Positions 1 through 64,000 of a DNA stretch of 64,000 nucleotides are shown piece by piece (the first letter of the stretch is position 1; each line of letters opens with the position of its first letter). Made by a program: the position numbers and the translations under genes. Source of the DNA: Mariniflexile gromovii (GTDB taxonomy: Bacteria; Bacteroidota; Bacteroidia; Flavobacteriales; Flavobacteriaceae); the NCBI RefSeq assembly GCF_017814435.1, contig NZ_JAGJCB010000009.1, positions 1 to 64,000 on the forward strand, read 5' to 3'. The notes beneath the pieces are model-generated. The model did no database searches. It was not told the DNA's origin and worked only from the letters and a program-made list of their open reading frames with translations.

Positions 1-82
1 CTTGAACAACCTGAAGCTTAAAAGAAATCGAATAATCTTTTTGAGTACGCTTTACATACCCACTGTTTTCTGGTGTTTTCAT
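1..82 (-). CDS. IS3-family transposase OrfA, N-terminal fragment (runs off the window)
   Basis: Translation of the complement from the ATG at 82-80 gives 27 codons with no stop. They include the motifs YVKRTQKDYS and FKLQVVQ. This basic start followed by FKLQVV is what I know from OrfA proteins of Bacteroidota IS3-family elements, where it precedes the helix-turn-helix that binds the terminal repeats. Only the start is present, so the helix-turn-helix and the OrfB DDE domain cannot be checked. The call rests on residue similarity recalled from the family, not on a search. Confidence 0.6.
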   Translation of the reverse strand, partial: MKTPENSGYVKRTQKDYSISFKLQVVQ

Positions 83-123
83 TACACTAAGGTTTGAGTG
101 TATCGCTATTGCAGGACGGGACA
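1..123 (-). mobile_element. End of an IS3-family-like insertion sequence (cut by window edge)
   Basis: A leftward reading frame whose first residues resemble IS3-family OrfA starts at position 82 and runs off the left edge. Read leftward from 123, the sequence begins TGTCCCGTCCTGCAATAGCG, which has the TG start expected of an IS3-type terminal inverted repeat and lies about 40 bp before the OrfA start, a normal distance. The other end and the target duplication are outside the window, so the boundary at 123 is an inference. If right, the IS sits 12 bp beyond the stop codon of the LacI-family gene and does not interrupt it. Confidence 0.55.
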
Positions 124-134
124 TCAAAACAAGG

Positions 135-1172
135 TTATTTAGCCAATACACTCGATTTTAATGATGATTTTCTAATCATTAATTCGGGGGTTAAAACAAC
201 CTGCCTTTCAGATTTTATTTTTTTACTGTTACCTACTTCTTCTAAAAATACTTGCGCCGCAATTCTACCCATTTCTACCGGTGATTGATCCACTGAAGTT
301 ATTGAAAGTTCCATAAAACGGGTAAAAGGTTCATTTGCAAAACCAACAACACAAAACTCTTCAGGGATATTTATTCCACGCGATTTAATTTCTTGTATAG
401 CTCCTAATGCCACAAAGTCACTTGATGAAAATATAGCATCTGGTGGTTCTGGCATGTCTAATAGAATTTTTGTTGATTTTCTGCCTTCATCAACTTTACT
501 CATGGTTTCTATAACTAAACTTTCATCAAACTCCAAACCATTATCAATTATGGCTTGCTTATACCCTAAATACCTTTTTTCAAAAATTTCAATTTTTCTG
601 TTATTTGATAAGTGCGCTATTCGTTTACATCCTTGGTTAATTAAATGCTGTGTTGCTTGATAACCGCCTTTAAAATCATCTATCGTTACAGAACTAACTC
701 CAGGAATTTTCTCCTTTCTATCAAAAAAGATTAAAGGCACATTTTTTTTAAGTAACTGGTCAAAATTTCGAGTTTCTTCTGGTCCAGAATTAGAAATAGA
801 CATTAAAATTCCATCTACCTGAGCATTTAGAAGCGAATTGATATTTTCAATTTCCACACTCTTTTGGTCATGGGTTTGGCAAATAATAACATGATATCCT
901 TGTGGGTACAATTCATCTTCAACGCCACGAATTACCGACGCAAAAAAGTTACTATCTATACGAGGTACTATAACGCCAACGTTAAAACTTTTGCCGCTTT
1001 TTAATGCTAAAGCCAGTTTGTTTTGCTCATAGTTCATTTCTTTAGCCGTATCATTGACTAATTGACGCGTAGCTTCACTTATTTTTGGGTTTCCATTTAA
1101 TGCTCTAGACACCGTGGCAGCTGTTATATTAAGCTTTTCTGCTATGTCGTAAATGGTTGTTTTCTTGCTCAT
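135..1172 (-). CDS. LacI/GalR-family transcriptional regulator of the pectin locus
   Basis: A 345-residue protein of normal LacI-family length. Residues about 4-25 form the DNA-binding helix-turn-helix (TIYDIAEKLNITAATVSRAL), followed by a hinge and a periplasmic-binding-protein-like sensor domain from about residue 62 (VGVIVPRIDSNFF) to about 335. It lies at the end of the pectin gene run, on the same strand as the esterase but 146 bp downstream of it, so it probably has its own promoter. Palindromes TGTAATCGATTACA before the other transcription units have the shape of LacI-family operators and are its likely targets. The effector is probably a pectin breakdown product, but this is inferred only from context. 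Confidence 0.9.
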   Translation of the reverse strand: MSKKTTIYDIAEKLNITAATVSRALNGNPKISEATRQLVNDTAKEMNYEQNKLALALKSGKSFNVGVIVPRIDSNFFASVIRGVEDELYPQGYHVIICQTHDQKSVEIENINSLLNAQVDGILMSISNSGPEETRNFDQLLKKNVPLIFFDRKEKIPGVSSVTIDDFKGGYQATQHLINQGCKRIAHLSNNRKIEIFEKRYLGYKQAIIDNGLEFDESLVIETMSKVDEGRKSTKILLDMPEPPDAIFSSSDFVALGAIQEIKSRGINIPEEFCVVGFANEPFTRFMELSITSVDQSPVEMGRIAAQVFLEEVGNSKKIKSERQVVLTPELMIRKSSLKSSVLAK

Positions 1173-1191
1173 AAATCAATTGGTTCTATTC

Positions 1192-1203
1192 TGTAAATTT
1201 ACA
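1192..1203. promoter_or_regulatory. Possible autoregulatory palindrome upstream of the LacI-family gene
   Basis: TGTAAATTTACA is a perfect 12-bp palindrome 20 bp upstream of the regulator's start codon. It keeps the TGTAA/TTACA half-sites of the 14-bp operator seen elsewhere in the locus, but its centre is AT instead of TCGA. It could be a weaker autoregulation site or chance in AT-rich DNA. Confidence 0.3.
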
Positions 1204-1318
1204 TTAAATCAAATATATAAATACAAATCTTAATTTTTAAACTTAACGCTAAACATTTGGCAATAGTTTACAATAATCATTTTCAATTAAACAAGTATCA
1301 TTTTTATTCAACAATTCT

Positions 1319-2266
1319 CTAATTTAATTTTAATACTTTATTTAAAAAATTTACAGTATAATCAAGTGTAGTTTCAAACCAGGGGTACACCAACCAAAAG
1401 GAATGAGGACTCTTGGAAATAGTGTGCACTTCATTATAAATTTGAAAACTATCCAAGATGGCTACCATATCATCTCTCCCAGCATGAAATCTTGGTTGGG
1501 CACTATTTATAAATAAAGTAGGTGGTGTATTTTCATTTACATACTCTAAAGGCGAAGCTTCTTTCCAATATTTATAATTTTCTTCTTTTGAACCATTAAG
1601 CCAAATACTTGCCATCTTTCCTTCTGATGAGGCTTCTGGATGAATAAAAGAGGTAATGCCATCAATGTTTATTATAGCCTGAACTTCATCTGAAATTTTA
1701 GCATCAGACTCATAAAGTGGTGAATTAGGGGTAACCCCAATTAGAGTTGCTAAATGCGCTCCAGCTGATGCGCCCAAAACAGCTATTTTATCTGGATTAA
1801 TATGATATTTTTTTGCATTTTTTCGCATCCAAACAATAGCATCTTTTAAATCGATAACCCCTGCTGGATATGGAGCTTCCAAACCTAACCTATAAGAAGC
1901 GGAAATACCAACATACCCATTTAAAGCTAAATATTGCGCCATTATCCGTTGGTTTTCTTTACTACCGGTAAGCCATCCGCCTCCATGAATTAGTAAAACG
2001 GCAGGAAAGCTTTTTGATTTTTTCTTTTTTGGTACATAAATATCTAAATTTAGTTTTCTGTCCCCTATTTCTTTATAAACAACATCTTCATGATAGTTAA
2101 TGTTTTTTGAAACCAAAGGTTTTATTGGCGTAACAAAAGGATAATTATTCTTTAATTTTTGATAGGTTGCTTCTATGGTGTACGGTGGAAATGTATGCGC
2201 ATCTTGTGCTGAAACCATGTATCCAGTAATAACAAGTAAACTGATTAAATTTAGCAGAAACCTCAT
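1319..2266 (-). CDS. Secreted alpha/beta-hydrolase esterase, probable pectin-decorating group esterase
   Basis: A 315-residue protein with a cleavable signal peptide (residues 1-20, ending VSAQ). The oxyanion-hole motif LLIHGGGW is near residue 92 and the nucleophile motif GASAGA near residue 166. Both are typical of the BD-FAE/acetyl-xylan-esterase-like carboxylesterases (esterase/lipase family) that remove acetyl, feruloyl or similar groups from polysaccharides. A catalytic His is plausible at SPHSFW near the C-terminus. It sits 7 bp after the CE12 gene in the leftward operon, so a role in de-esterifying pectin or rhamnogalacturonan in the periplasm is likely. The exact acyl group cannot be told from sequence. 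Confidence 0.8.
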   Translation of the reverse strand: MRFLLNLISLLVITGYMVSAQDAHTFPPYTIEATYQKLKNNYPFVTPIKPLVSKNINYHEDVVYKEIGDRKLNLDIYVPKKKKSKSFPAVLLIHGGGWLTGSKENQRIMAQYLALNGYVGISASYRLGLEAPYPAGVIDLKDAIVWMRKNAKKYHINPDKIAVLGASAGAHLATLIGVTPNSPLYESDAKISDEVQAIINIDGITSFIHPEASSEGKMASIWLNGSKEENYKYWKEASPLEYVNENTPPTLFINSAQPRFHAGRDDMVAILDSFQIYNEVHTISKSPHSFWLVYPWFETTLDYTVNFLNKVLKLN

Positions 2267-2273
2267 TTATCCA

Positions 2274-3083
2274 TTAATTAATTTCTAATTCCGCACTTAA
2301 TTCTTGCATCCCTTCAAATACTAATCTCGCCACCTCAGCAGCGCCTTTTGGCTGAAAGTGTGTATTATCTTTTAATCCTTTTGGATATGCTTCATAAATA
2401 CCTTCAGGAAGATTCATAAAATAATTATTTGACACGAAGTCTTCACCCATTTTAGTAAAGAAATCCATAGATTTCTGATTTAAATCTATAAGCATAACAT
2501 TTAGTTCATTTGTTAAATCTTTTGAGGCTTCGTGATATTCCGCATGTCCATTTAGTAATTTTCCATCTTTCCAAGGATAATTTCTGGTTACAGGCGTTAA
2601 AATGATTGGAATTGCTCCCTGTTCTCTTGTCTGGCTCACAAATAATCTTAAAAACTCTTTATAGCCTTCAACATCAACATAGCGTTCTGCTTTTGTTTTT
2701 GATGCATCATTATGCCCAAATTGCATGATGACGATATCATCCTTTTTAAGATTCTCAAAAACATTTCTCCATCTTCCCTCTTGAAAAAAGGTACGAGTAC
2801 TGCGCCCTCCTCTAGCTCTGTCATCCACAAAAACACTATCGGTTTTAACGAGGTTTTTTAATTTGCTTAAACTATCTGAAACCATAAATTGCTGAAAAAC
2901 TTGTCCCCAGCCAGTCATTGGAAACCTTGTTTTCATGTAATCTTTACCTTCTTCATAATTGTTTGAATAATCGGCCATCGTGGAATCACCTATCAAATAT
3001 ATTGTAGTGACTAACTGCTTTTTGGTTTGAGCCCCTAAAAGTGTGACCAACAAACAAATGCTTATAAAAGAACAGAATTTCAT
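2274..3083 (-). CDS. CE12 rhamnogalacturonan acetylesterase (SGNH/GDSL hydrolase)
   Basis: A 269-residue exported SGNH hydrolase. The signal peptide ends near residue 18 (LLGAQ). All four SGNH blocks are visible: block I LIGDSTMADY with the catalytic Ser, the Gly block GGRSTRTF, the Asn block FGHNDASK, and the C-terminal Asp-His pair in DNTHFQPKGA. This pattern matches CE12 enzymes that remove O-acetyl groups from rhamnogalacturonan I. It lies 10 bp from the GH105 gene, which fits stepwise trimming of acetylated rhamnogalacturonan oligomers in the periplasm. A second CE12 gene lies at 22806-23537; the two are clearly divergent, so they may prefer different acetyl positions. Confidence 0.9.
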   Translation of the reverse strand: MKFCSFISICLLVTLLGAQTKKQLVTTIYLIGDSTMADYSNNYEEGKDYMKTRFPMTGWGQVFQQFMVSDSLSKLKNLVKTDSVFVDDRARGGRSTRTFFQEGRWRNVFENLKKDDIVIMQFGHNDASKTKAERYVDVEGYKEFLRLFVSQTREQGAIPIILTPVTRNYPWKDGKLLNGHAEYHEASKDLTNELNVMLIDLNQKSMDFFTKMGEDFVSNNYFMNLPEGIYEAYPKGLKDNTHFQPKGAAEVARLVFEGMQELSAELEIN

Positions 3084-3093
3084 TAAAATTTAC

Positions 3094-4338
3094 TTATTTG
3101 TTCAATTCTAAACTTGCTAATATAAAAGGTCCCGTTCCTTTAGGATCGTTAGATCGGATAGGTTCATTTATATAATATTCATAAGAACCATCTCTATATG
3201 GATTTCCACCCAAACCTGCAACTGCACAACATTTATTAAGGTTTACAACACCGTTTTCTTCAACAGATACTAAATTATCTAGAAGACCAGTATATGCTTT
3301 ATTTGCAACGTCTAAATATTTTTCAGGCAGATAGCCTTTATGAACACCTTTAGCTAAAGTGTAAGTAAACATAGATGTACCTGTAGCTTCTAAATAATTA
3401 CCTTCTCTATTTCCTTGATCTAATACTTGCCACCATAAGCCTGTTTTATCTTGAACTTTAGTAATTGCTTCAGCATATTGATTTAAATATTTGATGATTT
3501 TTTCACGACCTGGGTGATTCTCAGGTAAAAAATCCAACACATCTACCATAGCCATTCCGTACCATCCCATACCTCTTGACCAAAAATGTTGAGAGTTCCC
3601 TGTTTCTTTATTAGCCCATTTTTGCTCTTTACTTTCATCCCAACCATGGAAAAGCAAACCTGTTTTCTCATCTTTGCTGTGTTTCTGTATTAAATCTAAT
3701 TGCAATACAACATCGTTATAAACTTTTTCGGCTTTGGTAGCGTCTTTGATATAATCTCTAGCATAACGGGCATGGAAAGGTTCAGCCATATACAAACCAT
3801 CTAGCCACATTTGGTTAGGATAGATTTTTTTATGCCAATAACCGCCATCCGATGTTTTTGGTTGAGATTCCAACTGAGCATTTAAAGTTTCCATGGCCTT
3901 TAAAAAACGTGCTTCTTTAGTTTTTGGATATAAAAACAATAACACATCTCCAGACTTAATCATGTCTAGGTTTTGATTTGATAACTTATATGTTCCAATG
4001 TTACCAGTACTATCTATCAAAGTGTTAGCATAATCATAAATATAATCGTAATATTTTTGATTGTTTGTTTGTTCGTAAACCCTTACACATGCACTTAATA
4101 CTAAACCTGGTGTATAGGTCCAACGAGGTTTATCTGAAAAATCAAGTTTTGTTGCCTCAGGAAAACGTTCAATTTCCGAAAGCATCATACGTTCAGACCA
4201 TTTTAGGTTTTCTGGAATAATTTTTTCTATAGTATTAGTATCAACTACTTTTTCATTTTCTTTAGCATTTTTACAAGCTGTAGTCAAAAAAAGTAAAGCT
4301 ATAACAAATGGTAATGTTTGTTTTATAGAATTTTTCAT
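3094..4338 (-). CDS. GH105 unsaturated (rhamno)galacturonyl hydrolase, lipoprotein
   Basis: A 414-residue lipoprotein (lipobox LTTAC near residue 22) with an (alpha/alpha)6-barrel of the GH88/GH105 class. The region MWLDGLYMAEPF near residue 178 carries the conserved Asp of the family, and RGMGWYGMAMVDV matches the next active-site helix. GH105 enzymes release the 4,5-unsaturated galacturonate left at the non-reducing end after lyase cleavage, which suits a locus with PL1 and PL10 lyases. It sits in the middle of a tightly packed operon (7 bp from DUF4861, 10 bp from CE12). The lipoprotein signal places it in the periplasm or at a membrane face. Confidence 0.9.
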   Translation of the reverse strand: MKNSIKQTLPFVIALLFLTTACKNAKENEKVVDTNTIEKIIPENLKWSERMMLSEIERFPEATKLDFSDKPRWTYTPGLVLSACVRVYEQTNNQKYYDYIYDYANTLIDSTGNIGTYKLSNQNLDMIKSGDVLLFLYPKTKEARFLKAMETLNAQLESQPKTSDGGYWHKKIYPNQMWLDGLYMAEPFHARYARDYIKDATKAEKVYNDVVLQLDLIQKHSKDEKTGLLFHGWDESKEQKWANKETGNSQHFWSRGMGWYGMAMVDVLDFLPENHPGREKIIKYLNQYAEAITKVQDKTGLWWQVLDQGNREGNYLEATGTSMFTYTLAKGVHKGYLPEKYLDVANKAYTGLLDNLVSVEENGVVNLNKCCAVAGLGGNPYRDGSYEYYINEPIRSNDPKGTGPFILASLELNK

Positions 4339-4345
4339 TAAAATA

Positions 4346-5362
4346 TTATTTTAAAATGTTGGTTTTATCTAATACTTCTAACTTAGTATTTAAATCTTGA
4401 ATAAAAGCTTCTTGGGTTTTAATACCATTTGGTTCTTGTTCCCAAGCACCCAAAAAATAGTATGTTATAGTTTTGATTGTTGGTTTAAAAATTACTAAGT
4501 GGTCATCAGTTCCTGTTTTTTGTTCAGCTACTTCATCAAGATTGTAAAACAGCGCCATTCCTAAATTATCCGGAGGCGTTACTAATGTTTGCTTTCCATA
4601 AGTCGCAATGTATGCCCATTGTGAACCTTCTTTTTTTATCAATGGGATTTCCTTAAACTTAACTACACCTGTGCAAATACCCGTAATTTCTTTTGATGGC
4701 ATTAGTGATGCTTTGGTATATCTATCTTGAGGATAAATAGTTAGTTTTGTGTTTAAATCGATGATTTCGTTTCCAGATTTCCAACCTTGATAATGAATGT
4801 TCACAGATGAATCATTATCTGTATTATCAATTATAGCAAAGGTATTTTTTACACTTTGAAAGTGAACCACAGTATCTGCTACTATACGTCCATAACTCCC
4901 AATTCCCATAGATTTTCCTGCTTTTAGAATATCTTGCCCCCAATCAGCAGGTTCGTGATACGAATCAAATCCATCCTGCCCAACATAAGGAAGCACCAAA
5001 GAATCTACTTTTTTTCCAAAAATATCTATGGCGTTTCTCCAATCTAAATATAAACGGTAACCGATTTTGCTATTTTCCCAACCAGGTCCTTCGTAACGTA
5101 AAAACCAAGAATGATCGGTATGTTCAGCAGGCACTTGAAGTGAATCTACATTTTTAAAAGATGTACCAGAATTATATTCTTTATGCCCTCTTGAACCATC
5201 AACCCATTCTCCTCCTTCTGCAATAGAAATTTCAGCATAGGTTTTTGGAGCTATTCTTGCCCCAGCATTATCATTTAATGTGATATTAACACTATCAGTT
5301 TTTTTTCCTTTACAAGAAAAAAGAGTAAAAACAAATAGGGATATTATGGCTATATTTTTCAT
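4346..5362 (-). CDS. DUF4861-family lipoprotein, pectin-locus protein
   Basis: A 338-residue lipoprotein (lipobox LFSC near residue 17). It resembles the DUF4861 family often found in Bacteroidota pectin and ulvan-type loci beside GH105 and GH28 genes. The protein is mostly beta-strand, with WFLRYEGPGWENSKIGYRLY and a later TYYFLGAWEQ region typical of the family. Its biochemical function is not established as far as I know; a glycosidase or sugar-binding role has been suggested by context only. Genes on both sides are 7 and 16 bp away, so it is almost certainly co-transcribed with GH28 and GH105. Confidence 0.75.
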   Translation of the reverse strand: MKNIAIISLFVFTLFSCKGKKTDSVNITLNDNAGARIAPKTYAEISIAEGGEWVDGSRGHKEYNSGTSFKNVDSLQVPAEHTDHSWFLRYEGPGWENSKIGYRLYLDWRNAIDIFGKKVDSLVLPYVGQDGFDSYHEPADWGQDILKAGKSMGIGSYGRIVADTVVHFQSVKNTFAIIDNTDNDSSVNIHYQGWKSGNEIIDLNTKLTIYPQDRYTKASLMPSKEITGICTGVVKFKEIPLIKKEGSQWAYIATYGKQTLVTPPDNLGMALFYNLDEVAEQKTGTDDHLVIFKPTIKTITYYFLGAWEQEPNGIKTQEAFIQDLNTKLEVLDKTNILK

Positions 5363-5378
5363 AATATACTTTTACTTT

Positions 5379-6809
5379 TTAATTATATTCTTTACCGTTT
5401 ATTGTGGTGTTTTTAAACACAATAGGTTCTGAATTTTCTACAGATAAGTCTGATTCTGCATTTTTAATATGAACGTTGGTTAGAGTAACATTTTTAACGA
5501 AACTTTGCGGTCTTCCTTTTATAAGCACACCATATTTACCACCATTTTCTACAGTAATATCTTGTAAGTGGATGTTTTTAACTACGGGCATAAAATCGCC
5601 TTCTTGTGGGCCATAAATAGCATAAAATAAATTAATTTTTAACACAGCTTCTTTAACTTGCCCTACTTCAATGTTTTTTACATAAACGTTTTCTACAAAA
5701 CCACCTCTTAATGTGTTCGTTTTTATTCGGATAGCACGTTCTAACTCAGGGCTATTCATTTTACAATTTCTAACATATACATTTCTAACACCTGCAGAAA
5801 TTTCGCTGCCCATAACTACACCTCCATGGCCGTCTTTCATATCGCAATTTTCAACAACAATATTCTCACTTGGGATATTTACAACGCGACCATCGTTGTT
5901 TCTACCAGACTTGATAGCAATACAATCATCACCTGTATCGAAAACACATTTGTTTATATGTACATTTTTCGAATATTCAGGGTCACAACCATCGTTATTG
6001 GGACCATGGCTTTTTACTGTAACACCTTCTACCCTAACATAGTTACATTTTATGGGATGTATAACCCAAAATGGTGCATTGGTAAACGTAACACCTTGTA
6101 TCAATACATTTTCACAATCAAAGGGTTGCATAAACGAAGGGCGTAATTGATAACCTTCACCAAAAATACGTTCTGAAATGGGTGTATTGTTTTCAGACAT
6201 GGTCCATAAACGTGGCAAGTTATGGTCATCTTTTTGCTGAGACGTACCTTTTACATATCCATATTCTTCTTTACTGCACCAAGGCCACCAATTGGTATTA
6301 CTAGCTTGACCGTTAAAAATTCCTTTGCCCGTTACAGCTATGTTTTTTTGCTTATAAGCATATATTAATGGGGAATAATTCATTAATTCCTGACCTTCAT
6401 ACGATGTATGTACCACTGGTAAATAATCTTTTGTTTCGGTTGAAAAAAGAACTTCAGCCCCTTCTTCCAAATGAAGATTAATATTGCTTTTTAAGTGTAT
6501 GGGGCCGGTTAAAAAACGACCCGAAGGGATGAGAACTTTACCTCCTCCGGCATCATGGCATGCAGCAATGGTTTTCTTTATAGCTTCACTATTATTAGTT
6601 ACCCCATCTGAAATGGCACCAAAATCAACAATATTAAACGTGTTATTGGGGAATTTAATATACTCTATTGAACTTATAATTTTTTCAGCCTCATCAAAAA
6701 CATCTGTTTCTTTTACTGAATTATCCTTTGTTTTACAAGCACTTAAAAGAATAGCGACCAATGAAAAGCAAATTAAAGAATATACCGAATAGGCCTTGTG
6801 TATTTTCAT
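5379..6809 (-). CDS. GH28 polygalacturonase, lipoprotein
   Basis: A 476-residue right-handed beta-helix enzyme with a lipobox (LLSAC near residue 25). The GH28 signature residues are all present: NNDGCD (N-x-D), DTGDDCIAIKSG (Asp-Asp pair), GHGGVVMGSE (Gly-His-Gly) and RIKT (Arg-x-Lys). It hydrolyses alpha-1,4-galacturonan, probably as an exo-acting or oligomer-specific enzyme in the periplasm. It is the first gene after the hairpin at 6866-6898 that ends the SusC-SusD-surface-protein segment, so it and the genes after it may be expressed at a lower level or from an extra promoter in the 118-bp gap. Confidence 0.93.
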   Translation of the reverse strand: MKIHKAYSVYSLICFSLVAILLSACKTKDNSVKETDVFDEAEKIISSIEYIKFPNNTFNIVDFGAISDGVTNNSEAIKKTIAACHDAGGGKVLIPSGRFLTGPIHLKSNINLHLEEGAEVLFSTETKDYLPVVHTSYEGQELMNYSPLIYAYKQKNIAVTGKGIFNGQASNTNWWPWCSKEEYGYVKGTSQQKDDHNLPRLWTMSENNTPISERIFGEGYQLRPSFMQPFDCENVLIQGVTFTNAPFWVIHPIKCNYVRVEGVTVKSHGPNNDGCDPEYSKNVHINKCVFDTGDDCIAIKSGRNNDGRVVNIPSENIVVENCDMKDGHGGVVMGSEISAGVRNVYVRNCKMNSPELERAIRIKTNTLRGGFVENVYVKNIEVGQVKEAVLKINLFYAIYGPQEGDFMPVVKNIHLQDITVENGGKYGVLIKGRPQSFVKNVTLTNVHIKNAESDLSVENSEPIVFKNTTINGKEYN

Positions 6810-6865
6810 GTGTTTAATATTATTTTGATGACAATTTATTGAAAATTTATTTTTAAGATTATATC

Positions 6866-6898
6866 AAAAGAGGTATGCAAAAACCACATACCTCTTTT
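6866..6898 (-). terminator. Strong hairpin between the surface-binding gene and GH28
   Basis: Arms AAAAGAGGTATG (6866-6877) and CATACCTCTTTT (6887-6898) pair perfectly over 12 bp around a 9-nt loop. It sits 30 bp downstream of the stop of the DUF5123-type gene on the minus strand. It may be an intrinsic terminator or an RNA-stabilising structure that partly separates SusCD-binding-protein mRNA from the downstream enzyme genes. Confidence 0.7.
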
Positions 6899-6927
6899 AA
6901 TTATTATAAACTATGTATGTGTAACAA

Positions 6928-8466
6928 TTATAGTCTCCAACGTGGATCTCCTATGTTTTTGTCTTTTAAAGTTTGGTTTGAAATGGTGAAATTTCCACCA
7001 GCAGCATTTGTAAAGCCAGGATCTAACGTTGTATATGTTGTTGTGGCATCAAACTTAGTATTCGTGGTATGAAGCCCAAGTGTATTGAAATAATTATTAT
7101 TTAAAAACGTTGGATCTGAAGTTGAACTTTGATTTGAATAAATAGCATCGGTTTGTGCAAATAAATTATTACGTACTGTAATTGCATTAGCATTGAAACG
7201 GATGTATAAAATTCTATCTGCTGTGTTGCAAACACCATACAAAGTACAATTTTCTAACAGCACATTTACTGTGGCATTCCCATTTGAAGTACCTGCAGCA
7301 TCAATTCTAAAAAAGTCTCTAGCTGGTGCGCAATTGTTAAATGTACTGGTTTTAACTGTAATGTTTAAAGCATCTGAATTTCTAAAATCTATAAAATCAC
7401 CACCGTTTGTTAAAACATTGGTTACAACACAGTCTTCAACAGTAACAGATTGTACAATAGCATCGGCAACATTACCAGCTATAAAAGAACGATCGTAGTC
7501 GTGAATGTTACAACCGCTAACCAACAATGAACTATAGTTACCTGCAGCACTGAAGCGAACAACATCAATAAGTGTTGAAGGCGTATCTCCAGTTAAATTT
7601 AAGTCGATAAGACTAACATTGGCTGCTCCTGCAACAATTGAAAAACTAACTTTTAACATTGGTTTAAAATCTCTTCTTAAGCCTTGGATAGTAATTGATT
7701 TATCTAAGGTTATTGTTCCAGTTTGAGAAGTGTAATCACCTTGTTCCAATAACAAGATGTCACCCGATTGTGCATTGGCAATCATTTGAAATAAATCATC
7801 CGTAGGTAATACCAATGTATTATTGCCTACATCAATTCCGGTGGTAAATGCCGCTGTACCTCTAATTTTCGCATTATTGAATAACTTGGCAGTATATCCG
7901 GTTTCCCCCGTTAATCCTGTTACCGTGGCAACCCCATTTATTTTTTCTTGAGAAGTAATAACATGTGTTATATCGCCTGGTTGAATAACGAGTTGAGTTA
8001 CACTACTGTTTGCCACCCATCTAAAAGTAACTTGTGTTGCCCCTACATCGCCAGGTTCAAATGGCAACATGATTTGTTCCGTTAAGGTCGTGGCGGTACC
8101 AATAGCCCAGGTAGAATCTTCTAAGCCAATTGAGCTTACAGCTTTAACTCTAATAGAATAAACCGTTTCTCCCTCTAAAGCAACCTGAATTGGTAATTGA
8201 GTTGGAGCCACATCTACTGATTTAAATATAGTCGTGAAATTTGGATCGTCTGCACTAAATTCAACTACATACTTAGATACATTTGGGCGAACGGTCCAAT
8301 TTAGTTCTACAGTAGTTTGATTTCTAATATTGGCAGTTAAAGCCACAGGAGCAAAAGCCCTGTTCACATCTAGATCATTAATCACCTCTTCATCATAACC
8401 ACAACTAGTCATGGCATATGTAAGACATAGTATGAATAATACTTTTAATATATATTTTGTTTTCAT
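6928..8466 (-). CDS. DUF4957/DUF5123-type surface lipoprotein with fibronectin-like domains (probable pectin-binding protein)
   Basis: A 512-residue lipoprotein (lipobox MTSC near residue 21). Two fibronectin type III-like domains occupy about residues 35-215 (for example VELNWTVRPNVSKYVVEF). They are followed by a beta-helix-like region of about 270 residues (ITLDKSITIQGLRRDFKP onwards) of the DUF4957/DUF5123 type. Such proteins follow susD in Bacteroidota pectin loci and are thought to be surface glycan-binding proteins, though the beta-helix could also carry lyase-like activity. No lyase catalytic Arg or Lys can be assigned. It is the third gene of the SusC-SusD operon and ends just before a strong hairpin. 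Confidence 0.75.
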   Translation of the reverse strand: MKTKYILKVLFILCLTYAMTSCGYDEEVINDLDVNRAFAPVALTANIRNQTTVELNWTVRPNVSKYVVEFSADDPNFTTIFKSVDVAPTQLPIQVALEGETVYSIRVKAVSSIGLEDSTWAIGTATTLTEQIMLPFEPGDVGATQVTFRWVANSSVTQLVIQPGDITHVITSQEKINGVATVTGLTGETGYTAKLFNNAKIRGTAAFTTGIDVGNNTLVLPTDDLFQMIANAQSGDILLLEQGDYTSQTGTITLDKSITIQGLRRDFKPMLKVSFSIVAGAANVSLIDLNLTGDTPSTLIDVVRFSAAGNYSSLLVSGCNIHDYDRSFIAGNVADAIVQSVTVEDCVVTNVLTNGGDFIDFRNSDALNITVKTSTFNNCAPARDFFRIDAAGTSNGNATVNVLLENCTLYGVCNTADRILYIRFNANAITVRNNLFAQTDAIYSNQSSTSDPTFLNNNYFNTLGLHTTNTKFDATTTYTTLDPGFTNAAGGNFTISNQTLKDKNIGDPRWRL

Positions 8467-8583
8467 ATGTAAATATTTATTGTTTTTGAATGGTTTTATG
8501 CAATTTGTATGTCTTTGTTAGTGTTTGCCGCCATTTTTGGAACATACTCATTTCATAATCATAATAACCAATTTTGTGAATCC

Positions 8584-10362
8584 TTAATAGTTATAATCGT
8601 TAACCAATTTACCATTGCTTCCGTCTATAAATACTTGCCAAATAGGCCAAAATTGTCTATTATCAGGATTTACGCCTGTTTTAAAAAGGGAATTCACTTT
8701 AGTATCCGTTAATGAATTCCAAGTTTTAGCTGAGTATTCTGGACCCGGATTTGTGGTTTCCCCTCTATTTAATCCGTAAATCTCTAAGGTTTCATTATCT
8801 GCCTTATATTTGAAATATAACGTAGTTGGCACATTGGTATATTCACCTGTACGATTTTTAAAATTCGCCATTTTAATTTTTGCTTCTTCTAAATTCGTTT
8901 TTAGCAAATTCCAACGAATAAGTGCTTGTTTACGCTCCATTTCTCCCGTAAACTCAAACTTATGTTCGTTTACAATAGCATTAAACATGGCTTGTTTATT
9001 ATTTAATGCATTTACGTAAGCTTCCACTTTAATGGGATGATCTGCAGCGGCAAAAGCTCTTTTTCTTATTTCTTTTAAATATGGAGCGGCGGCCGCAGGA
9101 CCTTCTAATTCATTAGCAGCTTCAGCAGCTATTAAAAGTACTTCAGCATAACGCATGTAAATTTTATTCACACCATCGTCATTGGTTGAAGTTACAAATC
9201 GTTTCATCCATTCGTAACGGTATTTACCAAAATTCCATGTATCAGAGCTTATTAATTCTTGTTTTGAAACGCCATTTGTAGCCGTACCCCATTGATAAGG
9301 TACACAGGTTACATCTCTACGTAAATCAGATTCATCATAATCGTAAAAAACAGTAGGTAGCGGTCCTGCAATACCTCCTCTTGCTTGTCCTGTATACTGA
9401 TCGACACTACGGTGACGCACGGCAAATGAGAACAACACACGACCACGTCCGTCAGCAAAAGGTATTTCCCAAAGCGATTCACCTCCTGCGGTAATATTTT
9501 CTTCATTATACTTTTTCCAGAAGTTTTGAAAAGATGGTTCTAACGAAGCTTTTCCGCTATTGATAACATCTCTACATTCATTAAGTGCCAATTGGTACAT
9601 TGCTGCAACTGAAAGTTCTGGATCTGTACTTCTTCTTACAGCGTCTGGATATTGTTGAAAGCCACTTGCAACCATAGCTAAACGTGCTCTAAATCCTTTT
9701 ACAAATGCCTTATTGATACGTTCTACCGTTGTTGTAGAAGAAGTTTCGTTTGGCCATGCAACTAACGTGGAGGCTTCTCCCAAGTCGGCAATAAGTTGCT
9801 TATAAATAATATCGCGACTTGATTTTGCAATGTATAAAGTTTCTGAATTTATAGGTTCAAAACGCGCAGGAACATCGCCCCAAGCCTTCATCAAATCGGC
9901 ATAATAAATAGCTCTTAAAGTTAAAGCCTCCCCTAACAACTGCCCTAGTTCTGTTCCTGGTTCTGGGTTACCAAAAGTACGTAAACCTCTAATACATATA
10001 TTGGCACGCTCTATACCTGTGTACATTTGAGACCAAGCATTATTCTCGGTATTCATCTGAGAATTGTTTGGTTTTGCATCATAAATCATAAGATCTGCCT
10101 GTGCATCATTCTCTTTATCAGAGTTCAGATTCCATTCCGTATCCGTATTAAAACCATAAAACGGTATAAAACGTCCTCTGTATGAGTTGGTTTGACCAAA
10201 AGGTTCTTTAATACCATCTACGGCACCTTTTGCTAATCCAGCATTAGAGAAAATTACAGATTCATCTAATGTTGATTTTGCTGGAGCTTCTAAGTAATCT
10301 TCCTGACAAGAGGTAAACAGTCCAGCTATTATTCCAAAAATTATTATGAGTATTTTTTTCAT
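8584..10362 (-). CDS. SusD/RagB-family outer-membrane glycan-binding lipoprotein
   Basis: A 592-residue SusD-like lipoprotein. The lipobox LFTSC is near residue 19, followed by the family-typical QEDYLEAPAKSTLDESV start, an N-terminal TPR-like half (GEALTLRAIYYADLMKAWGDVP) and a C-terminal RagB/SusD half (RYAEVLLIAAEAANE). SusD proteins form the lid of the SusC pore and capture oligosaccharides at the cell surface. The gene lies 23 bp after SusC and 117 bp before the DUF5123-type gene on the same strand. The locus context points to pectin oligomers as the ligand. Confidence 0.95.
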   Translation of the reverse strand: MKKILIIIFGIIAGLFTSCQEDYLEAPAKSTLDESVIFSNAGLAKGAVDGIKEPFGQTNSYRGRFIPFYGFNTDTEWNLNSDKENDAQADLMIYDAKPNNSQMNTENNAWSQMYTGIERANICIRGLRTFGNPEPGTELGQLLGEALTLRAIYYADLMKAWGDVPARFEPINSETLYIAKSSRDIIYKQLIADLGEASTLVAWPNETSSTTTVERINKAFVKGFRARLAMVASGFQQYPDAVRRSTDPELSVAAMYQLALNECRDVINSGKASLEPSFQNFWKKYNEENITAGGESLWEIPFADGRGRVLFSFAVRHRSVDQYTGQARGGIAGPLPTVFYDYDESDLRRDVTCVPYQWGTATNGVSKQELISSDTWNFGKYRYEWMKRFVTSTNDDGVNKIYMRYAEVLLIAAEAANELEGPAAAAPYLKEIRKRAFAAADHPIKVEAYVNALNNKQAMFNAIVNEHKFEFTGEMERKQALIRWNLLKTNLEEAKIKMANFKNRTGEYTNVPTTLYFKYKADNETLEIYGLNRGETTNPGPEYSAKTWNSLTDTKVNSLFKTGVNPDNRQFWPIWQVFIDGSNGKLVNDYNY

Positions 10363-10385
10363 TTTATTTTCTAATAAATGATTAA

Positions 10386-13300
10386 TTAAAAGTTAAGGTT
10401 TAAGCCCAAAACCAAAGATCTACTTCTTGGAAATGGCGAATAATCTACCCCAGGTGTTAGAGGTGTTTTTCTTCTTGTAGAAACCTCAGGGTCCAATCCT
10501 GAATAATTTGTTATAACGAACACATTATTAGCTGTAACATACAATCTTAGTTTAGAAAGTCCCATTTTGGAAGTTATCAACTCTGGAGCTGAATAACCTA
10601 AGGTTAGTGTATTCAACCTTAAAAAGGAAGCATCTTCAACTGCCCAATCGCTAAAAACAAAATTGGTAGAATAAGGAGACCACATCGTTGTATTCGCATT
10701 AAGTGCCGCTAATTGGGTAGGGTCTGTTACCAAAGTACCTGTAGCCACATCTAAATTTGTCCATCTGTTACCATCAGCCATTATAGTACTTAAGTTTCTA
10801 TATTGCCCGTTGTTATTGGAAGTTGTAAACTCGATTTTATTCGCGTTATACACATCATTTCCTACACTCCAGTTAAAAGCTGCTGATAGGTCAAAACCAT
10901 AAGCATTGGCATTAATAGTCATACCACCTGTATGTTTAGGTAGTGCGTTCCCAATGATAGTGTTGTCGTTTACATCTACAATCCCATCTCCTGTAATATC
11001 TTTTAATTTCATATTACCAGGTCTTGGAACTCCAACAATACCGCTATTGTTAACAACACCTGCTTTTAAAGTATAAGCTCCTGTAGTTGAGTTATAATCA
11101 AAGTCTGAAACCTCATACCTCCCATCACTTTTATAACCGTACATAACACCTAATGATTGCCCAACATTTACTATATAATCATTTCCTATTTGAGAGGACG
11201 CCCAGTTTGTGTTAGCCCCAAAATCCTCCAACAATCCAAGTGAATTTACTTTGTTCTTATTAACCCCAATGTTGAAAGCGAAATTCAATCCGTAATCGGC
11301 TTTTTGAATAGCTGCAATACTTAATGAAGCTTCAATACCTGTATTTTGATTTTCACCCATGTTTCTATACTGTGTAGCATAACCTGTACCTGGTACTGGG
11401 AAATTGATTAAAAGATCGCTGGTAAGATTTTTATAAGCTTCAACGGAACCACTAATACGCCCTTTAAACAAATCAAAATCAAGACCTATATTTTGAGTGA
11501 TCATAGTTTCCCATTTTAAATCTGGGTTGGCTAAAACATTTGCAGCTGCCCAATAATTTGCTACACCATTAATATAGGTAGTTGTACTCGATTGAAAACT
11601 CTGTACCGTTTGACCTGAAGGAATATTATTGTTTCCTGCTTCACCATAACTTACCCTAAGTTTTAACAAGTCTAACCATGAAACATCTTTTAAGAAGCTT
11701 TCTTCAGAAATTTTCCAAGCTGCTGCAGCAGATGGAAAGTAACCCCATACATTATCGCCTAAGAACTTACTCGATCCATCGGCACGATAGGTAGCGGTAA
11801 GCAGATAACGATTTTTATAATCATAGTTTACACGACCAAAAAATGACAATAATCTATCATCTGGACTATAGAAGTTATCGACTGAAATAGGCGTTCCTTG
11901 TGAAGTAAGTTTTGTAGAAGTATTAAAATCAAAAAACTTAGGAAGCCCTTGAATTTCAGTTGTTAATTCATTTCGTTTTGTAAATATCATCTCTTCACCA
12001 ACAAGGAGTTTTAAACCATGGTTATCACCCAAGAATTTTTTAAAATCATAATTCAGGGTATTTGCATTTCTAAAACTCTCTCTTTTTTCATCACTGATAA
12101 GTATCGATGGTAAGCCTTGGTTTTCAGCTGAAGGTCTGTTGCTTGCATAATATGTAGAACGACCATAAAAACGGTAATCCAAATCATTTCGGTTATCCAA
12201 ACCTAAATCCATTTTATAGTGAAGGTTATCAATAATTTTCCATGAAAAACTACCAAGCATGTTGAAGTTTTTTCTAAGTTGTTGACGCTGGTTATCATCT
12301 ACAGCCACGAAAGGATTTATCAAATAAGAAGATAATGCCTCATCGGTATTGTCTGTAGTTAAACCAGGAAGCGGTATTGGCGAATAACCAACACTATGTC
12401 TTAAACGGGCATCGGCAGAAGAAATCTCGTTTTGTTCGTTGGCACCACCACCGTTAATTTCTGTATCAGAATATCGTAATGTGAAGGATAAATCTATTTT
12501 TTCACTCGCTTTGCTTTTTAAGGATAATGATATATTATCTCTTTTATAATCAGATCCAATCATAATCCCTTTAGAATTATAATGAGCGTAGTTAAAATTA
12601 TAATTTATTTTTTCAGAACCACCTCTTATTCCTAGCTCACGGCTTTGGGTCTCGCCCATTTTGCCATAAATTTGTTTTTGCCAATTATTACCGGTCAGTC
12701 CGTTGTATTGGTCCACATCTTGCCAAAGTCCAAATATACTTTCGTAAGTATCTACCCTATTTCTAAGTAAAGCATACTCATATTGCCATTTCGCAAAATC
12801 ACTGGGTTCAAGTACATCAATGGTTTCTGCAATTTTAGATACACCATAGAACATATTAAAATTTACAGCCATTTTACCGTCTTTTCCACTTTTGGTAGTT
12901 ACTATAATTACACCGTAAGCACCTCTTGAACCATAGATAGCGGTTGAAGAAGCATCTTTTAATACTGTGATAGTTTCAATATTAGAAGGAGTTACATCGC
13001 TTAAACTGTTTACAGGAAACCCGTCTACAATTACCAATGGCGAACTATCTTGGGTTAACGACCCTCCACCACGAATTCTAATATTAATTTCTGCATCAGG
13101 TGAACCTTCAGAAGATGTTACCTGTACACCTGCTAAACGACCTGTTAAAGCTTCGGATACACTTGCAATAGATTGTTTTTGCAAATCTCCACCTCCAATA
13201 GTAGCTACAGACCCTGTTAAATCAGATTTTTTAGCAGTTCCATAACCTATAACAATAACCTCGTCTAACGATGCCAAGTCCGGTTTAAGCAGAATATTTA

Positions 13301-13646
13301 CATTGGTTTTCCCTGCTAAATTAATTTCTTGGGTCACATAACCAATGTATGAAACTACCAAAGTTGCATTAGCACCAACGGAACTTAAAGTAAAATTGCC
13401 ATCGAAATCTGTAGAAGTACCGTTTGTAGTACCTTTTACAAGCACCGTAGCTCCAGGCAAAGGACCACCCAAGTCATCATCTGTTACAATACCACTTATT
13501 GTTTTATTTTGCGCATATATATTAGTGTTGCATAAAAAAAGCAAACCAATCATTAAAGGCAAAAAGCTCTTTGTTCTTTGCTGATTTATTTTTGCTCTCA
13601 GTTTTATAAAAGAGAAAAAATGATCAAATAGAAAATGGTTCGTCAT
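10386..13646 (-). CDS. SusC/RagA-family TonB-dependent transporter
   Basis: A 1086-residue outer-membrane transporter, the usual SusC size. A signal sequence ends about residue 45 (NTNIYAQ), after a longer than usual N-terminal extension. It is followed by a carboxypeptidase-regulatory-like domain (ISGIVTDDDLGGPLPGATV), the TonB-dependent plug with the SusC signature (VIVDGFPVNSLSDV, KDASSTAIYGSRGAYGVI), and the 22-strand barrel ending in aromatic LNLNF. It imports oligosaccharides into the periplasm using TonB energy. It is the first gene of the leftward operon, and two palindromes of the LacI-type operator class lie 166 and 319 bp upstream. Confidence 0.97.
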   Translation of the reverse strand: MTNHFLFDHFFSFIKLRAKINQQRTKSFLPLMIGLLFLCNTNIYAQNKTISGIVTDDDLGGPLPGATVLVKGTTNGTSTDFDGNFTLSSVGANATLVVSYIGYVTQEINLAGKTNVNILLKPDLASLDEVIVIGYGTAKKSDLTGSVATIGGGDLQKQSIASVSEALTGRLAGVQVTSSEGSPDAEINIRIRGGGSLTQDSSPLVIVDGFPVNSLSDVTPSNIETITVLKDASSTAIYGSRGAYGVIIVTTKSGKDGKMAVNFNMFYGVSKIAETIDVLEPSDFAKWQYEYALLRNRVDTYESIFGLWQDVDQYNGLTGNNWQKQIYGKMGETQSRELGIRGGSEKINYNFNYAHYNSKGIMIGSDYKRDNISLSLKSKASEKIDLSFTLRYSDTEINGGGANEQNEISSADARLRHSVGYSPIPLPGLTTDNTDEALSSYLINPFVAVDDNQRQQLRKNFNMLGSFSWKIIDNLHYKMDLGLDNRNDLDYRFYGRSTYYASNRPSAENQGLPSILISDEKRESFRNANTLNYDFKKFLGDNHGLKLLVGEEMIFTKRNELTTEIQGLPKFFDFNTSTKLTSQGTPISVDNFYSPDDRLLSFFGRVNYDYKNRYLLTATYRADGSSKFLGDNVWGYFPSAAAAWKISEESFLKDVSWLDLLKLRVSYGEAGNNNIPSGQTVQSFQSSTTTYINGVANYWAAANVLANPDLKWETMITQNIGLDFDLFKGRISGSVEAYKNLTSDLLINFPVPGTGYATQYRNMGENQNTGIEASLSIAAIQKADYGLNFAFNIGVNKNKVNSLGLLEDFGANTNWASSQIGNDYIVNVGQSLGVMYGYKSDGRYEVSDFDYNSTTGAYTLKAGVVNNSGIVGVPRPGNMKLKDITGDGIVDVNDNTIIGNALPKHTGGMTINANAYGFDLSAAFNWSVGNDVYNANKIEFTTSNNNGQYRNLSTIMADGNRWTNLDVATGTLVTDPTQLAALNANTTMWSPYSTNFVFSDWAVEDASFLRLNTLTLGYSAPELITSKMGLSKLRLYVTANNVFVITNYSGLDPEVSTRRKTPLTPGVDYSPFPRSRSLVLGLNLNF

Positions 13647-13811
13647 AAATAATTTGTTTAGTTGTTAATAATTATGTTTAGTTATTTTGTTTAAGAAACT
13701 TTAATAATGCCACTTATAATTATCATTTCTTAAATTACGATATTTTAAATCAATACTTAATAAAACCATGCTATTATTAATCCTTAATATTGAAATACTG
13801 CAACAATATGA

Positions 13812-13825
13812 TGTAATCGATTGCC
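13812..13825. promoter_or_regulatory. LacI-type operator (SusC side of the divergent region)
   Basis: TGTAATCGATTGCC matches 12 of 14 positions of the locus palindrome TGTAATCGATTACA. It lies in the 405-bp divergent region between the SusC gene (minus strand) and the PL1 lyase gene (plus strand), 166 bp upstream of SusC. It probably belongs to the SusC promoter. Confidence 0.6.
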
Positions 13826-13964
13826 CAAATATATAAAAAATTATATTTGAACCAAATTATTTCATGTAAATTATTGTGAATAAGTTAATTTTTATACTTA
13901 AAAATCAACAATTTACTTAAATATACTTTTTAAATCTTTAAAATTTGAAAATTAAAATTACTTT

Positions 13965-13978
13965 TGTAATGGATTACA
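13965..13978. promoter_or_regulatory. LacI-type operator (PL1 side of the divergent region)
   Basis: TGTAATGGATTACA matches the locus palindrome with one change at the centre and keeps perfect outer half-sites. It lies 74 bp upstream of the rightward PL1 lyase start, so it is well placed to control that gene and perhaps SusC by looping with 13812-13825. Confidence 0.65.
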
Positions 13979-14051
13979 TTAGTGTATTTGTACTGAAAAT
14001 GATACAGTTATCGCATCTAAAAATCTAACTTAACTCTATATCTATATTTAT

Positions 14052-15383
14052 ATGAAAAAATTAATACTTACAAGCCTTATTATTATGAGCGTTTACAATG
14101 TTATAGGCCAGAATTATTACATGTCACAACCAGAAGGCTATGGTGCTGCAACTACTGGAGGTGGAAATGCAACACCCGTAACAGTAACTACTTATACCGA
14201 TTTAAAAGCCAAAATCAAATTAACCACACCACAAGTTATATTGGTATCTGGTACTATTACATTTTCAGCATCCGAATTACAAATTAGCGAGGTAGTTACC
14301 AATAAAACCATACTAGGTTTACCGGGAGCTAGACTAGTAAATAACAAACAAACAGCTTCTGGTTCTGGTATTCTGAATTTGAAAAGTGGTTCTAGCAATG
14401 TAATCATTAGAAATATAATTTTTGAAGGACCGGGAGCTTATGATGTAGATGGTCGTGACAATCTTACTTCAGAAGGTTGTGTAAATTTGTGGGTAGATCA
14501 TTGTGAATTTCAAGATGGAACAGATGGCAATTTTGATATTAAAAACTCTTCCGATAATATAACGGTATCTTGGTGTAAATTCACTTATCTTAAACCAGCT
14601 GTTGCAGGTGGTCCTGGTGGCTCTAATGATCACCGTTTTTCAAATTTAATAGGCTCAAGTAGTACAGATGCACCTAGTGATGGCCATTATAGCGTAACTT
14701 TTCAAAATTGTTATTGGGCTGCCGGGTGTAAAGATAGAATGCCTAGATCTAGAAACGGACAATTGCATATTTTAAACTGTTACTACAATACGGTTGGTGT
14801 CTCAAATTCAAATGCATTGGGCTTGGGTGGTGGAAGCAATAATTTAACCTGCTATGTAGAAAATACCAATTTTGCTTATGTAGGAACCGTGTATAAGAAT
14901 TACAACAGTTCTGATGGTGGCACTGTTAGTTTGCAATTTGATGGATGCATAAACGGAGTTTCAAACGTTGGTACTGTAACTAAACCTAGCTATGCTTATA
15001 CTGTACTTCCTGTTAATGATGTTGCAACTTATATACCAGACTCCACTTGTGGCGCTGGGGCAACATTACAAGTAACTTCTACTGGAGAAATTTCGAGCTG
15101 TGGAGGATCTTTAGGTTTAGCTGAAAATGCTCAAGACTTAGGAATAAAATACTACCCTACTGTTGTTGATGATAAATTATATGTTGATTTCACTAATAAA
15201 TTAGCTGGTAAGTCTATAATAAAAATTTATTCTATAAGCGGACAAATAGTATATAATTATTCAACTGAAATACCATCTAATAAAAAATTAGAACTGAGTT
15301 TATCTAGTTTGGATAAAGGATTCTATATATGCCATCTACAAATGGACAATGTGGCTGTTAATTGGAAAATTATAAAGAAGTAA
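14052..15383 (+). CDS. PL1 pectate lyase with T9SS C-terminal sorting domain
   Basis: A 443-residue secreted protein: signal peptide (residues 1-19), PL1 beta-helix (about 25-350), then a T9SS type A-like sorting domain from about 375 (YYPTVVDDKLYVDF to the C-terminal WKIIKK). The calcium-site stretch WVDHCEFQDGTDGNFD and the catalytic-Arg motif RMPRSRNG support PL1. The enzyme cleaves polygalacturonate by beta-elimination. The tail means export through the type IX system and anchoring at, or release from, the cell surface, so it would act before SusCD uptake. It starts the rightward transcription unit, divergent from SusC, with an operator 74 bp upstream. Confidence 0.9.
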   Translation: MKKLILTSLIIMSVYNVIGQNYYMSQPEGYGAATTGGGNATPVTVTTYTDLKAKIKLTTPQVILVSGTITFSASELQISEVVTNKTILGLPGARLVNNKQTASGSGILNLKSGSSNVIIRNIIFEGPGAYDVDGRDNLTSEGCVNLWVDHCEFQDGTDGNFDIKNSSDNITVSWCKFTYLKPAVAGGPGGSNDHRFSNLIGSSSTDAPSDGHYSVTFQNCYWAAGCKDRMPRSRNGQLHILNCYYNTVGVSNSNALGLGGGSNNLTCYVENTNFAYVGTVYKNYNSSDGGTVSLQFDGCINGVSNVGTVTKPSYAYTVLPVNDVATYIPDSTCGAGATLQVTSTGEISSCGGSLGLAENAQDLGIKYYPTVVDDKLYVDFTNKLAGKSIIKIYSISGQIVYNYSTEIPSNKKLELSLSSLDKGFYICHLQMDNVAVNWKIIKK

Positions 15384-15467
15384 ACTTTTAAATTTTAATA
15401 AAAAATGAAAGCCAAAAAGACATATCTATTTAATTAATAACACCGATTCGTTTTTTTTATAACTTAA

Positions 15468-15481
15468 TGTAATCGATTACT
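15468..15481. promoter_or_regulatory. LacI-type operator upstream of the CE8 gene
   Basis: TGTAATCGATTACT matches 13 of 14 bases of the locus palindrome. It lies in the 186-bp gap after the PL1 lyase gene and 88 bp before the start of the CE8 gene. This suggests that the CE8 gene has its own regulated promoter. Confidence 0.65.
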
Positions 15482-15569
15482 TTTATAAATATTGATTTTT
15501 ATGAATTTAAACAACTCAAATCTTAGTCTGCCTACTTTTTTAAAATGAAAATAACTAAACTATAAGACA

Positions 15570-18500
15570 ATGAAGAAACTATTCTTAATTTTGATTCCTT
15601 TGCTGCTATTTACTATTTCAGCACTCGGGCAAACCACGATCTCTTACAATTTAAAAGACCAATCAACTTTTACCAACACAGGAGTTCAATGGGATCCGGT
15701 AACCTCTACCACCAGTCCCGATGGAAAAATAAGAACTCAATCTGCTACAAGCTTATGGCATAGCGCTGGTTATGGCGTTGTATTTAAAACGGGGAATTCT
15801 TTGGAAATTGATGTCCCCGAAGGGCAAAACACAATACGCTTTTATGGCTCTGTGTATAGTTCAGGCAATATGAGTGGCGGAACAACCGTTGGTGGTGCCG
15901 AACTAGGGGTTGTAGATGTTGACATAGATTCGCATCCTGGAATGGCAGATCAGACAGGTTATTATGGATTTACATATACTGGAAGTGCCTCTACACTATA
16001 CTTCACATTTAGTGGTTCTAATGCCTATACCCCTGCCATTGATGTAACAAATATTGAAATTACAATAGCAAAAACAGATGTTTGGGATTTTGGCGCACAA
16101 CAGTTAGACAACGTGCTCTATAATAATATGTTAACAGAAGCCAAAATTAACGCTTGGTATGGAGCCACTGCCCCAGGCACCTCTGGAGTTGTTTTACCTT
16201 CATTCACAGAAGGAGATTTAGGCTTTGTTGCTGGAAGCAACGACCGATTACGCACAACAAACACAAACCTTACCCGATGGGATACCAATATAGCCAGCTC
16301 TACTACCTATACAGGAAGAGTATATATTAATTCTGGTGGAGCCACAGGTAGATATTTAACTTTAAATTTGAATGAAGATGATGAAGTTACTATAGCTGCT
16401 AGAACTGATGCTGGAGGAAACATCAATTTTAAGTATGTTGCAAACCCAACAGCTCAAACAGATATTGTTGCTGTTCCTGCGGCTGAAACCTTGTTGAAAT
16501 TTGTTGCAAAATCAGCTGGAGCTTATCAAATATTCGATACTTCAGGAAAACCAAGTTATTTTAGGGTTTACAGAAAAGCCGCTAGGTATATAACTGTAAC
16601 TGGTTCTATTGATGAAACAATGGCTGCCGGAATACCTAATGGATATACCATCAATTTTACAAATGAAGCCGGTAAAACTTTTTCAACCGTCGCCTCTAGT
16701 GGTACTTACAGTATAAACTTACCTGCAGAATACACCTATAATCTTAGTTTGGGTGGCGCTAATGGGTATGTTATTTCAAACGGATTAAGTTTAAATGTTA
16801 CCGAGTCAACTACCACTCATAACATAACGGTTTTACAAGTGGATTTGTATACTGTTAATGGTACTATAACAGGCTTATCAAACCTTACCGATCTGGTATT
16901 GCACTATACCCCAGACCCAGTTGCCAATAAAGTTATATTCCTATTGTTTCAATAAATAAAACGGCATCTACATATAGTGTGAATCTAGAAGCTGGTGTAG
17001 AATATACCATTACTGCCGATAGTGTAAATGATTACGAAATTTTAGCGAATACCATTACCATAGGTGCTGCTAATCAAACTGCGGATATTGATTTTACACT
17101 TAAACCTTTATATAATGTTACTATAAATACACCTGGTTTAGAGGCATCTCAAAAGAGTTCATTAAGCTTAACGTTTACCAATAAAAATGAACCTGGTTAC
17201 TCATACACTTTTTCAGATGTATCAACAGTAGCCTTACGCAATGGTACATACACGATTACTTATGCAGGTTTAGACGCCTACCCTGTTGATTTGGCATTAA
17301 CGTCAAACCTAAGTATTTCGGGTGCGAATACATCAAAAGATTTAACGTTCATTCCGTTAAAAGAATGGGTATTTAACGATCGTAATATAACTTCGGCTAC
17401 GGCATATAAAGGCCTTATGTTTACAGGTAGTGTGAATGTAAGAGGAACAAATGGCGATTTATTAGCTTCATCTGGTGCTACCATCAGTATTCCTGTAAAG
17501 GTTGGAGAAAAAGTCCTAATAACCGATTATTATCAGTCGAACTATTCCATTGAAGGTGGGGCACCAATCACCAATACTTCTAATTCAACAGGAACCAAAA
17601 TTACCACAGAATATGTGTACTCAGGGGTTTCTGATGGTACTGTAACACTAACAACAGCTGGCACTTCTTATTTTGTTTCTATAAAAATTTTAGACGTTGT
17701 AACATATAGTCCAACAATAACAGTTGGTACTAATAAAGAGTATCAAACCATCAATGAAGCTCTAAATGCCATTGCATTAATGGATCGTTCTGGAAATGAA
17801 CGTGTCAATGTATTAATAGATCCTGGTAACTACGAAGAAATGCTTGTTATAAACAGTCCGAATGTTACTTTAAAAAATTCAGCTTCCAGCCCAAGTATTG
17901 CCATTTTAAATGCAGGTGTAGATATTAATGCCAATGCCGTAAGAATTACGTCGTATTACGGACAAAAATACAATTTCTTCAGTCAAGGTACAGACAATAA
18001 ATGGCATGCCGATGTTCTGGCTGTAAATAAAGCCAATGGTTATACAAATTATGTAAATCAAGAAGGAACCGGTAATGGTTCATCGTATTGGAACGCTACC
18101 GTTGTAGTGGCAGCAAATGGATTTACTGCTGAAAATATCATTTTAGAGAACTCATTTAATCAGTATATTTCCCTTAAAGAATCGCAAGATGTAGTGCAGC
18201 CTAAAGCCTCAGATCCGGTTCGACCCACAAATTATGGCAACACCAGTGTTCAAAACAGAGCTGCTGGTTATGTTACCCAGGCGGCAGCTATTGGTATTGC
18301 AAACAATACCGATAAAGTGATACTGAACAATTGCCGTGTAATTGGTAGACAAGATTCATTTTTTGGTGGAACAAATGCGAGGGTTGTTGTTTATAAAGGT
18401 GTCATGATGGGAGCCGTTGATTATATTTTCGGACCAATGACAGCTGTTTTTTACCAAACAGATTTTGTTTTAAACACAAGTGACCACAGTAGTGATGCTG

Positions 18501-19177
18501 CTTATATAACAGCTGCTCAACAATCTAGCGGAAGAGGTTATCTTATGTATGAGTGCCATGTAAAATCGCCAATACCAGGAATTGAATCTGCTTCAACTTA
18601 CGGTTCAAAACCTGGATATTATGGGCGTCCTTGGGCGCCAAACACAAGCGAAGTCGTGTTTTACAATACAACAATAGATGCATCTACCTTTCCTGGTTCT
18701 GAAGGCTTGTCTTTAATTTCACCCGTGGGTTGGACAAGTTCATTAGGCGGTGAATCAAACAAAATGTATGAATTCGGAACTATAGAATTAGCTTCCGGTA
18801 TTGATAATTCTGCAAATCGTGCTTCTTGGTCAACCGTCTTAACCTCTCCTACTTTAACACATGATGGAACAGCCATCAATACGTTTAACTTCACAAAAGG
18901 AAATGATAATTGGGATCCCATTGCAGAATTAAATAGCCTAAGTATAGGTGATTTTGTTAAAACAGCATCAAATGTAAATGTTGCTGGTTATGGTGGTAAA
19001 GTACATGTGTACAATGTAAAATCGAAAACCCAAATACATATCTACAATATTACAGGAGCTTTGGTTAAAACTATTGAAACAAAAACAGATACCAATTTTG
19101 ATTTTAAAAATGGTTTATGGATAGTAACCATTAAAGACGCCGATGGACATAAGGCAATGAAATTAATAACACACTAA
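15570..19177 (+). pseudogene. CE8 pectin methylesterase, multidomain, T9SS-sorted; split by one frameshift near 16933
   Basis: One long gene interrupted by an apparent single-base loss. The upstream frame (15570-16955) has a signal peptide, two beta-sandwich modules (from about residues 22 and 172, the second starting VWDFGAQQ) and a carboxypeptidase-regulatory-like repeat, then ends in a foreign tail KVIFLLFQ. In the other frame from about 16934 the sequence reads YIPIVSINKTASTYSVNLEA, continuing the repeat without a gap. The downstream part has another W-x-F beta-sandwich, then CE8 motifs GRQDSFF, GAVDYIFG and YYGRPWAP, and a T9SS tail ending AMKLITH. CE8 enzymes remove methyl esters so that lyases can act. 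The break may be a real pseudogenisation or a sequencing error; the downstream frame shows no other damage. Confidence 0.8.
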
Positions 19178-19198
19178 TTATTAGATTGATAACAAAAT

Positions 19199-19235
19199 AA
19201 AAAAGGAGGTTAATTTGATGTTTTCCTCCTTTTTT
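19199..19235 (+). terminator. Intrinsic terminator after the CE8 gene
   Basis: Arms AAAAAAGGAGG (19199-19209) and CCTCCTTTTTT (19225-19235) pair perfectly around a 15-nt loop and end in a T-run. It lies 22 bp after the CE8 stop codon and separates this unit from the next operator-controlled gene. Confidence 0.8.
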
Positions 19236-19367
19236 ATTATACAATAAGAAGAAAAAATCCAAGAACCCACATTAAATCGGCTAAAAAAGCTATTCATCGA
19301 ATTAATCTAAAAATATCAATAATTAACTGTTAATATTTTCGCTTTTTACAAATATTTATCTATTTTA

Positions 19368-19381
19368 GATAATCGATTACA
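19368..19381. promoter_or_regulatory. LacI-type operator (first of a pair) upstream of the T9SS beta-sandwich gene
   Basis: GATAATCGATTACA keeps the right half-site and the centre of the locus palindrome and loses two bases at the left. It lies 63 bp before the gene at 19444 and 34 bp from a second copy. Confidence 0.5.
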
Positions 19382-19401
19382 TTATATTTATCTATACGTA
19401 A

Positions 19402-19415
19402 TGTAATCGATAACA
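19402..19415. promoter_or_regulatory. LacI-type operator (second of a pair) upstream of the T9SS beta-sandwich gene
   Basis: TGTAATCGATAACA matches 13 of 14 bases of the locus palindrome. With the site at 19368-19381 it forms a pair 34 bp apart (about three helical turns), 29 bp before the start codon of the next gene. Confidence 0.6.
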
Positions 19416-19443
19416 CTAATACTAACTTTAAAACTATTCAAAC

Positions 19444-20244
19444 ATGAAAAAAAAATTACTTTTATTTCTTTTACCCGTAATACTTTTTACGGTGACTTTA
19501 CAAGCACAGACTAAGTTGTGGAACTTTAGTGATGGTTCTTGGCCAACAAGCTCTGGCATAGGTTCATCTGAACAGGTAGTAGATCAACTTGGTATGTTCC
19601 CTATTGCTACCAATACTAATTTTGGGGCAGTTAATCAAAGTAACATTACATTTACAGACAGTTTGGTACGTTCTATTCGTTTTCAAATGAATGGAGGTGG
19701 TGGTGCCACTCCTCCTGATTATCAACCTGTACAACGTTATTTGTATTTTAATGTTGATGGAGCATGTACAGTGAAAGTTTGGTTTAAAACTGGAAGCAAC
19801 GGAACAACGCGTACCCTTTTTGTAACTGCCGGCACTACTCTTATAGGTTCAGAAACCACTAATGATAGTGGTACAGGAGGTTCTAATGGAGACTCTGCAA
19901 TTATCACATGTTCTCCTAGTGCTTCAGGTAAATATTACATATATGGTGATGCTGCTTGCAATATTTATCAAATTGAAGTAACAGGTGCTAATGTTACCAC
20001 GCCTACTCTTGGATTGAACGACAAAGCCTTTCCTATTTCAACAAATTTGCAAGCTTTAGGTAACAGAATATTTGTTTCAAACGTTAAATCTAGTTCTGAA
20101 ATTAAAATATACAGCATTACTGGTGCCTTGGTTAAAGAATTTAAAACCAATAGCGATATGGATTTCTCTTTCAAATCTGGGTTATATATTGCCACTATAA
20201 AAACCTCTGAAGGACAAAAATCCGTTAAACTATTAACGCATTAA
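19444..20244 (+). CDS. T9SS-sorted beta-sandwich protein of unknown function, candidate pectin-binding protein
   Basis: A 266-residue protein with a signal peptide (1-21), a beta-rich region of about 165 residues starting LWNFSDGSWP, and a T9SS C-terminal domain (from about residue 195 to SVKLLTH) very similar to that of the CE8 protein upstream. No catalytic motif of a known pectin enzyme is visible. The W-x-F start and the final I-x-I strand resemble the W-x-F modules inside the CE8 protein (WDFGAQQ and WVFNDRN), so it may be a stand-alone version of a carbohydrate-binding module. It has its own terminator and paired operators. I do not recognise a named family. Confidence 0.7.
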   Translation: MKKKLLLFLLPVILFTVTLQAQTKLWNFSDGSWPTSSGIGSSEQVVDQLGMFPIATNTNFGAVNQSNITFTDSLVRSIRFQMNGGGGATPPDYQPVQRYLYFNVDGACTVKVWFKTGSNGTTRTLFVTAGTTLIGSETTNDSGTGGSNGDSAIITCSPSASGKYYIYGDAACNIYQIEVTGANVTTPTLGLNDKAFPISTNLQALGNRIFVSNVKSSSEIKIYSITGALVKEFKTNSDMDFSFKSGLYIATIKTSEGQKSVKLLTH

Positions 20245-20267
20245 AAAAAGACGAACTCTAAATGAAA

Positions 20268-20294
20268 AAAAGGATATCCATTGGGTATCCTTTT
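20268..20294 (+). terminator. Intrinsic terminator after the T9SS beta-sandwich gene
   Basis: Arms AAAAGGATA (20268-20276) and TATCCTTTT (20286-20294) pair perfectly around a 9-nt loop. The hairpin lies between the stop at 20244 and the cupin start at 20319, which argues against the longer cupin start at 20262. Confidence 0.6.
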
Positions 20295-20318
20295 CAATAT
20301 AAACAAATAGGCTTTAAA

Positions 20319-20759
20319 ATGAAAAAATTAAAAGGTTGTTTACTATTTTCACTAATTTTAGTGTCATTAACCTATGCTCAACAAAAAAATGAGGTTTTAA
20401 ATGATTCTATAAAAACGTATACTATCGAAAATTGTGTAAACCAATTTAAAATGGAAAAAGCTGTAAGCACCAATGTAGGTTATCAGTATTGGTTTGCCGA
20501 TAAAGATTTTATTGATGGCAGAACGCTTAAATTGAGTGTGGTGGCTCCCCATAAATCAACACATGCTCCACACCAACACATTGAAGACGAGTTCTTTTTT
20601 GTTTTAGAAGGCACTGCAGAATTTTACCTTGATGGAAAAACCCAAACTGCAGGTGCGTACACCAGTTTTTACTGTCCGTCCAATTCCATGCATGGCATCA
20701 GTAATGTTGGAGATACCGAATTAAAATATTTGGTCATAAAAAAATACGAACAGAATTAA
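20319..20759 (+). CDS. Exported cupin-domain protein, possible KdgF-like uronate-processing protein
   Basis: The likely start is the ATG at 20319, giving 146 residues. It begins directly with a signal peptide (MKKLKGCLLFSLILVSLTYAQ), whereas the in-frame start at 20262 would add 19 residues overlapping a terminator hairpin. A single cupin fold follows, with metal-ligand spacing HAPHQH..E (about residues 78-87) and a later His in SMHGISN. Cupins in pectin loci include KdgF, which speeds ring opening of unsaturated uronates. KdgF is usually cytoplasmic, so an exported version would act in the periplasm on products of GH105. It is followed 17 bp later by the PL10-CE8 gene. Substrate is inferred from context. 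Confidence 0.7.
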   Translation: MKKLKGCLLFSLILVSLTYAQQKNEVLNDSIKTYTIENCVNQFKMEKAVSTNVGYQYWFADKDFIDGRTLKLSVVAPHKSTHAPHQHIEDEFFFVLEGTAEFYLDGKTQTAGAYTSFYCPSNSMHGISNVGDTELKYLVIKKYEQN

Positions 20760-20776
20760 ATAAAAAGTAAGTACAC

Positions 20777-22798
20777 ATGAATTTTTTAAAAAGAAATATA
20801 TTAACGCTATTTGTAACTTGTTTGGCATCAACAATTCTCCAAGCACAAATTCTGGATAAATCTTGGGAAAAAATAACCCAAATGGAAGAAGGTTCTTGGT
20901 TTGCATCACAAGAAGCAAAGGACATAGCGGAAAATGTATTGCTTTACCAAAGAAACATAGGTGGTTGGGAGAAAAATATTCAAATGCATAAACCACTTTC
21001 TGATACAGAAAAAAAGAATTTATTAGCTTTAAAAGATACGCCTAAGGGATGCACCACTGATAATGGCGCTACCTATAACGAAATGCTATTCCTGTCTAAA
21101 ATTTATAGACAAGTACCTGACGAACGTTACAAAAAAGCATTTTTAGCAGGCTTAAACTATATTTTGGAAGCACAATATGAAAATGGCGGTTGGCCTCAAT
21201 TTTATCCTCTAAAAAAAGGGTATTACACCCATATTACTTACAACGACGATTCTATGGTACATATTCTTAATGTGCTAAAGGAAATTAAAAACAAAACCGA
21301 TTACTTTTCAATTAAACCCTCTGAAGAAACCATCGAACGTGTAAAAACAGCATTCAATAAAGGGATTGATTGCATCATAAAAACCCAATATAAACAAAAT
21401 GGTGTTTTAACAAGTTGGTGTGCACAACACGACGAAAACACCTTATTACCTACCAATGCCAGAGCTTATGAATTGGCTTCTTTAAGCGGTAAAGAATCGG
21501 CTAAAATCGTATTGCTTTTAATGGATATTGAAAACCCTTCCAACGCTATTATAACAGCAGTAAATAGTGCTTATGTTTGGTTTGAGAAAGTAAAAATAAC
21601 GGGATTAAGAGAAGAACGTATTTACAACGATAAAGGGAAAATAATTGACAAAAAAATGGTGCCAGATGCTGATGCTCCACCGCTTTGGGCACGTTTTATG
21701 AATTTAGAGGATAACAAACCCTTTTTCTGCGATAGAGATGGTATTAAAAAAGAAACATTGGCCGAAATTGGTGAAGAACGACGAAACGGCTATGGATGGT
21801 ACACCAACGAGCCTAAGGAAGTACTAAAAAAATACCCTAAATGGAAAGAGAAATATGATAGTTTGTCTTCCGAAAAAAAAGTAAAATCACCAAAAGATGA
21901 CTATAACATGGTGGTTGCCAAAGATGGTACAGGCGATTTCGAAACCATCCAAGATGCCATAAATGCATCAAAAGCATTTCCATACCAACGCGTTTTTATA
22001 CACGTTAGAAATGGTATTTATAATGAAAAGGCACATATATACTCCTGGAACACAAAAGTGTCTTTAATTGGAGAGAGTAAAGAAAGCACCATTATTACTT
22101 TTAATGATTTTTTTGGTAAAATTGATTTAGGAAGAAACAGCACTTTTCACACATCAACGCTTTTGGTTGAAGGCAATGATTTTATTGCAAAAAACATCAC
22201 AATTCAAAACACATCCGGTCCCGTAGGGCAAGCCATAGCACTATCTGTAAATGCCACTAGATGTTATTTTGAAAATTGCGCACTTTTAGGATTTCAAGAT
22301 ACGCTTTACACTACTGGCGAAGGATTTAAAAACTACTTTAAAAACTGCTTGATTGAAGGAAGTACCGATTTTATTTTTGGTGAAGCTACCGTGTTTTTTG
22401 AAGGTTGTGTGATTAACAGTAAAACCAATTCATATATTACGGCAGCATCAACACCTAAAAATCAAGATTTCGGGTTTGTATTTAAAAACTGTAAACTAAT
22501 TGCTGACAAGAACGTAACCGAAGTTTTTTTAGGACGCCCCTGGCGAACCTATGCTAAAACCGTTTTTATAGGTTGCGAAATGGGCAAACATATAAAGCCT
22601 GAAGGTTGGAACAATTGGAACAATAAAGAAGCCGAAACTCACTCATTTTATGTTGAATACCAATGTATAGGTGCTGGCTATCAACCCGAAAGCAGAGTAA
22701 AATGGTCGCACCAATTAAAAAAATCGGAAGCAAAAAAATATACTATTGAAAATATCCTTAAATCCGATAGTGAAAATGCAAAATGGTATTTAAACTGA
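20777..22798 (+). CDS. PL10 pectate lyase - CE8 pectin methylesterase fusion
   Basis: A 673-residue two-enzyme protein with a signal peptide (about 1-22). Residues about 40-365 form a PL10 (alpha/alpha) lyase with YNDDSMVH, the catalytic-Arg helix LPTNARAYELAS and WARFMNLEDNKPFFCDRDG. Residues about 375-665 form a CE8 beta-helix with the family start VVAKDGTGDFETIQDAI, then GFQDTLYTTGEG, STDFIFGEATVFFE and FLGRPWRTYAKTVFI. Having methylesterase and lyase in one chain allows removal of a methyl group and cleavage at the same place. There is no T9SS tail, so unlike the PL1 enzymes it probably stays in the periplasm. It is 7 bp from the CE12 gene. Confidence 0.93.
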   Translation: MNFLKRNILTLFVTCLASTILQAQILDKSWEKITQMEEGSWFASQEAKDIAENVLLYQRNIGGWEKNIQMHKPLSDTEKKNLLALKDTPKGCTTDNGATYNEMLFLSKIYRQVPDERYKKAFLAGLNYILEAQYENGGWPQFYPLKKGYYTHITYNDDSMVHILNVLKEIKNKTDYFSIKPSEETIERVKTAFNKGIDCIIKTQYKQNGVLTSWCAQHDENTLLPTNARAYELASLSGKESAKIVLLLMDIENPSNAIITAVNSAYVWFEKVKITGLREERIYNDKGKIIDKKMVPDADAPPLWARFMNLEDNKPFFCDRDGIKKETLAEIGEERRNGYGWYTNEPKEVLKKYPKWKEKYDSLSSEKKVKSPKDDYNMVVAKDGTGDFETIQDAINASKAFPYQRVFIHVRNGIYNEKAHIYSWNTKVSLIGESKESTIITFNDFFGKIDLGRNSTFHTSTLLVEGNDFIAKNITIQNTSGPVGQAIALSVNATRCYFENCALLGFQDTLYTTGEGFKNYFKNCLIEGSTDFIFGEATVFFEGCVINSKTNSYITAASTPKNQDFGFVFKNCKLIADKNVTEVFLGRPWRTYAKTVFIGCEMGKHIKPEGWNNWNNKEAETHSFYVEYQCIGAGYQPESRVKWSHQLKKSEAKKYTIENILKSDSENAKWYLN

Positions 22799-22805
22799 AT
22801 GTATT

Positions 22806-23537
22806 ATGAAAATTAAATTAATTATTTTATGCCTGTTTATGTCTAGTTGTATGGCACAACAAACTACTATTTATCTAATTGGCGACTCCACCATGGCCAA
22901 TAAAGAGAACCCTGAAACAAATCCGGAATATGGTTGGGGGCAAGTTTTACCTCAGTTTTTTAATGAAGAGGTAATAATTGACAACAGAGCCGTAAATGGT
23001 AGAAGCTCCAAAAGTTTTACAGCCGAAAATAAGTGGGATGCTGTGCTTAAAACATTGAAAAAGGGCGATTATGTTTTTATTCAATTTGGACATAACGATC
23101 AAAAAATAAATGACCCCAACCGCTATACAAATCCGCATACCTCCTACCGTTATAATTTAATAAAGTTTGTTTTAGAAACTAGAGAAAAAGGCGCTATACC
23201 TGTTTTGTTTTCATCTATTGCTCGAAGAAATTTCAATGATGCGGGCACTTTGGTTGATACGCATGGTGCGTATCCTTTAGAAGTAAGGCTGGTAGCTCAA
23301 GAATACCAAGTGGCATTTATAGACCTTCAATATTTAACTGAAAAACTAGAAGAATCTTACGGTGTTGAAGGGTCAAAAAAGCTTCACTTACATTTTGAAC
23401 CTGGTGAAAATTCATATTATAAAGAAGGAAAGCATGATGATACGCATCTTTCAAAACTAGGTGCTACAGAAATAGCTAAACTTGCTACGCTCCAATTAAA
23501 AAAACAAGTACCTAGTTTAATCAATTATATTAAATAA
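22806..23537 (+). CDS. CE12 rhamnogalacturonan acetylesterase (second copy)
   Basis: A 243-residue SGNH hydrolase with a short signal (MSSCMAQ, possibly a lipoprotein lipobox MSSC). Catalytic blocks: LIGDSTMANK (Ser), NGRSSKSF (Gly), FGHNDQ (Asn) and DDTHLSKLGA (Asp-His). It is the last gene of the rightward run and ends in a bidirectional hairpin. The first CE12 at 2274-3083 has the same blocks but a longer insertion before the Asp-His pair. The two presumably share the rhamnogalacturonan acetylesterase role with different fine specificity. Confidence 0.9.
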   Translation: MKIKLIILCLFMSSCMAQQTTIYLIGDSTMANKENPETNPEYGWGQVLPQFFNEEVIIDNRAVNGRSSKSFTAENKWDAVLKTLKKGDYVFIQFGHNDQKINDPNRYTNPHTSYRYNLIKFVLETREKGAIPVLFSSIARRNFNDAGTLVDTHGAYPLEVRLVAQEYQVAFIDLQYLTEKLEESYGVEGSKKLHLHFEPGENSYYKEGKHDDTHLSKLGATEIAKLATLQLKKQVPSLINYIK

Positions 23538-23570
23538 TGTAGATTTATTTTAAAACTTTGTAATTAAAAA

Positions 23571-23598
23571 GGGTTCGATTTATTGTTAAATCGAACCC
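23571..23598. terminator. Bidirectional terminator between convergent genes
   Basis: Arms GGGTTCGATTTA (23571-23582) and TAAATCGAACCC (23587-23598) pair perfectly over 12 bp around the loop TTGT. It lies between the stop of the rightward CE12 gene and the stop of the leftward PL1 gene, with A- and T-rich flanks on both sides. Confidence 0.85.
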
Positions 23599-23634
23599 CT
23601 ATCATTTTACTAATTTGCTATTAAAAAGTCTTTT

Positions 23635-26175
23635 TTATTTTTTTACTATAATTTGTTTATGTATTCCTTGATTGGTTTGTACGCTCACCAAATAACTTCC
23701 ACTGCTTAAATTACTAATATCAACAGTTTTTGAATTTCTAATATGCTTTACCAAAGCACCCACCATATTATAAACTTGAATTTGTTCAATATTTGCTATT
23801 GATGCTATTTCAAAGCTACTTGTAACAGGGTTAGGATACAGCTTTAATTTTACCAATTTGTTATCTTTTACACCCAATGTATTATATACAGTTTTTATAT
23901 AGAATAGGTTTGCTGTGTTATTTTTTGTTATTGAATGTGAACCCACAGGAATATCTGAAATATTTACAATACCTGCTGATGCTGTGTAATCCACACCATC
24001 TAATTTAATTTTTCCAGTAAAACTAGAATCAAAAACCAAGGTTAAGGTTGACACTGCTGTAGTTGTGTAATTAATAAATGTAGCAGACTCAATTTTCAAT
24101 CGTCTTGTTAAGGTCAATCCATCATAAGATACAGAACCATTAGTAGAATTCATATTTCCTGAAATGTTATAGAACGTACTCACTTTTTCAGAAACCGTAA
24201 AATTATGAATCTCTTCTCCAGTGGTACTTCCTGGCGGTACTAAAGTGATGGTTCCCGATTCTGATATTGGAGTGCCAACAGTACCAATAGTTGTTACAGA
24301 ATATGAAACATTTGCTGTGGGAGTACCTGTAATGGTAATTGTTTTAGCTGAAGCATCTTTTACAAAACTTAATCCCGAAGCTGGCAACCCACTTACCGAA
24401 GCATCAGTGGCATCCCCTCCCCAAGTTATCATAATGGTTTCCATAGCTTCTCCTTCAACTACATCTTGACTGGCGTTGCTTGTTGTTACCACAAGCGTAT
24501 GGGTGCTTGGTACTGCTTCTCCTTGAATATATACTAAACTTGTTTCGTAATTAACTAGGGCTGCTTTTAAAGGTGGATTTACTGTAGAAGATGTATCATC
24601 TGCGGGTACAAAAGTCCAATTAAAATCGCCACCATTCATACGTCCTGCATATTGCATCACCTTCGCTTTAGCTTCTGCTGGTGTATCAATAACCAAGTTT
24701 TTAATATACAATGAAGCATCTGTATCAAAGTTATTATAAGTGTTGATTCCTTTAAACGACTTTACAGTATTTGGAACTATATCTCCTCGGTTGCTAACTA
24801 CATAGGCATCAAAATCTACCATAGAACCGTTATTACCTGGTTTATCAAAAGATGAATCACCATAAGCCACAAAACGCATGGAGTTGGTGCCATTATCGGC
24901 ATCAAATGTATTATTAAATGCTTTTATGATGCCTCCATCTTCTCCTGAAAAAGTTCCTTGATTGTTTGGGTCATTCAATTGTTTAGATTCGCTCCAAACA
25001 TCGGTACCTTGCATAGAAATCATCATAGGGTTTTTACTGTTTCTAAAATAGTTTCCTTCTACAAATAACGATGAGCCTTCGGTAGAGCCTGAACCGTATT
25101 TAGAATTCCCATCAAAATAATTATTGTAAATATGGGCAGAATAATAACGTACACGTGGATGACGAGAATCTGAATGGTCATACCAATTATGATGGTAAGT
25201 TATATACAAATCGGTGTCACCACTCTCACTTAACCCTAAAAGGTTACTTTTTCCTGAATCCCAGAAATGGTTATATGAAAATGTGACGTACTTGGATTTT
25301 TTACAATCCAAGGCACCATCGCCTTTGGCTTGATCAGCATCACCACCTGCATCTCCGTAAAAGAAATCAATATGATGTACCCAGATATAATCATTGTTTT
25401 GTTGTAAACCTATATTATCACCTTCACTGCTATTGCAGTTCATAGTACCCAGATTTCGTATTTCAATATTGGTTGCATTCTTAACACGAATGCCCCAACC
25501 ATCGGCAACGGCATCTTCACCCACACCTTCTAATGTAATGTAGCTTGATGCGTTATTTTTGTTTTCTATAACAACATCACCTCCCAATAAATAACTAGGA
25601 TCTGTAATTTGTCCAATCAAACGCACAATTAAAGGGCGTGTATCGTTTCCTTTTTTAAAACCATCTAGAATAGTTTGTAAACCCACACAGGGATTAGCAT
25701 TGGCTCCTGTAACAACCATAGACACAGTGTTTTTTGTCTCTTCAGTAATATAAAGAATTACCGCTCCGGTTTTTGGTGTTCCATCCATTTTATAGGCTCC
25801 CGGAACTCTTCCTTTAGCAAAAGCAAACCCATTACGATCGTGTGGCAATACTGTAATGGTACCGGTTGTTGTACCTGTGGTTTCTTCAACAGCTGCAACG
25901 ACCGCCTTAACGGTTACTGTATATGAACCCGCTTTTAAACCCAGTATATCTGCCCGGAAATAACTTCCATAACTTCTAATTAATGGGTTATCAATTTTCT
26001 GGTTGCTCAGCCCTTCTCCACTAAAGTAAACATTGTAACTATCTGCTCCCGAAACAGAATCCCATTTTACATAAGCCGTTTCAAACCAACCCCCTGTTTC
26101 AGTAATATTCACTGATTGTGACCAAGTATATAACGAGCTCAACATGATGGTTAAACAAAGTAGTAATTTTTTCAT
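23635..26175 (-). CDS. Large PL1 pectate lyase with fibronectin-like domain and T9SS tail
   Basis: An 846-residue secreted protein. Order: signal peptide (1-19), fibronectin-like domain (about 22-110, YVKWDSVSGADSYNVYF), PL1 beta-helix (about 115-520), an Ig/putative-binding stretch (about 555-650), another beta-sandwich (about 655-760) and a T9SS C-terminal domain (about 770-846, ending KQIIVKK). PL1 residues are clear: HHIDFFYGDAGGDADQAKGD for the calcium site, the HNWYDH motif, and the catalytic-Arg motif SRHPRVR. It is leftward, convergent with the CE12 gene, and has the only perfect copy of the locus operator 55 bp upstream, so it is probably the most tightly controlled gene of the regulon. 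Confidence 0.93.
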   Translation of the reverse strand: MKKLLLCLTIMLSSLYTWSQSVNITETGGWFETAYVKWDSVSGADSYNVYFSGEGLSNQKIDNPLIRSYGSYFRADILGLKAGSYTVTVKAVVAAVEETTGTTTGTITVLPHDRNGFAFAKGRVPGAYKMDGTPKTGAVILYITEETKNTVSMVVTGANANPCVGLQTILDGFKKGNDTRPLIVRLIGQITDPSYLLGGDVVIENKNNASSYITLEGVGEDAVADGWGIRVKNATNIEIRNLGTMNCNSSEGDNIGLQQNNDYIWVHHIDFFYGDAGGDADQAKGDGALDCKKSKYVTFSYNHFWDSGKSNLLGLSESGDTDLYITYHHNWYDHSDSRHPRVRYYSAHIYNNYFDGNSKYGSGSTEGSSLFVEGNYFRNSKNPMMISMQGTDVWSESKQLNDPNNQGTFSGEDGGIIKAFNNTFDADNGTNSMRFVAYGDSSFDKPGNNGSMVDFDAYVVSNRGDIVPNTVKSFKGINTYNNFDTDASLYIKNLVIDTPAEAKAKVMQYAGRMNGGDFNWTFVPADDTSSTVNPPLKAALVNYETSLVYIQGEAVPSTHTLVVTTSNASQDVVEGEAMETIMITWGGDATDASVSGLPASGLSFVKDASAKTITITGTPTANVSYSVTTIGTVGTPISESGTITLVPPGSTTGEEIHNFTVSEKVSTFYNISGNMNSTNGSVSYDGLTLTRRLKIESATFINYTTTAVSTLTLVFDSSFTGKIKLDGVDYTASAGIVNISDIPVGSHSITKNNTANLFYIKTVYNTLGVKDNKLVKLKLYPNPVTSSFEIASIANIEQIQVYNMVGALVKHIRNSKTVDISNLSSGSYLVSVQTNQGIHKQIIVKK

Positions 26176-26230
26176 GTTATATTAGAATTTAGTTTACACT
26201 TATAAGCTATATTAGCTAATTAAAACATCT

Positions 26231-26244
26231 TGTAATCGATTACA
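26231..26244. promoter_or_regulatory. Perfect LacI-type operator upstream of the large PL1 gene
   Basis: TGTAATCGATTACA is a perfect 14-bp palindrome lying 55 bp upstream of the leftward PL1 start. It defines the consensus that the other copies at 13812, 13965, 15468, 19368 and 19402 resemble. Confidence 0.75.
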
Positions 26245-26613
26245 CAAACATAGCTTTTTTTTTAAATTAAACCACAAAATTTTAATAAAATCGATAAAGT
26301 GTTGTTAGATATTAGATTATTAACTTATCGTGTAATATTTAGTGTGCAACTTTAAAAGTTTTGTCGGCTTTCTTAAAAAATATTATTACATAATATCATA
26401 ATATATAGATTACAAAACTCAAAATATTAGACTAAAGTTATAATAGAATTAATTTTAGATATAAATATTTCGCCTTTAAATTATTAAGTTGCACAATTAC
26501 ATCAGAGTTTTAATCCAAGACAATCTTGAAAAAGAAGAAATAAAAGCAATGAATATGTTAAAGATTAAAACAGTCCTTATTCTGTACTTATTCTGTACTA
26601 TGTACAATAAAAA

Positions 26614-26639
26614 AAGCCTCTACATTTCTGTAAAGGCTT
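26614..26639 (-). terminator. Hairpin terminator next to the tRNA-Met fragment
   Basis: Arms AAGCCTCTACA (26614-26624) and TGTAAAGGCTT (26629-26639) pair with one G-T wobble around TTTC. Read on the minus strand it follows the 3' end of the tRNA sequence by about 11 bp, as expected for the terminator of the original tRNA-Met gene. Confidence 0.7.
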
Positions 26640-26650
26640 GATTTTTCTAG

Positions 26651-26694
26651 TAGCGGGAACTGGGTTCGAACCAATGACCTTCGGGTTATGAGCC
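26651..26694 (-). other. 3' fragment of an initiator-like tRNA-Met; putative left attachment site
   Basis: The complement of this stretch starts GGCTCATAACCCGAAGGTC and ends CAGTTCCCGCTA. It holds the anticodon loop CTCATAA (anticodon CAT), the 3' side of the anticodon stem CCCGA as in initiator tRNAs, a T-arm with GGTTCGAACCC, and the acceptor 3' strand. The 5' half of the tRNA is missing: sequence after 26694 is unrelated AT-rich DNA. This is the usual scar at one end of an element that integrates into the 3' end of a tRNA gene. The geometry predicts an intact tRNA-Met on the minus strand at the right end of the element, beyond 64000. Confidence 0.8.
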
Positions 26695-27006
26695 TAAAGA
26701 TTACAGAATCAATTTTAATCAAATTACCTCAAAATCAATTAGTTATGCTATTGGTAATTTTGTTCAACACCAATTAAACCATATAAAATCAAATAATTCT
26801 GTACCTATTCTGTACCCATTTTTGAATTATTTTTTTTATCTTTATACTAACCTAAAAGACATTGTAAAGTATAGTTGAAATAGGCATTGACCTAAAATGT
26901 ACAACAGAATATTAGCACTATTATTTTACGCTTACAAACACATATTCTGTACCCATTTTTTGAATTATTTAAATGACACCAAATACTAATTATAAAAACA
27001 AGGCTT

Positions 27007-28338
27007 ATGTCATCCATAAAAATTGTAATTCGTAAAAACAAACTGCGTAAAGATGGTACTGTACCATTGGCATTAAGAATTAGCAAAGATTATAAAACAA
27101 ACTATAGCTTTATAGGTATATATATCTATGAAAAGGATTGGGATGAAGTTAAAGGAAAAGTGAAACGAACACACCCTAATTCTCAAAAAATCAATAATTT
27201 TTTATTGAAAAAATTGACTGAAGCTAATGATATTTCTTTTGAAGTAAATGACAGAATTTCTAGTAAAGAAATGAAAAAAAAGGTAATCGGGCCAGGGGGT
27301 CAAAAATCCTTTTTTTCAGTCGCTGGTGAACGGATAGAAACTAAATATAATCGAGGCACATTCTCTGTTGCAAAGTCAGAATTGTCCATCCTTTATAATT
27401 TAGAAGAGTTTATTACTTTAAAACGTTCGTTAAATAAATCAGAAATAATTAACGGTATAAAAAATCGCAGGAAGGAACGTATAAGTAATGGTCGAAAAGC
27501 TGAATATTCTTTTATAGATGCAGTTGCCTATTTTAAGAAAAACCAAAAACTCAATTTTCAAGATATAGATGAAGTTTTTATTAAAAAATATAAAACATTT
27601 TGCATTACCTACCTGGGTCATAAAACCCGAACAATAACTAATCAACTTATTTTTATCCGTACCCTTTTCAATATCGCTATCAAAGAAAATGTCATTGATA
27701 TTAAATTTTATCCCTTTGCCAATGAAAAAGAAAAAATTAAGATAGGCTCTAGCCATAAAATAGGACTGACTATAGAAGAGATAGAACGTATTGAAAATTT
27801 GGAATTAGAAAAATGGTCTTCAATTTGGCATACACATAATGTATGGCTTGTAGCCTTCTATTTTGCTGGGATTCGTATTTCAGATATTGTACAATTAAAA
27901 TGGTCTGACTTTAAAGATAATCGTTTGTTCTATGTAATGAACAAGAATGAAAAACCTTTAAGCTTAAAAATCCCTGACAAAGCAGCTGCTATATTAAAGT
28001 TCTATAAAAATGAAAGTAATCAAAATAATGGTTATGTATTCCCGTTTTTACGGAATGCTGATTGCAGCAATGCTGAAGATATTTTTATAAAAACGAGAAA
28101 TGCCACCAAATTGTTCAATAAGTTTTTAAAACGTATTGCTCTACTTTGCGATATTGATAAAAATCTATTTAACCATATTGCAAGACATAGCTTTGGAAAC
28201 ATAGCCGGGGACAAGATTAATCCATTAATGCTCCAGAAATTGTACCGCCACAGCGATTTAAAAACAACATTAAATTATCAGGCTAATTTTATTCATAAGG
28301 ATACCGATGATGCTTTAGATAGTGTTGTTAATTTTTAA
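27007..28338 (+). CDS. Tyrosine recombinase / integrase of the element
   Basis: A 443-residue phage-integrase-family protein. An N-terminal arm-binding-like region (IKIVIRKNKLRKDGTVPLALRI) comes first, then a SAM-like core-binding domain (about 165-255) and a catalytic domain. Catalytic residues visible: Arg in FYFAGIRISDIVQLKW, His-x-x-Arg in HIARHSFG, a further His in LYRHSDLKTT and the nucleophile Tyr in TLNYQAN. It sits 312 bp from the tRNA-Met fragment and points away from it, the usual place for the integrase of a tRNA-targeting element. It belongs to a different subgroup from the decayed recombinase at 28893-29238, judging from the C-terminal residues. Confidence 0.92.
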   Translation: MSSIKIVIRKNKLRKDGTVPLALRISKDYKTNYSFIGIYIYEKDWDEVKGKVKRTHPNSQKINNFLLKKLTEANDISFEVNDRISSKEMKKKVIGPGGQKSFFSVAGERIETKYNRGTFSVAKSELSILYNLEEFITLKRSLNKSEIINGIKNRRKERISNGRKAEYSFIDAVAYFKKNQKLNFQDIDEVFIKKYKTFCITYLGHKTRTITNQLIFIRTLFNIAIKENVIDIKFYPFANEKEKIKIGSSHKIGLTIEEIERIENLELEKWSSIWHTHNVWLVAFYFAGIRISDIVQLKWSDFKDNRLFYVMNKNEKPLSLKIPDKAAAILKFYKNESNQNNGYVFPFLRNADCSNAEDIFIKTRNATKLFNKFLKRIALLCDIDKNLFNHIARHSFGNIAGDKINPLMLQKLYRHSDLKTTLNYQANFIHKDTDDALDSVVNF

Positions 28339-28892
28339 ATAATTTGTGTTAATTTATATTGAAATTACTTCAGAACACCTGATACTTAAAAAAGCGGTTC
28401 CGCTAGGGTAATTTAAAATTTGAAACACCTTGATATCACTAATAAAATTTATAGACTATTGGAATCTCTTTCTTAAAAAAACAATACAAAATACTGGTTT
28501 ATAACAGATTGCTTGTTTTCAATCTAATTAAAGGTGTTAACAATGATTATTTTCTTAAAGTCTAATTTGCGCACCTTAAAATAAAAATACTTCTGTAGTT
28601 TTTGGAATTTCTTCCTCAATTAAAATATCATATGAAAAATTTAAATTAAAATTTAAATCAATTATTTTGAATCTAGAAACCGAATACTTCACACCTCTTT
28701 GCGGACACAATGCAGGAGACTGCTAGTATTCTCCTAATCCTAAACTTTCACATTCATAGAATTGATATTATATAGTATTATCTTCAATGAGTAAGTATTT
28801 ATCATCACAATTAAATAGCCCATTCCAATTTACTCATGAGGACATAAATAATATCCAACTTCAATATTTAAAGAAAGATTTCTATTTATAGG
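28339..28892. other. AT-rich stretch without a supported gene
   Basis: About 550 bp after the integrase with no reading frame that I can support. It ends where recognisable recombinase codons begin, so it may contain the unrecognisable front part of the decayed recombinase gene. Many stops in all frames. Confidence 0.5.
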
Positions 28893-29238
28893 AAAAAAAC
28901 CGAATCAGCTTCAAAAATTCCAATTCTTCCAGTAACGAAAATGACAATTGATAAATATAAAAATCGTCCAAATTGCATCAACGAAAATAAACTCCTACAA
29001 ATTCTATCCAACCAAAAGATGGGTACATATCTAAAAGAAATAGCCAGAGCTTGAGAAATTGAAAAAAACTGACCCCAACATAACTCGACACACTGTTTCA
29101 ACGACTGTAACGCTTACTAATGGAGTTCCAATTGAAAGTGTTAGCAATATTCATGGACACAAAAATTTAAGAACTACACATTATTATACTAGGGTTTTAA
29201 ACAGAAAAGTGAGCTACTATATGAGAACTCTTAAATAA
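28893..29238 (+). pseudogene. Decayed second tyrosine recombinase (C-terminal remnant)
   Basis: Codons from 28893 read KTESASKIPILPVTKMTIDK and then NRPNCINENKLLQILSNQKM and YLKEIARA before an in-frame stop. After a frame change near 29060 the sequence resumes as ITRHTVSTTVTLTNG, then GHKNLRTTHYY and RKVSYYMRTLK, ending at a stop at 29238. This order is the catalytic C-terminus of CTnDOT-like Bacteroidota integrases (His-x-x-Arg box, Gly-His box, Tyr). The first His of the His-x-x-Arg box reads as Asn. At least one stop and one frameshift make it inactive. It is a trace of an earlier integration at the same site. Confidence 0.85.
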
Positions 29239-29345
29239 AAATTAGCTTTTAAGAATCAAAATTAGGCCAACTTAAAATACCGTATTCTTACTATCCTTAT
29301 TGACTTACTCAATTTTATTTTGAAATAATTAAAATTTTATTTGCA

Positions 29346-29385
29346 TAACTAAACGGTTATATATAATTTTATAACCGAATAGTTA
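29346..29385. promoter_or_regulatory. Tandem ArsR-type operators before the SRPBCC run
   Basis: Two palindromes of the form TAAC-N6-GTTA lie at 29346-29359 (TAACTAAACGGTTA) and 29372-29385 (TAACCGAATAGTTA); each extends by one matching base to ATAAC-N6-GTTAT. Their starts are 26 bp apart and the second ends 12 bp before the ArsR start codon. The inner halves also form a longer inverted repeat, CGGTTATA with TATAACCG. ArsR/SmtB-family repressors bind imperfect palindromes of this shape, so this is a convincing autoregulatory operator. Confidence 0.75.
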
Positions 29386-29397
29386 TATATTAAGATA

Positions 29398-29727
29398 ATG
29401 AGAAGAGATGTATTTCAAGCCATAGCAGACCCCACGAGAAGAGAAATCATAGGACTTCTAGCAAACAACCCCATGAACCTAACAAGCGTTACAGAAAACT
29501 TCAATATCAGTCAACCCGCCATTTCAAAACACATGAAAATACTCATAGAATGTGGTTTAATAAGTGTTGAAAAACAAGGAAGGGAACGCTATTGTGAAGT
29601 TAAATTAGATTCTTTAAATGAAGTTGAAGAATGGTTGGCACCTTTTAGGAAAATGTGGGAACAACGCTTTGACCAATTAGACCAACTCCTAATAAAAATG
29701 CAATCAAAATCAAAAAACGAACAGTAA
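29398..29727 (+). CDS. ArsR/SmtB-family transcriptional regulator
   Basis: A 109-residue winged-helix protein. It starts MRRDVFQAIADPTRREIIGL and has the recognition helix ISQPAISKHMKIL (about residues 37-49), followed by the wing VEKQGRERYCEV. No metal-site CxC motif is present, so it is of the non-metal (SdpR/YgaV-like) type commonly found beside AHSA1/SRPBCC genes. It begins a co-directional run of about twenty genes, 11 bp before the first SRPBCC gene. Two ATAAC-N6-GTTAT palindromes precede it, so it probably represses itself and at least the first genes of the run until a small molecule releases it. Confidence 0.9.
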   Translation: MRRDVFQAIADPTRREIIGLLANNPMNLTSVTENFNISQPAISKHMKILIECGLISVEKQGRERYCEVKLDSLNEVEEWLAPFRKMWEQRFDQLDQLLIKMQSKSKNEQ

Positions 29728-29738
29728 TTATTTATCAC

Positions 29739-30701
29739 ATGAAAAACGCAACCCTTTTTAAGAAAGATTTAAGCAACAAAAAACTTCACATAACCCGAAA
29801 ATTCAACGCCCCTTTAAAATCCGTTTGGAGCGCTTGGACAGAACCAGAAATTTTAGACCAATGGTGGGCGCCAAAACCCTATAAAGCCATCACTAAATCC
29901 ATGGATTTTAGCGAAGGTGGTTTTTGGCATTACTATATGTTAAGTCCAGAAGGAGAAAAACATTGGTGTCGTGTTGATTATTTGAAGATTGAAGAAAACT
30001 CCCGTTTTTCTGCAAAAGATGCTTTTTGTGATGAAAAAGGTATTCCTAATGAAGAATTCCCTAAAATGACTTGGAACAATCGGTTTGAAACTAACGAAGA
30101 TTCCACTGAAGTGAAAATTGAAATTTCATTTGACAACGTTGAAGATATTCAAAAAATTATAGAAATGGGCTTCAAGGAAGGATTTACCGCTGCTCTTGAA
30201 AATCTAGATAATTACATTCAGCAAAAATTCAAATTAAGAAACGAGTTAAAAACCAATAATAACCCAAGAGTAACTACCTATCTTAATTTTCCAGGAAATA
30301 CCGAGGAAGCCTTCAATTTTTACAAGTCGGTTTTTAAAACAGAGTTTAGTGGTAAAGGCATTCAACGGTTTGGTGATATTCCTGCTGAATCTGGACACCC
30401 TCCAGTTTCAGAATCCATTAAAGAAATGGTTTTACATGTAGAGTTGCCAATTCTTGGAGGACATGTACTTATGGCAACCGATGCCCCAAAAGAAATGGGC
30501 TTTACTTTAAACCAAGGAAACAATATGCACATTTGCCTTGAACCTGATTCTAGAGAAGAAACACAGCGGTTATTTAATGCACTTTCAGAAGGAGGAAACA
30601 TTACTATGCCTTTAGAAGACATGTTCTTTGGTTCTTTTTTCGGAGAATGTTCTGACAAATATGAGATTAATTGGATGTTTAATTTTAAAAATACAATCTA
30701 A
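29739..30701 (+). CDS. SRPBCC (AHSA1-like) - VOC (PhnB-like) fusion protein
   Basis: A 320-residue cytoplasmic fusion. Residues about 14-165 are an AHSA1-type SRPBCC domain (ITRKFNAPLKSVWSAWTEP, then QWWAPK) with a hydrophobic ligand cavity in the family. Residues about 178-318 are a PhnB-like glyoxalase-fold (VOC) domain (TTYLNFPGNTEEAFNFYKSV). Each usually occurs as a separate protein. The domains are joined by a short basic linker around residue 170. The gene is 11 bp downstream of the ArsR gene. Such proteins are thought to bind or convert small hydrophobic molecules; the substrate is unknown. Confidence 0.85.
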   Translation: MKNATLFKKDLSNKKLHITRKFNAPLKSVWSAWTEPEILDQWWAPKPYKAITKSMDFSEGGFWHYYMLSPEGEKHWCRVDYLKIEENSRFSAKDAFCDEKGIPNEEFPKMTWNNRFETNEDSTEVKIEISFDNVEDIQKIIEMGFKEGFTAALENLDNYIQQKFKLRNELKTNNNPRVTTYLNFPGNTEEAFNFYKSVFKTEFSGKGIQRFGDIPAESGHPPVSESIKEMVLHVELPILGGHVLMATDAPKEMGFTLNQGNNMHICLEPDSREETQRLFNALSEGGNITMPLEDMFFGSFFGECSDKYEINWMFNFKNTI

Positions 30702-30714
30702 AGAATTTTGAACT

Positions 30715-31203
30715 ATGGAACTATCAAAAAATCAAGAAGTGAACATAATCAAGCTATTCGATGCTCCTGTAGAATTGGTTTGGAAAGCTTGGACAGATGC
30801 TGAATTATTGATGAAATGGTATGCACCAAATGGCTGTAAAATTCATTTTAAAAATATTGAAATTGAAACAGGTGGAAAGTTCCATTCGTGCATTTCGAAT
30901 CCTGAATATGGCGATTGTTGGTGTATTGGTGAATACAAAGAAATTGTACCGAATTCGAAAATTGTATTTACAATGATTAACGCAGATGAAAAAGGCAATC
31001 CCATAGATCCTACCGAAATTGGAATGGATCCCGATTGGCCAGGGGAAACACTTGTTACCATCACTTTCCAAAAAGAAAATACTAAAACAAGAATGGAATT
31101 GCATCAAACGGTTTCTCAAGAATTAGCTAAAAAGACGGGCGCCTATCCTAGCTGGTTACAAATGTTAACTAAGATGCAATTGTTTCTCCATCAAAAAAAT
31201 TAG
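30715..31203 (+). CDS. SRPBCC (AHSA1-like) protein
   Basis: A 162-residue single-domain SRPBCC protein. It starts with the family signature of a hydrophobic strand and APVELVWKAWTDAELLMKWYAP, then GGKFHSC and the C-terminal helix WLQMLTKMQLFL. It lies 13 bp after the fusion gene and 1 bp before the hydrolase gene, so it is co-transcribed. No signal peptide. The family covers small-molecule binding and Hsp90 co-chaperone-like proteins; nothing here identifies a ligand. Confidence 0.85.
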   Translation: MELSKNQEVNIIKLFDAPVELVWKAWTDAELLMKWYAPNGCKIHFKNIEIETGGKFHSCISNPEYGDCWCIGEYKEIVPNSKIVFTMINADEKGNPIDPTEIGMDPDWPGETLVTITFQKENTKTRMELHQTVSQELAKKTGAYPSWLQMLTKMQLFLHQKN

Positions 31204-31204
31204 A

Positions 31205-32098
31205 ATGAAAAAGACAAGCTTTTACTTAGTATTATTAGTACTTATTCTATTCTCGTGCAATGCCACAAAAAATAAAATTGAAAGAAATCAAATGAAAGCA
31301 ACTGAAAATAATCCCTCTAGTTTTATGGAAGTAAATGGGCTAAAAATGTACTATGAAGTTCACGGACAAGGCAATCCATTGGTTTTAATTCACGGTGGTG
31401 GTTCTACAATTCAAACGACTTTTGGAAGAATTTTAGCTACACTGGCAAAAACGAATAAAGTAATTGCTGTCGAGATGCAAGCTCACGGGCATACGGCTGA
31501 CCGAGATACGCCACTCGCATTTGAGCAAGATGCTGATGATATTGCCTCATTGCTTCAGCAACTCAATATTAAAAAAGCATCCATTTTTGGTTTCAGTAAT
31601 GGAGCAAGTACAACGCTTCAATTTGCCATTCGACATCCAGAAATGACCCATAAAATTATTGTAGCATCTACATTTTATAAAAAATCAGGCGCTCCTGATT
31701 GGTTTTGGGATATGATGAGTAAACCCTCATTTGAAAGTATGCCACAAATTTACAAAGATGAATTTCTAAAAATAAACCCAGATACCATAGCACTTCATCA
31801 AATGTATAAAAGAGATGTACAAAGAATGCAAACTTTTACGAACATTTCAGAGGAGCAAATAAAATCCATCAAAGTACCTACTTTAATCGTTATTGGAGAC
31901 ACGGATGTTGTTACTCCTGAACACGCCATTGAAATGCAAAAATTTATTCCAAATTCTGAATTAGCAATTGTTCCAGGTGGTCACGGCACATATATGGGAG
32001 AAATAACCACATTAAAACCAAATTATCAAGAAACTGACTTTGTTATCATTCCATTGATAAATAATTTCTTAGCCAAAGGAAATGATAAAAATGAATAG
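31205..32098 (+). CDS. Alpha/beta-hydrolase, lipoprotein
   Basis: A 297-residue lipoprotein with lipobox LILFSC (Cys 18). The alpha/beta-hydrolase core starts about residue 41 with the oxyanion motif LVLIHGGGST. The nucleophile Ser131 is in GFSNGAS, the acid is probably in VIGDTDVVTPEHA and the His in PGGHGTYM. Annotation systems often call this class hydrolase or haloperoxidase-like; the substrate is unknown. It starts 1 bp after the SRPBCC stop, but unlike its cytoplasmic neighbours it is exported, so it would deal with something at the cell envelope. Confidence 0.85.
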   Translation: MKKTSFYLVLLVLILFSCNATKNKIERNQMKATENNPSSFMEVNGLKMYYEVHGQGNPLVLIHGGGSTIQTTFGRILATLAKTNKVIAVEMQAHGHTADRDTPLAFEQDADDIASLLQQLNIKKASIFGFSNGASTTLQFAIRHPEMTHKIIVASTFYKKSGAPDWFWDMMSKPSFESMPQIYKDEFLKINPDTIALHQMYKRDVQRMQTFTNISEEQIKSIKVPTLIVIGDTDVVTPEHAIEMQKFIPNSELAIVPGGHGTYMGEITTLKPNYQETDFVIIPLINNFLAKGNDKNE

Positions 32099-32148
32099 TT
32101 TTTAAAACCTTTAAAAGCATTCAAATAATTAACAAACTAAAAATAATT

Positions 32149-32535
32149 ATGGAAACTAAAAAAAAATCTAAAGCAATTGTATGGATATCATACATTCTAC
32201 AAGGAATTATAGTGTTAATGTTCTTAATGGGAGCCTTTATGAACCTTTCACAAAATGAAGAAGCTATTAAAGGAGCAATCGCTATGGGATATCCTAGAGA
32301 AACTATGCTCTATTTAGGCATTGTTCAACTTATTGCTATCATTTTATATGCTATTCCTAGAACAGTAACCATTGGTGCTATCCTCATAACAGGCTGGCTT
32401 GGTGGTGCAGTGGCAACACACGTTATTCACAAAGATCCCATATTCAATCTTTTTTTTCCAGTGATTTTTGGAATTGTTGTATGGGGAAGTATTTGGTTGC
32501 GAAATAACAAACTAAAAGCATTGCTGTCCAATTAA
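32149..32535 (+). CDS. DoxX-like integral membrane protein
   Basis: A 128-residue protein with four predicted membrane segments (about 9-29, 45-66, 70-90 and 97-117), matching DoxX/DoxX-like proteins. The residues between helices 1 and 2 (NLSQNEEAIKGAIAMGYPRE) are the typical DoxX-like loop. DoxX proteins are linked to respiratory or redox stress in some bacteria, but the activity of this type is not known. A second DoxX-like gene lies at 34075-34455 in the same run. Confidence 0.8.
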   Translation: METKKKSKAIVWISYILQGIIVLMFLMGAFMNLSQNEEAIKGAIAMGYPRETMLYLGIVQLIAIILYAIPRTVTIGAILITGWLGGAVATHVIHKDPIFNLFFPVIFGIVVWGSIWLRNNKLKALLSN

Positions 32536-32577
32536 AGCAAGGAATCAACTCAGTAAAACTTAATAAAAAACAAAATA

Positions 32578-33030
32578 ATGACGGAGAATAAATTATTAAG
32601 AATGGACAATATTGGTATCGTGGTAGAATCGCTAGACAATGCTATTTCATTCTTCTCGGAGATAGGATTAAAACTCGAAGGAAGAGGAACTATAGAAGGT
32701 GAATGGGCTGGTCGTGTTACTGGACTAAGTTCTCAAAAGGTAGAAATAGCAATGATGGTTACTCCTGATGGCCATAGTCGAATTGAACTTTCAAAATTTA
32801 TAACACCTCACATTATATCAGATCACAGAAAGGCACCCGTGAACGCTCTTGGTTACCTACGTGCTATGTTCACTGTGGAAGACATAGATGACATGGCATC
32901 TAGACTTATTAAACAAGGCGCTGAACTCGTGGGCGAAATCGTTCAATACGAGAACTTCTATAGACTTTGCTACATTCGAGGAACAGAAGGACTTCTTATA
33001 GGGTTAGCAGAAGAAATTGGTAAAAGATAG
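32578..33030 (+). CDS. VOC-family (glyoxalase-fold) protein
   Basis: A 150-residue single VOC protein: RMDNIGIVVESLDNAISFFS at the start, an internal GEWAGRVTGLSSQKVEIAM and the C-terminal half MFTVEDIDDMASRLIKQGAE. The family includes glyoxalase I, dioxygenases and antibiotic-binding resistance proteins. Metal ligands are not obvious, so binding rather than metal catalysis is possible. It sits between DoxX-like and SRPBCC genes, 42 bp from each. Confidence 0.85.
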   Translation: MTENKLLRMDNIGIVVESLDNAISFFSEIGLKLEGRGTIEGEWAGRVTGLSSQKVEIAMMVTPDGHSRIELSKFITPHIISDHRKAPVNALGYLRAMFTVEDIDDMASRLIKQGAELVGEIVQYENFYRLCYIRGTEGLLIGLAEEIGKR

Positions 33031-33072
33031 CATTCATTTTCATTTAATTATAAAACTAAAAGTGACTTAGCC

Positions 33073-33564
33073 ATGTCAACAAAAACTAAGATAACAGCAG
33101 AACCCAACAAACAAGAACTCTTTATAACCAGAGAATTTGATGCGCCAAGGGAATTAGTATTCAAAGCATTTACTACACCTGAAATACTGTTGCAATTTTA
33201 TGCCCCTTTTGGAATAAAAATGAAATTCAATTATGCCAATTTCCAAAGCGGTGGTTCGTACAGTTGGACACATTCTGATGGAGCAGATAAAATTTATTGC
33301 ATGTTCAAAGGAGTAATTCACGAAATTTTGCCACCTCAAAGAATGATTCAAACTGTTGAAATGGAAAACCAGCCAAAAGGCGGACAAGTGTGTTTAGAAA
33401 TTTTCACTTTTGAGGAATTAGGCAACAGCAAAACAAAACTTATTGTACAAAATGTATTTCGTTCGATTGAAGATAGAGATGAAATGGTACAAAGTGGATT
33501 TGAAAGCGGTGTGGTTGCTATTTTTGAGCAATTGGATATATTAATTAAAGAAAATAAAATTTAA
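33073..33564 (+). CDS. SRPBCC (AHSA1-like) protein
   Basis: A 163-residue SRPBCC protein starting with KQELFITREFDAPRELVFKA. This start is almost shared with the protein at 35070 (KQELFIIREFDAPRELLYKA), so the two are recent duplicates of each other. The middle keeps the ILPPQRMIQTVEME strand and the C-terminal helix. It is 42 bp from the next SRPBCC gene. Ligand unknown. Confidence 0.85.
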   Translation: MSTKTKITAEPNKQELFITREFDAPRELVFKAFTTPEILLQFYAPFGIKMKFNYANFQSGGSYSWTHSDGADKIYCMFKGVIHEILPPQRMIQTVEMENQPKGGQVCLEIFTFEELGNSKTKLIVQNVFRSIEDRDEMVQSGFESGVVAIFEQLDILIKENKI

Positions 33565-33606
33565 GCAGATAAGTCACATTTGATTAATTTATAAAACAAA
33601 TAAATC

Positions 33607-34068
33607 ATGTCAAAAACAACCATAAAAGCAGCACCCAACAGACAAGAAGTTTTTATTGAAAGAGAATTTGACAGTCCTGTAGAATTCCTTTTTAAAGCTC
33701 ATGTAGAACCAGAACTGGTAGCACAATGGATGGGTACTAATGTATTGAAACTAGAAAACAAAAAAAACGGTGGTTATCATTATGAAACAACCGATCCTCA
33801 AGGCAACAAACATAATTTTCATGGCACTTTTCATGAAATTCTTCCTAATAAAAGAATTATTAGAACTTTTGAAATGGAAAACACTTCTTTTCCTACTCAA
33901 CTGGAATTTTTTGAATTTGAAAAACTAAGTAAAACAAAAAGTAAACTAACAATGCAAATGGTATATAAATCGGTAGCGGATAGAGATAATATGCTCAGAT
34001 TACCTTTTGAATTTGGTCTCAATAGAGCACATGATAAATTACAAGAAGTTATAAATCACTTAAAATAA
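33607..34068 (+). CDS. SRPBCC (AHSA1-like) protein
   Basis: A 153-residue SRPBCC protein starting RQEVFIEREFDSPVEFLFKA with the motif FHEILPNKRIIRTFEMEN. It belongs to the same subgroup as the proteins at 33073 and 35070 and is the second of the tandem paralogues. It is 6 bp before the second DoxX-like gene, suggesting translational coupling. Confidence 0.85.
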   Translation: MSKTTIKAAPNRQEVFIEREFDSPVEFLFKAHVEPELVAQWMGTNVLKLENKKNGGYHYETTDPQGNKHNFHGTFHEILPNKRIIRTFEMENTSFPTQLEFFEFEKLSKTKSKLTMQMVYKSVADRDNMLRLPFEFGLNRAHDKLQEVINHLK

Positions 34069-34074
34069 GAAACG

Positions 34075-34455
34075 ATGACAAAAAGAAATAAAATCATTTA
34101 TTGGATTGCAACTATATGGTTAGCCTTAGGAATGACATCCACAGGAATCGTGCAATTAATTAAGATGGAAGAAGAAGTAAACATGATGGAACATTTAGGA
34201 TACCCTATTTATTTTTTAAGCCTTTTAGGGGTTTGGAAAATTTTAGGTGTCATAGCTATTTTAATTCCTAAGATGCCTTTGTTAAAAGAATGGGCTTATG
34301 CTGGTTTCTTCTTTGCAATGTCAGGAGCTATATACTCGCATATAGTGCTTAGCGACGATTTAGTGGCACTTTTTGGTCCTCTTTTGTTAATCGTTTTAAC
34401 AATTATTTCCTGGTATTTTAGACCTGAAAGCAGAATATTAATTGTAAAAAAATAA
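34075..34455 (+). CDS. DoxX-like integral membrane protein
   Basis: A 126-residue protein with four membrane helices (about 9-28, 43-64, 73-91 and 96-114) of the DoxX-like type. The loop after helix 1 (IKMEEEVNMMEHLGYPIYF) is typical. It follows an SRPBCC gene by 6 bp and precedes the YdeI-like gene by 13 bp. The pairing of SRPBCC and DoxX-like genes occurs twice in this run. Confidence 0.8.
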   Translation: MTKRNKIIYWIATIWLALGMTSTGIVQLIKMEEEVNMMEHLGYPIYFLSLLGVWKILGVIAILIPKMPLLKEWAYAGFFFAMSGAIYSHIVLSDDLVALFGPLLLIVLTIISWYFRPESRILIVKK

Positions 34456-34468
34456 AGAGTAATTGAGC

Positions 34469-35050
34469 ATGAATTCAAAAGTAGATACCTTTTTAGATAA
34501 AGCTAAGAAATGGCAAGCAGAAATGAAACTATTGAGAAAAATTGTTCTGGGTTCCACTTTAACCGAAGATTATAAATGGATGCACCCTTGTTATACTTAT
34601 CAAGGAAAGAACGTTGTGCTGATACATGGGTTTAAAGAGTATTGTGCATTACTTTTCCACAAAGGAGCACTTTTAAAGGACACTGATAACATCCTAATTC
34701 AACAAACAGAAAATGTACAAGCAGCACGTCAAATTCGATTTACTAATTCACAACAAATCATAGATTTAGAGTCAACCATTAAATCCTATATTTTTGAAGC
34801 CATCGAAATTGAAAAATTGGGTTTAGAAGTTCCTTTCAAAAAAAACAAAGAATTTGATGTGCCTGAAGAATTTCAAACCGTACTTGAAAACAATTCCGAA
34901 GTAAAAAAAACTTTTGAAGCTTTAACCCCTGGTAGACAAAGAGGCTATTTACTTCACTTTTCCCAACCCAAACAATCTAAAACCCGCATTTCTAGAATTG
35001 AAAAATGCATTCCACAGATTATTGCAGGTAAAGGATTAAATGATAAATAA
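34469..35050 (+). CDS. YdeI/OmpD-associated-like (DUF1801-type) protein
   Basis: A 193-residue protein with a DUF1801-type N-terminal domain (about 1-110: EDYKWMHPCYTYQGKNVVLIHGF, LLFHKGALLKD) and a C-terminal helical part with LTPGRQRGYLLHFSQPKQSK, the bacteriocin-protection YdeI/OmdA motif. I take the ATG at 34469 rather than the TTG at 34463 in the same frame. The function is not well defined. The C-terminus overlaps no neighbour and the next gene starts 19 bp later. Confidence 0.8.
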   Translation: MNSKVDTFLDKAKKWQAEMKLLRKIVLGSTLTEDYKWMHPCYTYQGKNVVLIHGFKEYCALLFHKGALLKDTDNILIQQTENVQAARQIRFTNSQQIIDLESTIKSYIFEAIEIEKLGLEVPFKKNKEFDVPEEFQTVLENNSEVKKTFEALTPGRQRGYLLHFSQPKQSKTRISRIEKCIPQIIAGKGLNDK

Positions 35051-35069
35051 TAACTTAAAAATTAAAATC

Positions 35070-35567
35070 ATGCCAAACAAAACTATAATTTCTGCCGAAC
35101 CCAATAAACAAGAACTTTTTATAATTAGAGAGTTTGATGCACCTAGAGAATTATTGTACAAAGCTTTCACTGAACGTGAATTGCTAACCCAATGGTTGGG
35201 ACCTTGTACCTTAAAAATGTCTATTGATACATATGAAAACAAGTCCCATGGTGCATGGCGGTTTATCCATGCAGATGAAGAGGGAAATGAATATGCCTTT
35301 AACGGTACCATTCACGAAGTATGCCCACCGGAGAGAATCATTAGAACGTTTGAATTTGAAGGACTGCCCATGAAAGGTGAAGTTTCTTTAGAATTTGCCA
35401 CTTTTGAAGCATTACCTAACAACAGAAGCAAATTAACAATTCAAGCTATCTATAAATCTGTAGCCAGTAGAGATGGCCATGTCAATTCGGGGATGGAACA
35501 TGGTGTGGTCGATTCGCACAATGCATTAGACGAACTTTTAATGAATTTAAAAAACAATCATGACTAA
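35070..35567 (+). CDS. SRPBCC (AHSA1-like) protein
   Basis: A 165-residue SRPBCC protein. I use the ATG at 35070 because the residues from there match the start of the paralogue at 33073; the frame is open from 35040, but that would add ten unmatched residues overlapping the previous gene. Motifs: FDAPRELLYKAFTERELLTQW and VCPPERIIRTFEFE (each shortened here to its core). It overlaps the next gene by 8 bp, so the two are probably translationally coupled. Confidence 0.82.
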   Translation: MPNKTIISAEPNKQELFIIREFDAPRELLYKAFTERELLTQWLGPCTLKMSIDTYENKSHGAWRFIHADEEGNEYAFNGTIHEVCPPERIIRTFEFEGLPMKGEVSLEFATFEALPNNRSKLTIQAIYKSVASRDGHVNSGMEHGVVDSHNALDELLMNLKNNHD

Positions 35568-35937
35568 AATAAATATCCAAGCAGATTGCAACAATGCTCC
35601 AAAAAAGGAATTTTTGAAAAATTTCAATATAGCTTTTGCTACAGCCGATACCGATTTTTTATTGAATCATGTAGATGAGGATATTCAATGGACTATTTAT
35701 GGGGATAAAAAAATTGAAGGAAAAGCACATTTTGAAAAAGCGGTACTTGAAATGAAAAACTATGTGGCAGACGAGATGGGTATATTTACCATTATCACCC
35801 ATGGAGCAGAAGCAGCCGTAAACGGAAGCATGAAAATGAAAGATAAAAGTTATGCGTTTTGTGATATTTATCAGTTTAAAAGTGCTGGAAGTAAAATCAT
35901 TACAAAAATGTATTCTTACGTTATCAAAGAAAATTAA
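35560..35937 (+). CDS. SnoaL/NTF2-like small protein
   Basis: A 125-residue alpha+beta cone-fold protein with the SnoaL-like pattern: an N-terminal helix FLKNFNIAFATADTDFLLNH, the strand IQWTIYGDKKIEGKAHF, and a C-terminal CDIYQFKSAGSKIITKMYSY. Proteins of this fold bind small molecules or act as isomerases, cyclases or hydrolases. It overlaps the SRPBCC stop by 8 bp and so is part of the same transcript. No specific substrate can be named. Confidence 0.8.
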   Translation: MTKINIQADCNNAPKKEFLKNFNIAFATADTDFLLNHVDEDIQWTIYGDKKIEGKAHFEKAVLEMKNYVADEMGIFTIITHGAEAAVNGSMKMKDKSYAFCDIYQFKSAGSKIITKMYSYVIKEN

Positions 35938-35956
35938 AGCTTAAAAACAAGGAAGT

Positions 35957-36511
35957 ATGGCCACATTAAAAGCTTTTACGTTTATAACCTTAAATGGGTT
36001 CTATAAAAATACCGACAACGATATCAGTTGGCACCAACATGGAAAAGAAGAAGCTAAATATTCAGAAGAAAACTTAAAGTCTGAAAACATTTTACTTCTT
36101 GGAAGGCATACGTATCAAATGATGGAAAGTTTCTGGACATCGCAAATGGCTTATGATAATTTCCCTGAAGTAGCAATAGGCATGAACAATTCTAAAAAAG
36201 TAGTTGTTTCAAGTTCATTAGAAAAAGTGAATTGGAAAAACACATCGTTATTAAAAGGAAATCTGATTGATGAGATAAAAGAATTGAAGAAAACGTCAAA
36301 GCACAACATCACTATTTTAGGAAGCGGCTCTCTTGTAACCCAATTAACCAATGTGGGTTTGATAGATTCATACGAAATCATGCTAGACCCCATTGCTATA
36401 GGACAAGGAACAAGTATTTTCGATGGCGTTTCAGGCACATTGCACTTGAAATTGATAGCATGTAAAAAACTAAAAAGCGGAACAGGAATACTTACCTATA
36501 CCAAACTTTAA
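35957..36511 (+). CDS. Dihydrofolate-reductase-like (RibD C-terminal domain) protein
   Basis: A 184-residue protein of the RibD_C/DHFR-like family: start KAFTFITLNGFYKNTDND, the NADPH-binding LLLGRHTYQMM, the Gly-rich ITILGSGSLVTQL and the C-terminal IMLDPIAIGQGTSIFDG. Its similarity to true DHFR is in fold only. Proteins of this group are found in many bacteria without a known substrate. A second, rather different member is at 41875-42408. Confidence 0.85.
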   Translation: MATLKAFTFITLNGFYKNTDNDISWHQHGKEEAKYSEENLKSENILLLGRHTYQMMESFWTSQMAYDNFPEVAIGMNNSKKVVVSSSLEKVNWKNTSLLKGNLIDEIKELKKTSKHNITILGSGSLVTQLTNVGLIDSYEIMLDPIAIGQGTSIFDGVSGTLHLKLIACKKLKSGTGILTYTKL

Positions 36512-36523
36512 ATTTATATTATA

Positions 36524-36961
36524 ATGGAAAACAATAATGTAATTGTAGAACGTGTATTCAATGCACCTCTCCCACTCGTTTGGAAAGCCATAACTGAAAA
36601 AGATTTAATGAAACAATGGTACTTCGAGCTAAGCGATTTTAAACCGAAAATAGATTTTGAATTTCAATTCTACGGACAAGGATTAAAAGGGGAAACCTAT
36701 CTTCATAAATGTAAGATTCTAGAAATTGAGCCTTTAAAAAAGTTAAAACATAGTTGGACTTATGAAGGCTTTGAAGGATACTCAACCGTTACTTTTGAAC
36801 TTTCTGAAGAAAGCATCAATAAAACCAAAGTAAAATTAACACACGAAGGACTGGCAACTTTCCCTGTAAACAACCCTGATTTTGTAAAAGAGAATTTTGT
36901 AAATGGTTGGACTTACATTATCAATACAGCATTAAAGGATTTTTTGGAATCAAAACAATAA
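36524..36961 (+). CDS. SRPBCC (AHSA1-like) protein
   Basis: A 145-residue SRPBCC protein: VERVFNAPLPLVWKAITEKD and QWYFELSDFKPKIDFEFQF, ending in the WTYIINTALKDFLE helix. It resembles the family subgroup in which the ligand pocket is open (START/AHSA1 type). It lies 12 bp after the DHFR-like gene and 23 bp before arr. Confidence 0.85.
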   Translation: MENNNVIVERVFNAPLPLVWKAITEKDLMKQWYFELSDFKPKIDFEFQFYGQGLKGETYLHKCKILEIEPLKKLKHSWTYEGFEGYSTVTFELSEESINKTKVKLTHEGLATFPVNNPDFVKENFVNGWTYIINTALKDFLESKQ

Positions 36962-36984
36962 ACATGTATCTACAATAAAACAAC

Positions 36985-37434
36985 ATGCAAACATCAAACA
37001 AAAATCAAACAGCCAATCAAACCGCTCATACTCCTTTTAACCAAACTTATTTTCATGGTACTAAAGCCCACTTAAAAATTGGAGAATTAATTGAAGTGGG
37101 TTATAACTCAAATTTTGGGCAAAGAAAAAATGCTAAATACATTTTCTTAACGTCAACGTTGGATGCTGCCATTTGGGGTGCTGAACTTGCTTCTGGAGAA
37201 GGAAAAGAACGAATTTATTTAGTAGAACCAACAGGGGAAATTGAAGATGATCCTGACTTAACCGATAAAAAATTCCCAGGAAATCCAACAAAATCGTATC
37301 GTTCCATACATCCGTTTAAAGTTGTCGGAGAAGTCACAATTTGGCAAAGTCATCCTTCCGAACAAATACAAGCCATGAAAGAGGCACTAGAAAAATTAAA
37401 GGAACAAGGTATTAATTCACTGAATGACTATTAA
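36985..37434 (+). CDS. arr: NAD+-dependent rifampin ADP-ribosyltransferase
   Basis: A 149-residue protein, the usual length for Arr with a short N-terminal extension. It has the family pattern FHGTKAHLKIGELIEVG, then YIFLTSTLDAAIWGAELASG, IYLVEPTGEIEDDPDLTDKK (with the DDP motif) and NPTKSYRSIHPFKVVGEV. Arr transfers ADP-ribose to the C23 hydroxyl of rifampin and inactivates it. The conserved His in FHGTK and the Asp pair are present. It lies at the end of a tight block (23 bp after an SRPBCC gene) and is a plausible resistance cargo gene of the element. Activity cannot be judged from sequence alone. Confidence 0.92.
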   Translation: MQTSNKNQTANQTAHTPFNQTYFHGTKAHLKIGELIEVGYNSNFGQRKNAKYIFLTSTLDAAIWGAELASGEGKERIYLVEPTGEIEDDPDLTDKKFPGNPTKSYRSIHPFKVVGEVTIWQSHPSEQIQAMKEALEKLKEQGINSLNDY

Positions 37435-37540
37435 AGACCAAAAAGGTTTAGCGGTGACTCACTCATTTTTACTATGAACAATCAAACGGAATAACAACCA
37501 AAATAAACAAAAAATAAAGTGCTACTTTAAAAATACTATT

Positions 37541-38012
37541 ATGAAAAATTTTTCTCAATCAGATTATACAACAACTTACTCAGTTAAAAAAAAATTCAGA
37601 AAATGTTTACAAAGCAATAACGCAACAAATTGACAAATGGTGGACAGAAGATTTCTTAGGGAGTTCTAAAAAAGTAAATGAAGAATTTACCATTCGCTTT
37701 GGCACAACGTTTAAAACGTTGAAAGTTACTGAGCTTACACCCAATAAAAAAGTAGTTTGGACATGTATTGACACTTTAATTGATATTCCAGAGTTACCAA
37801 ATAATACAGAATGGAAAGGCACTGAAATTGTTTGGAATTTAGATAACAACGCTACAAATACTAAAATTTCATTAACTCATATAGGATTGACTCCTAAAGT
37901 AAAATGTTATAACATTTGCGAAAAAGGTTGGGTGTCTTTTTTAGATAGTCTAAAGCTGTTTGTAGAAACAGGAAAAGGATCCCCTTTTCAGAACAAACAA
38001 GAGAACATATAA
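37541..38012 (+). pseudogene. SRPBCC (AHSA1-like) gene with a frameshift in an A9 run
   Basis: From the ATG at 37541 the frame reads MKNFSQSDYTTTYSVKKK and then runs into a stop at about 37634. After the run of nine A at 37586-37594, shifting by one base restores an SRPBCC sequence (VYKAITQQIDKWWTEDFLG, then FGTTFKTLKVTELTPNKK to KGSPFQNKQENI). Removing one A would give one open protein of about 156 residues. This may be a real inactivation, a sequencing slip in the homopolymer or slippage-dependent expression. The internal ATG at 37719 alone would give only a C-terminal part. Confidence 0.75.
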
Positions 38013-38084
38013 TTATAAAATAGTACGATTAGTCACGCAACCTAACTCGATTTTAAACATCTAATATTATAATAAATCAAAACC

Positions 38085-38879
38085 GTGAAAGAAATAGTGC
38101 TTACTGGTGGCACAGGGAATTTAGGTCAAAAAATGGTAAAATTACTCATTGACAAAAAGTACAATCCCACAGTGTTAACTTCAAAAAACAATATGAATAA
38201 AATAAATGATGTTCATACTGTAGTTGCAGATATCACCAATAAAGATAGCTTAAAAGACTTATTTAATGATACAGATCTTATTATACATTGCGCGAGCAAC
38301 CCTAGAAATTCTGATGAAGTGGATGTAAAAGGGACTCAAAACATTTTACAAAGTATTAATTTGCTAAAACCCCCACATCTTATTTATATTTCCATTGTTG
38401 GTGTAGATAAAAGTGACTGGCCTTATTATCAAAATAAACATAAAGTAGAACGCTTGATTAAAGACTCAGGTATTCCTTATACTATTTTCAGAATCACGCA
38501 ATTTCATGACTTTGTTTTACATAGAATTGTAAAAACATTAGATACAAACCCAACGGGTATTTTTAAACTCCCAAAAAATATGCGTTTTCAATCCATCGAT
38601 ACAAATGAAGCTGCGAAATGTATTGTAGAAACCATAAATGATATTAAGAGCCTAAAACATACTACTCTTAACATTGGAGGACCAGAAATATTGTCAATTA
38701 AAGACATGGCAAAAACCTATTTAAAGGAATGTAAACGAAACGAGATCATTGAAGAATTCGACTCGGAGAATCCCTTCTATAAAATTTTCACTACAGGAAT
38801 AAATATATGTCCCGAGAATAAAAATGGGAGCATACATTGGGAAACATATCTTAAAATAAATAAGGTGCTAAATACTTAA
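38085..38879 (+). CDS. NmrA-like NAD(P)-binding protein (atypical SDR)
   Basis: A 264-residue Rossmann-fold protein with the dinucleotide motif LTGGTGNLGQKMV (GxxGxxG). It goes on with CASNPRNSDEVDVKGTQNIL and SIVGVDKSDWPYYQNKHKVE, in which a YxxxK-like pair is degenerate (YYQNKHK). This fits the NmrA/atypical SDR group, which often senses NAD(P) rather than catalyses. The start codon is GTG at 38085; no better ATG upstream exists. It is 20 bp from the AraC gene. Confidence 0.85.
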   Translation: MKEIVLTGGTGNLGQKMVKLLIDKKYNPTVLTSKNNMNKINDVHTVVADITNKDSLKDLFNDTDLIIHCASNPRNSDEVDVKGTQNILQSINLLKPPHLIYISIVGVDKSDWPYYQNKHKVERLIKDSGIPYTIFRITQFHDFVLHRIVKTLDTNPTGIFKLPKNMRFQSIDTNEAAKCIVETINDIKSLKHTTLNIGGPEILSIKDMAKTYLKECKRNEIIEEFDSENPFYKIFTTGINICPENKNGSIHWETYLKINKVLNT

Positions 38880-38899
38880 TTTAAAAAACACTAAGTTTA

Positions 38900-39709
38900 A
38901 TGAAATACCTAACTATACCACCGCCACCTTCTTTATCCAAATATGTGCGTTTTTTTTGGATGCTTGAAGGTGAGGCATCTATAGAACACCCATATATCCA
39001 CAGGGCCATGGCAGATGGTTCAGCAGAATTGGTATTTCATTACAACGGTATTTTTGATGAATTAATTTCAAATGATAAAACCATTAAATCATTCACATCT
39101 GGTCTTGATGCACAATCCGATAAAGTAAAACGCTTTTCCATTAACCAAAGTTTTGGGATATTCGGCGTTTATTTATTTCCGTATGCCATTCCCAAATTGT
39201 TTTCAATACCTGCTTCAGAACTCACAAACCACATGCTCGATTTAAAAACATTGTTGGGTAAAAATGAAAATGGTTTAGAAGAAAAAATCATGTTGGCTAA
39301 AAACACCAATGAACGCGTAGAAATACTATCCACATTTTTAGAGCAGCAACTTTTAAAATCACACCTAGCGCCACCAGGAGTTTTTGAAACTATCAATGAT
39401 ATTATTCAAACAAAAGGAACAACAAATATAGATGCTTTGTCTGAACGTAATTTTTTATCAAGACGGCAATTTGAGCGTAATTTTAAACGGTTTTCGGGTT
39501 TTAGTCCAAAAGTATTTTCACGCATCATGCGTTTTCAAAATGTACTTCAAGATTTAGGAAACAAAAAAACATTAACTCAAATTGGTTTAGATGCGGGGTA
39601 TGCAGACCAATCACATTTTATTAGAGAATTCAAAATGTTTTCGGGCTACACACCCAAAGAGTACTTTTTAAATAAAGGAGAAGGAACGGAATGGCGAGAA
39701 ACTAAATAA
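38900..39709 (+). CDS. AraC-family transcriptional regulator with DUF6597-like N-terminal domain
   Basis: A 269-residue regulator. The N-terminal sensor part (YLTIPPPPSLSKYVRFFWML to about residue 150) matches the DUF6597-type domain. The C-terminal AraC double helix-turn-helix (about 160-260) contains RNFLSRRQFERNFKRFSGFS and the signature DAGYADQSHFIREFKMFSGY. It sits inside the SRPBCC run, so it might control genes near it. A separate operator cannot be identified. Confidence 0.88.
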   Translation: MKYLTIPPPPSLSKYVRFFWMLEGEASIEHPYIHRAMADGSAELVFHYNGIFDELISNDKTIKSFTSGLDAQSDKVKRFSINQSFGIFGVYLFPYAIPKLFSIPASELTNHMLDLKTLLGKNENGLEEKIMLAKNTNERVEILSTFLEQQLLKSHLAPPGVFETINDIIQTKGTTNIDALSERNFLSRRQFERNFKRFSGFSPKVFSRIMRFQNVLQDLGNKKTLTQIGLDAGYADQSHFIREFKMFSGYTPKEYFLNKGEGTEWRETK

Positions 39710-39783
39710 TGTCGCAACTGTGCAATTTTCATAACTACCTGTTTAGTAATATTGTATCGTTAAAACTTTAAAAATATAAACAC

Positions 39784-40158
39784 ATGAAATTACCTAACGG
39801 ACACCAAGCAGTAATGCCTTATCTTATGCTAAATAAGGCTAATGAATTTTATGCATTTACAAAAGCAGTATTTAATGCTGAAGAAACTTTAAGGAAACTA
39901 CGTGATGATGGAAAAACAATCATGCATTCCGAAATTCAAATTAAAGGAAACACCATTATGTATTGCGAAACCACCGAAGATTGGAAAACCCAAACTGCCA
40001 ATCTTTTTATTTATGTAGAAGATGCCGATGCAACTTTTAAAAAGGCAATAGATGCTGGAGCAGAAGTCATCATGCCATTAAACAATCAAGATTATGGAAG
40101 AACTTGTGGGGTTAAAGACCCGTTTGGAAATACTTGGTGGATAACAGCAACAAAATAA
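39784..40158 (+). CDS. VOC-family (PhnB/glyoxalase-like) protein
   Basis: A 124-residue single VOC protein: VMPYLMLNKANEFYAFTKAV, MHSEIQIKGNTIMYCE and the ending GVKDPFGNTWWITATK, all features of the PhnB-like subgroup. It lies 74 bp after the AraC gene. Substrate unknown. Confidence 0.85.
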   Translation: MKLPNGHQAVMPYLMLNKANEFYAFTKAVFNAEETLRKLRDDGKTIMHSEIQIKGNTIMYCETTEDWKTQTANLFIYVEDADATFKKAIDAGAEVIMPLNNQDYGRTCGVKDPFGNTWWITATK

Positions 40159-40185
40159 TAAATCTCTTAATTACCTAATTGAAAA

Positions 40186-40476
40186 ATGGTAGAAGTATTT
40201 AAAACCAATATCACAAAGCAGAAGCAAGCAAAACAAGTTCTTGAAAAGCTAAAAAAAGCATTTCCAGATTATAAAATCAATTTCGACCTTGAAGATTGCG
40301 ATAACATCCTTAGGGTAGAAAACCCAAAAGGCACAATCAACAATACTCGTGTTATTGAATTGGTTAGTGATATTGGTTTATATATAGAAACACTATTAGA
40401 TGAACTTTCTATAGTTGATAAATCTGAGCACTATCCTGAGAAAGGTATGAATTTTAAAATTTTAGCTAAAAACTAA
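40186..40476 (+). CDS. Conserved hypothetical protein, 96 residues
   Basis: A small cytoplasmic protein of mixed alpha/beta appearance: VEVFKTNITKQKQAKQVLEK, then KINFDLEDCDNILRVE. The pattern beta-alpha-beta-beta-alpha suggests a ferredoxin-like fold similar to heavy-metal-associated domains but without a CxxC motif. I recall similar proteins in flavobacteria without a known function. It follows the VOC gene by 27 bp and is the last gene of the ArsR-led co-directional run before a 210-bp gap. Confidence 0.65.
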   Translation: MVEVFKTNITKQKQAKQVLEKLKKAFPDYKINFDLEDCDNILRVENPKGTINNTRVIELVSDIGLYIETLLDELSIVDKSEHYPEKGMNFKILAKN

Positions 40477-40628
40477 TCTAAAATCTTAATTCCTTATTTT
40501 CAATTTATCCTCTCTTAAAATTAAATACGTTTTAGTATGAAAGCCCACTTTTATATGTACTTGTTACATAAAAATTGACTCTCTAATTTTAGTTTGTTTC
40601 AAGTAATAAAAAATAATCATAAAAACAT

Positions 40629-40661
40629 TTGACTCTTACGCAACGTCATATCTTTTCTTTG
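40629..40661 (+). promoter_or_regulatory. Candidate Bacteroidota-type promoter/MerR operator for the MerR-TipAS gene
   Basis: TTG at 40629-40631 and TTTCTTTG at 40654-40661 resemble the -33 TTG and the -7 TAnnTTTG elements of Bacteroidota promoters, with one mismatch in the latter. Between them, TACGCAACGT has the dyad look of a MerR-family operator set in a spacer. The start codon is 26 bp downstream. Confidence 0.35.
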
Positions 40662-40686
40662 CATTGTTATTTTAATTAATTACTAA

Positions 40687-41457
40687 ATGAAAAAGTATTC
40701 AGTGAAAGATTTATCAAAATTAGCTGGTGTTAGTGTTCGTACATTACATCACTATGATGATATTGGGTTACTAAAACCAGCAATCCGTACCGAGGCCAAG
40801 TATAGATTGTATGGAGAAAACGAATTGTTGAAATTGCAGCAAATCCTTTTCTATAAAGAACTCGAGTTTACCCTTCAAGAAATTATCGACATTTTAGAAG
40901 ATCCTGATTTTGACTTGATTCAAGCGCTTAAAAATCATAAACGGGCCCTTAAAACCAAACAACAGCAAATTTCTTTAATGCTGAATACAATTGAAAAAAC
41001 AATGTCTAATTTAAAAAACAAAACAATGATTACAGACAATGAATTGTATGAAGGATTCTCCAAAGAAGAAAGAGATGAAATCCGAAATGAAGCCATTGAA
41101 AAATATGGTAACAATACCATTAAAACAAGTGAGAAGTATTTAAAAAAACTTTCAAAAGAACAGCTTGAACAACTGAAAAAGGAGCAACAAGACATATTTA
41201 AAAACTTGTTCAGAATGTCTTCAAACAGTCCAAAAAATGAAGAAGTTCAATTAGAAATTGCACGCCACTACTCCAATATTAGAAAATTTTGGGGAACAGA
41301 TGGTGTGTCAGATGCTCAAAAAAAAGAATATCGAGGATTAGGCAAACTTTATGCTGAAGATCCTAGATTTACGCTTGTAGATGGTAAACCACAACCTGAG
41401 TTTGCTAAATTTCTCTATGATGCTATGCGCTTTTTTGCAAATTCACAGTTAGATTAA
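40687..41457 (+). CDS. MerR-family regulator with TipAS antibiotic-recognition domain
   Basis: A 256-residue protein. Residues 2-70 are a MerR DNA-binding domain (YSVKDLSKLAGVSVRTLHHY, then DIGLLKPA), followed by a coiled coil (about 75-115), and a TipAS domain (about 120-250) with EGFSKEERDEIRNEAIEKYG. TipAS domains bind antibiotics or other cyclic molecules and switch on transcription of the regulator and resistance genes. It is separated from the previous run by 210 bp and from the next gene by 417 bp, so it is probably its own unit. Confidence 0.9.
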   Translation: MKKYSVKDLSKLAGVSVRTLHHYDDIGLLKPAIRTEAKYRLYGENELLKLQQILFYKELEFTLQEIIDILEDPDFDLIQALKNHKRALKTKQQQISLMLNTIEKTMSNLKNKTMITDNELYEGFSKEERDEIRNEAIEKYGNNTIKTSEKYLKKLSKEQLEQLKKEQQDIFKNLFRMSSNSPKNEEVQLEIARHYSNIRKFWGTDGVSDAQKKEYRGLGKLYAEDPRFTLVDGKPQPEFAKFLYDAMRFFANSQLD

Positions 41458-41874
41458 AAAATAATGGAGAGAGATATACCTTGTGAGACTTTCTTCCTCC
41501 AATATTTTGTCTAAATCCTTATTAACACAGTAATTATAACACAAGATTTTTATTTAAACAACACTATTTATCAAAATGGTCGAAAAGAATAAATCACAAA
41601 ATAAGATAAGTAAGATTAATGCAAAAGTTTAAGATAGAAAAGTGAATAAGGATATATTGATTATAAAATCAAAGTTTAAAATTAATTTTGATTTTATAAA
41701 TTACTAAAAGAATTCTATTTGAGGATAGTGTCCAAAAAAAAGAAACTATATATTCACCTAAATATTTGAATTTTATATTGATAAAACCTGTTCAAATTTT
41801 AAACTAGTACTTTTTTTTGGCTAATTTTAAAAAGTTTTTGTTTATCAAACTTATTTCTTCTTTAAAAAAAACAA
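41458..41874. other. Non-coding gap with one long hairpin
   Basis: 417 bp without a supported gene. It contains a perfect 11-bp inverted repeat, ATAAAATCAAA at 41663-41673 and TTTGATTTTAT at 41687-41697 (13-nt loop). It is AT-rich but could work as a terminator or as a binding site. Nothing else is recognised in this stretch. Confidence 0.5.
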
Positions 41875-42408
41875 ATGCGAAAATTATCACTTTTTATTGC
41901 CACAAGTATAGATGGGTACATTGCAAAACCTAATGATGACTTAAGTTTCTTAAAATTAGTAGAAAAAGAAGGAGAAGATTATGGTTATTCAAAATTTACA
42001 TCAACCATTGACACCATTATTATTGGTAGAAAAACATTTGATTATGTAGTTAAAGAAATAGGAGCATCGCATTATGATAATGGAAAAAGAGATGTATTTG
42101 TCATAACAAGAACCAAAAAAACAAGTATTGGTAAAATAAAATTCTACACAGGAAACCTAACTGAATTAGTCCAAAAACTAAAATCAGAAAAAGGAAAAAA
42201 TATCTATTGTGATGGAGGAGCAGAAATAATAAATGAACTCTTAAAAAATGATTTGATTGATGAACTTATTATTTCAGTCATTCCCATATTATTAGGTAAC
42301 GGAACAAGATTGTTCATAGATGGAAGACCTGAACAAACACTCCAGTTTTTAAGTGTAAAAACATTTGATACAGGACTAACACAATTACATTACAAACGAA
42401 ATAAATGA
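41875..42408 (+). CDS. Dihydrofolate-reductase-like (RibD C-terminal domain) protein
   Basis: A 177-residue DHFR-fold protein: KLSLFIATSIDGYIAKPNDD, IIIGRKTFDYV, the Gly-rich IYCDGGAEIINELL and ISVIPILLGNGTRLF. It differs clearly from the protein at 35957, which has a shorter first loop. It lies 7 bp before the next VOC gene, so these two form a small operon. Reductase activity on pterin or other substrates is an inference from the fold. Confidence 0.88.
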   Translation: MRKLSLFIATSIDGYIAKPNDDLSFLKLVEKEGEDYGYSKFTSTIDTIIIGRKTFDYVVKEIGASHYDNGKRDVFVITRTKKTSIGKIKFYTGNLTELVQKLKSEKGKNIYCDGGAEIINELLKNDLIDELIISVIPILLGNGTRLFIDGRPEQTLQFLSVKTFDTGLTQLHYKRNK

Positions 42409-42415
42409 TAAAAAT

Positions 42416-42790
42416 ATGGACACAAAATTTGAAGCAGGAATTAACATCGCAATAAAAATCCCAAAAAGCAAATACGACAAAACAGTAGCTTTTTACAAGG
42501 AAATTTTGAAATTGGAAGTCGAAGAAAAACCAATAGACAATCCAACCATTTCTAGAACTCACGAGGTAAAATTCGGGAACAATATTATATGGTTAGACTG
42601 TGTAGACAATTACACCCATTCAGAAACTTGGTTACAACTTACAGTCCCTGATGTAGAAGCAGCTACAAATTATTTAGAATCGAACGGTGTAGAAACTTGT
42701 GATGAAATTGAAAAACTTCCCCAAAACATGCATTGGATTCAAGACCCTGCAGGTTCTGTATTCAACCTACAAGAAAGAGAAATAAAATAA
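42416..42790 (+). CDS. VOC-family (glyoxalase-fold) protein
   Basis: A 124-residue VOC protein: INIAIKIPKSKYDKTVAFYK, SETWLQLTVPDVEAATNYLE and the C-terminal HWIQDPAGSVFNLQERE. It follows the DHFR-like gene by 7 bp. It is the last cargo-type gene before the mobilisation region. Substrate not known. Confidence 0.85.
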   Translation: MDTKFEAGINIAIKIPKSKYDKTVAFYKEILKLEVEEKPIDNPTISRTHEVKFGNNIIWLDCVDNYTHSETWLQLTVPDVEAATNYLESNGVETCDEIEKLPQNMHWIQDPAGSVFNLQEREIK

Positions 42791-42945
42791 ATTAATTTAC
42801 TTAGCCCATTTTTAAAATTTTATAGCATTTTAAAGTTTAGTTTGTTTTACGCAATAAGTCGATTTTGTGTCCACTTATTTCAGGAAGGAAAAGAAGAAAG
42901 ACCTATTCTACGCACATGTTGAGCTGCTAAAATTTCTTAATCAAA

Positions 42946-43296
42946 CTATTCTTTTTGCAATAATAATTTTTCTATGGCATCATAACTTGTTAATTGTGCG
43001 TCGGGTAAAATACTATCGGCTAAGTCAAGTATTGTGGCTATAGTCAATTCCTTTGAGCAATTGTTCAGCCTAGGTGAAGCAAAGTCGTTCTCACTGTCCA
43101 ATGCCAAAATACATACCCGTAATAGACTTGAAATAATATAGCGCAGTTCACCATTGTCAGTTACTTCAAAGGTCACTTCCTGCATAACAGGGTTGCCCTC
43201 CCTCCTATAGTATTTACGCTCCCGTGGGTTCAATAGCCTAAAGACTGTTTCCAATATTTCCTTGTCCTTTTTATGCTTTTTGCTTTTTGTTTTCAT
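42946..43296 (-). CDS. Hypothetical protein beside the HEPN-like gene, 116 residues
   Basis: A small mainly helical protein, starting with a basic stretch (MKTKSKKHKKDKE) and a motif RLLNPRERKYYRREGNPVM. It lies 12 bp downstream of the 295-residue HEPN-like gene on the same strand and is very likely co-transcribed with it. I do not recognise a family. The pair is kept next to mobilisation genes in this window, so a role in the element, as a partner or an antidote, is possible but unproven. Confidence 0.6.
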   Translation of the reverse strand: MKTKSKKHKKDKEILETVFRLLNPRERKYYRREGNPVMQEVTFEVTDNGELRYIISSLLRVCILALDSENDFASPRLNNCSKELTIATILDLADSILPDAQLTSYDAIEKLLLQKE

Positions 43297-43308
43297 CAGC
43301 TTGGGTTT

Positions 43309-44196
43309 TTAATTAAATTCGGCATGAGCTTCACAGTGGACTTCCTTTAGATGTTTCAGTTGTGTTTCTCCTAACTGGTGGGCTTCCTTTAAGAACTGTT
43401 TACAGCGTTTCAAAACCTTATCCACATCCTTTAACCCAAAGTCGTTTGTTCCATTTGTGCCTTTAAATCGCATGATTTCAGATGCGTTGCAAAGCATATA
43501 GTACTGGCGTTGCAGGCCAAAGGTCGTTTTGGGGAAGATGTTATTGGGCAGAGATGTAAAAGTGCTGCACAGGTGCAGTAAATAGGACAGGGCATAATAA
43601 TGGGGCTTAAACTCCCAAAACACATACAAGAGCCCCAAACATATTTGTTCCATCGCATTATGGAGTACCGCAAGCTTCGATAATGGTTCTTCATCTTCAT
43701 GGATAACATCAATTGCCGAGAACAAATATTTTGCCCGTTCCATACGGTGCTTCCAAATGGTTTTGATCTCTATATAAATTGATACATGGTACATTAACCC
43801 GTACTGGCTATATCTTGACAACCTATTATCTTGTTTATACATACAAGGTGTTTCTTTTAAAGTCCGTGTTAAAAAATTATCGCCAATATCAATCCGCTCG
43901 ATAAGATTGGACAAGGTGACATATATTATATAGAACTTGCAACGCTGTTCCATTTTATTGTAAACTTCTTCCATAAAATCATCAAGGTTTTTGTGAAGTG
44001 CCTTATCTGCTACAATTAATAAAGTGTAGATTGCTTCCTTGTGAGCTTGTTTACTTTTTGGTGTTAAATTAGTTACCTGTTTATTTTTGCACACATTCAT
44101 ATTAATAACATATACAGAATGTAAGTGTATCAAACTTTTTAGAAGGGCTAAAAGATTCTTTTGTAGCGGGAATTTTGTGGTGGCTTTTGTTTCCAT
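43309..44196 (-). CDS. HEPN-domain-like protein, 295 residues
   Basis: Residues about 155-285 show the pattern of a HEPN domain: AKYLFSAIDVIHEDEEPLSK, then VLHNAMEQICLGLLYVFWEF, KPHYYALSYLLHL and finally DVDKVLKRCKQFLKEA. That is, the helix with the small-residue pattern A-x-E-x-x-L, the His-containing turn and the last long helix. The first 150 residues are helical and unrecognised. No clear Rx4-6H catalytic motif of toxin-type HEPN RNases is seen. The gene is transcribed away from the XRE regulator at 44325, with 128 bp between the starts. Function not established. Confidence 0.6.
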   Translation of the reverse strand: METKATTKFPLQKNLLALLKSLIHLHSVYVINMNVCKNKQVTNLTPKSKQAHKEAIYTLLIVADKALHKNLDDFMEEVYNKMEQRCKFYIIYVTLSNLIERIDIGDNFLTRTLKETPCMYKQDNRLSRYSQYGLMYHVSIYIEIKTIWKHRMERAKYLFSAIDVIHEDEEPLSKLAVLHNAMEQICLGLLYVFWEFKPHYYALSYLLHLCSTFTSLPNNIFPKTTFGLQRQYYMLCNASEIMRFKGTNGTNDFGLKDVDKVLKRCKQFLKEAHQLGETQLKHLKEVHCEAHAEFN

Positions 44197-44324
44197 GATA
44201 ATTTGTTTTCCATAAATTAAAAGCTATTTTTTCGTGTACTGAACCAAACCTAGTTGTATTGTACCAACCTCAATTTGTTTTTTACAAGTATGGTAAATTT
44301 TAGAAAAAATCTTATATTTGGGTT

Positions 44325-44738
44325 ATGGAAACAGCAACAAAACCAAATCATATCGGCAGAAAGATTAGCCGTATCAGAGAGCTAAGGGGCATGAAACAAG
44401 AAACCCTTGCGGAAGAACTGGGCATTAGCCAACAAGCTGTATCCAATATCGAACAATCAGAGAGCATCGACGATGTGAAATTGGAGGAAATTGCAAATGC
44501 TTTGGGAGTGACCAAAGAGGGTATTGAGAATTTTTCGGAGGAAGCTGTTTTTAATAACATAAATAACTTCAATGACAATAGTATCAATAATGGTCCTTTA
44601 AACAATCACCATTGCACCTTTAATCCTCTTGATAAACTTTTAGAGGCGCATGAAGAAAATAAAAAGCTCTACGAACGTCTTTTAAAATCAGAACAGGATA
44701 AAATTGAGTATTTAGAAAAGCTATTGAAAGAAAAATAA
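44325..44738 (+). CDS. XRE-family helix-turn-helix regulator
   Basis: A 137-residue protein: residues 10-66 are an HTH_3 domain (ISRIRELRGMKQETLAEELG, then SQQAVSNIEQ), followed by an Asn-rich linker (about 75-95) and a C-terminal coiled coil (EENKKLYERLLKSEQDKIEY). It is divergent from the HEPN-like gene and is followed by a strong hairpin. It is typical of element regulators in Bacteroidota. Confidence 0.88.
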   Translation: METATKPNHIGRKISRIRELRGMKQETLAEELGISQQAVSNIEQSESIDDVKLEEIANALGVTKEGIENFSEEAVFNNINNFNDNSINNGPLNNHHCTFNPLDKLLEAHEENKKLYERLLKSEQDKIEYLEKLLKEK

Positions 44739-44765
44739 AATTGCTTAATAAAAATATACTATTAT

Positions 44766-44795
44766 AAAGGGAATCATTTCAAAATGATTCCCTTT
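44766..44795. terminator. Terminator between the XRE gene and the convergent mobC-like gene
   Basis: Arms AAAGGGAATCATTT (44766-44779) and AAATGATTCCCTTT (44782-44795) pair perfectly over 14 bp, followed by a T-run on the plus strand. The convergent gene at 44827 ends on the other side, so it may serve both. Confidence 0.85.
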
Positions 44796-44826
44796 TTTTA
44801 TACTCTTAACTTTGGTAGATCATGAT

Positions 44827-46419
44827 TTAAGATTTCAACTGGAACAGCTGTCGAACCTCTAGGTGAATCCGTTCAAAGTTTGCCTGTATCTCGGCATCGT
44901 TATAGCGATAGACCGGGCGTGGAAGCTCCCTGGTAATTCTTGGCATTTTAAATTGAACTTTTCTGTCCTTGCCGTCGGTAAATGAGATGAACTCGCCTTC
45001 CCTTAACCGAAAGAACGCATCGGAACGTATCTTACTGACCTCCTTTTCCCCTGTACTGATCCTGGAATCAAAGTCCAAGCTGTTCTGGCTCTTGCTGATC
45101 GTGGTGGTCGGTTTCTTGACGATTTCAAAGAAACGCTCGTAGTATTTGGCAGTATCGGGGTCATTGGCCTTTCCAAAGAACTGATAGGACAGATTGCTCA
45201 AAATGGCTCGGCTTGCCTTATCCCCGTACATCATGTCGTTTTGGGTCTTGTCCTGCATCACATAAACCGTTGAAATATCATAGCTGCGCAAGGTTGCCGG
45301 GATACGGTGCATATTCAGCAGCCTGATAGTGGGCGCTTCTTCTATAAGAATGAATGCGGATTCCCGATGCCGGATGCTCATCTGTTTGGTCATGGTATGG
45401 ATGATGGTGGCGATCACCGGGGAATAGGCCGTTTCAAATTTGGGATTGTTCACGATGGATACCACCGCAGGGTTTTTGGGGTTATTGATGTCCAAGGGCA
45501 CTTGATCGGCGGAAAGAGCCATAAAGATGCGCTGGGTACTGATCTTCTTTAGGGCATTCGCCAAGGTGCTCATCACCCCCGCTGTTTGGCGTTCGGAATC
45601 CCTTCCCGAGATAAAGGCACTCGCCATGGCCTTGGAGGTATAATCGGAACTCAAAAAGGCAATCAGGCTGTCGGGATCCAGATACTGGTAGGTAGCGATC
45701 AAATGGGGAAGCGTGCAATACTGGGGATGGGCGGTCTTCAATTTCCAGATAAGCCCTCCCAAAAGGCCTTCCACGGCATCGTTAAAGAACTTGGAAGAAC
45801 CTGCCGCATTGGACTCCCGTTGCTCCAAAAGGTTTTCCAAGAGCACCCTTGACACTTCATTGACGCTTTCCTCATCTTCCATATACCTCGGTGCGATCGG
45901 GTTCACTTTCGAATAGATGTCATCAAAGGAAATGATATGGAACGGTCGTTTGGATTCCCTGTAAAGCGGGAATGCCATTTCGGTGATCTCAAAATGCTTG
46001 TAATCATGGATAAGCCCACAGAATTGGTGCTTCTGAAAGTGCCCTAGGATGTTGTAGACCACCGATTCGGTCTTGCCACTGCCAGCGGACCCTATAACGG
46101 AAATGCCCCTGCGGATGTTCTGGAGCTTTATGGTGCCCTGTTTCACCTTGAGCCTCATAGCGTACTTGCGCTCCTGTTTCGGTCGTTCCCAAACGGGGAC
46201 TATCAAAACATATAGTGCATTTTGGATAAATAGCAAGGGCAATAGCCATTGTCCCAATAATGCCATCGTCTTATCGGGATGGATGGGATAGAGCAAAGCG
46301 CCCATCATCAGTAACAGTAAGGAATTCAGTCCATAGGCGTATCGTATATAGCGAAAGCCCATGGCCATCAGAGTGGTCAGGGCGACATAGATGCATAGTA
46401 TCATAACAGGTGTTGTCAT
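44827..46419 (-). CDS. VirD4/TraG-like coupling ATPase (MobC-type)
   Basis: A 530-residue conjugative coupling protein. About three membrane segments in residues 3-75 are followed by the Walker A motif GSAGSGKT at about 110-117, a Walker B-like stretch ESAFILIEEAPTIRL near residue 350, and the family motif AILSNLSYQFFGKANDPDTA. Coupling proteins join the relaxosome to the transfer channel and pump DNA. It is 11 bp downstream of the relaxase gene in the same operon. Codon use is much richer in GC than the pectin locus, suggesting another source. Bacteroidota elements name such proteins MobC. Confidence 0.9.
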   Translation of the reverse strand: MTTPVMILCIYVALTTLMAMGFRYIRYAYGLNSLLLLMMGALLYPIHPDKTMALLGQWLLPLLFIQNALYVLIVPVWERPKQERKYAMRLKVKQGTIKLQNIRRGISVIGSAGSGKTESVVYNILGHFQKHQFCGLIHDYKHFEITEMAFPLYRESKRPFHIISFDDIYSKVNPIAPRYMEDEESVNEVSRVLLENLLEQRESNAAGSSKFFNDAVEGLLGGLIWKLKTAHPQYCTLPHLIATYQYLDPDSLIAFLSSDYTSKAMASAFISGRDSERQTAGVMSTLANALKKISTQRIFMALSADQVPLDINNPKNPAVVSIVNNPKFETAYSPVIATIIHTMTKQMSIRHRESAFILIEEAPTIRLLNMHRIPATLRSYDISTVYVMQDKTQNDMMYGDKASRAILSNLSYQFFGKANDPDTAKYYERFFEIVKKPTTTISKSQNSLDFDSRISTGEKEVSKIRSDAFFRLREGEFISFTDGKDRKVQFKMPRITRELPRPVYRYNDAEIQANFERIHLEVRQLFQLKS

Positions 46420-46430
46420 AAGCGTGTTTT

Positions 46431-47456
46431 TTAAATACCGATGGAGCCTGCGTCCTTGGCCATATCGATGGTCCTTTTTAATTGTTTGAAGGCTTTCAGT
46501 GCCAACTGTACCTGGTTGGTTGGGATGTTCAGGTTGGGAACGTGCAGTCCGGACCTGCCCATCATCTTAAGGGCGGCACTCTTTTCATTGGTTGGGAGCG
46601 ACATCAAATGGGCAAAGAACTTATAAGGTTCTTTGTTGTACATCTTATGGGCCGTATAGCTTTCCACGAAGTTCCGTTCATATTTGAAAAGCCTATCAAA
46701 GGTCTTTTCAGCGTTCCCGAAAAATACATCACGGTGGAACCCCCGTTTTACGGCATTGCCATTTAAGGTTATCTCCGAGGCTTTGTGGGAACTCCCCGGG
46801 GACAGGCTCAGGGTGTTGGTCACGTCCCTGCGGCTGACTATGATATGTACATGGGTCTGGAGCCCCGGTTTTTTCATCCCCTGCTCGACCATTTTGCCAT
46901 GGATGTGGTGCGGGGCTTCGGCCTTGAGCTGTTCAATCGTCTTTTTTATGGACTGGCTGTCCCCTTCCAATTCTCCTCGCCCGATCTTTACCAGGTCGTG
47001 TTGCAGTTTGACAATCTGTGCCCGATAGGGTTGGTTTTCCTTGATTTCCCTATCATAGCCTTTGTACCTGCGTTCGTACTCGATCTTGGCATAGTACTTT
47101 ATGCTGTCCACAGGTACGGGCTTGTCCCTGTAAAATGCACTGGCATAATCTTTCATGGTTTCCCGTACAAATTGCCTTAGTTTCTCAGGGTCATTGCCTA
47201 TATGTTTCAGTTCCCGTTGGCTTGGGTTGATGGTCAACGAATAGAACTTGGGGGCATTTTTCCGGAGCTTCGCGGTATTGCCATCGATGTCTTTCACGAC
47301 ATGTTTTGGCGATACCCGGTCATGGTGCTGGTCAAAAAAATGCTCTTGAAGTTCCGGGGCTTTGTCCAAGTTTTCCTTTTCGAGATAGTCCACAAAATCG
47401 CCTGAGCTTTGCGAAAAGGTCTTGTCCATGTGCTGTTTGGTAATGATGATGTACAT
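46431..47456 (-). CDS. MobB-like relaxase (DUF5712-type)
   Basis: A 341-residue relaxase-like protein. The histidine triad motif is represented by THVHIIVSRRD with His 202 and His 204, and an early FYSLTINPSQRELKHIG (about 71-87) is typical of Bacteroidota MobB relaxases. Such enzymes nick one strand at oriT through a Tyr and lead it to the recipient. It lies 2 bp downstream of the BfmA/BtgA-like gene and 11 bp upstream of the coupling protein gene. High GC as in the rest of the mob block. A candidate oriT is at 48040-48097, about 580 bp upstream of this gene. Confidence 0.82.
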   Translation of the reverse strand: MYIIITKQHMDKTFSQSSGDFVDYLEKENLDKAPELQEHFFDQHHDRVSPKHVVKDIDGNTAKLRKNAPKFYSLTINPSQRELKHIGNDPEKLRQFVRETMKDYASAFYRDKPVPVDSIKYYAKIEYERRYKGYDREIKENQPYRAQIVKLQHDLVKIGRGELEGDSQSIKKTIEQLKAEAPHHIHGKMVEQGMKKPGLQTHVHIIVSRRDVTNTLSLSPGSSHKASEITLNGNAVKRGFHRDVFFGNAEKTFDRLFKYERNFVESYTAHKMYNKEPYKFFAHLMSLPTNEKSAALKMMGRSGLHVPNLNIPTNQVQLALKAFKQLKRTIDMAKDAGSIGI

Positions 47457-47458
47457 AA

Positions 47459-48016
47459 TCAGGTGTTTTTGATTTTTGATCTTAGGGTCTCCAGTGCCTC
47501 CAAGGTCATGTCCAATTGGAGCTTGGGTTTTCCAAATCTGCTTTTCGTTACGATGATCTTTGATAACAGGAGCTCTTCAAACTGTTGTTTTGTTTCCCTT
47601 AGATCCCTTTGGAGGGTGTTCCTTTCCTTTCTCAGCTCAATGGCCTCCAATGAGGTGGCAAAGCCATGGTCCCGAAGGTTCTTTGCATCCTGCTTGACCT
47701 CGACCAAACGGGGCTGTTTTTGTTTGGGCGGTGTCTGCTCGAACAGCAATTGGAGCATTGCCGTGGTGGGTTGGGTCTGGTGCTTTTCGATGTCCTTGAT
47801 AATGGATATGAGCGCATTGATGCGTTTTTTGATATTGGCCTCCATGCCCCGCATGTTGGGGCCCAGATCGTCCATGGGCGAGAGTTGGTAGGTATCGAAA
47901 AAATCCATCATGCCCTCAAGTGTTTCCGTATAGGAGCCGCCAAATTTGGCACAAAATCCCTTGTACCGCTCTACGGTATCCTTATGGAAATTGATGCTCA
48001 AAAATCGTCGCTTCAT
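47459..48016 (-). CDS. BfmA/BtgA-family mobilisation accessory protein
   Basis: A 185-residue protein with an N-terminal ribbon-helix-helix-like part (RRFLSINFHKDTVERYKGFC) and a long coiled coil (about 120-165: RKERNTLQRDLRETKQQFEE). The middle ALISIIKDIEKHQTQPTTAM resembles the BfmA/BtgA family from Bacteroides mobilisable elements, which bind oriT and assist the relaxase. It is the first gene of the mob operon and starts 24 bp beside the 11-bp inverted repeat at 48040-48097. Confidence 0.82.
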   Translation of the reverse strand: MKRRFLSINFHKDTVERYKGFCAKFGGSYTETLEGMMDFFDTYQLSPMDDLGPNMRGMEANIKKRINALISIIKDIEKHQTQPTTAMLQLLFEQTPPKQKQPRLVEVKQDAKNLRDHGFATSLEAIELRKERNTLQRDLRETKQQFEELLLSKIIVTKSRFGKPKLQLDMTLEALETLRSKIKNT

Positions 48017-48039
48017 AGGTATTCTTAATTATTTTTACT

Positions 48040-48097
48040 TGATTATGTTAATCCATCCCAGTGGTTACGGGGGGTTTCAGGTGCACTAACATAATCA
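48040..48097. other. Candidate origin of transfer (oriT): perfect 11-bp inverted repeat
   Basis: TGATTATGTTA at 48040-48050 and TAACATAATCA at 48087-48097 are perfect reverse complements, 36 bp apart. The spacer contains a G-rich run, GGTTACGGGGGGTTTCAGG. The repeat lies 23 bp upstream of the mob operon. The same non-coding stretch (48017-48258) also has hairpins at 48180-48202 and 48223-48235. Inverted repeats beside a relaxase operon are the usual layout of oriT, but a regulator-binding site is the alternative. Confidence 0.5.
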
Positions 48098-48179
48098 GGC
48101 TCTTTTTTTTATATAACATACAGAAATATAATCAATCTAAATAACTGATTTACATCTATTTACAAATGAATCAAATAAC

Positions 48180-48202
48180 GCAATGCCGCTTTAGCGCATT
48201 GC
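48180..48202. other. Hairpin in the mob upstream region
   Basis: GCAATGC (48180-48186) and GCATTGC (48196-48202) pair perfectly, with an inner CGC/GCG pair around TTTA. A second small hairpin, GTCCC-GCA-GGGAC, lies at 48223-48235. Together with the 11-bp inverted repeat they make the upstream region of the mob genes highly structured. Confidence 0.5.
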
Positions 48203-48431
48203 CCTCTTGCTATTCCTTTTTTGTCCCGCAGGGACCAAAATTTCCAAACAACTTAGTTCTAAAAACCAAGTTGCTTTTTTGCGTATCCCTGCTCTTTTAA
48301 AGATATTGGATAGTCTTCTGAAACCCAAACGGGGTTTGGCTTCAAATGGTAGGGTTTGATTGTAAAAAATATGGTTTCCCTAAAATGTTCATGTTTGGAC
48401 GTCAGATTTTCGAAAATGGGCAGATGAAAAC

Positions 48432-48464
48432 AAAAAAAAGACCCTTTGAATTTCAAAAGGTCTT
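48432..48464 (-). terminator. Terminator downstream of the small ORF at 48496
   Basis: On the minus strand, arms around 48452-48464 and 48438-48450 (AAGACCTTTTGAA and its near complement with one wobble) are followed by eight T (A on the plus strand at 48432-48439). This is a classic intrinsic terminator for the operon running leftward through 48712 and 48496. It lies inside an otherwise open frame (48259-48480), which makes that frame doubtful. Confidence 0.75.
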
Positions 48465-48495
48465 GTTCTTGTATTTCCATTTTGGTCAATCCTAA

Positions 48496-48693
48496 TCAAA
48501 TGTTAAACACATAGGTATAACTGTATAGGTTCTTAACGGCTTCTTCATGCAACAACATTTCAAAATCCAAATGGTGTTTCAGCGCATAGGCTTTGAGGTC
48601 GTTTCCATGTCTACGTTCCACGTCCGCCCTTGAATTTGACAGTAAACGTTCTTGGGTCTCTGCATCGAGGTTATTGTAATTCAAGTAAATCAT
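48496..48693 (-). CDS. Small hypothetical protein, 65 residues
   Basis: A small acidic-basic helical protein (NYNNLDAETQERLLSNSRAD, then YALKHHLDFEMLLHEEAVKN). It follows the DUF6876-like gene by 18 bp on the same strand and is followed by a terminator, so it is probably real. Small genes of this kind are common between SSB and mobilisation genes in Bacteroidota elements. No function is known to me. Confidence 0.6.
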   Translation of the reverse strand: MIYLNYNNLDAETQERLLSNSRADVERRHGNDLKAYALKHHLDFEMLLHEEAVKNLYSYTYVFNI

Positions 48694-48711
48694 GATACAT
48701 GGTTTTTAAAT

Positions 48712-49092
48712 TCAATATTCGCTCGGCAGCATCAAGGTGTTGTTGACAAAGAACAACCGCAGGGCATCCAAAGGGAAATCGGTCACGTTATAGCGGTGGG
48801 TTTCCAAAATGGTATCGTTGCCATCTCCATAGGTTATAATGGCTTCACAGCCCTGCTCCTCCTGTTCGGCTTTGGAAAGGCGTTTAAAGTCGATGGTTAC
48901 AAAATAGCTCTTGTCCATCAGGCTCTTGGCAATGACCGAGGCATCGGTCACCAACCAAAAGCAGCCTGCCTTTTCCGCTAAATAGTGGACGCCATCGGTA
49001 AAGCGTGTTTGAATGAGCGGTAATTGAAAAAACCGTGTGCTGCCACAAAATTGTTGCAGGCTTTCCTGTAATGTTATAATTTTGCTGTTCAT
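48712..49092 (-). CDS. DUF6876-like protein, 126 residues
   Basis: A 126-residue protein with the pattern LQESLQQFCGSTRFFQLPLI, GVHYLAEKAGCFWLVTDASV and the end YNVTDFPLDALRLFFVNNTL. I recognise this as the type of DUF6876 protein often encoded near SSB genes on Bacteroidota mobile elements. Function unknown. It lies between the SSB terminator and the small gene at 48496. Confidence 0.7.
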   Translation of the reverse strand: MNSKIITLQESLQQFCGSTRFFQLPLIQTRFTDGVHYLAEKAGCFWLVTDASVIAKSLMDKSYFVTIDFKRLSKAEQEEQGCEAIITYGDGNDTILETHRYNVTDFPLDALRLFFVNNTLMLPSEY

Positions 49093-49132
49093 TGTTTCCT
49101 TTATTATAATTGGTGAATAATGATGGAGTTAA

Positions 49133-49167
49133 AAAGAGGGTGCTAGGTAAAAGGGAGCGCCCTCTTT
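49133..49167 (-). terminator. Terminator after the SSB gene
   Basis: Arms AAAGAGGGTGCT (49133-49144) and AGCGCCCTCTTT (49156-49167) pair with one G-T wobble and an 11-nt loop. It sits 20 bp downstream of the SSB stop on the minus strand. Confidence 0.75.
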
Positions 49168-49186
49168 ATTTTCCATGGGTGGTTAC

Positions 49187-49525
49187 CTATTGATTCCCTC
49201 CCAATAAAAGGATTTCATTGGCTACCACTTCGGTCACATAGCGTTTTGCGTCGTCCTTGTCATCGTAACTTCTTGAGGTCAGTTTGCCCTCAATGGCGAT
49301 TTCCTTGCCCTTGGTTACGTACTTGTCGATAATGTCCGCGGTCTTGCCCCATGCCACGATATTGTGCCAATCGGTATTGGTCTGTTTTTCGCCCTTGGCA
49401 TTTTTGTAGGTCTCATTGGTTGCCAATGAAAATCGAACCAGGTTCTTTCCGCTTTCCAAATTGGTCATAACGGGGTCTGCCCCTACATGCCCAATCAACT
49501 GTACTTTGTTTCTTAATGTACTCAT
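49187..49525 (-). CDS. ssb: Single-stranded DNA-binding protein of the element
   Basis: A 112-residue SSB: OB-fold start NKVQLIGHVGADPVMTNLES, then VRFSLATNETYKNAKGEKQT, WHNIVAWGKTADII and IAIEGKLTSRSYDDKDDAKR. It ends LLLGGNQ right after the OB fold and lacks the acidic C-terminal tail (usually ending in DDIPF) with which chromosomal SSB recruits repair proteins. Element-borne SSBs often lack it. It is likely to coat single strands during transfer. Confidence 0.93.
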   Translation of the reverse strand: MSTLRNKVQLIGHVGADPVMTNLESGKNLVRFSLATNETYKNAKGEKQTNTDWHNIVAWGKTADIIDKYVTKGKEIAIEGKLTSRSYDDKDDAKRYVTEVVANEILLLGGNQ

Positions 49526-50377
49526 GATGTTAAAAAATTAAATGGTTAATATTTCCCCTATGGGATGGTAAACAGGTGCCATTTTAAGGGGCGTTTTGTT
49601 CAATTTCTCTCGTGAAACGAACCTATGGATGGCGTGGGTTTTGTCAAGGCTTTTAAAACAAAATCAGGAGGCTCCGTGACGTAGCAAAACCCTTGGGTTT
49701 TCAAGGAAGTGGAAACCTTATTTTTTTTTAAAACTTGTACAGGCTTGACAAGTTCCACTGGGGCATTAGCAATCCTTTAAAACCTTTTTGCGTTGGGGCG
49801 TACGGGCTGTTGAGTAACATAAGCGAACAAGGTTTTATTAGGAGTGCTTATGTCCCGCCTGTTTTTCGATGCCCCGAAAAACAAACAAGGTGCCATACAT
49901 TATAAAACCCCTTAAAATGGTTAAGAGCGGCCCCGTGTTTTTAGGCAGGATCCAGCAAAGCCCCGAGAAGGCTTTGCCGATACTGCCGTTAAGAAAACAT
50001 GGGGCTGGGATTTCCGATGTATATTTAAAAGAACCACTAGGTTGATGCGTGTTCAGCTCTGGCGGACTTCTTTCACATGTTTTACTTGGGAATGAAGTGC
50101 TCCTTTCCAGCGAAGCGGAAAGGTTTAACGCAATGGAAAGTCAAACATGTGGATGGTGTCCAAGATTTTCAATGAAGCGCTTTTCCCGGAATGGCGCTTT
50201 TCGCGGAATGCAGGGGAATGTGCTGCAATGTTTTAAAAACAATATCTTAATAACCAATTAAAAAAATTTACTCTAGTAAAGTCAAAAAATAAGAAATTAC
50301 AGTTTTGTTTCAAAAAACGTTTAAAGTGAACCACTGAAAACAGAATTTTTTTTAGCCACTTAAAAACTCACTTCAGT
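49526..50377. other. Non-coding, strongly structured region
   Basis: About 850 bp upstream of SSB without a supported gene. At least seven inverted repeats are visible: 49636-49643 with 49685-49692; 49732-49738 with 49748-49754; 49817-49824 with 49846-49853; 49861-49868 with 49875-49882; a three-part stem at 49931-50004; and nested stems 50074-50082 with 50143-50151 and 50102-50108 with 50117-50123. Such density is unusual and suggests a structured RNA, a single-strand origin or a transfer-related region. Confidence 0.6.
49931..50004. ncRNA. Three-tier hairpin, candidate structured RNA or transfer site
   Basis: Outer stem CCCCGTGTTTT (49931-49941) with AAAACATGGGG (49994-50004), one G-T wobble; middle stem GGCAG (49944-49948) with CTGCC (49983-49987); inner stem GCAAAGCC (49955-49962) with GGCTTTGC (49970-49977) around CCGAGAA. 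Three coaxial stems in 74 nt are unlikely by chance. Direction of transcription, if any, is unknown. Confidence 0.45.
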
Positions 50378-50446
50378 CTAAGACATAAAAGGATTTTTAA
50401 CATTTATTACTGTGCTCACTTTAATCCGCCGCAAGTGGTTCACTTT
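50323..50446. repeat. Perfect 13-bp inverted repeat
   Basis: AAAGTGAACCACT at 50323-50335 and AGTGGTTCACTTT at 50434-50446 are perfect reverse complements 98 bp apart. They span the change from the GC-rich mob block to the genes of lower GC that follow. They may be ends of a short insertion or remnants of a recombination point. Confidence 0.5.
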
Positions 50447-50620
50447 GCCCGCCCTTTCCAACCTAACGACTTCAAAATACAGGTTAGAGTTTTTGAAACT
50501 TTTTTGAATGCTGTCATAGTCTAATCTTTGTTTTTGAAACCGTAATTCGTTTGGGTTTTGTGCTGTTGTTTGTGCGTCTTTTCTACGAATCCGCCAGTCA
50601 TCAATAATTCCATACAGCAA
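50378..50620 (-). CDS. Small open frame of doubtful status
   Basis: 80 residues, rich in Arg, Asn and Gln (IIDDWRIRRKDAQTTAQNPN). I recognise no family. The frame stays open for about 25 further codons upstream without a start codon, overlapping the downstream end of the DUF417 gene region. It also overlaps one arm of the 13-bp inverted repeat. It may be a fragment left by recombination rather than a working gene. Confidence 0.25.
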   Translation of the reverse strand: MLYGIIDDWRIRRKDAQTTAQNPNELRFQKQRLDYDSIQKSFKNSNLYFEVVRLERAGKVNHLRRIKVSTVINVKNPFMS

Positions 50621-50687
50621 ATCCTTCCTGCTAAGGATAAGCAGGAGGTTGCTATAATAAAGAGTAATAAGCCATTCTGTTTTGATA

Positions 50688-51251
50688 TCATAAGCCCTGA
50701 TTTTTTAGAATGTGCTTCGCCGAATCCGATGCAACAACCAATCCGCCCGCAAGCATGATAATATCTTTGATGACCAATCTTCCAGCACCCGACAAATATG
50801 GAAATCCGTGTTCTGTACCTCCCAAATCAGGTATATACGCTTCAGGCGTTGTAATGAGAAAAGAAAGGGTGACCAAAGACATTCCAAATGTTAATAAACC
50901 ACCGGTCAAACCAATTTTTGGAATCCAAATTCCTAACAGAGTTAGTAAACCGATAATAACAATAATAGTTCCCAATCCGTACGAGAATATGTATGTTCCG
51001 TTTTCTGTATGCCATTTCATATTTTTGAGAACTACTTCGCCTTCTTTATTTTTATACGCTTCGTATTCTTCAGGATGACTATAGAAAAAGCTCATTACGG
51101 GACTGTTGGCTACAAAGGGAACGATGCCGTCTGCTTCGTATTGAAAAGCTTTTAAGCCACCAATCCAAGCCATGACGATGAAGATGGCAATTCTGACGAA
51201 GTTAATAAATACTCTTTGACTGTCGGCTATAATTTGGATGAAATTTTTCAT
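50688..51251 (-). CDS. DUF417-family membrane protein (RclC/YkgB-like)
   Basis: A 187-residue membrane protein with about four helices (15-35, 88-108, 112-132 and 160-178). It has the DUF417 features AWIGGLKAFQYEADGIVPFV, SPVMSFFY and LSGAGRLVIKDIIML. In Escherichia coli, RclC of this family belongs to the reactive-chlorine response operon. It lies 4 bp after the MRJP-like gene and is the last gene of a four-gene leftward operon. An envelope stress role is plausible but unproven here. Confidence 0.88.
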   Translation of the reverse strand: MKNFIQIIADSQRVFINFVRIAIFIVMAWIGGLKAFQYEADGIVPFVANSPVMSFFYSHPEEYEAYKNKEGEVVLKNMKWHTENGTYIFSYGLGTIIVIIGLLTLLGIWIPKIGLTGGLLTFGMSLVTLSFLITTPEAYIPDLGGTEHGFPYLSGAGRLVIKDIIMLAGGLVVASDSAKHILKNQGL

Positions 51252-51255
51252 CTTT

Positions 51256-52392
51256 TTAAATTTTAATTTTCAATACTCTAAAAGGCTTTTTAAATTGCGC
51301 TGCACCATTGTGAAACCAGGGCATCAGCTGAATTTGTGAATTTGAAATGTATAAATATCCATCTTCAGAAATACTGTAACTGTCCGGCCAAATCAATTTT
51401 TCACTGTCCTGAACAATTGTCTGCATTTTCAAATCTGGAGTGATTTTCACGATTGAATTCTGCTCTAAATCTCCAAAATATAGATTTCCTTGTTTGTCGA
51501 AAATCATTCCGTCTGTTGTGACGAATTTGCCTAGATCCTCTACTCCTTTATTTAATGCATCTTCACCTGTGCTAAAGTTTTGTAACAAATCAGTTTTAAT
51601 TCGATATAAACGATTATCGGTAAGGGGTTTGAAATATAAATACTGCTTGTCCGGTGTCAGTGCAATACCATCTGAATTTACTTTAAGCAAAGAACCGTCG
51701 CCTTTCTTAAGCTCCGTTCGCAATGGTGAAAAATGATAGTTGGGATCAGATTTTACAGAGGCAGAACTGGCCAAAACCAATCTTGAATTACCGGAATTGA
51801 TATTTAACACCAGAATACCGCCTGTGTTTGAGTTGGTGAGATAAGCAAAGCCATTTTCATTGTCAACACGGATATCGTTGATGTAAACATCTTCTCCTAC
51901 TACATTTTCTGGAAAGCGGTATATCTTTTCAACTTTGTTATTCGTTAAATTGATTTTCAAAACTTTAGCACTGTGTTGGTACACTTTTCCAAGTCCGATT
52001 CCTGCTGCATCCACCACCCAAAGAAATCCTTTATCGTCAGTCACCACTGCTTGAACGCATACAAATTTATTTTGGCCGTCTTCACCTTTTCTAAAGCTAT
52101 TCCATTCAGCATCGGGATAAGGAACTGGTTTCCCGTCTTTCACCTCAACCACTGAATAAGAATGTGTGTCCAGCCAATAAGGATAATTCACAAAAACTCG
52201 GTTGTCTTTAGCTACGGCAACACCTGTTAACTGATAAGTACTATCAGCAAAAACTTCTTGTAAAGCTATTTCTTGTTCAGCAACCTGCTTTGTTGTGTTC
52301 TCTTGAGAATTGACTTTCGTTGATGAATTATTGTTGCAGGCGGTAAATAATGTGACCGACATCGTAATAGCCGTTAAATATGTCAATTTCAT
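51256..52392 (-). CDS. MRJP/SMP-30-like beta-propeller lipoprotein
   Basis: A 378-residue lipoprotein (lipobox LFTAC near residue 19). The rest is a six-bladed beta-propeller of the major royal jelly protein type, with VFVNYPYW, GFLWVVDAAG, NDIRVDNENGFAYLTNSNTG and LIWPDSYSISEDGYLYISNS. This fold is shared by gluconolactonase-like SMP-30 proteins and some redox or lactone enzymes; no substrate can be named. It lies 4 bp before the DUF417 gene and 16 bp after the oxidoreductase. A paralogue is at 53426-54454. Confidence 0.85.
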   Translation of the reverse strand: MKLTYLTAITMSVTLFTACNNNSSTKVNSQENTTKQVAEQEIALQEVFADSTYQLTGVAVAKDNRVFVNYPYWLDTHSYSVVEVKDGKPVPYPDAEWNSFRKGEDGQNKFVCVQAVVTDDKGFLWVVDAAGIGLGKVYQHSAKVLKINLTNNKVEKIYRFPENVVGEDVYINDIRVDNENGFAYLTNSNTGGILVLNINSGNSRLVLASSASVKSDPNYHFSPLRTELKKGDGSLLKVNSDGIALTPDKQYLYFKPLTDNRLYRIKTDLLQNFSTGEDALNKGVEDLGKFVTTDGMIFDKQGNLYFGDLEQNSIVKITPDLKMQTIVQDSEKLIWPDSYSISEDGYLYISNSQIQLMPWFHNGAAQFKKPFRVLKIKI

Positions 52393-52408
52393 AATTTTAA
52401 ATTTTGAT

Positions 52409-53344
52409 TTAAAGCGTTATCAGTATTTTACCCACAGTTCTACCAGTTTCCTGTTCCAGATGTGCTTCTCTCATTTGTCCGAAAGGAAATGTTTTTGAAA
52501 CGTGAGGTTTTACTGCACCACTTTCCAATAAGGAAGCAATCTGTTTCAAATCTTCACCACTTGATTGTACGAGAATGAAATAACCTCTCACACCTTTAGA
52601 TTTTGCCTTTGAAGTGACTTCCTCGTTCAAACCTGTAGGAATACTGATGATGGAACTACCCTCTTTTGTCACTTCTAGTGAATGGTCGATATTGTCTCCG
52701 CCGATTGTATCCAACACAAAATCAAAATTTCTTCCCGTTGATTTCCAGTCGAAACCATGATAATCAATATGTGAATCTGCCCCTAAACTCAATACAAAAT
52801 CTTTATTTTTTGCAGAAGAAGTTCCTGTCACTTTCGCTCCTAAATGCTTGGCAATCTGCACTGCGATATGTCCTACACCACCTGATGCAGCGTGAACCAA
52901 AACATTTTGCCCAGCTTGAATATTTTCGTTATGAACCAAAGCCTGATACGCCGTAAGTGCAACCAAAGTGGAAGAGGCTGCCTCTTCAAAAGATATATTC
53001 TCCGGTTTTAAAGCCAGTTGATTGGCCGGAGCGGCAACATATTCTGCATACGCCTTTCCGTGTCCAGGAAAATTCACCATTCCAAAAACCTCATCACCCA
53101 CTTTAAAATCTGAACTTTTAGTTTCTTCCACAATTCCTGAGATATCCCAACCCAAAATCAATGGGTTTTCTGTTTTTATTCTTCCGTAAACACCTTTTCC
53201 AGAACGGCTTTTAGTATCAACAGGATTAATACTGATAGCTTTTACTTTTATCAATACTTCGCCCTCGCTGAATGTCGGTTTCGCCAATTCTACGTATTCC
53301 AAATTTTCTACGTTTCCGGCTTCTTTTAATATGATTGCTTTCAT
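52409..53344 (-). CDS. Zinc-independent quinone oxidoreductase (MDR family, NADPH-dependent)
   Basis: A 311-residue medium-chain reductase with an N-terminal GroES-like domain (EVLIKVKAISINPVDTKSRS, GWDISGIVEE) and a Rossmann domain with VLVHAASGGVGHIAVQIAK. The Zn-binding cysteines are absent, which fits the quinone-oxidoreductase subgroup that reduces quinones and enones using NADPH. It lies between the two MRJP-like genes on the same strand, 81 bp from the first. Such enzymes detoxify reactive carbonyls, in line with the locus. Confidence 0.9.
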   Translation of the reverse strand: MKAIILKEAGNVENLEYVELAKPTFSEGEVLIKVKAISINPVDTKSRSGKGVYGRIKTENPLILGWDISGIVEETKSSDFKVGDEVFGMVNFPGHGKAYAEYVAAPANQLALKPENISFEEAASSTLVALTAYQALVHNENIQAGQNVLVHAASGGVGHIAVQIAKHLGAKVTGTSSAKNKDFVLSLGADSHIDYHGFDWKSTGRNFDFVLDTIGGDNIDHSLEVTKEGSSIISIPTGLNEEVTSKAKSKGVRGYFILVQSSGEDLKQIASLLESGAVKPHVSKTFPFGQMREAHLEQETGRTVGKILITL

Positions 53345-53425
53345 AATCTTTTTTTATGTTATATATAAGGTTTAATCTTTTTACTTAGTTATTTAGGGGT
53401 TTTGAATTGATTTTCAACTTGTAAA

Positions 53426-54454
53426 TCACAACCGGAAATTCCACTTTGCTTTTCCGTTTTGAAATACAGCCAAACGGTTGAGTTGACCTGTCGGTATCCA
53501 TAGATAGCCGTTGTCATCAATCCATAAAGCGTCTGCCCAAAGCAATCTTTTATCTTTAATGATCAGACTTTCTTTTCCTTCCGGTGATATTTTGATGATT
53601 TCACTTTTATTGACATCGCTTACATAGATATTTCCGTTTGCATCGATGGCTGTTCCTCCTGTTGATGGGGTTTTATAGAATAATTCTACTTTGGAAGTCA
53701 AATCTTTTTTAGATAAATTTTCATCATTCAGATATTGTGTTTCCACTCTACAAAGCGGGCCACTTGCAGGTTGGAAATACAGCCATTTTCCATCGGGAGA
53801 AATCTCCAGTTGGTCTGCGTGGATTATCACTTCATTACCTTTTTGATCTTTCATAATTTTCCCTTCTGCTTTTATCGGTAAAATATCGGTGGTTGAAGAA
53901 TGATTTTCTAAAACTCTTCTGCCTTTACCTGTGGTTTTATCCAGAATAATTAAAGCAGGTTCACCAGCATCAGTCAGATAAATGGTATTACCCCAAATTC
54001 TTAAATCGCCAATAAAAGTGGAAGGTTTTGCTATTTCTGAAAGGGGAATAATTTGATGAACAGTATTCGTTTTAATGTCAATAACAACTAATTTCAACGC
54101 ATTTCCTGATAAAGGATTTTGTCCCATCGCAGGTGTTCCGGTATCTACGATCCAAAGCAAACCATTGATAAGTCGTATGGAATTAGTTCTAACAAACTTT
54201 TCAGTTACATCTGCATCAGATTGCCAATTGTTCCAATCTTCATTTGGATAGGGAATGATTTTTCCATCTTTTAAAACTTCGCCCACACTTATCCCTTTTG
54301 CACCTTCGATTTTTGGGATGTTAACAAATATCCTTTCGTCTGAACTTGTGGTTACTCCGTTCCAAACTAAATTTGAAGTTGCTACTTGCTGCAATTGCGC
54401 ATTGGCAAATCCCCAGATAAGCAACAGCGATAAAAGGCTAAATGTAATTTTCAT
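53426..54454 (-). CDS. MRJP/SMP-30-like beta-propeller protein, exported
   Basis: A 342-residue propeller with a cleavable signal peptide (ending FANAQ near residue 19), not a lipoprotein. Features: IFVNIPKIEG, GLLWIVDTGT, FIGDLRIWGNTIYLTDAGEP and LLWADALWIDDNGYLWIPTG. It is the first gene of the four-gene operon with the oxidoreductase, the other propeller and DUF417. A hairpin follows the divergent-side neighbour, not this gene. Function is not known beyond fold. Confidence 0.85.
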   Translation of the reverse strand: MKITFSLLSLLLIWGFANAQLQQVATSNLVWNGVTTSSDERIFVNIPKIEGAKGISVGEVLKDGKIIPYPNEDWNNWQSDADVTEKFVRTNSIRLINGLLWIVDTGTPAMGQNPLSGNALKLVVIDIKTNTVHQIIPLSEIAKPSTFIGDLRIWGNTIYLTDAGEPALIILDKTTGKGRRVLENHSSTTDILPIKAEGKIMKDQKGNEVIIHADQLEISPDGKWLYFQPASGPLCRVETQYLNDENLSKKDLTSKVELFYKTPSTGGTAIDANGNIYVSDVNKSEIIKISPEGKESLIIKDKRLLWADALWIDDNGYLWIPTGQLNRLAVFQNGKAKWNFRL

Positions 54455-54558
54455 CTTTATTTGATTTCAATAATTTTTATAGTACAAAGTTACCTTCAAC
54501 TATACCTGAATAAATAGTACATTTCGAGGAATAAATAGCACAGATTTACAGAAACAAA

Positions 54559-54581
54559 AAATCCTCTACTTGAGAGGATTT
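54559..54581 (-). terminator. Terminator after the MBL-fold gene
   Basis: AAATCCTCT (54559-54567) and AGAGGATTT (54573-54581) pair perfectly around ACTTG, 5 bp after the MBL-fold stop. A poly-A stretch on the plus strand gives the T-run on the minus strand. Confidence 0.75.
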
Positions 54582-54585
54582 CACT

Positions 54586-55479
54586 TTAAACGGTATAAAA
54601 AGCTTTCGGTATATAGCGATAACCTTTTTCATTTTTTTCAATAAAACCTAAACCGGGAAAGGGTAAATGGTCTCCAAAAAGAAGTTGTTTCGTGGATGCT
54701 AATTTTTCAAGTAGATCTATACGGGTTTTAATACCTAATTCAAAATCAGAATCGATTTGATTTCCCCATTCCGGATGTTCTACCAAAATAATATGCTGAA
54801 AAGTATCAGCTATATGTACTAATTCTTCTCCCTGAGATGCAATGGTAATAATCGTGTGTCCGGGTGTGTGTCCAGGTGCATTTTCCAATTTCAAAAATCC
54901 AAACAATTCGGCATTATCTTCGTAAAACTGCATATCAGAATCAATTATTGAAAGATGATGTTTGGCAAACTGTATTTCAAAATCAGCGACAGCATCTTGT
55001 GTTCCCTTTGAAAAATCAGGTTTTTCGGCTGTCCAGAAATCATATTCTTTTTTTGAAAGATAAATTTTGGCATTGGGAAAAGCCAAAGAATTATCTGCAT
55101 TCACGATTCCTCCAATGTGGTCGGGATGGGCGTGAGTAAGTACAATGTCTGTAATCTTTTCAGGTTCGATTCCGGTAGAAATCAGATTTCCTAACAATTT
55201 TCCGCTGTTTGGACCCAATTTTTGCCCACATCCGGCATCAATTAGAATAGTTTTATCTTCTGTTTTTATTATCAAAACATTACCGGCTAAAGTCAGTTTT
55301 CCGGGGGAAAGAAAATGTTGGCTCAGAAAATCATTAATATCTGATAGATTAATGTTCGGAGCAAACATCGGCTGGATATTTTCCATCACAGATGCTCCAT
55401 CCGTAAAAACAAAAACCTGTAATGTTCCAACTTGAAACGTAAAATATCCTGAATTTTTAATACTATTTATTGTACTCAT
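54586..55479 (-). CDS. Metallo-beta-lactamase-fold hydrolase
   Basis: A 297-residue MBL-fold protein from the ATG at 55479 (I prefer it to the TTG/CTG-like longer start at 55503, which adds MCQQIYIK with no family counterpart). The metal motif THAHPDHIGG is near residue 110, with a later ENAPGHTPGHTIITI and an Asp in HIADTFQH. It belongs to the N-acyl-homoserine-lactonase/metal-dependent hydrolase group. It is divergent from the HxlR gene and is a likely target of it. Confidence 0.88.
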   Translation of the reverse strand: MSTINSIKNSGYFTFQVGTLQVFVFTDGASVMENIQPMFAPNINLSDINDFLSQHFLSPGKLTLAGNVLIIKTEDKTILIDAGCGQKLGPNSGKLLGNLISTGIEPEKITDIVLTHAHPDHIGGIVNADNSLAFPNAKIYLSKKEYDFWTAEKPDFSKGTQDAVADFEIQFAKHHLSIIDSDMQFYEDNAELFGFLKLENAPGHTPGHTIITIASQGEELVHIADTFQHIILVEHPEWGNQIDSDFELGIKTRIDLLEKLASTKQLLFGDHLPFPGLGFIEKNEKGYRYIPKAFYTV

Positions 55480-55582
55480 TTTTATATAAATTTGTTGACA
55501 CAAAATTAGAGGAAGTAACTATCCAAAATATATTACTATCCTTTTTGATAGCGCTATTATTTAAAATGCAGAATAAAAAATT

Positions 55583-55939
55583 ATGGCTAAAGTTTCTGGA
55601 AATGTTGAGAAAAAAGACTGTCAGGAAATTATGCTTCCGATACAGGATGCGTTGGAAATCCTGAAAGGAAAATGGAAACTTCCGATTATTGTTTCCCTGT
55701 CTTTTGGAAGTAAAAGATTTAAAGAAATTTCGAGAGAAATCTCCGGAATTACCGACCGGGTTTTGTCTAAGGAATTAAAAGAATTGGAAATCAATTTTCT
55801 GATTACCAGAACCGTTCACGATACGTTTCCACCAACGGTAGAATACGAAATTACTGAACACGGCTTATCTCTGGAAAAGGTAATTATGGCGATGAAAGAC
55901 TGGGGATTGGAACATCGGAAAAAAGTCATAACAAGTTAA
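55583..55939 (+). CDS. HxlR-family transcriptional regulator
   Basis: A 118-residue winged-helix protein: DALEILKGKWKLPIIVSLSF, FKEISREISGITDRVLSKEL and PPTVEYEITEHGLSL. HxlR-type proteins often sense aldehydes or quinones through Cys residues. Here a single Cys (position 12, in KKDCQEIM) lies near the usual sensing position of the family. It is divergent from the MBL-fold gene with 103 bp between the starts. Confidence 0.9.
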   Translation: MAKVSGNVEKKDCQEIMLPIQDALEILKGKWKLPIIVSLSFGSKRFKEISREISGITDRVLSKELKELEINFLITRTVHDTFPPTVEYEITEHGLSLEKVIMAMKDWGLEHRKKVITS

Positions 55940-55982
55940 CCTTTATTATGACTTTTAACAAATTGCAATTGCAATCTTTATT

Positions 55983-56873
55983 TTAATTCATTTGTGATTT
56001 TCGAAACTCCAAAGGTTTCATTCCAGTTTGTTTTTTGAACAGTCTTGTGAAATAAGATGCATTTTCAAAGCCTAATTCATAAGCAATTTCAGCGACTCCT
56101 TTTTCACCTAATCTCAATAGATTTTTAGCTTCAGAAATCATAAAAACATGAATAAGTTCCATCGCCGTTTTCCCTGTTTCGTGCTTTAATAAGTCGCTCA
56201 AATAACGTGGTGATAAAAAAAGCTGTTCGGCCAAAAAAGACACATTTGGAAGTCCGTTTTTCTCTAACAATCCTTCTTCAAGATATTTTCTTAACGCATC
56301 ATTAAATTTTGAAGATGTTTTTCCTGTTACTTGTGTTCTATCTATAAATTGGCGATTATAATAACGCTGCGCATATTTTAAGATTGATGCAATATGACTT
56401 AAAATGATCTCACGACTATATTCATCTGGGTTATTAAAATATTCTCCCTGAATTTTCGAGTGAAGTTCCAGTATAATCTGTTCTTCTTTTGGAGAAAGAT
56501 GCAGTGCTTCCGTTACTTCATAATCAAAGAAGCTATATTTTTCAATTTCTTTGAAAAGCTCATGCCCATTTAGATAATCTTCGTGAATCAATAACATATA
56601 GCCTTTTTCTTCAAATTGAAGGTCTTTTAATTCAATGATTTGACGTGGCTTTGCAAAAAATAGACAACCGTTGTCGTGGTCGTATTGCGTACGGCCATAC
56701 ATAAAAACACCTGATTTTATTTTCTTGAAAGCAATCACATAGCAATCAGTGGTAAACTCTCGGTTTCCTAAAGTACACTCTGACTGACAGCCAATCATAC
56801 TGAAAAGCGGATGTTGTGGGGCATCCCAATGATTACCGGCATGCAATTCGGTAAGGGTTCTATAATGTTTCAT
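55983..56873 (-). CDS. AraC-family transcriptional regulator
   Basis: A 296-residue regulator: an N-terminal AraC ligand-like part (1-170) and a C-terminal double HTH (about 195-290) with EQLFLSPRYLSDLLKHETGK and ELGFENASYFTRLFKKQTGM. It follows the SDR gene by 35 bp on the same strand. It is very close to the incomplete AraC protein at the window end (63436-64000), especially from SREIILSHIASILKYAQRYY onward, so the two are paralogues in one region. Confidence 0.92.
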   Translation of the reverse strand: MKHYRTLTELHAGNHWDAPQHPLFSMIGCQSECTLGNREFTTDCYVIAFKKIKSGVFMYGRTQYDHDNGCLFFAKPRQIIELKDLQFEEKGYMLLIHEDYLNGHELFKEIEKYSFFDYEVTEALHLSPKEEQIILELHSKIQGEYFNNPDEYSREIILSHIASILKYAQRYYNRQFIDRTQVTGKTSSKFNDALRKYLEEGLLEKNGLPNVSFLAEQLFLSPRYLSDLLKHETGKTAMELIHVFMISEAKNLLRLGEKGVAEIAYELGFENASYFTRLFKKQTGMKPLEFRKSQMN

Positions 56874-56908
56874 CGCTTTTGAATTTGAAATCCTAATTTA
56901 CTATTTTT

Positions 56909-57733
56909 TTAATGCCCATGAGCAGTAATACTCACTTCTTTCCATTCTTGAATATCATTTAATCTTTTGGTGTAAACTTCATTGATGACGTGATACGCTA
57001 TCTTACCCAACAATAATCTTTGCGGAGGATTTTGATTGTCGATAAGGTTTAAAACCGGTTCTACTGTCGCTTTTGGTATTCCCCAGGTATCAGGATTGTC
57101 ACCGCTTTCTGCGAAAGCTGCACGTACTGGATTATAATCTGTAATATCCGATGTTGTTTGAATTGCTGAAGCTCCGGCCCAATCAGTTGCAAATCCATTA
57201 GGTTCAATTAAAGTGGTTTTGATTCCCAAATGTTCCGTTTCCGAACCAATAGTTTCAACTAATCCCTCCACTGCAAATTTCGAAGCGTTGTACAATCCTA
57301 AGAGTGGTAAAGTGGTCAATCCCAAAAAGCTGGATACCTGAATAATATGACCGCTTTTTTGCTTTCTATAAACTGGCAAAACCGCCTGTGCCACCCAAAG
57401 AGAGCCAAAGAAATTGGTTTCCATCTGTGCTCTAGCTTGTTGCTCTGTTGTTTCTTCTGTAGTACCAAATAAGCCGAAACCTGCGTTATTGATAGTCACA
57501 TCGATCTTGCCAAAATAATTTTCAATTTTTTCTACAACATCAAAAACTTCAGCACGGTTATTTACATCCAATTGCAAAGTTAAAATATTATCCCCATATT
57601 TATCTTTTAAACTCTGTAAATCCATTGTGTTTCTTGCTGTTGCAGCTACTTTGTCTCCTCTTTTCAAAAGTGCTTCAGCCCATAATTTTCCAAACCCTTT
57701 TGATGCTCCTGTAATAAAAACTATTTTACTCAT
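56909..57733 (-). CDS. Short-chain dehydrogenase/reductase
   Basis: A 274-residue classical SDR: dinucleotide motif VFITGASKGFGKLWAEALL (TGxxxGxG), NNAGFGLFG, catalytic Ser in VSSFLGLTTLP and the Y-x-x-x-K pair in YNASKFAVEGL. The C-terminal half has a substrate loop of the class that reduces ketones or aldehydes. It lies just upstream of the AraC gene (35 bp), whose product may control it. Substrate unknown. Confidence 0.92.
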   Translation of the reverse strand: MSKIVFITGASKGFGKLWAEALLKRGDKVAATARNTMDLQSLKDKYGDNILTLQLDVNNRAEVFDVVEKIENYFGKIDVTINNAGFGLFGTTEETTEQQARAQMETNFFGSLWVAQAVLPVYRKQKSGHIIQVSSFLGLTTLPLLGLYNASKFAVEGLVETIGSETEHLGIKTTLIEPNGFATDWAGASAIQTTSDITDYNPVRAAFAESGDNPDTWGIPKATVEPVLNLIDNQNPPQRLLLGKIAYHVINEVYTKRLNDIQEWKEVSITAHGH

Positions 57734-57911
57734 TGTTTTAATTTTTTAGTATTATTTAATGATGCAAAGTTATTATCAAGCCCAACGGAAGACGTAGCCC
57801 ATTTTAGCTGAAAAATAGCACAGAAATACGTTTGTAATGATTTTATCATTTATTCGAAAAGATAGTTTTGTCTTAAAATTGATGTATTTACTTCACATTA
57901 ATCATAAAAAA

Positions 57912-57941
57912 AAGCTTTCCGTAAATATTTCCGGAAAGCTT
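57912..57941 (-). terminator. Terminator after the carboxymuconolactone decarboxylase-like gene
   Basis: AAGCTTTCCG (57912-57921) and CGGAAAGCTT (57932-57941) pair perfectly over 10 bp around a 10-nt loop. It lies 36 bp downstream of the stop at 57977 on the minus strand, with T-rich DNA after it. Confidence 0.8.
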
Positions 57942-57976
57942 AATATCAAAAATAATTATTTGTGTTAGAATAGCTT

Positions 57977-58516
57977 TTAAATAGCCTGTACCAAAGGAAA
58001 ATCAATAGGAATCTGAGTGTTGGCAAATACATAATTGGTAAAACTTCTCAACGCCACCAAAGCAGTCAATTCTACTAAAGCTTTCTCGTCGTATCCAGCA
58101 TTTAAGAAATTTTCTAAAACTACGTTTCCTGCATTTCCTTTATTGTTGGTGATAGATTGAGCCAACTTAATTGCAGCGTCTAATTTTGCCTCTGAAAAAG
58201 TTCCTTTCCTGATTTCTAGTGTGTCTTCTTCAGTAAAACCTCTCATCTTTGCTATTGCTGTATGGGCTGCCAAACAATAGTTACATTCGTTCACTTGTGA
58301 AACGATAAGATTGATGGCTTCTCTTTCTTTTGCTGTAAACGATGAATTATGAGCCAAAGATGTTTCGGTTTCGAGCATTGACTTTAAAGCAGATGAAGAA
58401 TAACCAATGGTTGCATATAAATTTGGAATTTGCCCCATTTTTTTTTCTACAGATTCTAAAATCGATTGGGATTCAGAATTTAACTGATCCTTTTGAGGTA
58501 CTGTAATTGTTCTCAT
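57977..58516 (-). CDS. Carboxymuconolactone decarboxylase-family (AhpD-like) protein
   Basis: A 179-residue protein from the ATG at 58516. The frame is open to 58717, but that part overlaps the AraC gene and shows no family similarity. The CMD core has the redox motif ECNYCLAAHTAI (E-x-x-C-x-x-C-x-x-x-H). AhpD-like proteins reduce peroxides through disulfide exchange with thioredoxin-like partners or dihydrolipoamide. The core is followed by ITNNKGNAGNVVLENFL. It is likely a stress protein and may be controlled by the AraC regulator encoded just upstream. Confidence 0.9.
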   Translation of the reverse strand: MRTITVPQKDQLNSESQSILESVEKKMGQIPNLYATIGYSSSALKSMLETETSLAHNSSFTAKEREAINLIVSQVNECNYCLAAHTAIAKMRGFTEEDTLEIRKGTFSEAKLDAAIKLAQSITNNKGNAGNVVLENFLNAGYDEKALVELTALVALRSFTNYVFANTQIPIDFPLVQAI

Positions 58517-58622
58517 TTTTATATGATTTAAAATTGTTTCATTTTGTTGATACAAAGTTAAATCGGTATTTAGCCTAAAACTTAGCCCATTTAAGCGGAA
58601 GAATAGCACAGAATTACGTAGG

Positions 58623-59456
58623 TTATCGATGGGTGCCATGCTTTCGGTAAAAAGAGGGGGTAATTCCTTTGTACTTTTTAAAAATCCGGTTGAGATGGCT
58701 TTGATCTGTAAAGCCAAATTCTAAAGCAATCTTACTAATACGCATATCAGTTAGAATTAATCGGCTTTCAATTAGTTTTAACCTATAAAGCATTATGTAT
58801 TGCTGTAGGCTTTCGCCCGTATGCTTTTTAAAATACTCTCCCATATATTTTGGAGAAAGATGGAAGGACTTGGCTAAACGATCTACTTTTAATTTTTCCG
58901 GCTCGAAAATGTGCTGGTGTATGTAATTAACTATAGGCATAATTCCTGAAATTTTACCATCAAAAACTTCTTTCTCCTGCAAGGTGAGGTTTCGGGCTGC
59001 ATAGCTTATAATTGTGTTTATTAATTGTTGAATAATATGCTCTTTCTGTGGTGAGTTGCTTTCCTTTTCACGAATGAGCGCTTCTATAACAGCACGAACA
59101 AAAGGTTTATCGGTAACAGTTTTAAGTATGCAACCTGGCAGGTGATTGTGACTATTGAAAATATATTCTAACTCACGGATATTTTGGCTGTTTTGTGTTT
59201 TAATATAATCATTATTAAACCTGATGAAGAAAAAACAGCTATAAGCATCTATAGTAAAACTGTGGGTATCCTGGGGGAATATTAGAAATAATTTATTTGG
59301 GGCATAGGGTAATTGATGATAGTTGATGATCTGCGATCCGGTTCCATCAAGCACAAAAACCATCTCAAAAAATGTATTTCTGTGGATTTTTGCCTCATAA
59401 TTTTGCGTTTCAAGCAATTCCAATTCATAGGGATTATATAGATTTCGCACCTTCAT
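58623..59456 (-). CDS. AraC-family transcriptional regulator with cupin-like sensor domain
   Basis: A 277-residue regulator: a cupin-like N-terminal part (about 20-100: HRNTFFEMVFVLDGTGSQII) and a C-terminal AraC domain (about 175-272) with HLSPKYMGEYFKKHTGESLQ and EFGFTDQSHLNRIFKKYKGI. It is divergent from the DoxX gene at 59538, with about 80 bp between the starts, and upstream of the AhpD-like gene on its own strand. It probably controls one or both. Confidence 0.9.
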   Translation of the reverse strand: MKVRNLYNPYELELLETQNYEAKIHRNTFFEMVFVLDGTGSQIINYHQLPYAPNKLFLIFPQDTHSFTIDAYSCFFFIRFNNDYIKTQNSQNIRELEYIFNSHNHLPGCILKTVTDKPFVRAVIEALIREKESNSPQKEHIIQQLINTIISYAARNLTLQEKEVFDGKISGIMPIVNYIHQHIFEPEKLKVDRLAKSFHLSPKYMGEYFKKHTGESLQQYIMLYRLKLIESRLILTDMRISKIALEFGFTDQSHLNRIFKKYKGITPSFYRKHGTHR

Positions 59457-59537
59457 ACCTGCAATTTTACAAAAATATCCTGTAAAAACACCTGTTTTTA
59501 TTACTTGTGTTTTTGAAATTTGCTAAAAAATATTATT

Positions 59538-59933
59538 ATGAATGATTTAGCTTATTTGATGTTGCGCCTAGTGGCAGGCGTCAGCTTTTTTGGGCACGGC
59601 TTAGTACGGTTGCCAAAATTGACTGCTTTTAGCCAATGGATGACCGGAAGTTTTTCGAAATCAATGTTACCGCAAAGTTTGGTCACACCATTTAGTTATG
59701 CATTGCCTATTGCCGAGTTTACAATCGGCACACTTCTCATTTTAGGGTTGTTTTCTCAGAAAGCTTTTATCACTGGTGTAGTGGTAATGTTATTATTAAT
59801 GCTGGGCACCTGCCTCATTGAAAACTGGGAGGCTTTACCATCGCAAATGATACACGCTTTACTACTTATTTTACTTTACCAATTTATGGCAGCAAACACT
59901 TTTTCATTAGACCATATCATCTTTAAAAATTAA
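59538..59933 (+). CDS. DoxX-family membrane protein
   Basis: A 131-residue protein from the ATG at 59538; the frame is open from a TTG at 59520, but that adds only six residues without support. Four membrane helices (about 3-22, 48-70, 74-93 and 102-122) with the DoxX features MLRLVAGVSFFGHGLVRLPK and the second-helix motif YALPIAEFTIGTLLILGLF. It is 4 bp before the polysaccharide-deacetylase-fold gene, so they are co-transcribed. Confidence 0.88.
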   Translation: MNDLAYLMLRLVAGVSFFGHGLVRLPKLTAFSQWMTGSFSKSMLPQSLVTPFSYALPIAEFTIGTLLILGLFSQKAFITGVVVMLLLMLGTCLIENWEALPSQMIHALLLILLYQFMAANTFSLDHIIFKN

Positions 59934-59937
59934 TAAA

Positions 59938-60900
59938 ATGACAGATAGAAGAACTTTTATAAGACAGAGCAGCTTGCTCACCACAGCAGGATTGATAGCG
60001 AGTGCGGTGCCATTCGCGGGAATGGCGCAAAACGGAAACAATTTGCAAGAAAAACCAAAAGAAGAAAACTCAAAATGGCTGGATGGTTCCCGTCTGGTTA
60101 TATCGGTTTCTATGCAATTTGAAAGTGGCGGACAACCCGCAAATGCAGAAAGCCCTTTTCCTCAAAATATGAAAAAAGGCTATAAAGATTTGTCGGCAAC
60201 AACTTGGTACGAGTACGGATACAAAGAAGGCATTCCGCGAATGCTTGATAACTGGGATAAATTGGGTGTGAAAATCACCTCGCATATGGTGGGTAGTGCA
60301 GTGCTTAAAAACCCAGCACTGGCAAAAGAAATTGTAGATCGTGGCCACGAAGCAGCCGCACACGGGATGAATTGGGCGACACAATACACAATGTCTTACA
60401 ACGACGAGAAAAAATTTATAAAAGAAGGTGTAGATGCTATTAAAATAATTACGGGCTTCGATGCAATCGGTTATAATGCCAATTGGTTGCGCAGGGGCGA
60501 GAACACTTTAAAGATTTTACAGGAATTGGGATTTTTATACCACATAGATGATTTGAGCAGGGACGAACCTTTTATTCAGAAAGTAAACGGTAAAGATTTT
60601 GTAACGGTTCCTTATACATTGCGTTGTAACGACATTCAGTTGATAGAGGGTAAAAATTTCTCTGTTGACCAGTTTATAAATCAGGTAAAAATGGAATTTG
60701 ATCAACTGTATGAAGAATCGGAAAAACGTAGAAGGCAAATGTCTATCAGCTTCCACGACCGTATAGGCGGTACACCTCAAATGGTTCAGGCGGCGATGGA
60801 GTTGTTTACTTACATGAAAAAACATCAGGGCGTAAACTTTAAACGCAAAGATGAGATTGCCCGTATGGCTTTGGAAGATAAAACGACCATAAGAGATTAG
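59938..60900 (+). CDS. Polysaccharide-deacetylase-fold (NodB/PuuE-like) protein, twin-Arg-like signal
   Basis: A 320-residue exported protein. The N-terminus has a Tat-like signal, TDRRTFIRQSSLLTTAGL, ending near VPFAGMAQ (about residue 30). The NodB-like barrel follows with RGHEAAAHGMNWATQY (metal-site His motif), IGYNANWLRRGENTLKILQE and ISFHDRIGGTPQM. This pattern is nearer to the PuuE/allantoinase-like deacylases than to chitin deacetylases. Substrate unknown. It follows DoxX by 4 bp and is the last gene of that operon. Confidence 0.85.
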   Translation: MTDRRTFIRQSSLLTTAGLIASAVPFAGMAQNGNNLQEKPKEENSKWLDGSRLVISVSMQFESGGQPANAESPFPQNMKKGYKDLSATTWYEYGYKEGIPRMLDNWDKLGVKITSHMVGSAVLKNPALAKEIVDRGHEAAAHGMNWATQYTMSYNDEKKFIKEGVDAIKIITGFDAIGYNANWLRRGENTLKILQELGFLYHIDDLSRDEPFIQKVNGKDFVTVPYTLRCNDIQLIEGKNFSVDQFINQVKMEFDQLYEESEKRRRQMSISFHDRIGGTPQMVQAAMELFTYMKKHQGVNFKRKDEIARMALEDKTTIRD

Positions 60901-61070
60901 ATAAACTATATATAGCTTGAGACCCAGCAAATCGGAGATGTCTATTGGAAATTACTTTTATTCATTATTTAATGAACGGGGATTTATTATGATAACAGAA
61001 TGCAAATTCTTTTAATGCTCTTCAAAAAGAGTTGTCGAAGCATAATTAAGTCTAATATTTTAAAGGGAGG

Positions 61071-61859
61071 CTAAAACATTTTTTTTGGACTATACCCAAA
61101 CTGTTTTTTAAAGGTATAAGAAAAATGAGAAAGATCTTCAAAGCCCAAATCGATATAAATTTCCGATGGTGACTGTTTTTGTTCGTTAATGAGATAATGA
61201 GCTTCGTTAAGTCGCTTTTGCAAAACCCATTTATGAGGAGACGTATGAAAAATTTTTGCAAAATCACGTTTGAAGGTAGATAAACTTCTACCGGTTAGGT
61301 AAGCAAAGCGCTCCAAATTCACATTGTATTTATAGTTTTGAATCATAAAAGATTCCAAATCAATTTTAAAAGGCTCTGAAAAATCGAAGAGAATATTTTT
61401 GAGTTTAGGTTGTGTCTCGATTAAAATAAATAACAACTCTTTAATTTTAAGTTCGATAAAATCCTTGTTCAAAAGTTTCGGGTTTTCAAGAATGGTTTGC
61501 AATGAGGCAATATAATGTTGTAGCACAGAATTCACTTCAATAAAAATCAAAGGTTCTGAAACTTCAGAATTTTTAAATGAAAAATGATATTCCCTTGCCA
61601 TATTCTGTAAAACTTCCTTGTTCAGGTAAATATTCAGACTTTCAAAGTTTCCGTTTTCGGGCGGATATTTGGTAAATTTTACCAATTGATTTTTTCGGAT
61701 TAAAGTAAGAGCACCCTCTTTCACGATGTATTTTTCTTTACTATCAGACAGTGTAAATTGTCCTGACATCTGAAAAGAGAGAACGTGTTGTGATACAAAA
61801 TTTTCACCTTTTCGGCTTACCTCGTGATAGCAGGAATAGACAATATCTGATTTTTCCAT
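61071..61859 (-). CDS. AraC-family transcriptional regulator
   Basis: A 262-residue regulator with an unusual sensor part that includes IVKEGALTLIRKNQLVKFTK and an AraC C-terminal domain (about 160-258) with AYLTGRSLSTFKRDFAKIFH and DLGFEDLSHFSYTFKKQFGY. The pattern resembles the ExsA-like group. It lies 57 bp downstream of the aldehyde dehydrogenase gene on the same strand, so it may control that operon. Confidence 0.9.
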   Translation of the reverse strand: MEKSDIVYSCYHEVSRKGENFVSQHVLSFQMSGQFTLSDSKEKYIVKEGALTLIRKNQLVKFTKYPPENGNFESLNIYLNKEVLQNMAREYHFSFKNSEVSEPLIFIEVNSVLQHYIASLQTILENPKLLNKDFIELKIKELLFILIETQPKLKNILFDFSEPFKIDLESFMIQNYKYNVNLERFAYLTGRSLSTFKRDFAKIFHTSPHKWVLQKRLNEAHYLINEQKQSPSEIYIDLGFEDLSHFSYTFKKQFGYSPKKMF

Positions 61860-61916
61860 TTCAATTTAATGCTAACGATAAAGCGTCATTATGAAACAAC
61901 GCTTTATCAATATATA

Positions 61917-63332
61917 TTATTGTAAAACAGCTTTCGGTTCCAAATAAGCTTTCAAGCCATACACACCATATTCTCTACCAATACCAGACTGTTTAAATCC
62001 TCCAAACGGAACCATCGGGTCGTGACTAAAACCATTAATACAAATCCTTCCAGCATCAATTTGTGAAGCCACTTTTTGAGCTCTTTTCATATTAGAAGAA
62101 CTGATGTAGGCAGCCAAACCGTATGGTGTATCGTTTGCAATTTCTATAGCTTCTTCTTCTGTTTTATATGGAATAATGGATAAAACAGGTCCGAAAATTT
62201 CTTCCTGAGCAATCGTCATATTATTTTTCACATTGGTAAAAATAGTAGCTTTTACAAAGTTACCATCTTCCAATCCATCAGGCTTTCCTGTACCTCCTGC
62301 CAATAAAGTTGCACCTTCTTCCAATCCTGTTTTAATATAATTCTGAACTCTTTCGAATTGTTTTATACTAACCATTGGACCAACATTGGTATTTTCTTTT
62401 TCGGGAAAACCCACAACGATCTTTTCTGCTGTCGCCTTAGCTATTTCATTTACTTTTTCTAATTGATTTTCAGGAACCAAAAGTCTTGTTGGGGCTATGC
62501 AAGCTTGTCCGCTATTCATATAAGCTCCGAAAACTGCAGTTGGAATTGCTTCTTCAAGATTGGCATCATCTAAAATAATGTTTGGAGATTTACCGCCGAG
62601 TTCCAGTGTAACACGTTTCATCGTATCTACCGCTTTTTTAGCAATTAGTTTTCCCACTACTGTCGAGCCTGTGAAGGAAATTTTCGCTATGTCTTGATGA
62701 ACTGTCAATTCGGTTCCAACTACATTACCTAAACCTATTACAAAGTTAATAACTCCTTTTGGCAACCCTGCTTCGTGAAAAGCTTCCATCAATAATTGGG
62801 TTTGAAGAGCACTCATTTCACTTGGTTTAATCACCACGGTACAACCTGCCGAAATTGCTGTAGCAACCTTACTACAAATTGATCCGTTACTTGCGTTCCA
62901 AGGAGTGATAATTCCTATAACACCAACGGGTTGTAAAAATACTTTTGATGAATTGATAGTCTGTTCAAAATCAAAACTTTTGATGGACTCAATCATCGAA
63001 TCAAACCATTGTCCAGTAAATTCGTTACTCATTGAAGAAAACTGAAAAGTTCCGCCGTACTCTTCAATCATTACTTCTGTAAAATCCTGTTTTCTTTTTT
63101 CTACTGCAATTTTTAATTTTTCGAGATAAGAAATTCGCTCATCTACGGTAGATTTTGAAAAGGTTTTGAACGCTTCTTTCGCTGCTGCGATTGCATTTCT
63201 GGTATCCACTTCATCTGCAAGTATAACTTCCCCGATTTTTTGGTTATAAGAAGGATTAATAATTTCGAAAACTTCTGTTCCGTTGGGCGTTACAAATTCG
63301 CCATTGATGTAGATTTTGTGTATCTTTTTCAT
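61917..63332 (-). CDS. NAD(P)-dependent aldehyde dehydrogenase
   Basis: A 471-residue ALDH-superfamily enzyme: IGIITPWNASNGSICSKVAT, the Rossmann motif FTGSTVVGKLI, the general base Glu in VTLELGGKSPNIIL and the catalytic Cys in NSGQACIAPTRLL (about residue 280), then the C-terminal FGGFKQSGIGREYGVYGL. It oxidises aldehydes to acids. Placed among regulators and reductases that act on carbonyls, it probably detoxifies aldehydes. No metabolic partner identifies its substrate. Confidence 0.93.
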   Translation of the reverse strand: MKKIHKIYINGEFVTPNGTEVFEIINPSYNQKIGEVILADEVDTRNAIAAAKEAFKTFSKSTVDERISYLEKLKIAVEKRKQDFTEVMIEEYGGTFQFSSMSNEFTGQWFDSMIESIKSFDFEQTINSSKVFLQPVGVIGIITPWNASNGSICSKVATAISAGCTVVIKPSEMSALQTQLLMEAFHEAGLPKGVINFVIGLGNVVGTELTVHQDIAKISFTGSTVVGKLIAKKAVDTMKRVTLELGGKSPNIILDDANLEEAIPTAVFGAYMNSGQACIAPTRLLVPENQLEKVNEIAKATAEKIVVGFPEKENTNVGPMVSIKQFERVQNYIKTGLEEGATLLAGGTGKPDGLEDGNFVKATIFTNVKNNMTIAQEEIFGPVLSIIPYKTEEEAIEIANDTPYGLAAYISSSNMKRAQKVASQIDAGRICINGFSHDPMVPFGGFKQSGIGREYGVYGLKAYLEPKAVLQ

Positions 63333-63435
63333 TTCTAAAATTGTATGTTACAAAATTAAAGTAGAAATGAAATATAAACTTTGTAAAAAGGCTCAAGTTT
63401 AGTTTGTTAAAAAGTTCAGCTTTTCGTCTTGAAAT

Positions 63436-64000
63436 TTAATTAACTGCTTCTTTTTTGTACTGACCTGGCGTTACCCCAACAACTTTCTTAAAAAGTCTCG
63501 AAAAATAAGATGGACTTTCAAAGCCAAGATCGTAGGCGATCCCTGCAACATTACTTTCTGAACTCAATAATAAATTTTTAGCTTCGCCAATCAGATAAAT
63601 ATGAAGGTGCTCTAGGGCGGTTTTTCCTGTTTCTTGTTTTAGAACATCACTAAGGTAACGCGGGGAAACCGCTAATTTATTAGCCATAAAATTAACACTT
63701 GGTAAACCTTCATTAAGGTGTTTTTCTTCTTTGAAATAATCATTCAAAACTGTCATGAATTTTTTAACCATTGTTCCAGAAACATTTGGACTTCGGTCGA
63801 TGAACTGTCTTTTGTAAAAGCGGTCAGAATATTTTAAAATAGAATCAATATGTGACAGTATAATTTCCCGACTGAATTCATCAGAATTTTCATCGTATTC
63901 TTTTCTGATCTTCTCATAAAGCTCCCACATGATCACTTCTTCTGATGGCGAAATATGGAGCGCCTCATTGATTTCATATTCAAAATAACCATACTTTTTG
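63436..64000 (-). CDS. AraC-family transcriptional regulator, N-terminal part beyond the window
   Basis: The reading frame on the minus strand is open to the window edge, so the GTG at 63936 is not the true start. Residues read from the edge include YGYFEYEINEALHISPSEE, then SREIILSHIDSILKYSDRFY and the AraC double HTH with ANKLAVSPRYLSDVLKQETG and DLGFESPSYFSRLFKKVVGV. It corresponds to about the C-terminal 188 residues of a protein like the one at 55983-56873, which has 296. It lies upstream of the aldehyde dehydrogenase gene (103 bp gap) and on the same strand, so it may regulate that gene. Confidence 0.9.
   Translation of the reverse strand, partial: KKYGYFEYEINEALHISPSEEVIMWELYEKIRKEYDENSDEFSREIILSHIDSILKYSDRFYKRQFIDRSPNVSGTMVKKFMTVLNDYFKEEKHLNEGLPSVNFMANKLAVSPRYLSDVLKQETGKTALEHLHIYLIGEAKNLLLSSESNVAGIAYDLGFESPSYFSRLFKKVVGVTPGQYKKEAVN

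Follow-up and report, generated by a model that had tools for sequence, protein, structure and literature searches.

The closest described system is the ArsR-COG3832 (ArsR-AHSA1) pair, a two-gene stress module flagged by Makarova, Wolf and Koonin in 2009, for which antibiotic resistance was considered the most plausible role and CalC was cited as a self-sacrificing member of the AHSA1 family (PMC2701414, available part). According to the same part of that paper, the pair was found by a screen for toxin-antitoxin (TA) systems and shows a TA-like, non-uniform distribution, its function being left open at the time (PMC2701414). The available part of PMC7650669 tells that the COG3832-ArsR pair of Stenotrophomonas had no toxicity in kill-rescue tests and that a Mycobacterium tuberculosis pair is reported to be among the ten TA systems most induced in persisters. 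Furthermore, a derepressed mhqR mutant of Staphylococcus resists quinone-like compounds including rifampicin (PMC6798810, available part), and arr has been reported to be rare on integrative mobilisable elements of Bacteroidota (PMC8492726, available part). Our open literature search for a cluster or module such as the one analysed here returned ArsR-COG3832 papers only. Since that module was already described, the remark of the first-pass annotation that it knew of no described system with such a composition is not supported.

The cluster lies in a 64,000-nucleotide stretch of Mariniflexile gromovii DNA (the window), where 20 genes, all on the + strand, occupy positions 29398 to 40476. They are given below with the predicted operator and the genes that follow; assignments are from Pfam unless stated otherwise, and G005 is a congener carrying a copy of the island.

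29345..29386, +, two 16-bp ATAAC-N6-GTTAT palindromes (29345-29360, 29371-29386), predicted ArsR operator/promoter
29398..29727, +, ArsR/SmtB-family regulator (HTH_5; NCBIfam HTH_metalloreg)
29739..30701, +, S1, fusion of AHSA1 (SRPBCC) and PhnB-type VOC domains
30715..31203, +, S2, AHSA1 protein, missing in G005
31205..32098, +, alpha/beta-hydrolase, lipoprotein by eye, missing in G005
32149..32535, +, DoxX_2 membrane protein 1
32578..33030, +, VOC protein
33073..33564, +, S3, AHSA1 protein (Pfam, tree)
33607..34068, +, S4, AHSA1 protein (Pfam, tree), with relatives in ArsR-AHSA1-DoxX(-YdeI) operons
34075..34455, +, DoxX_2 membrane protein 2
34463..35050, +, YdeI-type protein (DUF1801 and OmdA)
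35040..35567, +, S5, AHSA1 protein (Pfam, tree)
35560..35937, +, SnoaL-like protein (weak), 125 aa, SnoaL_2 E=0.002
35957..36511, +, RibD_C reductase-like ('DHFR-like') protein
36524..36961, +, S6, AHSA1 protein (Pfam, tree)
36985..37434, +, Arr, NAD+-rifampin ADP-ribosyltransferase, missing in G005
37541..38012, +, S7, broken AHSA1 gene, its start codon out of frame with the AHSA1 part
38085..38879, +, NmrA-like NAD(P)-binding protein (NAD_binding_10/NmrA), only remnants in G005
38900..39709, +, AraC-family regulator
39784..40158, +, VOC protein
40186..40476, +, 96-aa protein, predicted HMA/Atx1-like fold without CxxC
40687..41457, +, TipAS-MerR regulator, with a 93% identical copy elsewhere in the same genome
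41875..42790, +, pair of RibD_C (41875) and VOC (42416) genes

Pfam bears out most of the content announced by the first-pass annotation, i.e. twenty genes with seven SRPBCC copies (one fused to VOC), four VOC domains (counting the S1 fusion and 42416), two DoxX-like proteins and YdeI-like, DHFR-like, NmrA-like, AraC and Arr genes. Arr also scores 229.8 bits on NCBIfam NF033144 (curated cut-off 130) and matches PDB 2hw2 with E=4.2e-45. The SnoaL-like label is weak, its 19.2 bits being under the cut-off of 27. For S7, the broken frame is observed: the ATG at 37541 is out of frame with the AHSA1 reading, in which a TTG at 37719 is the earliest start codon, and the AHSA1 scores are 26 bits for the open part (Pfam, 37719-38012) and 38 bits for 37596-37964. 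The announced frameshift is its likely, not proven, cause. The alpha/beta-hydrolase was absent from the earlier gene list. The genes share one orientation, but the description of nearly all gaps as 1 to 75 bp needs correction: 16 of the 19 are at most 50 bp, including two overlaps (-11 and -8), and the other three measure 72, 74 and 161 bp, the last counted to the open part of S7. The 96-aa protein type recurs next to SRPBCC/ArsR clusters. The RibD_C-VOC pair lies about 20 kb from the island in G005 and is therefore a separate unit.

The arsR gene stands 11 bp directly 5' of the AHSA1 fusion gene. CxC-type sites are the classical metal-binding motif of ArsR regulators; this one has none, its only cysteines being Cys52 and Cys66, and Cys52 is present in 72 of 76 AHSA1-linked ArsRs. 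Palindrome 1 lies inside the spacer of a promoter-like pair of Bacteroidota type (TTG at 29341, N20, TAATTTTA at 29364) and palindrome 2 after its -7 box, assigned by the Bacteroidota promoter consensus. These two are the only perfect palindrome matches in the window. Among 299 sampled family genomes, the paired palindromes occur once in the window's genome and in none of the 298 others; the congeners G005 and G001, which both carry the pair, were not part of this sample. A reversed-pattern control had hits in two of these 299 genomes. The promoter block with the palindrome pair is seen in three of the six genomes that represent the genus, which weighs against the operon reading proposed below: the palindrome pair is missing from G002, and G003 and G004 have no DNA match to the island. 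Inside the island, promoter-like pairs are at chance level (12 found, 12.8 expected), likewise a point against it, and sigma-70-type promoters are too (59 versus 59.1), while terminators number 5 versus 6.4 expected. The position of the paired palindromes, which stand before arsR only, and the two overlapping gene pairs support the single ArsR-headed unit put forward earlier.

We propose, with a probability of roughly 55%, that the block is one ArsR-controlled operon, i.e. an ArsR-COG3832 stress module that has grown by gene capture and is directed against hydrophobic, antibiotic- or quinone-like molecules. ArsR bound to the two palindromes would block the promoter, and its release would be triggered by a hydrophobic compound, probably electrophilic or antibiotic-like, perhaps through reaction with Cys52. 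The proteins encoded by the putative single transcript may then act jointly: SRPBCC and VOC proteins would bind or sequester such molecules or sacrifice themselves to them, their chemical modification might fall to RibD_C, NmrA and the hydrolase, DoxX proteins may have a role at the membrane and Arr would add rifamycin modification. The captured genes would include the body of a second ArsR-AHSA1 module (S4-DoxX-YdeI) minus its own ArsR. The composition of the block points to the small-molecule defence that the first-pass annotation had suggested.

The clustering of SRPBCC genes is exceptional in the family genomes sampled. The whole genome encodes 12 AHSA1 domains, seven of them in the block; when 12 loci were placed at random in 4.28 Mb (20,000 trials), at most four fell within 8.2 kb. 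AHSA1 matches are found in 46 of 59 other sampled family genomes, with a maximum of two within 10 kb, a number reached in six of the 59, one of them through a single broken gene counted twice. In a tree of 63 AHSA1 domains, S4 groups with stand-alone operons from other genera, S1, S6 and S7 fall in other clades, S2 sits on a long branch (placement unsure), and S3, S4 and S5 fall together with a Dawidia protein in a single old group of ten rows, which may reflect an old duplication among the three. The island is a mosaic: its SRPBCC copies come from several old subfamilies, which argues for capture, and recent local amplification of one gene was therefore rejected. Moreover, S4-like genes lie in ArsR-AHSA1-DoxX operons at all nine fetched loci from other genera (L142-L150), four of them with YdeI, and ArsR directly precedes 44 of the 58 AHSA1-VOC fusions in the best 80 of at least 586 loci. 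ArsR-AHSA1-VOC and ArsR-AHSA1-DoxX-YdeI are thus recurrent mini-operons, contrary to the view that these folds are normally found singly. Similar families also gather elsewhere: on the plus strand, 8 of these best 80 of at least 586 loci have clusters with at least six members, one having ten. Family labels at the 80 loci (as at the S4-type loci and on the G005 stretch) are from HMMs trained on the window and fetched loci, hence biased toward the window.

In G005, 15 of the 20 island genes are collinear with 77-100% protein identity, and all 15 are under purifying selection (dN/dS 0.008-0.40). The order is therefore not random, and the refuting outcome named by the first-pass annotation, a gene order conserved nowhere, did not occur. 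G005 lacks S2, the hydrolase and Arr, while both flanks of its island copy carry additional VOC, AHSA1 and DoxX genes not shared with the window (window-trained labels). Another congener, G001, carries a six-gene version with an ArsR 94% identical. Content varies among the three congeners and hence does not imply a fixed machine. The broken S7 of the window and the NmrA remnants of G005 also weigh against the operon reading. The median dS of the island is 0.50, versus 1.01 for 17 core gene pairs (overlapping frames excluded; Mann-Whitney p=1e-5), which suggests that the island moved as a unit. Codon use could be part of the cause of the lower dS.

In the window, the block is part of a tandem array of elements at tRNA-Met that includes mobilisation genes.

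26609..26696, -, tRNA-Met 3' fragment and flank, element end, repeated on contig C52 at 70195-70282 (81% identity over 88 bp) and 107149-107241
27007..28338, +, tyrosine integrase (Phage_integrase, Arm-DNA-bind_5, SAM_5)
42898..50244, -, mobilisation module (MobC-like, MobB relaxase, BfmA/BtgA-family, SSB, DUF6876), with XRE on the + strand

The integrase, a MobB-type relaxase (373.3 bits on the MobB_relaxase model, cut-off 200) and the direct repeats at the tRNA end identify a putative integrative mobilisable element, and relatives of the mobilisation module occupy two sites in G004. The 29300-42900 region had no megablast match to plasmids, and none of 300 plasmid records matching the AHSA1-VOC fusion protein covers 80% of it; plasmid spread was therefore rejected. 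An integron cassette array was rejected on integrase type (27.8 bits for 27007 on the integron integrase model, cut-off 265) and gap lengths, attC sites being longer than the 16 gaps of at most 50 bp.

These surroundings bring in the rival that survives best, although we judge it rather unlikely: elements at a tRNA-Met hot spot would have gathered individually useful genes, sharing a promoter by accident and having no common target. Three tRNA-Met 3' fragments and integrases on one contig, further redox/hydrolase cargo carried by the adjacent element, the variable content between congeners and the broken S7 all suit such a heap, as do the TipAS copy and the occurrence of the RibD_C-VOC unit elsewhere in relatives. 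However, order and promoter are kept in two species, the 15 shared genes are all under purifying selection and similar families cluster at other loci. Furthermore, the mobile-element setting reported earlier is true of the window, but in the 60 kb read around the G005 copy neither the integrase nor the relaxase nor the coupling protein of the window has a relative, the sole mobilisation-module relative being an XRE gene about 15 kb from the island. Quite improbable is a catabolic or biosynthetic cluster, in which SRPBCC (cyclase-like), SnoaL-like, NmrA, RibD_C, hydrolase and VOC proteins would process one aromatic or polyketide-like substrate: cyclase and reductase families are among the folds and the hydrolase has hits to PcaD- and MenH-type models, none reaching its cut-off, but Pfam found no synthase, oxygenase or transporter among the block genes, content shifts between congeners, and Arr and the regulators are more in line with resistance. 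An expanded TA-like addiction module, the idea initially entertained for ArsR-COG3832 and suggested by its screen, its distribution and the reported induction of the M. tuberculosis pair in persisters, is very improbable given the non-toxic Stenotrophomonas pair and seven different AHSA1 domains under a single ArsR. Phage defence was also tried and rejected: in a PADLOC run covering one neighbouring protein and 9 of the 20 from the island, the sole match was ArsR, via Csa3/CARF-type models.

The captured-module operon can be viewed, more tentatively, as a modular ArsR-run 'sponge' for broad chemical defence, which might grow by taking up effectors from other ArsR-AHSA1 modules, bring them under a single repressor with a paired operator and move between species as a unit, its SRPBCC/VOC pockets covering members of one class (e.g. 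quinone-like or ansamycin-like antibiotics) and Arr forming the rifamycin arm. The locus concentrates seven distinct AHSA1 domains behind one repressor and its predicted operator, together with Arr, an effector of known chemistry; a single-reporter inducer screen could therefore name the compound class. It illustrates how a long operon can arise by fusion of small resistance-like modules.

Among known systems, the mhqRED dioxygenase has a VOC fold. Like the block, this Staphylococcus operon combines a repressor and a palindromic operator, and its dioxygenase and carboxylesterase genes match the VOC and hydrolase kinds by analogy only; however, MhqR is MarR-type, whereas the block regulator is ArsR-type, and its sensing is not thiol-based, so that the analogy gives no support to the Cys52 idea (PMC6798810, available part). 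Moreover, mhqRED has two effector genes and, unlike the block, no AHSA1, RibD_C or Arr. The window shares a tyrosine integrase, relaxase, tRNA-end repeats and cargo with integrative mobilisable elements of Bacteroidota (MobB relaxase, BfmA/BtgA), but its element is composite, and in G005 no relatives of the integrase or relaxase were found close to the detoxification cargo. The same family has chromosomal ArsR-AHSA1-DoxX(-YdeI) operons (L142-L150) with the gene order of S4-DoxX-YdeI; they stand alone with their own ArsR, whereas the island version is mid-operon without it. With ArsR-COG3832, the block shares an ArsR without classical metal site directly before an AHSA1-family gene, a non-uniform, expanded distribution and suspected antibiotic resistance (PMC2701414, available part). 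That module is a gene pair, whereas in the block one ArsR is followed by 19 genes, among them seven AHSA1 copies from several subfamilies and the VOC, DoxX, YdeI, RibD_C and Arr genes. Hence, this 20-gene unit is an expanded variant of ArsR-COG3832 rather than a plain member.

The island headed by arsR comprises 20 genes, all on the plus strand (window 29398-40476). Its content and that of its flanks are as follows.

Island, first gene, +: ArsR (Pfam)
Island, directly after arsR, +: S1, AHSA1-VOC fusion (Pfam)
Island, +: six AHSA1 genes besides the S1 fusion, the last (S7) broken near its 5' end (Pfam)
Island, +: alpha/beta-hydrolase (Pfam)
Island, +: two DoxX_2 proteins (Pfam)
Island, +: two VOC proteins besides the fusion (Pfam)
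Island, +: DUF1801-OmdA (YdeI) protein (Pfam)
Island, +: RibD_C protein (Pfam)
Island, +: Arr (Pfam)
Island, +: NmrA-like protein (Pfam)
Island, +: AraC regulator (Pfam)
35560, +: SnoaL-like protein (weak SnoaL_2 match, under the Pfam cut-off)
40186-40476, +: 96-aa protein (no Pfam match above cut-off)
40687-41457, downstream of the island, +: TipAS-MerR regulator (Pfam)
Downstream of the island, before the mobilisation module, +: RibD_C-VOC pair (Pfam)
42898-50244, mostly minus: mobilisation module (MobC-like, MobB-relaxase, BfmA/BtgA-family)

The first-pass annotation had described seven SRPBCC copies among small-molecule-fold genes of one orientation, and Pfam bears this out with the S1 fusion and six further AHSA1 genes (S1 to S7 in gene order). 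Arr passes the curated cut-off of its family and can be aligned to the mycobacterial enzyme of known structure. A 93% identical copy of the TipAS-MerR protein is encoded elsewhere in the same genome (contig C8, locus L024), adjoining another ArsR-AHSA1-YdeI group.

The genome harbors 12 AHSA1 matches, of which seven lie inside about 8.2 kb; random placement of 12 loci (20,000 trials) put at most four in such a stretch. Among the 59 other genomes in a sample of 60 from the family, 46 have an AHSA1 match, with a top count of 11, and two is the most that any of them carries within 10 kb. By HMMs built from this window, eight of the best 80 of at least 586 loci contain clusters of at least six genes from the island's families, ten in one case (L074). 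The island is bigger than the related operons compared here.

Conservation of gene order in relatives had been proposed as a check, and it is found in one of five further genomes from the genus. This genome, G005, carries 15 island genes in collinear order with 77-100% protein identity: arsR, S1-VOC, DoxX, VOC, S3, S4, DoxX, YdeI, S5, SnoaL-like, RibD_C, S6, AraC, VOC and the 96-aa protein. It lacks arr, S7 and also S2 with the hydrolase (window 30695-32129, on either side of which the flanking alignments abut), and NmrA persists as remnants only. Its island is flanked upstream by further VOC, AHSA1 and DoxX genes and downstream by two AHSA1 genes plus another 96-aa-type gene. G001 carries a compact six-gene version (arsR at 94%, an AHSA1, S1 without VOC, DoxX, S6 and the 96-aa protein) that begins and ends with the same genes as the island of the window. 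Only short DNA matches to the island were found in G002, and none in G003 and G004.

The island is selected and was probably transferred. For the 15 genes shared with G005, dN/dS (NG86) ranges from 0.008 (arsR) to 0.40 (SnoaL-like). Their median dS is 0.50, versus 1.01 for 17 chromosomal gene pairs (Mann-Whitney p=1e-5), a small sample from three convenient regions with dS uncorrected for codon use. The RibD_C-VOC pair, located about 20 kb from the island in G005, has core-like dS (1.17 and 0.87). Hence, the island seems to have crossed between the lineages once the two species had separated, and the pair does not.

C52, the contig carrying the window, seems to contain tandem elements (about 44 and 37 kb), since fragments of the 3' part of tRNA-Met with flank recur in the same orientation (26609-26696, 70195-70282 and 107149-107241), each adjoining a tyrosine integrase gene. 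The mobilisation module has relatives at two G004 sites. Around the G005 copy (60 kb, C1:6001-65800), window-trained HMMs and tblastn found no relatives of the integrase, relaxase or coupling protein of the window; a relative of the XRE gene of the module lies about 15 kb upstream of that island. The cargo of the neighbouring element (C52 70195-107241; L134, L135) is again of stress type: a VOC gene that adjoins an Abhydrolase_2 gene, together with genes for YceI, OsmC, a ferritin-like protein and several hydrolases. We take the VOC-Abhydrolase_2 pair to be mhqE/mhqD-like by family and order.

Other features were observed along the contig. At C52 67850, within the window's own element, there is another OsmC gene. 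More redox-type genes and AraC regulators occupy 50688-63332, right of the mobilisation module (DUF417, two MRJP/SMP-30-like, zinc dehydrogenase, MBL hydrolase, SDR, CMD, DoxX, polysaccharide deacetylase and aldehyde dehydrogenase). A stretch of about 70-150 bp at 50311-50461 matches all five other genus genomes and other sites of the same genome. Left of the element (1319-26175), the frames resemble by eye a polysaccharide (pectin-type) utilisation region.

Two 16-bp palindromes (ATAAC-N6-GTTAT), spaced by 10 bp, lie immediately 5' of arsR; the window has no other perfect match, whether inside the island or outside it. The genome has the pair at a single site, and of 298 further family genomes sampled, a set without G005 and G001, none has it; the reversed pattern, used as a control, matches in 2 of 299. 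Palindrome 1 falls within the spacer of a promoter-like pair, TTG-N20-TAATTTTA, and palindrome 2 directly 3' of its -7 box. From the TTG to the arsR start codon, the window, G005 and G001 are near-identical. Within the island, TTG-type promoter-like pairs are not more frequent than chance, and two gene pairs overlap. The natural reading of this sequence layout would be a single ArsR-repressed transcript for the whole island. Directly 5' of the promoter, a non-coding remnant (29136-29240) resembles by eye a tyrosine recombinase C-terminus. Cys52 is present in 72 of the 76 ArsRs that precede an AHSA1 gene among the loci compared, a lead towards possible thiol or electrophile sensing.

The ArsR-AHSA1-VOC head is a widespread arrangement: ArsR is directly upstream of 44 of 58 AHSA1-VOC fusion genes in the best 80 of at least 586 loci, some truncated at contig ends. 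At E of 1e-20 or lower, S4-like proteins are encoded by 10 of the 199 family genomes searched, one of which is the window's own. Taking the best copy per other genome (n=9; three second copies left out), the gene always lies within an ArsR-AHSA1-DoxX group, with YdeI in four loci and a 96-aa-type gene nearby in three. G001 has an ArsR-S4-DoxX-YdeI operon separate from its short island. A phylogeny of 63 AHSA1 domains places S4 of the window and G005 with free-standing operons in G001, Foetidibacter and a UBA genome (100/100). S1 and S6 each group with their G005 and G001 counterparts, S3, S4 and S5 fall together in an old group of ten rows, S7 belongs to another clade and S2 is a long branch of open placement. 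Therefore, the seven copies are for the most part captured or old and do not stem from recent duplication.

The 96-aa protein is predicted to be HMA-like. Its model, built from five sequences, has moderate confidence (pLDDT 76, final quarter poorly modelled) and matches Atx1/HAH1-type HMA domains in Foldseek, with two hits under 0.001 and the best at E 7e-4. It lacks CxxC, and its sole Cys lies within a conserved DLEDCD (stretch FDLEDCD). Genes of this type are recurrent neighbours of SRPBCC and ArsR clusters.

Among known systems, derepression of mhqRED in Staphylococcus makes the cells resistant to quinone-like compounds, rifampicin among them (PMC6798810). By analogy, such molecules may be targets of the island. 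However, the mhqRED regulator belongs to another family than the island ArsR and does not sense via a thiol, and the mhqRED genes differ from those of the island. The ArsR-AHSA1 pair was flagged in 2009 as a two-gene module of non-uniform distribution, the ArsR-COG3832 module, whose ArsR is described as lacking the metal motif; its authors, citing CalC as a pointer, considered antibiotic resistance the most plausible role and toxin-antitoxin a second idea (PMC2701414). In a later kill-rescue test, a Stenotrophomonas module showed no toxicity; the same source mentions induction of a mycobacterial pair in persisters (PMC7650669). The fold of the AHSA1 domain is that of Bet v 1, a type of scaffold that accommodates large hydrophobic ligands (PMC2577659). 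Reports place arr across Bacteroidetes, rarely on integrative mobilisable elements (PMC8492726). No described system of such composition had been recognized in the first-pass annotation, but the island is built around a described module. Because of the ArsR-AHSA1 literature, the Bet v 1 fold and an Arr that clears its cut-off, it is most likely an expanded ArsR-COG3832 module with a putative defence role against molecules that are hydrophobic, antibiotic-like or quinone-like.
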